IMG/VR virus record: IMGVR_UViG_3300009537_001521 | Span: 1 to 37,562 of that record | DNA length: 37,562 nt | Origin: a virus | Reading direction: 5' to 3' (one strand) | Part shown: one piece after another, positions 1 through 37,562 of the stretch | Position numbering within the stretch: the first letter of the stretch is position 1 | Layout of the letters: each line of letters starts with the position of its first letter | Notes under the pieces: generated by a model | Told to the model about the DNA's origin: nothing | Database searches by the model: none | The model's input: the letters and a program-made list of their open reading frames with translations, nothing else | Made by a program: the position numbers and the translations under genes

Positions 1-171
1 CACGGCATCGAGAACGACTCTCTGACCGTTGATGGTCACCGCCTATTCGTCCAACTCGACGATTTGGAGGTTGGCTTTCAGATGCGGGAGGCTATCCTTG
101 ACGTCCTTCCCTGCTGCCTGATTGCTCACCCGGAAACCAAGCAGCCCGTCCTCCAGATCTCCCTCTACTAA
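1..171 (+). CDS. C-terminal end of an unidentified protein (partial)
   Basis: Frame 1 is open from the first base to a TAA at 169-171, giving the last 56 residues of a protein whose start lies outside the window. The tail reads as a normal globular protein (for example ...LFVQLDDLEVGF... and ...PVLQISLY at the very end). I do not recognise the family. The next gene starts 12 bases downstream on the same strand, so it belongs to the same early operon. The reading frame is well supported by codon composition and by the tight spacing. Confidence 0.75.
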   Translation, partial: HGIENDSLTVDGHRLFVQLDDLEVGFQMREAILDVLPCCLIAHPETKQPVLQISLY

Positions 172-183
172 ACCACCACCATT

Positions 184-360
184 ATGGCCGAAGAAACATC
201 CAATGCGGTTCTTTCCGCTAAGCCCAAAGTGATTCGCTGTTCATGCGATCACAAAGCCCAAGACGAATTCCACGGAAAAGGATTCCGCGTTCACAATCCA
301 TGCAAGAAGTCAGGACCCGGAATCGGGTATCGCTGCACCGTCTGCAAAAACGAGAAATAA
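184..360 (+). CDS. Small CxC/CxxC zinc-ribbon phage protein
   Basis: The ATG at 184 follows the A/C-rich leader ACCACCATT, and the frame closes with TAA at 358-360, giving 58 residues. Visible motifs are CSCDHKAQDEFHG near residues 19-31, an NPC near 39-41, and RCTVCKNEK at the C-terminus. The order CxCxH..QD..HG...RVHN...RCTVC is one I recall as typical of a short conserved phage protein that probably binds one zinc ion. Its function is not established. It sits 30 bases upstream of the OB-fold gene, so a role in DNA metabolism is plausible. It is shorter than 60 residues. Confidence 0.8.
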   Translation: MAEETSNAVLSAKPKVIRCSCDHKAQDEFHGKGFRVHNPCKKSGPGIGYRCTVCKNEK

Positions 361-390
361 AAAACAAACAAACAAAAAACAAACACTACC

Positions 391-993
391 ATGTCGACCG
401 TCTTTCAAGCACTCAGCCTCCCAATTGGGGGGTCCGTCGTCCAACTCGATAACGTCACCGTCGCCGCCAAATACCCGGCCAGCAATGGCAAGAGCGGCAC
501 CGGCAAACGCCAGCGCAACATCCAAGTGTCTGACGCCTCGGGCACCATCAAGGTGAGCCTTTGGGGTGCGGCAGCCGATCTCCCGATCATGGACGGCAGC
601 GTCATCACCATTCGGGGTAACCTGAAACGCGGGGAATACCCGGCAGGCACGCCCCAACTCTCCGGTGAGGCTGGAATCACCATTGTAGCGCCCGATGAGT
701 CCGCAGTGGCGTCCAATCCCGCCGCCTACGCCCAAACGTCCGCAGCGGCTTCCCCGCAGAGCGCAATGGGCCATGTGAGCAAGGTTGCCCTCAACGACAT
801 CCAGCTCGCCCGGCGTCAGGCGGAGTTCACCATGGAATACATGGCGCAGCTCGTCGATTTGGGTGCGTCCAAGGAATTTGCGGAACGCGCCGCCATTCAC
901 GCTCCGCAACATGCCAGCCAATGGTTCTTCGGAGAGAAATACCCCGAAAAGGCCAACCTTCCTGACCAACAGGAAGAGGAATTCAACGGCTGA
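391..993 (+). CDS. OB-fold single-strand DNA-binding-like protein
   Basis: A 200-residue protein. Its first 110 residues read as an OB-fold nucleic-acid binding domain: VVQLDNVTVAAKY, then SDASGTIKVSLWG (around residues 47-59), then the strand-rich IMDGSVITIRGNLKRGEY. The pattern of a modified or conserved 'SD.SG.I.v.LWG' strand is characteristic of RPA/SSB-type OB folds. The C-terminal 65 residues are helical and end in an acidic tail (EEEFNG), as SSB-type proteins often do. The likely role is coating single-stranded DNA during phage replication. The leader upstream of the ATG is a long run of A and C with no Shine-Dalgarno sequence. No specific phage SSB family could be assigned by eye. Confidence 0.6.
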   Translation: MSTVFQALSLPIGGSVVQLDNVTVAAKYPASNGKSGTGKRQRNIQVSDASGTIKVSLWGAAADLPIMDGSVITIRGNLKRGEYPAGTPQLSGEAGITIVAPDESAVASNPAAYAQTSAAASPQSAMGHVSKVALNDIQLARRQAEFTMEYMAQLVDLGASKEFAERAAIHAPQHASQWFFGEKYPEKANLPDQQEEEFNG

Positions 994-1651
994 AAAGACA
1001 CCTTGCAGACAAAGGGATTGCGGCGGCGCTGTTTCGTTGGTCAACTCATACCCCTGTTCCGGCCAATCGCATAATGCCGGGACCTGCATCCTCTTTCACC
1101 GTGCTCCAGCCAGCCAATCGTGATATACCCCAAATCTCACTCCGAAAGAGTCGAGGCGTCACGGTTGCGTCAACGGGCTTAATCCTCTGGATTTTCCGGG
1201 GGGCGTTGGCGGCGGTGAATCCACCTTTGTTTCCCTCCTGACTGAGACAGTCGTTAATCAAAGCAATCTGAGAGCTTATGGGGATAGGTTCCAGCGCTAG
1301 CCTACAGCGTGATCGGCGAACGGGACGCAATGACGTAGGACCCCGAGACAGACCGGAGAGACGGTCACTCAATTTCCCCAAACAATGACCACTGAAGCAA
1401 TACCAGCGAACCGTGTCTCGACGGAGACAATCCTCAACCTGTGAGCTTCCTAAACCAGACTAAATCCCCGGCGCGATTGCCTGATCAGGTGTGCGGGGCT
1501 CTGTCGCAATGCCCTACTACGTTGTCTGGATCGTACAGAATGTAGGGAGTGGTCACCTCTTTCCAATACAATGCGGCGCGTGTGCGCAGAACATCCACTC
1601 TTGATTGGTAGTTCAAATGTCGGATTAAGCTCCGAGCGTTGCCGCACCTCC
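994..1651 (+). ncRNA. Candidate structured non-coding RNA in the only long gap
   Basis: Between the OB-fold gene and the gene at 1670 there are about 660 bases with no convincing reading frame in a window that is otherwise packed. The stretch is dense in short perfect hairpins: TTCCGGC with GCCGGGA (about 1057-1082), AATCC-TCT-GGATT (1181-1193), GGTG-AATC-CACC (1214-1225), GACTG-AGA-CAGTC (1240-1252), GACCG-GAGAGA-CGGTC (1351-1366), TGTCTC-GACG-GAGACA (1414-1429), a CCCC-G-GCGCG/TGTGC-GGGG stem (1466-1498), CCCTAC with GTAGGG (1512-1547) and GCGC-GTGT-GCGC (1576-1587). CCAGAC (1455-1460) can pair with GTCTGG (1524-1529) inside another loop, a possible pseudoknot. The strand is assumed from the neighbours. 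It could also be a replication origin or a degraded gene; no named RNA class was recognised. Confidence 0.35.
1450..1464 (+). repeat. Degenerate copy of the dispersed 15-bp palindrome
   Basis: CTAAACCAGACTAAA matches the consensus TTTAGYC-N-GRCTAAA at 12 of 15 positions, with an intact right half (GACTAAA) and a damaged left half. It lies inside the hairpin-rich non-coding stretch. It may be a weak or decayed site, or chance. Confidence 0.25.
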
Positions 1652-1666
1652 TTTAGCCTGCCTAAA
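1652..1666 (+). repeat. Dispersed 15-bp palindrome, copy 1 (start-codon proximal)
   Basis: TTTAGCCTGCCTAAA, one mismatch from the consensus in the right half. It ends 3 bases before the ATG at 1670, so it occupies the position where a ribosome binding site would be. The same variant recurs at 4166. Confidence 0.85.
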
Positions 1667-1669
1667 ACC

Positions 1670-1885
1670 ATGAACGACAGCCAAACCCGTCAGGACGCGT
1701 GGCGCTACTTCCGCCTCCATGAATGGAGCGTTCTACGTCAAATAGCGTTGCGCCGAGCCCTCCTTGAAACCGTCAAAAAGAACGAATACTGGGATTGGTC
1801 TCTCATCCATCGCATCTGTGCCCGCTTTCGTTGCGGCGCTGCCTTCTCCTTCTACGCCCAAACACCGCACCTCTACTGGTCATGA
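1670..1885 (+). CDS. Small basic protein of unknown function
   Basis: A 71-residue protein starting at the ATG that follows the palindrome by 3 bases; the context AAAACCATG matches other starts in the window. The sequence is rich in Trp, Arg and Tyr (WRYFRLHEW, YWDWSLIHR). I recognise no domain. An upstream in-frame ATG at 1571 is rejected because it would bury the palindrome and part of the hairpin-rich gap in the coding region. The stop TGA overlaps the ATG of the next gene (ATGA), indicating translational coupling. Confidence 0.6.
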   Translation: MNDSQTRQDAWRYFRLHEWSVLRQIALRRALLETVKKNEYWDWSLIHRICARFRCGAAFSFYAQTPHLYWS

Positions 1886-2052
1886 ATGAACACCTAGAAG
1901 CCCTCCTCCAACACTGGACCGAGGAGATTGCCGCATGGGAGCACTGCGCGCTCTTGAGCGCCTCCGACGAGGCGGTGCGCTCGCGCTGCATGGTGCGGGT
2001 GTGGACCATCAAGGACTGCCTCGACGACCTCAAACTCGCCCTGCGCAAATGA
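1882..2052 (+). CDS. Small helical protein of unknown function
   Basis: A 56-residue protein starting at ATG 1882, overlapping the previous stop by four bases (ATGA), and ending in a TGA that overlaps the next ATG. It is predicted fully helical with a pattern of charged and leucine residues (HLEALLQHWTEEIAAWEH and CLDDLKLALRK). Four-base coupling on both sides is the main support. No family recognised. Confidence 0.6.
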   Translation: MNEHLEALLQHWTEEIAAWEHCALLSASDEAVRSRCMVRVWTIKDCLDDLKLALRK

Positions 2053-2336
2053 AAGCCAACCTACCCCAGCACATCAGCCGTCAAGACCGGATCAGCATCC
2101 GCACAGGCAAGAGTATCGGGCAATTACTGGCGTTCTCGACCATCGAGGGGCCCTACGACTATGGCTGCCTGTTCCTGACTGGAGGAGAATGGCGCTTCAT
2201 CCTCACTTACCCAAGTTCCCTCTCCTTTTCAGATTTACAGACCATTTGTTGCCGACTAAAACAACTGAACGATGAAACCACGCAAGACCGCGTCGAAAAA
2301 GCCCAAGCGTCGCGCCGACATTCCCAGACCCCATAA
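2049..2336 (+). CDS. Hypothetical phage protein, 95 residues
   Basis: Starts at ATG 2049 within the ATGA overlap with the previous gene. The middle (GYLAFSTIEGPYDYG-like, actually LLAFSTIEGPYDYGCLFLTG) reads as beta strands followed by a short helix (FSDLQTICCRLKQL). The last 22 residues overlap the start of the HNH gene at 2272 in another frame. No family recognised. Support comes from coupling and natural composition. Confidence 0.6.
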   Translation: MKANLPQHISRQDRISIRTGKSIGQLLAFSTIEGPYDYGCLFLTGGEWRFILTYPSSLSFSDLQTICCRLKQLNDETTQDRVEKAQASRRHSQTP

Positions 2337-2721
2337 CGGTGGGCTTTGGAGCAAGGCCCGAATGACATCGTTCATCAAAAGCGCACTTCGAGGGGCCAGA
2401 TGGCCACCAAAATATGCAGCAGTTCAACAAGCCTTCGTGGGTATGGGAGTCAATCCGCGCACTGGACGCAAGTGTAAGCTCCATGAATGCCCAGACTGCG
2501 GGGGGCTATTCCCACAGAATGGAATGCACGCCGACCACATCATCCCGGTTATCGGACCAGAAGGTTTCGTCTCATGGGACATTTTCATCGCTCGTCTCTA
2601 CTGCGAAGCCGATGGTTTCCGAGCAGTCTGCAAGGACTGCCACAAGATCATCACCGAACGGGAGCGGAAAGAACGAGCCTCTATGGCTTCAAAACAACCC
2701 TCTTTTGAGAACTTCCTTTGA
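2272..2721 (+). CDS. HNH-type nuclease-like protein
   Basis: A 149-residue protein. After a basic N-terminal tail (KPRKTASKKPKRR) comes a zinc-finger/HNH core: CPDCGG (around residues 72-77), then NGMHADHIIPVIGPEGF with the His-Asp-His metal-binding cluster, then the helix SWDIFIARLYCEADGFRAVCKDCHK, which supplies the second CxxC pair. The two CxxC pairs and the DH motif are diagnostic of HNH proteins in phages, which act in packaging, repair or homing. Whether it is a homing enzyme cannot be told. It overlaps the previous gene by 65 bases. Confidence 0.75.
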   Translation: MKPRKTASKKPKRRADIPRPHNGGLWSKARMTSFIKSALRGARWPPKYAAVQQAFVGMGVNPRTGRKCKLHECPDCGGLFPQNGMHADHIIPVIGPEGFVSWDIFIARLYCEADGFRAVCKDCHKIITERERKERASMASKQPSFENFL

Positions 2722-2748
2722 AATCCTGTCCCGAAAACTTCGCCATCC

Positions 2749-3117
2749 ATGATTAAAGAACACTGGAAACCAATCCCATCACTCCCCGGTCGGGACATTA
2801 GCAACCTCGGACGCCTCCGCCATCGCTCACACATTTACGGAGCATGGCCTGATTCCTCTGGATCTTTGTTCACTCAAGTGAAAATCAAGACCATTCCAAA
2901 TAGCGTGCGCATTGCCCGTTTGGTTGGCGCGGCATTTTGCCCCGACTTCCGGGCCGACCTTCTTCCCAAACACATCAACGGAGACAAGACGGACTGCCGT
3001 GCGAAAAACCTTTTGTGGGTTCCGCGCCGCGAGGTGACAGGCAATCCCTATTCGATCAACCCCAAGCCACGCACAGAAGCCCTTCGGGCTGGAGAGGCCA
3101 TTGAATTCTCAGACTAA
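2749..3117 (+). CDS. NUMOD4/HNH-like homing endonuclease family protein
   Basis: A 122-residue protein starting at ATG 2749 (context CCATCCATG). The N-terminus EHWKPIPSLPGRDISNLGRLR is a NUMOD4-like opening. The segment RIARLVGAAFCP...KHINGDKTDCRAKNLLWV matches the I-HmuI-type HNH core (H.LV..aF.p...vnHidg.k.dn...NLewvt). The first His of the usual core is replaced here (RIARLV), so catalytic competence is uncertain. The C-terminus lacks an obvious DNA-recognition NUMOD1 helix. It probably is a free-standing homing endonuclease or a domesticated derivative. Confidence 0.7.
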   Translation: MIKEHWKPIPSLPGRDISNLGRLRHRSHIYGAWPDSSGSLFTQVKIKTIPNSVRIARLVGAAFCPDFRADLLPKHINGDKTDCRAKNLLWVPRREVTGNPYSINPKPRTEALRAGEAIEFSD

Positions 3118-3147
3118 ACCAACAACAACAAAGAAAGAACCAATAAT

Positions 3148-4161
3148 ATGTCAGCTGGAATCCAAGAGAGAGACCTACAAACCGCGCTGGAACAAGCGTG
3201 GCACGGGCAAACGAACATCGTCCTTGAAGTGACGCGGGACAATTCGATGCCATTCGAGATCATCGAGGCTCCCATCCAATACAAGGTGGACCGTCTTGAC
3301 GAATTCGGCACCCCCGTCGAAATCGTCATCGAAGACCCCAACTACAAGCGTCTCATCGCCAGTGACGACCTCAAGCCAATCGGGGAACCGTTCGCCAAGA
3401 GCTACTGCCCGTCCTCCATCGCCCAGTTCTGGGAAATCATCCGCAAGGGCATGGGAGAGACCCCCTACAAGGTGGTGAGCGCCGGAACCGTGGATGACCG
3501 CTGCAAGCTGTTTGCCTCGATCAAGGTGAGCGACGGCTTCCACATCGGAGAGCGTGAGTTCAAGGACTACATCACTCTGATCGACAGCTTCGACAAGACC
3601 ACCTCTTTACAGGCCCGCTACTCGTCCATCTGCGTGGTCTGCGCCAATACTTACGCGATGGTGATGAATTCCGGCACACAGCTTGGTAAGGCCAAACACA
3701 CCGCCTTCATTGACCTGAACGTGGGACGTCTCATTGACGCAATCAATGCCTTTGCCGGGACTAGCGCCTCCAACAAGGCGATGCTGCAACGTGCCTACCA
3801 GACGCCATGCAGCCGCGATGAGGCCCGCGCATGGATTACAGGGCTGGAAGGACGCAACGCCCCCGCATCAGGACTGACCAATGGGATGTTGCAGAAAACC
3901 GCACGCATGGTGGAGTTGTTCGACCAAGGCCGCGGCAACCAAGGGCGCACCCGCTTGGATGCTTTCTCCGCAGTTACCGACTTCCACTCGAATGAATCGA
4001 CAAACCGCAAGGGTGACGGCGCGCAGCATTACACCAGCGAATGGGGCGCATCGGCACAGGTGAAGAACCTTGTCGCTACCCGCTTCGAGCAGGACTGGGA
4101 GAGCAATGTGCGGACGGGCGAAGGCCTGTTGGCGCGTGACAAGGCCGTGCTGGTGTCCTGA
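3148..4161 (+). CDS. DUF932 (TIGR03299-like) phage/plasmid protein
   Basis: A 337-residue protein. Diagnostic stretches include the YKRLIASDDLKPIGEPFAKSYCP region, the GAGTVDDRCKLFASIKV-like strand (VDDRCKLFASIKVSDGF, around 115-131), DYITLIDSFDKTTS, CVVCANTYAMVM (about 160-172), and the helical C-terminus with WGASAQVKNLVATRFEQDW. This order matches the DUF932 family found in phages and plasmids, usually next to recombination or replication genes. Its biochemical role is unknown. The leader CAACAACAACAAAGAAAGAACCAATAAT-type A/C-rich run precedes the ATG. A palindrome copy follows 4 bases after the stop. Confidence 0.75.
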   Translation: MSAGIQERDLQTALEQAWHGQTNIVLEVTRDNSMPFEIIEAPIQYKVDRLDEFGTPVEIVIEDPNYKRLIASDDLKPIGEPFAKSYCPSSIAQFWEIIRKGMGETPYKVVSAGTVDDRCKLFASIKVSDGFHIGEREFKDYITLIDSFDKTTSLQARYSSICVVCANTYAMVMNSGTQLGKAKHTAFIDLNVGRLIDAINAFAGTSASNKAMLQRAYQTPCSRDEARAWITGLEGRNAPASGLTNGMLQKTARMVELFDQGRGNQGRTRLDAFSAVTDFHSNESTNRKGDGAQHYTSEWGASAQVKNLVATRFEQDWESNVRTGEGLLARDKAVLVS

Positions 4162-4165
4162 ACTA

Positions 4166-4180
4166 TTTAGCCTGCCTAAA
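4166..4180 (+). repeat. Dispersed 15-bp palindrome, copy 2 (start-codon proximal)
   Basis: TTTAGCCTGCCTAAA, identical to the copy at 1652. It sits 4 bases after the DUF932 stop and 2 bases before the ATG at 4183. It is 234 bp from copy 3, the closest pair in the window. Confidence 0.9.
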
Positions 4181-4182
4181 CC

Positions 4183-4386
4183 ATGAAAGGCAAGAGAACT
4201 CTATTCCTAGATCAGTGGGGCAACCACTTTTGGGCGCACACCATTAAGGAGCTCCGCTCACATATTGGAGGAGGCGGAAGCCGCGTGTCCCGAATGTATT
4301 GTGATCTCAAATCAGGCGGGTGCAAGCATGTCGGATGGGTAATTGGCGACCATTGGCTCACTCCTTACCAAAAAGCCCTCGCTTAA
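4183..4386 (+). CDS. Small hypothetical protein, 67 residues
   Basis: Starts 2 bases after a palindrome copy (CTAAACCATGAAAGG). The sequence has aromatic and glycine-rich character with two cysteines (YCDLKSGGCKHVGWVIGDHW), suggesting a small beta-rich or metal-binding fold. No family recognised. It lies alone between two palindrome copies, so its expression is likely to be controlled by them. Confidence 0.65.
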   Translation: MKGKRTLFLDQWGNHFWAHTIKELRSHIGGGGSRVSRMYCDLKSGGCKHVGWVIGDHWLTPYQKALA

Positions 4387-4399
4387 CAAACACCCCACC

Positions 4400-4414
4400 T
4401 TTAGCCTGACTAAA
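4400..4414 (+). repeat. Dispersed 15-bp palindrome, copy 3
   Basis: TTTAGCCTGACTAAA, exact consensus, in the 51-bp gap between the genes at 4183 and 4438, ending 23 bases before the ATG at 4438. It is placed as an operator for the gene at 4438 would be. Confidence 0.92.
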
Positions 4415-4437
4415 TCCTCTCTCCAACCAATACAACC

Positions 4438-5592
4438 ATGACCACCCCAACACCTGTCTACTACAACAACGCTCCGATTGACGAGTCCGACTACCCTGAG
4501 CTCGCCACCAAATTCAAAATTTCCTACGAAATCGTCTTTCGCTGTGTCGAGGCGCTTCGCAACACGGGAGAGATTCCCGTAATGGCCTTTTCCGGCGCCA
4601 ACAGAGAGCGCGTAAGGGCTTTGAGCGATGCTTTGGTCACTACCTCCCCGAAAGAGGATGCGCCGCCCGCAGCAGGCCAGCAGGAGCCATCAAACGAAGA
4701 CACTGGATTCGTAGTCATTATTGACGAAGAGAATGAAAAGGAGCCCGAACAACCATCGAACAACCCCCATCGCGGTAGTGAATTCGTTCATGAGGAGGAG
4801 CCTGCGGAAGACGAGGATCATGATGCCATTGTCGACCACGCGGCAACCGCCCTCATGCAGTCCTTCACTGATCCCGAGGGTTGTTTCCTTATCGACTTGG
4901 ATGGCTGTTGCTCGATCAATCCCAAAAATCCGCCGACCATTGAAGACTCTTACACCGCCGTCTCCCACATCATGAAGCTCAAGGAGCTTGGGACAGTGGT
5001 CGAGGACAAGAGCTCGTGGATGCTCGGGAGCGCCATTGACGCCCTCGAAGATCTCCACGGAGAAAGCTTCTCCATCTCACAAATTTGCGAGGACTCAGAG
5101 CTCAACTACAACACCACTTACCAAGCGGTTAATGTCTTCAAGGCCTTCAGGAAAAAGGACGAACGGGGGAACATGCCGAAACGCTTCAAGGTGCCGTTCT
5201 CGAACCATCAGGAGGCCTTCTTCGCCAAGATTAGTGAGGACAAGAAGGTTGACAAGGCCTTCAAGCACCTCATCCTCCAGAAGTCCGAAACCTATACACT
5301 GGGGTCCAAGGCGGTGCGGGCGCTCTGCTCCATTGCCAAGACGATGGAACCGGACGACACCGTAATCCGCAACATCCGCAGTGCCGAACAAGCCAAGGAC
5401 CTGATCGCCGCCTACAAGGCCTCCAAGTCCACCTTCATCGTCTTCAGCGAGGAGGGTTGGTGCATGTTCAATGATGCTGTGGACGCTGATCACGAAGGCA
5501 AGGTGGTGCTTAATCTCAAGGAACTTACCGCCACCGCAGGCGGAGTGGTCTCTCCAATCAAGAAAACCAGCGCACCAAAACTCGAAAGCTAA
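4438..5592 (+). CDS. Putative DNA-binding protein with ParB/LmbU-like helix-turn-helix
   Basis: A 384-residue protein. Residues 1-55 are a compact helical segment. About 65-135 are acidic and low in complexity (EDAPPAAGQQE, EEPAEDEDHD) and probably form a linker. Residues about 190-270 hold SSWMLGSAIDALEDLHGESF, a helix-turn-helix-like SISQICEDSELNYNTTYQAVNVFKAF, and PFSNHQEAFFAKI. This order (W.LG...E..GE....I.e...l.Y.T...a..V...F...R...FS.H.EA) resembles the DNA-binding core of ParB/LmbU-type proteins, though similarity by eye is modest. A C-terminal domain of about 90 residues follows. One palindrome copy ends 23 bp upstream and another lies 257 bp upstream, consistent with autoregulation. 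Function is inferred. Confidence 0.55.
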   Translation: MTTPTPVYYNNAPIDESDYPELATKFKISYEIVFRCVEALRNTGEIPVMAFSGANRERVRALSDALVTTSPKEDAPPAAGQQEPSNEDTGFVVIIDEENEKEPEQPSNNPHRGSEFVHEEEPAEDEDHDAIVDHAATALMQSFTDPEGCFLIDLDGCCSINPKNPPTIEDSYTAVSHIMKLKELGTVVEDKSSWMLGSAIDALEDLHGESFSISQICEDSELNYNTTYQAVNVFKAFRKKDERGNMPKRFKVPFSNHQEAFFAKISEDKKVDKAFKHLILQKSETYTLGSKAVRALCSIAKTMEPDDTVIRNIRSAEQAKDLIAAYKASKSTFIVFSEEGWCMFNDAVDADHEGKVVLNLKELTATAGGVVSPIKKTSAPKLES

Positions 5593-5936
5593 TGACCCCC
5601 CAAGAACAGAAACGCCTTCGTTTCATCCGTCTGTTCAAGGAGTTCAACGCGGTAAGCAGCAGCATCCAGTATGACATGGCACGCGTTCTCCTCACCGATG
5701 AGAACAACCGCAATGAACTATCCAAACAACTCAAGGAAAACGAGAACCAGATGGAAATCCGGATGAACAAGGCGGTGCACGCCTTTATTGGCGTGATGCC
5801 ATTGGCCACCATGAATCACTGCAACCTTTTCGGGAAAGTGCTGGCGCTGCACTCCAACCTGACCGGAGACCCCCTCATGCACGACACCTACGACGAAGTG
5901 AATCGACAGACCATCGAAGAGATGGATTGCAACTGA
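5592..5936 (+). CDS. Hypothetical helical protein, 114 residues
   Basis: The ATG overlaps the previous stop (TAATG), so translation is probably coupled to the putative DNA-binding protein. The protein is helical throughout, with a charged amphipathic stretch (NNRNELSKQLKENENQMEIRMNK is too long to quote whole; residues about 38-60) and a hydrophobic central part (AFIGVMPLATMNHCNLFGKVL). No family recognised. It might be a partner of the protein encoded at 4438. Confidence 0.65.
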   Translation: MTPQEQKRLRFIRLFKEFNAVSSSIQYDMARVLLTDENNRNELSKQLKENENQMEIRMNKAVHAFIGVMPLATMNHCNLFGKVLALHSNLTGDPLMHDTYDEVNRQTIEEMDCN

Positions 5937-5994
5937 ACGCTGAGTCTAGGCACGCCGACAATGGCGGCTGACACACCTCACCAGAAATCAAACC

Positions 5995-6063
5995 ATGAAA
6001 TACGATTGGATCACAATAGCCCTCGAAAACGGCGGAGTCCTCACGGAATTTACGCCTCGATGA
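5995..6063 (+). CDS. Possible 22-residue small ORF
   Basis: ATG 5995 has the AAACCATG context used by bona fide genes here, and the TGA at 6061-6063 overlaps the next ATG (ATGA at 6060). The peptide begins MKYDWITIALENGG, which reads like a real protein start. It may be a coupling leader for the gene at 6060 or the remnant of a longer gene. Low confidence because of size. Confidence 0.3.
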   Translation: MKYDWITIALENGGVLTEFTPR

Positions 6064-6188
6064 ACTGGCGAAAGTTGCCCGAGTCCATCAGCGGGGAATA
6101 TCGCTCGACGCTGCCAGACGCACTGACATCGCTCAACTCGGAACTGGAGGAGGACGGCGCCGATGAATGTTGTCCCACGAACGTATAA
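6060..6188 (+). CDS. Small acidic protein, 42 residues
   Basis: ATG 6060 lies in an ATGA overlap with the 22-residue ORF. The product is MNWRKLPESISGEYR... with an acidic end ELEEDGADECCPTNV. The frame is open back to an ATG at 5961, but the extra 33 residues (basic and His/Ser-rich) look like out-of-frame translation and lack the start context. No family recognised. Confidence 0.4.
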   Translation: MNWRKLPESISGEYRSTLPDALTSLNSELEEDGADECCPTNV

Positions 6189-6192
6189 ACTC

Positions 6193-6558
6193 ATGGACGC
6201 CGACCAAATACCGCCCGAACTCGACAAGGACGCTCCTCGGAATTCCATGCAGCGTTTTGTTCGGCATTGGGACAGGTTGCACTGGGCCGTGGGAATGCGG
6301 TCAAAATCCCGCAAGCCGGATGAGATGTTGATCGGGGTGTCATGGCATAAAATCACGCCCCCGATTTATGAAGGCGAGCCATCGCGCCCGCTTCTATTCC
6401 ACACCCGCTCCCAAGCTCGAAAATGGTGTGCGGCAAAAACTATCGAATGCGCCCGCCATTCACCGGACTGGAGGTTCCGCCCGGTGAGAGTTCGCGAAAT
6501 GATTTTGCCGAACGTCGGAGCCCTCCCGCCCGTAACCCCTGAAAGGATACTGCCATGA
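6193..6558 (+). CDS. Hypothetical protein, about 121 residues
   Basis: The ATG at 6193 follows the previous stop by 4 bases; an ATG at 6163 in the same frame would add 10 residues and overlap the previous gene by 26 bases. The product contains a basic segment (GMRSKSRKPDEMLIGVSWHK), tryptophans and an SQARKWCAAKTIECARH helix. No family recognised. Its TGA (6556-6558) overlaps the first possible ATG of the primase-helicase frame. Confidence 0.55.
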   Translation: MDADQIPPELDKDAPRNSMQRFVRHWDRLHWAVGMRSKSRKPDEMLIGVSWHKITPPIYEGEPSRPLLFHTRSQARKWCAAKTIECARHSPDWRFRPVRVREMILPNVGALPPVTPERILP

Positions 6559-6608
6559 TGCCCAAAAGATTATTCAACCATTCACACAACACAGAAAGAT
6601 ATTCACCC

Positions 6609-8444
6609 ATGAACAAACTTGAAGCAAAATTTTACGACCTGCAACAACTCAAGGACGCCCTAGCCGGGCGCATTGATGAGTTTTGCATCACCCTGTTTCC
6701 AAATGCCCACCGGGAGAATAGCTGTTACAAGATCGGCAACCTCCAAGGCGAGAAGGGTTCGTCGCTGATGATCTCCACCCGCTCCACCAACCCCGGCTGG
6801 TTTGTCGACTATGCCGATCCATCGGTCAAGGGGCACGCGTGGCGCTTGGTCTCGCTGGTTAAGGGCATTTCGCTCAAGGAGGGTATCGCGTGGCTGGCCA
6901 ACTTCGTCAATGTCCCGCCTATCCAGAGCTTCGGTAACATTAGTCAGGCTAAAAATCCCGAGAAACTCGCCGCCAAAATTCTGACCCTCAACGAACGTTC
7001 CATTGCCTTCGCGGCGGCGCGTGGAATCACCGAGGAAACCCTGCTCAAATACGGAGTAGGCTCCGACTTGCGAGACGGACTCGTCTTTCCCTACTACGAC
7101 GCTTTTGACAACCTAGGAATGCTCAAGCACTGGGGTCACAAGCTCAGGGATGACGGCAAGAAAGACACATGGACCTCGCCAGAGCCCATCATGAGCTTGT
7201 TCGGCAAGGACGTCTGCGACCCGGAGACCGGCCTCCAAAGGCTCACCATCACCGAAGGAGAGTGGGACGCCATGGCGTGTTGGCAGCTTGGCATCCCCGC
7301 CGTCTCCATCCCGATGGGTGTCTCCAACATGCAGTGGATTACGGAGGACTACCAATTTCTTTCCCATTTCGACGAGATTGTCTTGTTGTTTGATACAGAC
7401 GAACCGGGGAAGAAGTGTGCGAAGGACGTCGCGGCACGTCTGGGGACCGAGCGATGCATTGTCGCCACCCTACCCCTCAAGGACGCCAACGACATGCTCA
7501 AGGCCGGGCGGGGTGGAGAAATCCAGAACATCATCGACACCACCACCAAAGAACCCATCGCCGAGATTGTCGATCCTTCCTCGATGAAAGAGGGGGTGAA
7601 GAGCTACATGAAGGGCGAGCACCTTGTGGATGGAGACCCATTCTTTCTGCCAGCATTCGACATGTCATTCCGAAAACACGAAATCACCCTGTGGTTTGGG
7701 TTTTCGTTTCATGGGAAATCGCAAAGCGTGCAGAACCAGATGGCTTTTTTGGCGAGCAGGGGCAAGCCGTGCTGCGTCGCGTCGTTCGAACAACCACCCG
7801 AGCTCACTTTTGCCCAGATCATGACGTGCATGACTGCTTACCCCAACATGCCATTCACCGATGAATTTGACAAAGCTTACGACTACACCAGCAGGAACGT
7901 CTTCATGTATAAGAGCATGGAGAGGGCTGATCCGAAGCACCTCATCTCAACCTTCATCCACGCCCATAAGCGCTACGGCATCGACACCTTCGTTATCGAC
8001 AACGTCATGACCATGAGCATCGACCGTGGAGACAACACGGCACAGGCGGATGCTATGGACGGACTACGGACATTCGTGGCAAAGTATCCCGTCCATCTCC
8101 ATATCGTGGCGCACCCGCGCAAGCCTCCTGAAAATACCAGCAAGCCACCCGGAATGGCCGAAATCCGAGGCGCATCCGAATGGGGAGACATGCCCCACAA
8201 TATTGTGACTGTCTGGAGGGACATGGTGAAAGCCGAAACCTTGGCCGAAATGGAGAACAATAATTTCTCTGACGGCGACATGAAAGACTTCTTCAACTCC
8301 ACTCCATGCGGAAAACTCATTGTTCGAAAACAACGCACCACCGGAGAAACCCCAATGACTTCTTTCTGGTTCCACAAGGAATGCAAAAGGTTCATGAGCA
8401 AACCCGGAGAACCCAACCCGATGTATTCCACCAAACCGTGGTAA
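6609..8444 (+). CDS. Primase-helicase (TOPRIM plus DnaB/RecA-type helicase)
   Basis: A 611-residue protein from ATG 6609. An ATG at 6555 would add 18 residues, but the bases between are an A/C-rich leader like those of other genes. The N-terminal ~120 residues resemble a primase zinc domain fold (PGWFVDYADPSVKGHAWRLVSLV) but lack the usual cysteine quartet. The TOPRIM domain has the catalytic Glu in TITEGEWDAMA (about residue 216) and the DxD in LLFDTDEPGKK (about 261), with LPLKDANDMLKAG after it. The helicase domain has Walker A GFSFHGKSQ (Lys about 370), SFEQPPE, Walker B FVIDNVM (about 464), and HIVAHPRKP. It resembles T7 gp4/Twinkle enzymes, which unwind the fork and make primers. A palindrome copy lies inside the gene at 6939. 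Confidence 0.9.
   Translation: MNKLEAKFYDLQQLKDALAGRIDEFCITLFPNAHRENSCYKIGNLQGEKGSSLMISTRSTNPGWFVDYADPSVKGHAWRLVSLVKGISLKEGIAWLANFVNVPPIQSFGNISQAKNPEKLAAKILTLNERSIAFAAARGITEETLLKYGVGSDLRDGLVFPYYDAFDNLGMLKHWGHKLRDDGKKDTWTSPEPIMSLFGKDVCDPETGLQRLTITEGEWDAMACWQLGIPAVSIPMGVSNMQWITEDYQFLSHFDEIVLLFDTDEPGKKCAKDVAARLGTERCIVATLPLKDANDMLKAGRGGEIQNIIDTTTKEPIAEIVDPSSMKEGVKSYMKGEHLVDGDPFFLPAFDMSFRKHEITLWFGFSFHGKSQSVQNQMAFLASRGKPCCVASFEQPPELTFAQIMTCMTAYPNMPFTDEFDKAYDYTSRNVFMYKSMERADPKHLISTFIHAHKRYGIDTFVIDNVMTMSIDRGDNTAQADAMDGLRTFVAKYPVHLHIVAHPRKPPENTSKPPGMAEIRGASEWGDMPHNIVTVWRDMVKAETLAEMENNNFSDGDMKDFFNSTPCGKLIVRKQRTTGETPMTSFWFHKECKRFMSKPGEPNPMYSTKPW
6939..6953 (+). repeat. Dispersed 15-bp palindrome, copy 4 (intragenic)
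   Basis: ATTAGTCAGGCTAAA, one mismatch, inside the primase-helicase gene where it is read as ISQAK. Its orientation is opposite to most sense-strand copies. Confidence 0.75.
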
Positions 8445-8457
8445 ATCAACCAATCCC

Positions 8458-8997
8458 ATGAAATCCAGAATCCACAACCTCGTCGAGAAGATGACCGAAG
8501 CCCTTGGCCCCGTCTTCCGAGCCCACCCCGACTACAACGACATCCTCCAAGCCACTTGTCTGGTGATGGCAAGGGTGCTACAATCCACACCGGATCGTGG
8601 AACCGAGCTCATCTTGTGCGAAGCGGCGTTCCAAACCACCAATGAAGCCCTGATCAAATTCCTCGATGCAGAAGAAGCCATTCAAGAAGCCCGCCAAAAC
8701 ATCTTGGCTAAAGGAATTGACGGCTTTGCAAAGCTTGTCGAACCCGGCAGCGCCGCCGACTACCCAGACAACAGTGACCAACCCGTCTCTAAAACCCAAA
8801 AGCCGTTCAACCCGGACCATACCCTCGCCGCGTTCAACGGTGGACTGGGACCCGAATCTCAAGCCGAAGCCGAAAGGTTCGCGGGAGAAGACCACAGTCA
8901 GGAAGAAGGTTGGGCCAACAGTCCCATCCACGACGAAATCGCTCGCCACGAAGAAGCGGAAGCGGCCCGCCAAGACACCTACAAGGAAACGGATTGA
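8458..8997 (+). CDS. Hypothetical protein with acidic C-terminal tail, 179 residues
   Basis: Starts 13 bases after the primase-helicase (AATCCCATG). The N-terminal half is helical (LVEKMTEALGPVF, ILQATCLVMARVLQST); the C-terminal half is acidic and likely disordered (AEAERFAGEDHSQEEGW, ARHEEAEAARQDTYKETD). No family recognised. Codon use is normal to the end, so this frame is real. Its last 332 bases also encode a basic stretch of the HNH gene's frame. Confidence 0.65.
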   Translation: MKSRIHNLVEKMTEALGPVFRAHPDYNDILQATCLVMARVLQSTPDRGTELILCEAAFQTTNEALIKFLDAEEAIQEARQNILAKGIDGFAKLVEPGSAADYPDNSDQPVSKTQKPFNPDHTLAAFNGGLGPESQAEAERFAGEDHSQEEGWANSPIHDEIARHEEAEAARQDTYKETD

Positions 8998-9328
8998 GGC
9001 CACCTACAAGGAAGCGCACGAAGCGTATGAGAAACTACATTTTGAGACCGTTTGTGCCGTCTGCGGACTCCGCAGCGAGACTCGCCGCATGGAGAGGCAT
9101 CACGTCGCCGGACGCTCCAAAAGCACCTTCTGCTTCTTCGTCTACCTCCACAATGCGTGCCACCACCAACGCGTTCACAAAGATCCCGGATGGGCCGAAG
9201 AGCACGGACTGCTCGCCAAAGGCAGGAACCGCACCCCCCTTACCGCAGAACGGGCAACTGAGCTTGTCGCTATGATGCCTTTCCCGGCCTGCTACGCATT
9301 GACCATCCTCAAGCAATCTTTAGCCTGA
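8666..9328 (+). CDS. HNH endonuclease-like protein (start uncertain)
   Basis: The clear domain is at the C-terminus, about 9020-9250: CAVCGLRS, MERHHVAGRSKST, then LHNACHHQRVHKDPGWAEEHGLL, a complete HNH zinc-binding core (CxxC, HH, and CHHQRVH in the final helix). The only ATG in frame before the domain is at 8666, which would give 220 residues and a 332-base overlap with the gene at 8458. The overlapping part is very basic (KKRKRPAKTPTRKRIE) and may simply be the other frame of an acidic coding region. The true start may be a non-ATG codon near 8993-9000. The stop TGA lies inside the palindrome at 9319. Confidence 0.6.
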   Translation: MQKKPFKKPAKTSWLKELTALQSLSNPAAPPTTQTTVTNPSLKPKSRSTRTIPSPRSTVDWDPNLKPKPKGSREKTTVRKKVGPTVPSTTKSLATKKRKRPAKTPTRKRIEATYKEAHEAYEKLHFETVCAVCGLRSETRRMERHHVAGRSKSTFCFFVYLHNACHHQRVHKDPGWAEEHGLLAKGRNRTPLTAERATELVAMMPFPACYALTILKQSLA

Positions 9329-9333
9329 CTAAA
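9319..9333 (+). repeat. Dispersed 15-bp palindrome, copy 5 (start-codon proximal)
   Basis: TTTAGCCTGACTAAA, exact consensus. It contains the TGA stop of the HNH gene and ends 2 bases before the ATG at 9336. Confidence 0.92.
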
Positions 9334-9335
9334 CC

Positions 9336-9677
9336 ATGAAATACGAAGGACGGCTCTACGGCAAACTGGGGAGACGCTACATTCCTCTCTCCCTGACATC
9401 ATTCGATATTGATGAAATGGAATATGAAAACGAAGTAATGAAGGAGCACCTTGTAAAGCTCATCGGGGTTTTCGTCATTCCCCCGCAACCACAAGCAGGG
9501 AGGGAGCCAACAGCTTTCCCTAGTCCTCCAATTCCATTTGATTTTGACCAGTCTGGAGCCGTCCACACATCATTCAAATTCGACCAATCAATCTGCACCG
9601 AATGCGGCAAGCCAGTCTTGTCCGCCGACGGCACGATGGACGACACTCATGCTCACTGTTACCCCACCACCCCATGA
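9336..9677 (+). CDS. Hypothetical phage protein with C-terminal CxxC, 113 residues
   Basis: The start ATG is 2 bases after the palindrome (AAACCATG). The N-terminus MKYEGRLYGKLGRRYIPLSLTS resembles a short module frequent in phage small proteins, as far as I recall. A proline-rich linker follows, then CTECGKPVLSADGTMDDTHAHCY, a likely zinc-binding CxxC...H.HC knuckle. Function unknown. Its TGA overlaps the next ATG. Confidence 0.7.
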   Translation: MKYEGRLYGKLGRRYIPLSLTSFDIDEMEYENEVMKEHLVKLIGVFVIPPQPQAGREPTAFPSPPIPFDFDQSGAVHTSFKFDQSICTECGKPVLSADGTMDDTHAHCYPTTP

Positions 9678-9898
9678 AGACCACCCACCAGATCGCCCGT
9701 GAACTGCTGGCCCTGCCCGACATCCCACTTCTAATCGAGGGATGGTACCGAATGGACCACCACGAGATGGCGGCATCCATTACCGACTACGACCCGAACC
9801 GGGCTATCCTGTGGCAGAAGCCTGATTCATCGCTCCTCCCCGTCGAACACCCCGGCAGCACGTGGCGCTGGCTCAACATCAACCCCACCACCAAATGA
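9674..9898 (+). CDS. Hypothetical protein, 74 residues
   Basis: The ATG at 9674 is coupled by ATGA to the previous gene and sits after CACCACCCC. The N-terminus MKTTHQIARELLALPDIPLLI resembles that of the protein at 10146. The rest has aromatic residues and ends in a Trp-rich strand (STWRWLNINP). No family recognised. Confidence 0.6.
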   Translation: MKTTHQIARELLALPDIPLLIEGWYRMDHHEMAASITDYDPNRAILWQKPDSSLLPVEHPGSTWRWLNINPTTK

Positions 9899-10149
9899 AG
9901 ACACCTAAAGAATATCAAACCAAAGCCCGCTGGGGAAACCCAATCGACACTTCAGCCACAAGGACAAAAGAAAAGCTTAATGACTTGCTCTTCGATATAG
10001 GAGAAGACCTAGCGTCCAAGCTTAATGATCTTTTTGGCAATCAAAACATCGAGATCAAATGGACCATTTATCAGAATGAGACTGAAAACCCGGATAGGGC
10101 ATTAGGCCAATTCCGCATCATCGCAACTCGTGAAAAACCTACCCAATGA
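9895..10149 (+). CDS. Hypothetical protein, 84 residues
   Basis: The ATG at 9895 is in an ATGA overlap with the preceding stop. Begins MKTPKEYQTKARWG, followed by an amphipathic helix (KEKLNDLLFDIGEDLASKLNDL) and a beta segment (IEIKWTIYQ). No family recognised. The first four residues equal those of the next gene, suggesting a shared leader or descent. Confidence 0.6.
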   Translation: MKTPKEYQTKARWGNPIDTSATRTKEKLNDLLFDIGEDLASKLNDLFGNQNIEIKWTIYQNETENPDRALGQFRIIATREKPTQ

Positions 10150-10655
10150 AAACACCTGAAGAATGGAAAAGAGAAATCCTAGCAATGCCTGCCGGGTTGC
10201 CATCAATTCTTGAAATCATCGAAAGTATACAACATGACGCCCTTTCCGACCCGCTGACATCCACTACAGACCAGCAGGAGCTGGACATGGCCAATGAATG
10301 CGCCGCCAACGAACACATCCGGGCCGACCAGCTTTTCGACGAGATGGTAAGGATGCGGGCCAAGTGGCACGAATGCAGGCGCTACCTGCGAGCTGCCAAC
10401 AAGGGAGCAGAGCGCAACGCAAAAGCTCTCGCACTGGCACAAGACAATTACTGGAAGATGGTCGACTCCGACAAGCGCTGGAAGGAACGCGACGCCTACA
10501 AGCACGAGGTGATTGTCTGGAACTGGCTCCTCATGACCGACGGTGAGCTGGAGAACAAATTGTGCACAACCTTCACACAGGAAAAGGCGACCGCCATTCG
10601 AAAGCTTCTCAAAGCCATGCTTGGCACCAAGGTGCTGGGCCACAACCAACTGTAA
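10146..10655 (+). CDS. Hypothetical helical protein, 169 residues
   Basis: The ATG at 10146 is coupled by ATGA to the previous gene. Begins MKTPEEWKREILAMPAG and continues helical with a coiled-coil-like middle (residues about 50-125: AANEHIRADQLFDEMVRMR, NAKALALAQDNYWKMV). No enzyme motif seen. A length-variable helical phage protein with this start type is common, but I cannot assign a function. Confidence 0.65.
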   Translation: MKTPEEWKREILAMPAGLPSILEIIESIQHDALSDPLTSTTDQQELDMANECAANEHIRADQLFDEMVRMRAKWHECRRYLRAANKGAERNAKALALAQDNYWKMVDSDKRWKERDAYKHEVIVWNWLLMTDGELENKLCTTFTQEKATAIRKLLKAMLGTKVLGHNQL

Positions 10656-10657
10656 CC

Positions 10658-10816
10658 ATGTGGACCCCACTCACCGACAAGGAATTCGAGGAAGAGAAGC
10701 TCGATGAATGTTGGCGTGGTTTCGCCTACTGAGATGACGAAGGCTACTTAGTCACTCTTGCCATGCACCAGAAAGCCATCGAAAGCCTAATTCCAAAAAT
10801 ACCACCACCACCATGA
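10658..10816 (+). pseudogene. Small gene interrupted by an in-frame TGA
   Basis: ATG 10658 has the strong TAACCATG context, 2 bases after the previous stop. The frame gives 24 residues ending WRGFAY, then TGA at 10730-10732, and continues open in the same frame as DDEGYLVTLAMHQKAIESL... to a second TGA at 10814-10816 that overlaps the ATG of the next gene (ATGA). The whole span behaves as a coupled 51-residue gene with one stop in the middle; a single base change (TGG to TGA) would explain it, giving FAYWDDEGYL. Alternatives are a 24-residue protein, stop readthrough, or a sequencing error. Confidence 0.55.
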
Positions 10817-11472
10817 ACCCGCGCGAAATCTGTATCATAGAATGGGCGAATGCCTGCGAGCTGATCAATGAGAGAGACGGTTTGGGAATTATTATTCGCG
10901 AACCTAAAGACGCAGAAACCATCATTGAATCACTCCAACGGTTCGTATCATCCTTCCCCACCTACACACAAACACCAACCATCACCACCATGCCCTACAC
11001 TGAAGCCATCAGCCGCCTAAAGCGGGACCGAGACACTCTCATTCACAACGCCAGTCTCCCCGACTGCGAAGATAGGAAGGTCCATCTCAATACCGCATAC
11101 GACTTGCAAAACGCCATCTCCTATCTCAGGGTGGCCAATCTCGGAGGGTTAAGCGCGCTGGTATCACTGATCCGCCAGTGGGGCACCGACCGCAACATCA
11201 TCGGAAAGAATGCCAAAGCCACCGTGCACACCCAGTTCGAAAAGCTACGGGAGGAGTTTGCGGAGCTTGAAGACGGCTTGGTCCGAGAGGATCAGCACGC
11301 CATCATCGACGGCATCGGAGACATGACGGTGGTCCTCATCCTGCTGGCGGGGCTGGCCGGGGTGCGGTTTGAAACCTGTTTGTACGCCGCTTATGACGAG
11401 ATCAAGAGCCGCAGACCATCGGCCAGATGCTCGGCATGCCAACCACCTTCCCACAGGAATAATTTAGCCTGA
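10813..11472 (+). CDS. MazG-like nucleotide pyrophosphohydrolase
   Basis: The domain spans about residues 118-196: IRQWGTDRNIIGKN, then KLREEFAELEDGL (metal-binding Glu about 147-151), then IIDGIGDMTVVLILLAGLAG (Asp about 166 and 170) and CLYAAYDEIKSR. This matches the phage MazG-like family, which hydrolyses nucleoside triphosphates or ppGpp-type alarmones and can keep a starved host productive. The family normally ends in R.G.M..G.F..E, but here the frame runs into RPSARCSACQ; the -1 frame gives IGQMLGMPTTFPQE and a TAA at 11460-11462 just before a palindrome. The first 59 residues are not part of the domain; ATG 10990 (ACCACCATG) may be the true start. Confidence 0.75.
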   Translation: MNPREICIIEWANACELINERDGLGIIIREPKDAETIIESLQRFVSSFPTYTQTPTITTMPYTEAISRLKRDRDTLIHNASLPDCEDRKVHLNTAYDLQNAISYLRVANLGGLSALVSLIRQWGTDRNIIGKNAKATVHTQFEKLREEFAELEDGLVREDQHAIIDGIGDMTVVLILLAGLAGVRFETCLYAAYDEIKSRRPSARCSACQPPSHRNNLA

Positions 11473-11477
11473 CTAAA
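11463..11477 (+). repeat. Dispersed 15-bp palindrome, copy 6
   Basis: TTTAGCCTGACTAAA, exact consensus, containing the TGA stop of the MazG-like frame. It is 39 bases before the ATG at 11517, and 2 bases before an ATG at 11480 that opens only a 15-codon frame. Confidence 0.92.
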
Positions 11478-11516
11478 GAATGAAGTTTGAATCCCTCACA
11501 CAACCAAAAACACACC

Positions 11517-12092
11517 ATGCCAGCTAAAAAGACATCCAAGAAGAAGCCCCTGACCAAGCAGGAATCCAACCGTAACTACCTCATCCGCAAGAAGGAGAAG
11601 GAGAAAGCCGCTTCCACAGCCGCCGCCGCCGCCGCCTTCGAGGCCGCGCTCTCCCCTGAGCCAGTCAAGGCGGAGGAGCCCCTCACAACGTCCACTCCCC
11701 ACGAGATGGAGGTGTTTGATGACGATGGGTTCAATGAATGGGCTCCGAATCAGGGGATGGGAGACAACCCATTGAATGTGGAGACAGGAGAATGGAAGAC
11801 GCCGGAGGTGCCAACCGTGGAGACCAATCCACCAGATGCCGGGTCTTTGCTATCTCCCGAGCCCGTGGAGGCGTCCGCGCCCCCTGTCCCTCACATAGTG
11901 CCACAAGAGCTGCCCGACGCGCTGGAGACGCCCCCCGACGCGCTAATCGTCGAACGCCTCATCAACGCCGTGAACCACCTCTATGGCATCGCCCGCCTGA
12001 CCAAAGGCCAAAAAGGCCCGCAGCCCGAGCACATTGCCAAGATCATCACCAATATCAAACACGCCCGCAACCTTGTGGAACGCCTCAAATGA
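11517..12092 (+). CDS. Hypothetical protein with basic head and acidic proline-rich linker
   Basis: A 191-residue protein from ATG 11517 (ACACACCATG); an in-frame TTG at 11487 is rejected because it would translate the A/C-rich leader. It has a lysine-rich N-terminus (AKKTSKKKPLTKQ), an alanine run, a long acidic, proline-rich low-complexity linker (about residues 35-140) and a helical C-terminal domain (IVERLINAVNHLYGIARLTKG, HIAKIITNIKHARNLVERL). The C-terminal helices may mediate assembly or nucleic-acid binding. No family recognised. Confidence 0.65.
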   Translation: MPAKKTSKKKPLTKQESNRNYLIRKKEKEKAASTAAAAAAFEAALSPEPVKAEEPLTTSTPHEMEVFDDDGFNEWAPNQGMGDNPLNVETGEWKTPEVPTVETNPPDAGSLLSPEPVEASAPPVPHIVPQELPDALETPPDALIVERLINAVNHLYGIARLTKGQKGPQPEHIAKIITNIKHARNLVERLK

Positions 12093-12385
12093 GAAAGAAA
12101 CCAAAGCCAAAACGTCTTGGCGTCAAAGACCTGCTGCAACTCATTGGAGCCAACCCCAATGACGTGGTGCCCACTTCCATCTCAGAGGCCCGCCTACTCG
12201 CTGGTGTCACCCACGAGGAACAAGTCCGCTGCCCGTCCAATGGAAAGGTGTGCTTCTCTAGTGAGTCGGGAGCTAAAAGCGCCGCCCGCGCCCGTCTTAA
12301 CAAAGGCTCCAATGTAGGAAAACTCAGGACCTACAGGTGCCCAGACTGCAACCAGTTTCACCTAAGCTCCTCCTTCCACCGATGA
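12089..12385 (+). CDS. Small zinc-finger-like protein, 98 residues
   Basis: The ATG at 12089 is coupled by ATGA to the previous gene. A basic N-terminus (RKKPKPKRLG) is followed by a helix, then RCPSNGKVCFSSESGAKSAARARL and YRCPDCNQFHLSSSFHR at the C-terminus. The two cysteine pairs and the end pattern 'YRCPDC..FHLSS' are typical of a short phage zinc-ribbon protein. Function unknown; it probably binds nucleic acid. The stop TGA overlaps the next ATG. Confidence 0.7.
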   Translation: MRKKPKPKRLGVKDLLQLIGANPNDVVPTSISEARLLAGVTHEEQVRCPSNGKVCFSSESGAKSAARARLNKGSNVGKLRTYRCPDCNQFHLSSSFHR

Positions 12386-12684
12386 ACCAAGAACCTGAAT
12401 GGAAAGTCCAATTCAAGGGCAACTTTGAAACACACTTCGAAATAGCCGTTATCCACAAGGACAACTCCCATGGCCGAATTTCCTTTGGTTGGGGATGTGA
12501 ATATAAAATCATCCTGTTCTCTTCAGGAGTGGGAGGGAACAACCTGAATATGACCAACAAGGAGTTTGGAATGAAGGCAGCACAAATCCTTTGTGAAGGA
12601 CTAAACACCTCTGATTTCCGGATGGTTGATTTGGCTGTGCCTAATGAATTCAAGGTGCCTATCCCTGACTCTTCAACGTGGTAA
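12382..12684 (+). CDS. Hypothetical beta-rich protein, 100 residues
   Basis: The last gene of the plus-strand block. The ATG at 12382 (CCACCGATGAACC) is coupled to the previous stop. The sequence alternates strands (WKVQFKGNFETHFEIAVIH, SFGWGCEYKIILFSSG) and ends in a helix and a short strand. No family recognised. One base after the stop a palindrome begins, followed directly by the stop of the convergent giant gene. Confidence 0.65.
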   Translation: MNQEPEWKVQFKGNFETHFEIAVIHKDNSHGRISFGWGCEYKIILFSSGVGGNNLNMTNKEFGMKAAQILCEGLNTSDFRMVDLAVPNEFKVPIPDSSTW

Positions 12685-12685
12685 C

Positions 12686-12700
12686 TTTAGTCAGACTAAA
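12686..12700. repeat. Dispersed 15-bp palindrome, copy 7 (at the convergent junction)
   Basis: TTTAGTCAGACTAAA, a perfect 7+1+7 palindrome. It starts 1 base after the stop of the plus-strand block and ends directly before the stop triplet of the giant minus-strand gene, filling nearly the whole 16-base junction. Confidence 0.92.
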
Positions 12701-15700
12701 TTACCAGCCATGACGCCTTGTCTTGTCCCTCGTCTTGTCGTCCAAATCGTATTGAATGCTTGTCCGAAGCTCACGAGGTGAAACTCCAAATTCCGCCAAC
12801 GCGTAAATGATTGGTTCAATCCATGATACATCCTTGTCCATCGCCGACTTCGCTGTCAAAATTCCAGCATTCGCATAATCATGCAGCACTGCCGTAAAAG
12901 CAACGGAATCCATCACGTCTCCAAAGGCTGATTGATTGAAAGAACCAATCTCAATGCGGTCACGTTCGGGCATCCGCTCGTTCACTCCACGTTCAAGACG
13001 TTCGCCAAGCAAGTCAGATATAGCAGAAGCCAGTTCCTCATTAGCCTTTCGGTTGGTCTTCCCAACTAGCTGGGTGAATGAAGAGTATCCAGACAATACC
13101 CCAGCATAAGGGATAACCTGTGCCAATTCCTGACTCACCTTTGAGCCAAGTGTGGCCCATGCTGAATACCGTGAAGCCCGCATGTCCTTCTTAGTGCTGA
13201 ACAACTCCTTGGCGGGTCCCATTATCAATGGCTTGTAAACCTTCTCAAGAAAGTTGTCGTCTTTTTGCTCCTTCATGATCTTGTTTGACCACTTCTGAGC
13301 TTTCCTTGCCGCTTCGTCGTCATCGTCTCCCATGGCCTTCATCACGAGATAACCAGCCAATGGTAGCAACACCTCAAACTTCATCAATTGGAAACCAATG
13401 TTCTGGACCATCGTTCCAATCAGGTTCTCGGCAGCCTCACGGCGCATACCCTGATCCTGTCCAAACAACGATGGAATCAACGCGGTGGCATTACTAGCAG
13501 TGGTTGCAGTGTGGTTACTGAAGCGCACCATCGTTCTTGCAACGTGTTGGAGAGTGGGTGATTGGCTGGACGACTGGAACAAAAAGGCCTTTTTTGCTTG
13601 GTCTGATTGCCCCATGTGGTCGCTCACCTTGATCTGAGCAAGTTGCACTGCCAAATCTGGAATTTGATCTTTTGGCATACGCAACAACTCGTCCATCGTT
13701 TTGGGAGCTCGATCTCCGATGATCTTTTTCATCTCAATCATCAACTCGGTCATGAAGATGGTTCGTGACAAGATGCGCTCCACCTTCGCAATCGCAAGGT
13801 CCATACCCTTCTCTTGCAAGTTCTTGATCCCCTCGCTCATAAACCCAATCCCTTGAGACAGCTTGTTGCTTCCAACGGGGACCTGTGTGCGAATCAATCC
13901 TTCATAGCGGTCAAATCCTTCAGCTCCACGACGGTGGACCATCGGACTGACAAGACGGACGAAATCAACAATCTGATCACTACGCTTCTTGCTATTGCCT
14001 TCACCGTCATACACATCTCCCGGCAAGGCCGAGGAAAGCGAATTAGAAACCACTTCTCCAAAATTGGTCATCATCAATCCAAGTTCACTGAATTGTCCAG
14101 TGAAGGCTTTCTTCATGATTAATCCAACCATCGAGGGAGCCGATTGATTCCACATCTGACGCAATGAAAACAAAGCCCTGAAAATGAACGTGCTGCCAAG
14201 AAACTCCAACGTCTTGGAAAATTTGGTGTTGTGCACCCCCATCTGGGAATCATTCATTACGTCGTTCTCAATCTCCCGCGCTAAAGCCGCCAAGGTAACC
14301 TTCCATGTATGATGGTCGAACGACTCCGTTTTGATCGAGTTACCTTCTAGAAGTCGTGGAGCCCCTGTCACGGTAGGCAAACCACGAGTATATTCCTCCT
14401 TGCCAATCAACTCACGCAAGATGGCGTAATTAGCAGAGACATTCACACGATCCACCGTATCACGAATCATCGAAAGCGGTGCGCTCAGACCATTCAGGTC
14501 AATGATCTTGAAGACGTTGTTCTTGTTCTGGTTAAAGGCACGACGCCCTCCTTGGCCTAGAAGCGACGATTCTTTGAGAGAGGTCTTCTCCAACGGATCG
14601 TTGGTGTATTTACCTTCTCCCAATTTCACCCGCTCGACGTGTGGATTGGCGGCAAAATGAGACCTCAACGGAACAATACTGCCAAATTGGGTTTGCGCAT
14701 CCATTCCCACCACCATCGACTTACTCGGTGATTCTTCCTCGCTGACTTCGGCACTCCTACTCAGGATGGCCTTGCTGTATTCAAAGGCATCGGTCATCTC
14801 CTTAAAGATGTCGAGCAACTCATTGGAATATTCCTCAATACCGGCCAGAACCTTGTCATCTACTCCGATTTTCAGCGCGTCCACCGTCTTCTGAATGTAT
14901 TCCATGGCCATCGCGTCTTGCGCGACACCGACATTTGCCGTGTTGCTCTTAGGAACATTATTCAAGTATTCAGAAAGCGTAGGTTTCAGGAGTTCAAACA
15001 TTTGTTTTACTCCAGCCCTTTCACCCACTACATCCGCATGTTTGGCATTGAAATATCTGCTCACCCTGTTGTAGCGGCTCTTCTGAGCCTTCTCGTAACG
15101 AATGAGATCATTGTAAGTTCCTTGGAATCCGCTGATCCAATTAATCAAGTTCTCGTGGGTGGACCCTCCTCGGGCCTTGGTGATACCTTGAAGACTCGCA
15201 ATGACGTAGGCCCTACTGTGGTTGAGCCAGTTGGTCCCAAGGCCCTTGGCAGCCTTCTCAAGACGCTCCTTGTAAATGATTTCGTCAGTCTTCGATCCGT
15301 CACGACCGGACTGGCCGTCAAAGCCCTTCTGGAGATACGAGAGGATGCGCACCGCCTCCTGCCATGCAGCCTTATTCTTACCGAACATTCGACGAACTCG
15401 TGCATCTTGGTGATGAAGGTGGCGCAGCATCCAGATTTCCGCGTTACCAATGTTCCCCGCAATACCAGTGACAAGACGACGCATGATGTGTTGACCTTCA
15501 ATGTCTCCAAACACCTTGGCATAAAGACGAATGAGATTCATCTCCTGCATCTGGGCGTCTCCTTTGGAGAACGTTCCTTGATCAATATCCATCAAAAACT
15601 GCATCACCTCCTTGCGGGTGGTGTCGAGCATCTTGGAATTGGAATCAGTGGCATAGACCAATCCACGAATAATGTGAGCGTATTGTTTTCTTACTTTCTC

Positions 15701-18700
15701 CATCATCCACCCACCACCAACTGCCTCACCCTTGGAACGACCGTCATCAAGCCGCATCTTGTCGTTCATCCACTTGATAATTTGGTTGTGAAAACCATCG
15801 GCAAACCCGGTAGCTACCTCACCCAATGTCGGAGCCTTGCCCTCTTTCGAAAGAGCTTTAGTCAGGCTAAAATCATCCCACCTACCTTTGGGGTTCCATG
15901 GTTTAGCGATGGTGTCAGGGTCTGTGCCAAGATTGTAAGCCTCATAAGACCCCTCCACTTCATGGTCAGGAGAGCTCGCGGCATTAAGAACAATGCCCTT
16001 GAGGGCACTGTCTACGTTTTCGTTTGACCCAGTGCCTCCAAAATATTCCGCAAGGTTGTCCTTGGCGTCAATAGGGACAAACAACACCTTCGTGCCATCA
16101 CCCGCATCAGCAATGTGGCCAAACATCGCGCGACGTGCCTCGTAGTTGGCTGGCTTGCGCAACCGGGCCACCCGCTTGTCTCTCACCGACATAGCGACAA
16201 GGTTATCATCTTCCGCAATCATTGCCTGAAGATCGGCGCTAATAACGTGTCCCTTGGTGATGCTACGCTGTTGCGCCAAGCGTGCCTTGTTCACTTCGGT
16301 CTGGACGTCCATCACGCTCATCGCCTGCGTAATCATCTTCTGATGGTTGAAATCACTGATGTAGTTGAAATCGTTGCTGAGCATCTTGTAGGTGTCCCAC
16401 GCCCGTTCCCGCACGAACGAATCAATGGCACGCTTCAGTGCCTGTGACCGAATGTAGAAGTTACGGTAGTGATCATCATGCAGGTCGAAGTCGGTTTCAT
16501 TCCAGTCAGGAACAAGTGCAAGAGGCAGGGACGAACGCTCCCGCTCCTCCACAATCGCGGAATCATCCTTGAAGTCGTCGATGAGCGAACCGAGCTCCAC
16601 CCCGTCACTATCGTGCTTCGTGGTCCATGCCAACTCTCCTTGCAGTTTTCCAAGCTCCTCTTGAGAAAGATCGATGTCAGATTGCAGATCCTTGATTGCT
16701 TTAGCGTCTGCGTGCTTGGCGAGCCTCACCTTGTCGGCAGGGTCTATAACGAAAGACTGGAGAAGTTGCCCAAATGTCGTGGCCACTTCAATGTCGACTG
16801 CTTGTCCATATTCAAGGAGAACCCTTCTAAAGACACCTTGAACAGCATTCTCTATCGTTCCCCTAATGTCTCCTCTTGGGGACTCTTCAGCAATGGCTTT
16901 CCGCGCAATGTCGAGAAGATCCTTAACGATAGGATTGGCGTAATCCTTGATGGGTTGCCCATCATAATCTCTCTTTCCTCTGGTCTTGTCGCGGCGGATA
17001 GGCTTGTTGGTTTTCTTGCCTCCAAGAACTTCCTCAGCATTAAGGACCAATGAATTGAGGGCCGTAAGGAATTCATTCGTAATCTCCTCACGATGCTGTT
17101 GCTGCTCCAATGCAAACAAGTTTTCTTCTGCCTTCGGGCCTTTTGAAAACAAACCATTCACCTTCGAAAGTTCACGGGTAACATTGACACGTTGACCGGG
17201 TTGCAACGGCTTAAGGCGAATTAGCTCCGCTCTCTCACTATATTTGGGACCGTAGAGCCCATTTGCGAAGGCCTTCAGCAACGAGTTGAAAGTCTCGTTC
17301 ATGCTCTGGATGACGGCATTCACCTCGCCAATCGCATCCAACTCAGTAGTAGATGTGATCGAACTAAAGACGTCGTTGTCACCGCTAAGTAGACGTTCGG
17401 TTTCCTCTGCGATTGGTGCACTTTGCGCCCGATCAAGGACTATCAAAGCAGTGCGGTAACGATCTCGCAACCCACGAACTATCGGGTTGTTCGCAGAAGT
17501 CGAGAATGCCTTTGCCAAATAGGCAGCCCTTATGTCCATATCAACCGCCCGCTCGTGCACGATTTGTGCAAGGGTGTCGACAATCTGGTTCTTGAGTTTC
17601 TGAATAATCTCCCCCTGTTTTTCTCTGTCGTCGTCGTTGATTTCGAATGAGTTGAGTTGGTCGATGAGTTTGGTTTGTTGGTCTTTTTTCGATTGAATGA
17701 GGTATTTGAGGTAAGTTTCACGTTGAAGTAGCTCGTCAATAGCCCGTTGCACCAACACCTCCTGTGCCTCGACGTAACCCGGAAGACGGTCTTTTACATT
17801 TTGATACAAGGCATCATCCAAAACAATCCCCAAAGGTTTGTCTCCAAGAACACCGCTCAAACTAATTCCAAAATCGTCTTCAGTCCGACGCATCGCATTG
17901 TATTTCTCGCGCAACCGAGCAATCGCAACCGGAGTCTCTCCAATCATGCTCATCAATCCCGCACGGAATTGAGCCAAGGTAGATTCACGATAGAAGGATG
18001 AGGCAGCCAAGCGGTTGCCCGGTAGTGATGGCATGGCAAGGTTTAACCCACCGCCCATGTAAGCCGCTCCACGACTCCTGAATCCACCAAGCTCCTGCAA
18101 TACGGGCATCTGTCGATTCCTTGACAGCGTCATGTTGCGTGTAACAAGGGATGGTCCAACGAATGGTTTGACCGCGTCCCTCTCATCTTTAGTCAGGCTA
18201 ACGAGCCCGGCCAAGAGGTTGACCAATCCGATGTCAGCATTACTGATCCCATAGAGAGCGCCCTCGGCCTGCTCGAACTCGGAGACATTTTGAAAGACCT
18301 TGTCGAACAACTTCTCGAACTCGCCTTGTTCAAAGTCACCATGGAAGCTCTTGTCTCGCAACATTGCCCGCATAGCCATGAGCAATGAACCCCGCATGTT
18401 GTAGCGTGAATACCTTGCTCGGTCGTTCTCGGTGAGGTTGGAAATATCTACCCCTCGCTCCTGAAGGTAGGTTCCCATTTCCTCCAACGTCTGAAAGATC
18501 GGCTTCGATTCGTCTCCCTCGAAATCCTTGGAAATGTCGTCCTCCTTGATTGGCAAGATTTCGCCCATTTGTGGTTTGTCCATGGCCAAGACTGAGTTCA
18601 CCAAGGCCTGTTGCAGCGCTGCATAGTCATCTCCTAGATTGATTAGACTGTCAGAGCGCCCAATGGATACATCCGCATAGAGCTTATAGAGGCTGGGGTT

Positions 18701-21700
18701 GGTCACCAGCTCGGCAAGGAACAGGGCATTCTCGGCGCTGGTGGCTGCTGTAGAGCGGGCGATACGCCCTACGGCACTCTGATCCACCCCGGTGGTGCTC
18801 TCTCGCTCCATGCCCTGCCCAAAAGCTGGCATCGTAGTCTTCACGTCCCTACCATCATCGTCGCGTTTGGCGAGATTCCGAAGGCGATCCATGGAGGACT
18901 CCACATTGTCCAACACTTGGACCATCTCCCCCGCTTTCATCAAATGTCCATGCAAGATGGAACGGAAAATCTTCTTTTGTTGTGCGTTAAACTCTCCTTT
19001 GTCGTCAAATGCCTTCTCAAACAAGTCCATCTCGCCTTCGATGGTTCCAATGTTGTCGTCATACTTCTGAGCCATCTCAGACAAAAGGCGCACCTTGTTC
19101 ATGTCGGAGCGAACACCTCCAATAAACTCATTGAGCTTGGCTGCCGCTTCGGGATTGGTTCTGGCCAGATGATTGGCCGCTTGAAGGACCATCGAAAATA
19201 CGTTGCCACGCCGTTCAGTGACAGAGCTGGTCTGAACCTGTGGTGCGAAAATGACGTTCGGTTTGCCGTTCTTCCCAGCGATAAACAATGGCTTGGTTGT
19301 GCCGTTGTATCCTCGCAAATCCAACTCAGATGGTGCGAAAATCACCGTATTGGGAATCAACTGAAGCATAATGTGATGAATTCCCATCTCACTCTGACCA
19401 ATATACCCAACACCAGCATCCAACAAGCCACGAGCATCAAATAAAGGAACAGCTCCACCTTTCATCATCAACTTGTGTAACAACTCGGCAACCCCAGCGA
19501 TGTCCTTCGGAGTGGCGGAGATGTAGTGAGCCAAGTCGTCAAACGGATTGGTCTCACCGTGCTCCTCAGTGTAGGACTCCATGAACGAAGTGTTGTCCTT
19601 CTCGATACGGCCCCTGAGTTTCTCCACGCTCTCCAAAGCAGTGCCAGCAAGCACTGGGTTTTTGGTCTCGCCGCTCTTTGCATAGGCAAAAGCCGCTTCA
19701 AGGATGGACGCAAGCGCATGGGTGGAAGTTTCCCGACGGCCAATCATCACCTTCTCCATGAAGGCGTCTTCTTTCTTCACTTTGAATTCAAGAACGGTGC
19801 GAAGGAAGGTTTCTGGATCAATCCTGTGTTTCAGATCGTTCTCAAAAACATCCCCTGCATACGGATCAAATGTCCACTCAGGATGAATCGAGTAAAACTC
19901 CTTGAGCAGTTCAGCCAGCTTCTGCTTGTCGGCATCAGAGTTACCAATGCTGAACACGCCAATGATGGCGCGTCCTGTCAGACTATGGATGGTTTCCTTC
20001 GAAGAACGACCAAGCGCGTAGTCTGAAAGATCGAACAAGAATTGCCGTCCGGCGTGCGCCTTTGTGCCGTTTCCTAAGTTGCCAACCATCATCGCAGCAA
20101 TCGTGATGGCCCGGCGACGCAATTGATTTGGCAAGTCCTCCTTCTTGATGGAGCGATCCAATGGCAGCCCCATGAAATCGCCAACAAGGTAGTTCTCGCT
20201 GCCTGCGGTGCTCACATTGCCGGGGCGTCCATCCATGTCGGGTTCCATCACCTCAGACTGGCGATAGACAATATCACCGTTGCGTAGCATCCGCGCAGCC
20301 TCGTTCTCCCAGTCACCCTTGGCAAACACTCCCAGAAGCTCTTGAGCATAGACCGCTCCCATCCGCAACCTTGAACGCTCGTTCAAATTCTGGAACATCC
20401 ATGTCAGATTGTCCAAAGCCTTCTGGTCAATTTGTTGTTCACGCAGCGCCAGCATCGCCTTCCAGCTTGGTTTGAAGGACAAGTCGGACGACGTGCGCTC
20501 CATCTCTCGATTAACACTAATGCGGAAACGACTGTCGGTGAATTCTACCAATGCGTGACGGGCACCGGACAAATCGTTCGAAAGAAGACGAAGACCAATG
20601 GCCAAATCCCCAAAAGAAGATTGATTCACTCCCTGACCTTCAGTGAACACCGCTTCGATATTCTTGCTTCCGTCGTCCAAGTCCCTGCGAGCGGAAACAA
20701 AAGCATTCTCATGCGAATCAATCACCTCCCTCAGTTCTGAAATGCGCTTTTGAAGCAATGGGCTAAACCATCCAGCAAGGGTGGTGTTGCCGCCAAGCTT
20801 GCTAACCACGCTGGAACGTCCGCTATCGGTGTCGTTGATGGCACTCTCAACTTTGTCCAGCCACTGCTTCATCCCATCGAGCATCTCGCTGTAGGACATG
20901 GTCACCTTCACTGTCTCGCCGCCTTTTTCTACGGTAGTGCCGTCCAGAACATTTCGGAAGTTCTCAGCGTCAAACTTCTTGTTGTCGACCAAGCTCCTGA
21001 ATCTGTTGAAGTCTTTAGTCAGGCTAAACAGTGGAAAGATTTCCTTTGCTCCCTTGAGCCCGATACGCCCGGTATCCTCGTTGACCGTCATCTCGGAGGC
21101 GAACCCACCCGTCACCGTGTAAATCTCATACTCCGCCACATTCACCAGCCCAAGACGATAAGCCAAATTAAAGCGCATGTAGGAATCTCGCCCCGCCTTG
21201 TAGGAATTATTCATGAAACGACGATGCAACGTGGCGTAGGCCTTGCGCTCGTCCGGGTTCTTGGCAAAGCGACGACGGGGTTGACCCTTGCCGACAGTGT
21301 CCTGATCGTTGCGCTCGTTCTGAATACCATTGCCGTCAGGGACATTGTAGCCAAGCACCTCGCTCAAGCTCGTTGGATCTCCCTCAGGCATCCACTGGGC
21401 CTCGTCGACGTAGGGATTGCCCTTCTTATTCACAGCATTGGTGATCCAATGGATGGCGAAATCACGACGATCCAAATCTCCCTCGCCAATAGCCGACTGG
21501 GCAAAGAAACTCACGCTCTTGTTATAAATACTCAGGGCCTTAAGGTAGGCGTCGTATTGGTCGTAACGCCGATCAATCATTTCCTGATCCACTCCAATCT
21601 TCTTCCGGAGCATCGCAGCCTCTAAGGTGTATTTCTCCGCAAGGTCAATGTCACCCACGTCTCTAAGTATCGCAGCCATCTCCTGATGCGCAATCATCTT

Positions 21701-24700
21701 GTTTTCAGTTTCTGCCCACTTAACGGCGTGCACAGTGGCCAATCCTTGTTGCTTACGCTGCGCTGTAAGGAGCTTGTCGATGTTCTCTGAGGGTTTCACC
21801 CCAAGACGATCTGCGAGCTCTCCAGAGACCAATCCGGGAGTGCCTGAGACCAACACCTGCAATGGTGATTCACCGGGCTTAAACACCGGCTTCCCGTCTG
21901 CATCCCTCTCAACGTCATAGATAGCGTCACTATTAAGAAGAAGGTTGACGTAATTCCCAAAACGATTCTTCCAAACCTCACGGGCCTTGTAGTAGGTGTT
22001 GATCTTGGTTGGCTCAAACACAGATCGTGATTCACCAAGCCAAGAAGAAATAGTCCCAATCGCACGCTCAAACAGGAGAGGCTCCGCATATTTGCCCTTT
22101 GCGATGTTCTCTTCACTTAATAAAGCATTCGGATCATAGGACAAAGCAGGAAGAATGATGGCTTTCTCGTCTGCCGTCATCGTCTTCTTGGCTCGCACTG
22201 CCTCACGTGCCTTGGCAAGAAGAGCAACCGCCCGTTGATCCCTACGGTTCCGCTGGATCTTCTCAAACTCCGCATCTAACTCAGATTCAATCCCTTCACG
22301 AACTTCTGGAAGCGGCTCTACAAAGCCAAGTTTCCGAGCAGCCTCCATCATCCTCACCGTGGTATGCGGATTGGCATTAAGGATTTGAGCAGCGGCTTCC
22401 ACATCACGACGGACGTTGTCGCTCTCCACCTGCTCTGCCAGCTTCTCCACCTCATTCTTGGCGTGCTGATAAAGGGCGAAGTCCGTAAGATCCTTGGGAG
22501 CGCTATCAATAATTGAGGCAAGCACGCGCAATGGATTCTCATCTCCCTTTTTAATGTCACTCCATTCAAATAGTTGCGAAGGATCAAACTCCAATGCGTC
22601 AATAGCGGCATCGAGAGCCGCCTTGTTGTGGACAATCATGCCCAACGACGAGCCAAAGGAATTGATGTCATTTAGCTCGGCTAAAGCAGTGTCAATGAGA
22701 GCCAAGTCAATGTTCTCATGGTAAGCCGCAATGTGTTCTCTCACCCCCTCGTCCAGAGAGAGTTCCATCTTGTCGTAATCAAACACAAGGACCTGCTCCA
22801 GTTTCATTCCCATGAGCGCCGGAATCATCCTCAACTGGACCAAGCCGACAGAGTTCTGGGCCGCCACATCACCCACTCTCTCACGTTCGCTCTCAGTGTA
22901 GCCCAGAGCCGTCTCCTTGACTTCCTTGGCAAACTTCTGGCTCATGTCCTCAATGTCACCCATAAGGCCCTTCTGAACGTATCTGGAGTGCATCCGCTGG
23001 AGCATCGAGCGTTGCAATGGGGTCATCTTCTTCTGAAGCGCTCGCACACCAATCATTGTCCTGATCTTCTCACCATAGCGCATCACCATTTCACGAATGG
23101 TATTGATGAACCCACCGAGATTGTTTGCCTTCTTTCCAATCTTGGCAACATCGTCACTAATGGCCAGCGCGGCAAGACGGGCGTTATACATCGTCTGCTC
23201 CGCAGTGGTACCGGAGAAACGCATCTGGTGGAGCTTGCGCAGCATTTCGGACGCAATGTTCTCCTTGCCCAAATTCACTTCCTTTTCGAAGCGGGCGTGG
23301 TCAAACACTCCATTGGCGTCAACGTAGGACGGGTAGCGCTCCTTGAGTGTGCGGTCCGAAATCTCCTTGATGAAATCAAAAGCCTCCTTGTTCTGGCCCT
23401 TTTGCCTCTTCTGGGATTGGTCATAGAACTGCCTGAGCTCCTCGGCCTTGAACTCCTTGAGACCAACCACGTGAGTGAGCTCTTCGTCCACCACCCCTGC
23501 AATGACCCGTGCCACCTGACCTGCCATGAAGACGTCCGCCTGTGCGTTCCCGTGGGCGCTGTAGTGGCCTAGATGCTTGCGAAGGTGAGCAACCAAATTC
23601 TGGTAATCCACCTTCACAATTGGAATCAAAGCTGTTTCGAACTCGGTCGCCTCGGAGACAGGAGCCTCAACCGTGATGGTCTCAAACAAAAGCTCACCCT
23701 TTGAATCAACATCCTGGAGTCTGACCCTGTCCATCTTTCTTGTAAACTGGAACGGATTTCTTACCCGAACTCCCTTGGTATCGATGTAAGAATTTTTGAC
23801 GCGTTGCCCTTCCGTCGTCTCCGTATCGAAATGCCTGCCATTCGCTAGTGACGACTCAACAAATGACGTCACATTCACTCCCGGTGCCACCTGCTTCAAG
23901 ACCTTGGCAACCACACTACGCATCTTGGCGTTGCTCATGGTCTCTCCATCCACACCCAAAATACCCTTCAAATCACCGACAATCTGATTCGCAACTGCAT
24001 CCAAACGCGAAGCAAACCACTTCGAGCCTGACTGGCCAAGCGCCTTCCAATTGCCCTTTCCGTCCACCATCTTGGCAGGATCAAGGAGCTCGAAGACATA
24101 GTGCCAACCAGCCGCGCCCTTGAACGAGTCGGTCATCACAAGGATGCGCGGGCTCTTGCCAACGGTCGTAATCACCGTCCCTGCGGGGAAGTCCATGCGC
24201 GAACCCTTGGGAGCAACGTAGGTGTAGGACTGGGACGAGGAGGTTGCCACAGCAGCTCCCTTCTTCCAGTGACCATTCTCCGACTCGTAGTTTGGATCGG
24301 GGGTGGCGTTTTCAATCACCTCGTCAGCAACCGTGTAGGAGGGTAAGGTAGGATCGGCAGCGTCATAAGAACCGGGCTTCTGGGCCAAAACTTCTTTTTG
24401 AGGGCTTTCGTCTTCAACAGAAAGTTCAGGAAAGACCTTGTCCATGGTCTGTCTCTTTGCTTGCTCCTTTTGCTCCCCACTGATTCCAGGGACAGCTTCA
24501 ATCCTACCTTCAATTTCAGATTCAATTTCTTCTTTTGTCTGTCCCTTCTTTTTCCTTGCCGTGCCTAAAGCCGCCAGAGCGTTGACCATTACCAACAAAC
24601 TAGCATCGGATTTGTTGACGGGGCTCATTGGAGCAGTTTTCGCCACGACATTCGACGGAAGATGGCGATAGCCCAGCACACGGTCTTTTGAGAAAGCTGC

Positions 24701-31438: not shown

Positions 31439-33325
31439 TTATTTTGGAGCAAATGGATTGACCGTGGCTTTTGATAAGTTTTTCTTATCCTCTTCGCGTT
31501 TTCTTTCCTCTTCAATCCTTTGGATTTGCTTATGAAACCTTGGATCTCCTTCGATTCTCTTGCGGAAATCAGGATCAGCCATCAGCTCTTTGTCCTTCCA
31601 GATTGGGTATCCGGTTTTTGCTGCTGCATTAAGAATCTTGTATTGGGCGGATGCAACTTTTATGGGATTAGCTCTCCTGTATGGTTGAGCCCTCGATTCT
31701 GCTGTGGTTCCCATTTCTCTAATAATTCGACCCGTTTGAATAAGGCCTTCAATTGGATTTCTTGCAGCCCTTTCAGGACCCTCAGTTTCGCCTCTTGGAT
31801 CATATTCCCAGTTTGGTTCAAGCCCCAGTGCATTTTTCTTGAGACCCGAAAAGGAATCAGTTTGATAATCAGCCTTGCTGACTACTTTGCCTTGGGAAGA
31901 GGATGGAATTCCTGAGCTATAGTCTATGGCTTTCCTCTTCTCTCTTTGTATGGATGTTTTACTTTCTCCTCCAAGTTCCTCATTGAAGCTCTTAGCGGTG
32001 TTGATCTTTCGGTCAATACTCAGTTTGGAATAGTCTTTGATCTGATCGTCGCTCATCTCTCCGATCTTGTCAGAGGATGGAAGCAGACTCGGGTCCTCCA
32101 TCCAGTTGCCTTCGAACAACTCTCCGGGAACGAATGCGCTACTCGCTAAGGTTAAAAGATCAAGGCCCTCCTTGACCAATTTGCTGCGCTCTTCGCGAAT
32201 GGTGTCCTCAGCAATTCCAGTCCTTCGAAGCGTTTCGTTTTCAGTGGCCTGACGCTTTTTGAGTTCAGCCATCTGTGCCTCGCCGGGGGCTTCTGCCCGT
32301 GCAATGCGCTCTTCTGTCGTGGTGATAGTATCTCCTTGCGCATCTCTGGCTTCTGCGGCCTTGCGCGTCGACTCCTCGATTCGGTCAAACGCATCTTTGT
32401 TCTCCAAGAGGTAATCATCAGACGCCTTCTGCCCAACCTTACTAATTCGCTGATTAATCGCTTCCAACCTCTTTTCTTTGGCGTCGCTCTCACTTGATGT
32501 TTTCTCTCCAGCCATCCTCTCCTTGGTCTGCGTATCGGTCTCCATCCCAATCCTGGCCTGAAGCTCCTCCCTGTTACCCCCCAAGCTAAGACCACGCTCA
32601 AGGGCCTTTTGTTGTGCCTTGCTCACGGCTTCCCCATAATCAGCAGGAGCGTTATCCCACTCATACCCTTGCGAACGCGCTCGACCAGCCCCTATCAAGC
32701 TGCTCTTGTCTAAATCCGCATAGAAGGCCTCCTGAGCCATTTTTCGGTAGTCGGTCTTCACCAACTCCCCCTTCTCGTCCACCTTGCCAAAGGCCCCGCT
32801 GGCGGTGCTTCGTTCACGAGCCGCTTGATCTTGTTCCTCAAAGGACATGCGAGACGCTGGTTGGCCGTTTCCCGCACTTCCCTGAGTCGCTGGTGACGTC
32901 GTAGCGCCTCCGGCGGCACTCGCCTCCCGCGCAAGATCATCTCGGTCTTTCTGTGTCCCCTGATTCGTCGCAGACATCCCCCCGGCATTCCCCGGATTGG
33001 TCGCAGGCGCTGCGGTAGCGCCAAAACCTTGTTGCCTCTTTTGATCTGCTTTATTCTCCGCAGCATTCAGATCCTTGTCAAAGTTGCTTCGCTTTAAGCC
33101 GACTAAGCGGGAAGGATCAACCTCGCCGCTCTCCAGTGACTTCAGCATGTCGAGGGCAAACGCCGCGCCCGCTCCTCCACGGTTGGCAGTGCGGAGCAAG
33201 GTCCGCTTCTTGTTTTCAATCAACCTTACCCTGTTGGCAGCATCCTGTTCGTCACGCGACACGACGTGAGGCTCCTTTCCGAGTTTCGATCCGCGTCCGC
33301 TTGAGTATAAAGGTGGGAGTGGCAT
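31439..33325 (-). CDS. Charged, partly disordered virion-region protein (628 aa)
   Basis: ATG 33325 has the context CACGACCATGCC. The N-terminal ~80 residues are basic; residues about 90-160 are rich in Gly, Ala, Thr and Gln (ATNPGNAGGMSATNQGTQ) and probably disordered. Residues about 220-390 are highly charged helices (ARDAQGDTITTTEERIARAE, LKKRQATENETLRR), and the end is again charged (RIEEERKREEDKKN). No family recognised. Position between the tail-type genes and the giant protein suggests a structural or ejection protein; scaffolding is a second possibility. Confidence 0.6.
   Translation of the reverse strand: MPLPPLYSSGRGSKLGKEPHVVSRDEQDAANRVRLIENKKRTLLRTANRGGAGAAFALDMLKSLESGEVDPSRLVGLKRSNFDKDLNAAENKADQKRQQGFGATAAPATNPGNAGGMSATNQGTQKDRDDLAREASAAGGATTSPATQGSAGNGQPASRMSFEEQDQAARERSTASGAFGKVDEKGELVKTDYRKMAQEAFYADLDKSSLIGAGRARSQGYEWDNAPADYGEAVSKAQQKALERGLSLGGNREELQARIGMETDTQTKERMAGEKTSSESDAKEKRLEAINQRISKVGQKASDDYLLENKDAFDRIEESTRKAAEARDAQGDTITTTEERIARAEAPGEAQMAELKKRQATENETLRRTGIAEDTIREERSKLVKEGLDLLTLASSAFVPGELFEGNWMEDPSLLPSSDKIGEMSDDQIKDYSKLSIDRKINTAKSFNEELGGESKTSIQREKRKAIDYSSGIPSSSQGKVVSKADYQTDSFSGLKKNALGLEPNWEYDPRGETEGPERAARNPIEGLIQTGRIIREMGTTAESRAQPYRRANPIKVASAQYKILNAAAKTGYPIWKDKELMADPDFRKRIEGDPRFHKQIQRIEEERKREEDKKNLSKATVNPFAPK
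33093..33107 (-). repeat. Degenerate copy of the dispersed palindrome
   Basis: TTTAAGCCGACTAAG on the plus strand, 12 of 15 matches to consensus, inside the 628-residue gene (read as LVGLK). It falls in the otherwise long gap between copies 14 and 15. It may be decayed or chance. Confidence 0.3.
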
Positions 33326-33334
33326 GGTCGTGGT

Positions 33335-34003
33335 TTATTGAAATTGGCGGGGCTTCCGCTTAAGGGACGAATCCATCCCCAAGGTGAAACGCTTCGGCCC
33401 GTGCGTCTGTCTCTCCGCCCCCTTGATGAACGCGTCAAACTTCTGCCAGCACACGTTCGCCCTGTCCTCGTCGCTAACGTATTCGTAGTTCACTGCCTGA
33501 ATGGCGCACTTCAGCGCACCCACGCTCTGGATGGGGATGACCGTCTCGTCAACCATCACAGGACTCTCCAGTTTGATCAGCGCGTAGTAAGGACCGCTTG
33601 AAGGAGACCAACCGAGCGGGCAGCGGTATTTGCGCTTCGACACCGTTTCCTCCCCCTCTTCTACCTCAACGGTCCCCATGTCCACAAACTCGCGGTCCCC
33701 CATATTCACCCCGTCCTTGTAGAGCGCCGTGTGGTCCACAATCGACCAACCACGGGAATCATTCCTGAAACCAATCGCCCCGTCGTAAACATCCTCATCA
33801 AAATAGACAAAATGCTGTTTCAAATCAGCATCTTCAATGAAATCCTCCTCGTCCAAAACCACTTCGCGCGTCGTGCCGGGCCAGCGCCCCATCTCATACA
33901 CCCGGTCAACCGCTTCTTGAATCGCCGCCTCAATACCAATCCCTGTAGTCGCAAGGTTTGCGAAGCGGGTCGCTGCATCCGAAAGTGTCATTGTGCGGGC
34001 CAT
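33335..34003 (-). CDS. Putative neck or tail-tube adaptor protein (222 aa)
   Basis: Starts at ATG 34003. The N-terminal helix pair (DAATRFANLATTGIGIEAAIQEAVDRVYEMGRWPG) is followed by a beta-rich middle (FVYFDEDVYDGAIGF, GWSIVDHTALYKDG) and a helical C-terminus (GALKCAIQAVNYEYVSDEDRANVCW). The arrangement of an N-terminal 'A...ri.e.grW' helix, a strand-rich centre and C-terminal 'A..a..Y' helices is like T7 gp11-type tail tubular or connector proteins, but identity is not detectable by eye. A palindrome copy lies 61 bases upstream of the start. Confidence 0.4.
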   Translation of the reverse strand: MARTMTLSDAATRFANLATTGIGIEAAIQEAVDRVYEMGRWPGTTREVVLDEEDFIEDADLKQHFVYFDEDVYDGAIGFRNDSRGWSIVDHTALYKDGVNMGDREFVDMGTVEVEEGEETVSKRKYRCPLGWSPSSGPYYALIKLESPVMVDETVIPIQSVGALKCAIQAVNYEYVSDEDRANVCWQKFDAFIKGAERQTHGPKRFTLGMDSSLKRKPRQFQ

Positions 34004-34064
34004 GGCTGTGTCGGGAGATTAGGAATTGTTTGGAATCTTTCAAGATCAGAATACACGAAGTTGT

Positions 34065-34079
34065 TTTAGCCGGGCTAAA
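34065..34079. repeat. Dispersed 15-bp palindrome, copy 15 (intergenic)
   Basis: TTTAGCCGGGCTAAA, perfect palindrome, in the gap between the stop at 34082 and the start at 34003. Its position 61 bases upstream of that start fits an operator. Confidence 0.92.
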
Positions 34080-34081
34080 GA

Positions 34082-34447
34082 TTACGCGGGCGCAACCGCC
34101 ACCACCACCTGTGAGCTGGCAATGGTGCTCTTCATGTAGACGGTAGCCGGGGACGCTGCGTTAAGACGTAGAAGAAGTGACTCCCCGGCATCTTCAAGCA
34201 GGAATGGGTAGGTGACACCATCTGTGCCGTAGTCGAGTCCGATCATCAATGGGTCCCCGGAGAGGAACTTGAAGAAAATTTGCTTAGGGATGGTGACGTC
34301 GCCCAAATCCACCGCCTCCTCCACGTTCACCACTTCAAGGGAGTCCGAGGAGAATGAGGCCTCGACGGCTGTACGCTGGACGGCTGATCCGGCGCTCAGG
34401 CCGCTATCGAGGTGGATGAGATTGATTTGTGTTTGGATGGTGCTCAT
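34082..34447 (-). CDS. Small beta-rich virion-region protein (121 aa)
   Basis: Starts at ATG 34447, 6 bases after the previous gene's stop. It has alternating hydrophobic and polar residues suggesting beta strands (SSDSLEVVNVEEAVDLGDV, MIGLDYGTDGVTYPFLL, ESLLLRLNAASPATVYMK), as in small phage head-decoration or tail-tip proteins. No family recognised. It is the last gene before a 78-bp gap holding a palindrome. Confidence 0.6.
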   Translation of the reverse strand: MSTIQTQINLIHLDSGLSAGSAVQRTAVEASFSSDSLEVVNVEEAVDLGDVTIPKQIFFKFLSGDPLMIGLDYGTDGVTYPFLLEDAGESLLLRLNAASPATVYMKSTIASSQVVVAVAPA

Positions 34448-34453
34448 GAGCGT

Positions 34454-34912
34454 TCAGGTGATGGAGGTGATGGAGGCTGTGACAAGAAGACCGCTAGTCT
34501 GGTCGGGTGGACCCGGAGACTGACATACCAGCGTGACTACCACGCCGCATGGCACTTCTGAGATGTCGATGACCATAGTGTTTCCGGTTCCGGATAAGGA
34601 ATTCTCAGCGACTTCGATGGTACTGCCAAAATCCAGATACGCCACGACGGCAACATACTGCGGAGAAGAAACGTTCACGTCAATATTGAGCGTAATCTGC
34701 GAGCCACAGGAAACCCCGAAAGAAATTTCACCCATGTATTCGTCGGAAGTTGCTGCGGCAAGTAGCGTCCACGGACCCTCGTCGGTAGTGATGACCGCTG
34801 TGTTTCCTGAAGCATACACGTCAGTAATCACGCCCTTGGTTCGGCGACCGTCGGTATAAAGGCAGCAATACATGGTGCCGTTGACATTGACTGGCGTGAT
34901 GAGGTGGGACAT
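34454..34912 (-). CDS. Beta-rich virion-region protein (152 aa)
   Basis: ATG 34912 overlaps the stop of the preceding fibre-like gene (TAATG), so expression is coupled. It is low in charge and rich in Val, Thr, Ser and Gly (GNTAVITTDEGPWTLLAAAT, SQITLNIDVNVSSPQYVAVV), indicating an immunoglobulin-like or other beta sandwich. A role in the virion surface or tail is inferred from its neighbours. No family recognised. Confidence 0.6.
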   Translation of the reverse strand: MSHLITPVNVNGTMYCCLYTDGRRTKGVITDVYASGNTAVITTDEGPWTLLAAATSDEYMGEISFGVSCGSQITLNIDVNVSSPQYVAVVAYLDFGSTIEVAENSLSGTGNTMVIDISEVPCGVVVTLVCQSPGPPDQTSGLLVTASITSIT

Positions 34913-36108
34913 TACGGGACGAGGGCTAGGATGGATTTTGTGGTTGGGATTCCACTGACACAGATGCTGACTTCAAGCCATTCAGTGCTCACGTTCACCC
35001 AGCTTGTGCCGTTAAATCGAAGCACGTCTCCTTCACTGGGGGTGGAGATTGTGACGTCAGTCAAATCGTCGAGATATTCAACGCCGCCACCCAAAGGGGG
35101 CTTCCAGTTCGGAACAGCGCCATTCACCGTGAGCACATCGTCTTCCGCTCCTATTCCGAGCACAACCCAATCAGCTCCATCCCAATACAGAATGTCTCCT
35201 GATACCGTCCCTTCCGGGAAAGGCTCCACTACTGGAATTTCCACCTCGGCTTCCACCGTGATGTCATCTCCCGAGGTTGACACCTTCACGCCAACAGGAG
35301 TGTAAGTGCCACCGTAAGAACCACTGCCTTGAATGCGCCTGAATTGAGCGGGATTGACCCCGGCTGAATAAACATCACCACGGAACTCATTCTCCGTTCC
35401 GATATTTTCTCCGGTCCACGGTGTTGCCTCGTCTGTCCCCAAGGGATCATGGAAGATGTTTCCTCCAATATGAAGAGGGGCGTAAACAACTCCTTCTCCC
35501 CCACTGCTGAAGACTCCCAAGGTGTAGTAGTAAACCCCAGATGTGCCGGGATCTACGGCGGGAGTCGCGTCCGCTGGCAGCGATGCGTCAGCCACAATGG
35601 TCGCACCGTCTGGTATTCCCTGCTCGTCCGTGGACACGCGGCAATACACCTTCCAGCCAGCAATCGCAACACCAATGGTGGTTTTAGGACAAGGCGTCTC
35701 CAATACAAGTTGCCCATCAGACAACGATGACACCACTCCCTCTTCGACGGTCCAAGTATTATCGGAATTCTGACTGACATCGAAAGGCAGCAATCTTTGT
35801 TCCTCTTCAAATGGAGGAATGTCTACCCGCTTGGGCACCGGGTCAGGCTTTGGCGGTGCGGGCAGCAGGGTTTGGGTGCGCTGCAAAATCTCCTGTTGCC
35901 GACGGGGGCTGGTGACGCTCACCCCACGGCGCTCACTGGAATCACGTCGTTCGTTTGTCGCTTCGATTCTATTCTGGCGCTCACGATCCATGCGACCACG
36001 AGCTCCTTCCGGACTCTTCGACTCCCCGCCTCCCTCAAGCGCCTTGATACGATCCTCCATCTGGCCCACCAGCTTGGCAAGATCCACGAAGTCTGAATTA
36101 CGTCCCAT
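34912..36108 (-). CDS. Tail-fibre-like virion protein (398 aa)
   Basis: The start is taken as ATG 36108 (MGRNSDFVDLAKLVGQMEDR), 5 bases after the previous stop; a TTG at 36159 is rejected. Residues 1-25 are a coiled-coil-like helix, then a charged linker (about 30-95), then beta-rich domains with glycine- and tyrosine-rich stretches (SGVYYYTLGVFSSGG). The C-terminal ~110 residues hold two short motifs of the type GD(I/V)L..(N/D)G..WV (GDILYWDGADWVVLG, GDVLRFNGTSWVNVS) and NGAVPNWKPP, which are characteristic of phage tail-fibre shafts. It is likely a receptor-facing fibre or fibre-attachment protein. Confidence 0.6.
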   Translation of the reverse strand: MGRNSDFVDLAKLVGQMEDRIKALEGGGESKSPEGARGRMDRERQNRIEATNERRDSSERRGVSVTSPRRQQEILQRTQTLLPAPPKPDPVPKRVDIPPFEEEQRLLPFDVSQNSDNTWTVEEGVVSSLSDGQLVLETPCPKTTIGVAIAGWKVYCRVSTDEQGIPDGATIVADASLPADATPAVDPGTSGVYYYTLGVFSSGGEGVVYAPLHIGGNIFHDPLGTDEATPWTGENIGTENEFRGDVYSAGVNPAQFRRIQGSGSYGGTYTPVGVKVSTSGDDITVEAEVEIPVVEPFPEGTVSGDILYWDGADWVVLGIGAEDDVLTVNGAVPNWKPPLGGGVEYLDDLTDVTISTPSEGDVLRFNGTSWVNVSTEWLEVSICVSGIPTTKSILALVP

Positions 36109-36113
36109 GAGGT

Positions 36114-37385
36114 TTAGGCGAGAGAGGTTGCGTCGAATACCACGGCGGTGATTTGGCAATAGTCCCAGCGATAGCGTCGAACGTCCATGTCCATTAGGAA
36201 GAGGCCGGTGGTCGGGATGGTTTTGTGGGTGCCCGGAACTGCGGGTAGGCTGGTGGGACTTACCGTCCCGTAGGCGGTGCCTTCGGTGTTCTTAATCGCA
36301 TCAATGGAACCCACCAACGAATTGAACATGCTCATGTAGGCCGTGGCCGCGACAGCCTGCGAGCGCGAGGTGGCACTTCCCACAGATGGTGAGGTAAAGA
36401 TGATGGGTCCGTGAATACATGGAGGCACCTGCACGCTGCCATTGGAAAGGCTTACCCCGAAGTTGTCCGACGTTCCCTTATCCCAGCCTTGTGAGGTGAG
36501 CCCCTCCGCCGCGCTGGCGGAGCCCTCCAGACTGATCTGGACATTGCTCGTCACGCTGATCGACTGGGAGGTAGAGGTGATGGTGTTACTCTCGGGATGG
36601 AAGACGGGCCAAATACTCACGGAGGACCCGGCGAGAGTGGCAAGCTTGGCCAGAATGGCGGCCTCCGTCACGGGATTTGGCAGGAAGAACTCATAGCGGG
36701 TGCCGTAGAGATTGCCGGTAGCCAAGTCGCGGAACGTGAGCTGAATCTCCGGTGAGATGGCTGCTGAAGAATTGGCCGAATCACTGGCACTCTTCGAAAG
36801 GTTTATGGAAGTTCCAACTACCCATTTGTAGAACGAGTAATCCTGCGTCCCGATGGACGATTGAGAGTTCCAAACAATAGTGACAGCGGTGAGCTCGCGC
36901 GGCAGGTCCCCCAGATTCACTCGTGTCGGAAAGGACAACACAAAGGCGTCCAGCGTCTCTGTAGGCACCGTCTCCTTCTCTTTGAGGCTCATCCCCCAAT
37001 AAACCTTCTTGAAGCTCGTGAGCGACTCGCTGAAATCAGTGGGAGGAGCCACATACTGCTGGGTGCGCTGGACCTGTGCCTGAAGGTCATCGTTCCATTC
37101 ACTCTCCGTCACCACCTTGCCCGGCAACTTGGTAAAGAGCCAGTAGAGGTCAGCGCTGCCTTTCACCGACTGGATGTCAACCAACGTGTAGTCCTTGAAC
37201 CTCGCCGTGTCCGAGGCATTGAGACCAATCTCTGTGATGGACGTCCCCCACGGTTTGGCGGGCCACTTGTTTGCAACGTGCGTAGGCATCAATACCTGCA
37301 CCATGTGAATACCCGACTGATCCAGCGGATCGATTGGCTCGACAATGCGCGGGAGGTTGTGCGGTGGTTCCGGTAGGGCTGCCAT
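36114..37385 (-). CDS. Virion-associated protein of unknown family (423 aa)
   Basis: Starts at ATG 37385 (AGAAGCCATGG). It is a mixed alpha/beta protein with many Ser and Thr residues, particularly around 200-300 (SESNTITSTSQSISVTSNV), which suggests a surface-exposed beta structure. The N-terminus (PPHNLPRIVEPIDPLDQSG, QVLMPTHVANKWPAKPWG) and the motif YWLFTKLPGKVVTES look like structural phage proteins that cover the tail or baseplate. No family recognised. A TATAAG at 37391-37396 with TTGCAA 16 bp further upstream could be a promoter almost touching the start, but this is weak. Confidence 0.55.
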   Translation of the reverse strand: MAALPEPPHNLPRIVEPIDPLDQSGIHMVQVLMPTHVANKWPAKPWGTSITEIGLNASDTARFKDYTLVDIQSVKGSADLYWLFTKLPGKVVTESEWNDDLQAQVQRTQQYVAPPTDFSESLTSFKKVYWGMSLKEKETVPTETLDAFVLSFPTRVNLGDLPRELTAVTIVWNSQSSIGTQDYSFYKWVVGTSINLSKSASDSANSSAAISPEIQLTFRDLATGNLYGTRYEFFLPNPVTEAAILAKLATLAGSSVSIWPVFHPESNTITSTSQSISVTSNVQISLEGSASAAEGLTSQGWDKGTSDNFGVSLSNGSVQVPPCIHGPIIFTSPSVGSATSRSQAVAATAYMSMFNSLVGSIDAIKNTEGTAYGTVSPTSLPAVPGTHKTIPTTGLFLMDMDVRRYRWDYCQITAVVFDATSLA

Positions 37386-37429
37386 GGCTTCTTATACTTC
37401 GATGTTGATTATTTGCAATGACCAAGAGT

Positions 37430-37444
37430 TTTAGCCGGGCTAAA
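37430..37444. repeat. Dispersed 15-bp palindrome, copy 16 (intergenic)
   Basis: TTTAGCCGGGCTAAA, identical to copy 15, in the 68-bp gap between the partial gene at 37454 and the start at 37385. It lies 44 bases upstream of that ATG. Confidence 0.92.
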
Positions 37445-37453
37445 TAAAACAAA

Positions 37454-37562
37454 TCACGCCTCGTTGACCGACAACCCACCGGACGCCGCCACCTTGTAGG
37501 CTTTCACGGCGCGAGGCTGGATCTTGTAGGGCGGGCGGCGGGCGGCGAGCAGGCGGTTCTTG
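37454..37562 (-). CDS. C-terminal end of an unidentified protein (partial)
   Basis: The last 35 residues of a minus-strand gene that enters from the right edge; its TGA is at 37454-37456. The tail is basic (LLAARRPPYKIQPRAVKAYK) and ends GGLSVNEA. Too short to identify. It probably belongs to the virion block, and its end is separated from the next gene by a gap with a palindrome. Confidence 0.6.
   Translation of the reverse strand, partial: KNRLLAARRPPYKIQPRAVKAYKVAASGGLSVNEA

Follow-up and report, generated by a model that had tools for sequence, protein, structure and literature searches.

GOLLD and ROOL are ornate RNAs that can be abundant and whose function remains open. GOLLD is a large, phage-encoded structured RNA of modular build, with a variable part, a conserved 3′ part, and sometimes an embedded tRNA, and ROOL, also a phage RNA, is about 600 nt long, complex, furnished with pseudoknots, and of unknown function (PMC12286853). 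The present study examined a noncoding region at positions 994–1669 (+ strand) of a 37.6-kb virus record, the whole of which is called the window here and which is probably a fragment of a phage of ~70 kb; the longest related records measure 61–76 kb, and one of these (G001) apparently has a short direct repeat at its end. An earlier note, made from the letters of the window, had proposed a structured RNA in this region, and homologous noncoding modules with compensatory changes, found at an equivalent position in related phages, support that proposal. The region is very probably a diverged member of an uncatalogued family of large (0.3–1.3 kb), modular structured RNAs of ~70-kb environmental phages, a family drawn from some 15 to 20 phage records of one group and represented in the window by a copy of which only about 80 nt are homologous beyond doubt.

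The gap contains no credible gene, as the earlier note had stated: the SSB-like open reading frame ends at 993, the next likely start codon is the ATG at 1670, preceded by a TTTAG...CTAAA leader, and the RNA itself probably spans about 1001–1653. Both hairpins that had been quoted are present (TGTCTC-GACG-GAGACA at 1414–1429 and GACTG-AGA-CAGTC at 1240–1252), but the claim of at least nine perfect hairpins was not borne out: five were counted (stem of at least 5, loop of 3–8), where 500 dinucleotide-shuffled versions had 3.09 ± 1.77 and 98 of them reached five. Elsewhere in the window, 13 of 53 stretches had as many. The folding energy of the gap was likewise unexceptional against shuffles (z of −1.26 and −1.14 on the + strand and +1.36 on the − strand). 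With count and folding energy both within the range of the shuffles, the hairpin richness of the gap is by itself no more than chance would produce. Nevertheless, two of the hairpins (1351–1366 and 1620–1635) fall on helices that are supported in relatives. Covariance searches of the gap against Rfam 15 matched no family even at E ≤ 10, GOLLD and ROOL included, so the note's restraint in assigning the region to either was justified. The catalytic core of group I or II introns was not matched at E ≤ 10 and neither was HEARO/IscB omega RNA, and the downstream HNH gene encodes 149 aa that match HNH families only, not an IscB with RuvC and HNH. No promoter-like site, iterons, or tandem repeats were found at the gap, no tRNA in the window, and no recognizable homology for 994–1340. 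DNA searches of the phage collection with this gap and with that of L172 returned no match, and a search of the open-access literature found no report of the RNA family.

The gap is flanked upstream by an OB-fold, SSB-like gene (391–993, +; Pfam tRNA_anti-codon OB fold, E 0.003, below cut-off; 49% identity to L132:5503–6018), which occupies a slot before the RNA that is conserved in relatives. Downstream lie a small ORF of 71 aa (1670–1885, +) that differs among relatives and two conserved neighbors, an HNH endonuclease gene (2272–2721, +; PHROG 3106, E 6.5e-16; 64–68% identity in relatives) and a DUF932 gene (3148–4161, +; PF06067, E 1.8e-14; 57–80% identity in relatives). With the primase-helicase (6555–8444) as query, 20 related viral contigs were retrieved at 64–85% identity, and further relatives were gathered through alignments of the SSB-type and DUF932 proteins. 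Many of them retain the order SSB-type gene, gap, HNH, DUF932, primase, and their equivalent gap consists of about 330–1270 nt (328–1267) of noncoding sequence, without a likely gene and made of shared modules; no reading frame is conserved in it among relatives, whereas a conserved frame is what the earlier note had named as counting against an RNA. The position after the SSB-type gene is common to the RNAs of L122, L127, L128, L132, L133, L134, L140, L289, and L195, of which that of L289 extends to about 2641, beyond the called gap. Searches of prokaryote genomes for hosts or prophages by the primase gave distant matches only (24–37%), and a search of viral contigs for the SSB-like protein gave none.

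Several further observations were made at these loci. Two very different OB-fold SSB-type proteins occupy the equivalent slot upstream of the RNA across the related phages, those of the window (391–993) and L127 (3781–4251) sharing 21% identity over the matched part. A near-palindrome, TTTAGCCTGCCTAAA, lies between the RNA and the next gene (1652–1666, +); written as TTTAGYCNGRCTAAA and with one mismatch allowed, it occurs 16 times in the window, where 0.41 copies would be expected, at sites that include 1652, 4166, 4400, 9319, 11463, 12686, 15857, 21014, 30585, 34065, and 37430. These sites are often directly upstream of start codons and also fall within the giant gene; other forms of the element occur in relatives, and it may be a repressor operator, a stoperator, or an RNA processing hairpin. 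The giant gene is a reading frame of 5788 codons (12701–30067, −) that takes up 46% of the window and has counterparts of 5487 codons in G001 and 5978 in G012. Long gene-free stretches, delimited with a rough gene finder, were also seen in relatives, at L324:2904–4072 (1.2 kb) and L328:16955–18328 (1.4 kb), and may be either further RNAs or genes that the finder missed. A 353-nt gap in L158–L171 was rejected as a further RNA, since it reads as a missed HNH gene.

The clearest homology of the window copy is to module B, a three-way junction at the 3′ end of the region (1571–1649, +) composed of P1 (TGCGGC-GCG/CGTTGCCGCA), P2 (GAAC/GTTC), and P3 (CGGA/TCCG). A covariance model, R2, that was built from six relatives with the window left out gave 54 bits at these positions (E 4e-10 in a search of 438 kb, E-values of the covariance models being rough because of short calibration), whereas the six relatives themselves scored 90–121 bits and the next unrelated match 13.6 bits. 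The junction in the window keeps the CAAAUGUCGG...CCGAGCG core, and 18 other viral stretches, preselected for matching the 17-base core, reached at most 16.2 bits with R2. Pairing is preserved through two-sided change in P1 (UGCGGC/GCCGCA in the window against UCCGGC/GUCGGA) and in the last pair of P3 (A-U in the window against G-C). Compensatory changes were present in 4 of 15 pairs across seven sequences, several of them closely related, and 1 of 500 shuffles reached the covariation score. A pattern scan for more copies of module B found none outside the known phages, and the matches to a 14-mer pattern, GACTGAGACAGTCG, were dismissed as chance.

Module A consists of a GAAAGA-loop hairpin, a variable stem, ACCG, a hairpin with the loop UAGCGUCAAG, and a hairpin with the loop AUACGGUAA. 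In terms of helices it runs from the P1 hexaloop hairpin through P2, ACCG, and P3 to P4 with its CGGU loop. When 20 distinct copies were aligned to its covariance model (R1), 18 of 19 pairs had compensatory changes and 96% of cells were paired, a result that none of 500 shuffles reached and that compares with 18–40% pairing for slid partners; model-fitted alignments are biased towards structure. In a MAFFT alignment of eight copies (A3), which was not fitted to the model, 10 of 21 pairs were changed on both sides, two pseudoknot pairs among those tested being set in the wrong register. A pseudoknot between ACC(G) and (C)GGU is possible in nearly every copy with letters there, and one compensatory change, in L269, preserves it. 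The window retains a remnant of this module (1345–1372, +), the hexaloop hairpin GACCG-GAGAGA-CGGTC at 1351–1366 (pair probability 0.95), which corresponds to the P1 hairpin and whose helix covaries across the 20 distinct copies; P2, P4, and the pseudoknot are unrecognizable. R1 matched 1345–1429 at 13.5 bits (E 0.058 in 503 kb) and, with the 851-base region alone and filters off, at E 1e-4. The comparison with relatives that the earlier note had suggested as a check has in this way turned up compensatory changes in both modules.

A third module, module C, is only suggested. It has a GNUCUG/CAGGNC closing helix, after which come CACC and a U-rich stretch, and RNAalifold on five sequences gave compensatory changes in 5 of 16 pairs. 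The window has a C-like domain (1386–1555, +) that is closed by a perfect 8-bp helix, TGACCACT (1386–1393) with AGTGGTCA (1548–1555), at pair probabilities of 0.75–1.0, and that includes the hairpin at 1414–1429. This helix and the CACCUCUUUCC that follows it resemble the closing end of module C, and two weak collinear profile matches point the same way; the module C model itself matched the window weakly (10.6 bits, E 0.02 over 851 bases). At 1551–1564 (+) lies GGTCACCTCTTTCC, a motif seen again where RNA units end in relatives, there as GGYCACC and then a U-rich stretch. In L289, a second, diverged tandem copy of module C lies in the same RNA (2130–2215).

Likenesses to ribosomal and transfer RNA were found in some relatives. 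The RNAs of L122, L145/L150, and L266 contain GTTGGCTTAGAAGCAGCCAT, whose 20 nt are identical to E. coli 23S 1059–1078, the L11 site (E 2.8e-5 to 1e-3), and in each the best rRNA score exceeded those of all 30 shuffles. These hairpin copies lie inside noncoding RNAs, at L122:2778–2797, L145:4244–4263, and about 2168–2187 on the reverse complement of L266. A tRNA-like cloverleaf with a perfect TTCGAAT T-arm and an extended anticodon side, for which ARAGORN makes no call, is placed inside the RNA at about 1548–1645 of L289 and at the matching place in L195 (minus strand). The window copy has neither the hairpin nor the cloverleaf, and its rRNA score of 13 is reached by 24 of 30 shuffles (mean 13.7). 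A general rRNA mosaic in all members was rejected as unsupported against shuffles, and module A, once suspected of being an rRNA derivative, had no rRNA match. Because the window copy has no significant rRNA resemblance, a link to translation would be a lead for the family, drawn from sequence likeness in relatives, and not a result for the window locus.

Across the related phages, modules are shared, their position is conserved, covariation is at the RNA level, and no reading frame is present; modules have also been gained, lost, duplicated, and relocated, with three copies of module A in one gap of L127 and copies at two separate loci in G004 and G008. That the gap is an ordinary unstructured intergenic stretch or a decayed gene fits its shuffle-like energy and hairpin count but is highly improbable in view of the out-of-sample match to module B, with its pairing preserved, and the low scores of the preselected decoys. 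A replication origin or other DNA-level element beside the SSB-like gene, which the earlier note had offered as its alternative, would suit the adjoining replication genes, yet it is just as hard to credit: iterons and tandem repeats were not found, G-U pairs and compensatory changes are part of the pairing, which is conserved at the level of RNA, several copies occur per genome at unrelated loci, and in G001 the cumulative GC skew has its minimum far away from the RNA, although the skew in that genome tracks gene orientation. A cis-acting leader that controls translation or stability of the following gene is unlikely, if less so. Module B ends about 20 nt upstream of the ATG at 1670 and the RNAs of several relatives likewise end before a start codon, but the modules stand before different downstream genes in different relatives and at several unrelated loci within single genomes, and a length of up to 1.27 kb with an embedded tRNA-like domain would be unusual for a leader. 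In L266, as observed once, the RNA begins behind genes of the opposite strand and therefore needs its own transcription start there. Taken together, these placements of the modules make an RNA that acts in trans more likely than a leader, an intron, or an origin.

We infer that such an RNA would come from the + strand, transcribed together with the replication genes or close to them, would fold into consecutive independent domains of which the last is the three-way junction, and would act in trans as a phage noncoding RNA in the manner of GOLLD and ROOL without being a member of either. It might, more speculatively, engage the translation machinery, an idea prompted by the copy of the 23S GTPase-center hairpin and the tRNA-like cloverleaf in RNAs of relatives. 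One version of this idea, in which the RNA is a decoy or mimic of rRNA or tRNA and titrates ribosomal proteins, translation factors, or host nucleases that attack rRNA or tRNA, is doubtful but the least improbable of the rival readings: besides the L11-site hairpins and the cloverleaves, the best non-family match to module B in 438 kb is 16S 1080–1099 (E 1.3), and the ends of RNA units look like CACCUCCUU at the 3′ end of 16S. These 16S resemblances are not significant by themselves, however, module A is without an rRNA match, and the window copy, like most relatives, is no more rRNA-like than shuffles. A new family built partly from copies of rRNA and tRNA elements and acting on the host translation apparatus, or on defenses that target it, is a similarly tentative prospect that we would not expect to hold.

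The trans-acting RNA favored here resembles GOLLD in being large, phage-encoded, and modular and in the tRNA-like element of two relatives (L195 and L289), but it differs in that neither the window nor L127, L122, or L289 gave a match to the GOLLD covariance model (gathering threshold or E ≤ 10), in its conserved motifs, and in lying outside any tRNA island in the window. A further trait of GOLLD is its homo-oligomeric cage. With ROOL it shares a size of about 600 nt, the character of a large phage-encoded RNA and, in module A, a pseudoknot, but there is no Rfam match and the conserved motifs differ; ROOL is encoded in phages or prophages, often near tRNA genes, and here the window, which is phage DNA, has no tRNA and L289 has a tRNA-Arg about 0.8 kb downstream of its RNA. 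The 23S GTPase-associated center is matched by the exact 20-nt hairpin in the RNAs of three relatives, which hold the hairpin only, with the rest of the domain missing, and not by the window copy. The L11-site hairpin of these members offers a concrete, testable link to the ribosome. In working style the closest systems would be GOLLD and ROOL (PMC12286853), beside which these RNAs apparently constitute a further family of large phage RNAs, absent from Rfam 15, whose clear modules change places among loci.

Follow-up and report, generated by a model that had tools for sequence, protein, structure and literature searches.

A candidate palindrome-binding protein with a predicted ParB/Noc-type core and the scattered palindromes of a little-known phage group

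The 37,562-nt window (the whole stretch of viral DNA that was analysed) derives from a little-known phage group and carries the palindrome TTTAG-N5-CTAAA, a conserved genome-wide feature of that group. The best candidate to bind it is P0001, a protein of 384 aa encoded by one open frame at 4438–5592 (+). This candidacy, first proposed in a first-pass annotation made from the letters of the window alone, withstood each computation able to refute it and is supported by a predicted ParB/Noc-type helix-turn-helix (HTH), a weak LmbU match, the presence of the protein in ten of ten large genomes and a site before 22 of 22 orthologs. We consider it likely that P0001 binds the palindrome, and regard repression or a roadblock as the outcome of such binding as an even call. 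The best reading as a whole, toward which we lean slightly, is a repressor or transcription roadblock that acts at many sites, regulates its own gene and has a ParB/Noc-type domain. The palindrome array and P0001 would belong with the scattered-site regulators of phages and plasmids.

Results

The pattern TTTAG-N5-CTAAA was found 13 times in the window, compared with ~0.02 occurrences expected from arm frequencies, and exact TTTAGNCNGNCTAAA is present in 12 copies. The same arms at every other spacer from 0 to 10 were absent from the window, and a reversed control pattern had 0 matches there. Some sites lie immediately before genes, such as TTTAGCCTGCCTAAA at 1652–1666 (ATG 3 bp downstream) and TTTAGCCTGACTAAA at 9319–9333 (ATG 2 bp downstream). 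Further copies of TTTAGCCTGACTAAA were located at 11463–11477 and at 30585–30599, the latter within the gene at 30077–31429. The primase-helicase gene contains a near-site with one mismatch, ATTAGTCAGGCTAAA (6939–6953). On the late side, TTTAGCCGGGCTAAA at 34065–34079 represents the near-symmetric core class, and a second copy at 37430–37444 is upstream of the gene at 36114–37385.

Relatives were collected from IMG/VR phage contigs, yielding 25 related records of which the larger ones were read whole: P0001 alone led to one, the primase-helicase to 20 loci, DUF932 to one more record and a P0001 profile to four more. Group genomes hold one exact palindrome per ~2–5 thousand bases, and most large records have 13–30 copies, with one main spacer per genome. 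At N5, the counts are 13 in the window, 28 in G002 and 18 in G022, and at N6 there are 30 in G023, against expectations of 0.02–0.06. Among short palindromes, TTTAG-N5-CTAAA shows the strongest over-representation in the window, G002, G008, G010, G011, G007, and G022, TTTAG-N6-CTAAA occupies the same rank in G004, G014, G023, and G024, and TTTAG-N3-CTAAA occurs 0–1 times in these genomes. One relative of 69 kb (G025) carries a P0001 ortholog, yet just two of its sites have intact arms and a few others are degenerate; this counts against the best reading and makes G025 a case for studying decay or change of the array. When all viral contigs were scanned for the site plus a start codon, blind to P0001, only members of this group were recovered, including two contigs that are late-region fragments without the P0001 locus. 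A literature search for the palindrome site found no report.

The spacer core falls largely into two classes, with CCTGA in 45 and CCSGG in 33 of 111 distinct N5 sites. Across the N5 genomes compared (window, G002, G008, and G011), CCTGA outnumbers CCSGG by 20 to 3 on the side of the giant gene where P0001 lies, and beyond that gene CCSGG leads by 15 to 10 (P 0.001 for the comparison), which perhaps reflects unequal affinity or timing. Two changes are needed to place the N6 spacing on the P0001 tree, the basal forks of that half being unresolved.

Upstream of P0001, TTTAGCCTGCCTAAA at 4166–4180 and TTTAGCCTGACTAAA at 4400–4414 are separated by 234 bp from start to start, and 23 bases lie between the second palindrome and the ATG at 4438; positions and distances are those given in the first-pass annotation, which had treated both palindromes as upstream sites of the 4438 gene. 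This holds for the 4400 site, the proposed auto-operator, in a layout that the orthologs share. To call the 4166 site just another operator of this gene would be too simple, as it adjoins a separate ORF of 67 aa (4183–4386, +) located between both palindromes. This ORF starts 2 bp past the 4166 site, which may therefore serve the small ORF, or both genes together. Wherever the upstream DNA of an ortholog is intact (22 cases), a site is present no more than 310 bp away, in most cases directly before the gene. Arms are intact and the spacer is 5 or 6 in 18 of these, one (in G011) combines intact arms with a spacer of 4, and three (in G023, its near twin G024, and G025) have one arm mismatch. For the orthologs of G004, G012, G018, G014, and G020, the sole upstream site occupies the distal place, 276–309 bp off. 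Since many genes have a preceding site, the one before P0001 is circumstantial evidence.

Several other elements were observed around this locus. Another dyad, GGTCAAT..ATTGACC or near it, is situated just before the start codon of P0001 orthologs in L006, L010, L018, and G004/G014; these are the relatives whose TTTAG-N6 site is at the distal place, and the dyad may be the site of another regulator. The next larger gene upstream of P0001 encodes a DUF932 protein (3148–4161, +). Two HNH endonuclease-like genes in a row (2272–2721 and 2749–3117, +), one of them NUMOD4/HNH_3, are probably homing endonucleases. Elsewhere in the group, a conserved gene of 930 aa in G002 (L026:3634–6426) showed a weak match to the phage terminase large subunit and to Pfam intein-splicing (E 2e-7, below cut-off), and is perhaps a terminase interrupted by an intein.

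Orthologs of P0001 were identified in 24 of the 25 related records, the exception being a 4-kb fragment; none of the ten large genomes of the group lacks one. DUF932 is the one other family shared by all ten, and of the two, DNA binding is predicted for P0001 alone. No relatives were found in named phages and plasmids, nor in cellular genomes in one scan. Another phage or host protein might bind the palindrome, leaving P0001 as just a conserved gene with a preceding site; a site just upstream is common among the genes of these phages, DUF932 is equally universal, and P0001 residues are not singled out by the spacer change, as those tracking N5/N6 do not exceed the numbers obtained with control groupings. 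We nevertheless regard this as improbable, because no other widely conserved family of the group scored as a DNA-binding regulator and because P0001 is predicted to contain a ParB-type DNA-binding core.

The AlphaFold2 model of full-length P0001 (mean pLDDT 73) shows the architecture described in the first-pass annotation, i.e., an HTH-like center, an acidic linker, and a C-terminal domain. Residues 1–70 (4438–4647, +) form a small helical domain with helices at 16–25, 30–43, and 54–65, which by eye may be HTH-like (YPELATKFKISYEIVFRCVEAL). This domain is followed by the acidic linker, residues 71–131 (4648–4830, +), with a net charge of −17 and predicted to be disordered (pLDDT <50 over 72–131). 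The predicted ParB/Noc-type DNA-binding core spans residues ~132–304 (4831–5349, +) with its HTH at ~211–237, so that structure prediction returned the kind of fold on which the earlier proposal depended. The C-terminal domain, residues 316–373 (5383–5556, +), consists of a helix and five beta strands, and our guess is that it serves dimerisation.

Modeling lends moderate support to a core that folds like the DNA-binding domain of ParB and Noc. The core of the G002 ortholog modeled alone reached a pLDDT of 84 and a pTM of 0.79. Comparison of the core model with the PDB by VIA-align, which aligned it to the DNA-binding domains of Noc, Spo0J, and ParB, gave eight best chains that are all ParB or Noc (Z 6.9–8.0), among them the DNA-bound structures 6y93 (Noc) and 6s6h (ParB), and Raf1 came next at 6.6 and lower; with the full-length model, Noc ranked first and second and Spo0J fourth. 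The top Foldseek match of the core model was also ParB, at a probability of 0.80 and an E of 2.0 that is too weak to stand alone. As Z values of up to 8 can come from a common arrangement of elements, the fold match is good but not conclusive. The full-length model had no meaningful match in Foldseek, and comparison with a viral structure library gave no match.

Sequence searches of Pfam, PHROGs, and PDB with P0001 and its orthologs gave nothing significant, and the C-terminal domain had no convincing match among PDB sequences, KorB-C included. Five orthologs matched the NCBIfam model LmbU_fam_TF (NF038070) with E between 3e-5 and 0.06, each match starting at profile position 25, at a best score of 24.1 bits against a curated cut-off of 125 bits; P0001 of the window itself did not match this model. 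The HTH_ParB sequence model had no match in the ten genomes, P0001 included, and neither did the ParB_N (PF02195) CTPase domain at E up to 1. The G-x-R-R box motif is absent from 17 P0001 orthologs, and the N-terminus of P0001 is short and helical. The label ParB/LmbU-like given to P0001 at the outset is partly supported, by a predicted ParB/Noc-type core fold and a weak LmbU match in orthologs, and does not extend to a match to ParB_N, to HTH_ParB, or to LmbU above the cut-off. For KorA/TrfB, AV..V..AF and HQA look alike by eye but hhalign finds nothing, and this homology was discarded. For KorB, hhalign aligns the DNA-binding regions in a plausible register without significance (E 0.037, probability 1.4%).

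Across the group, many sites end 0–11 bp before an ATG, and asymmetric cores agree with the direction of transcription by 43 to 10, a count whose significance is overstated since related genomes were thinned by flank identity only. With sites near start codons and along transcription, a bound protein would stand in the way of RNA polymerase at many points, and the leader position, the orientation bias and the autoregulatory layout fit a many-site repressor or an elongation block. Such positions and their agreement with transcription would also suit a palindrome that acts as an RNA hairpin in leaders and controls translation. This explanation is highly improbable, given that the commonest transcript form folds with only −0.2 kcal/mol, that its reverse complement folds better, that the arms are invariant and not compensating, and that further sites lie in gene interiors and, for the giant gene, at its 3′ end. 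Shine-Dalgarno-like motifs precede 3–10% of gene starts compared with 11–18% in random stretches (window, G002, G008, G011, G007, G023, and G004), which suggests a host without reliance on such motifs. With no such signal above background, the site occupies a leader free of it. Sigma-70 promoters and terminators in 1–12700 were at chance level, and searches for RNA families and tRNAs found none.

Approximately three in ten distinct sites fall within called genes, the giant gene among them. In the window, this gene (12701–30067, −) comprises one uninterrupted frame of 5788 aa. Its counterparts measure ~3850–5790 aa as called and are only 22–56% identical between distinct phages. TTTAGTCAGACTAAA (12686–12700) lies at the 3′ end of the window's giant gene, and within this gene are the palindromes TTTAGTCAGGCTAAA, at 15857–15871 (a place common to G008 and G011) and at 21014–21028, and TTTAGCCAGGCTAAA (27285–27299), the site TTTAGCTCGGCTAAA (22671–22685), and the near-sites TTTAGTCAGGCTAAC (18188–18202) and TTTAGCCTGGCTAAC (26855–26869). 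Seven site pairs from different genomes coincide in the giant-protein alignment, where 0.27 would be expected; with the null narrowed to residues that can encode the site, P is 0.006. This count omits G010 (97% identical to G002) and uses an alignment that is weak at this level of identity. At the best-shared place, an FSxxK protein motif may be conserved in its own right. In seven genomes (window, G002, G008, G022, G010, G011, and G023, of which G010 nearly copies part of G002), distances from site to site vary less than at random, also against a null that draws sites from real gaps and genes, and G004, G007, and G014 have no significant regularity.

Pure promoter repression needs neither the sites within genes nor their over-even spacing. 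Both, together with the conserved places within the giant gene, speak for P0001 binding its sites mainly to organise or segregate phage DNA in a Noc-, MatP- or centromere-like manner, where evenly spaced anchors would serve replication, packaging or host-factor exclusion by bridging, condensing or tethering the genome. The best fold matches likewise include Noc, with NBS sites spread over the chromosome. However, start-codon placement and orientation bias point to transcription, three genomes are without significant regularity, and neither a CTPase domain nor ParA was detected, so that we judge a mainly organising role unlikely, if less so than binding by another protein. The centromere-like sites that the first-pass annotation had envisaged for a ParB-like protein are not borne out: in the ten genomes, ParA (PF13614) was missing although control models did match, and so was ParB_N, which makes both a CTP-driven clamp and a ParABS centromere improbable.

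Discussion

We propose that the central ParB/Noc-type HTH domain of P0001, without the nucleotide-binding domain of ParB, would contact TTTAG-N5-CTAAA, or the N6 form found in some relatives. The protein would probably do so as a dimer, each subunit on its own TTTAG half-site. One or two sites in the leader of its own gene would then confer autoregulation. At the remaining sites, which are mostly a few bases before start codons, in some cases in long genes, and oriented along transcription, P0001 would block RNA polymerase, and phage genes might thereby be held down or timed. Models of tyrosine integrases and serine recombinases had no match in the ten genomes; with no integrase or resolvase found, a lysogeny repressor would be without its usual company, and plasmid-like lysogeny is possible. 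The repressor or roadblock and a Noc-like organiser may both hold. In a more tentative extension, a ParB-type domain without the CTPase clamp, acting with evenly spaced anchors, would stop transcription at operon starts and also organise the phage chromosome, the spacing having changed from 5 to 6 genome-wide in some lineages. If the proposal is true, P0001 shows what the DNA-binding part of a ParB-type protein does on a whole replicon without the CTP switch, and the genome-wide shift of the spacer from 5 to 6 is a natural series in which to study the joint change of a protein and all its sites.

To our knowledge, few phages with dozens of regulator sites genome-wide are known. The best-studied such system is L5, which has another protein and another site type. 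Like the palindromes of the P0001 group, the stoperators of L5, a cluster A mycobacteriophage, are a phage system of >20 sites genome-wide, many of them in short intergenic gaps and oriented with transcription; repression or an elongation block in which orientation matters is reported for them (PMC9283540). The L5 repressor and P0001 are also alike in possibly having two DNA-binding domains. However, each L5 site is an asymmetric 13-mer to which a monomer binds, whereas sites of the P0001 group are palindromic with an imperfect core; the proteins differ, and no integrase was found here. LmbU regulators share with P0001 a central HTH, over which the weak profile match recurs in orthologs, and an extra N-terminal domain. 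Their site, CGCCGGCG (PMC6510168), is unlike the palindrome of the P0001 group, and the best ortholog reaches 24 bits versus a cut-off of 125.

Noc is among the best structural matches of the P0001 core and likewise has palindromes spread over a replicon (PMC7383237). It differs in its site, neither a CTPase nor a membrane-binding N-terminus was found in P0001, and sites of the P0001 group adjoin start codons. KorA and KorB of the IncP plasmid RK2 recognize the operators OA, TTTAGCTAAA, and OB, TTTAGC[C/G]GCTAAA, respectively (PMC2680271), and thus use a half-site, TTTAG/CTAAA, identical to that of the palindrome described here. As is proposed for P0001, their operators occur at several places on one replicon and include autoregulation, and KorB carries a ParB-type DNA-binding domain as is predicted for P0001 (PMC2680271, PMC11790492). 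Compared with KorB, P0001 has no ParB_N CTPase domain, no ParA partner, and no significant sequence match, and the spacer is 5 or 6 in the palindromes of the P0001 group versus 3 in OB or 0 in OA. The shared half-site is a resemblance rather than proof, but it represents a second, independent hint of a ParB-type reader, and the combination of a half-site as in the RK2 silencers with a different spacing adds to the interest of P0001.
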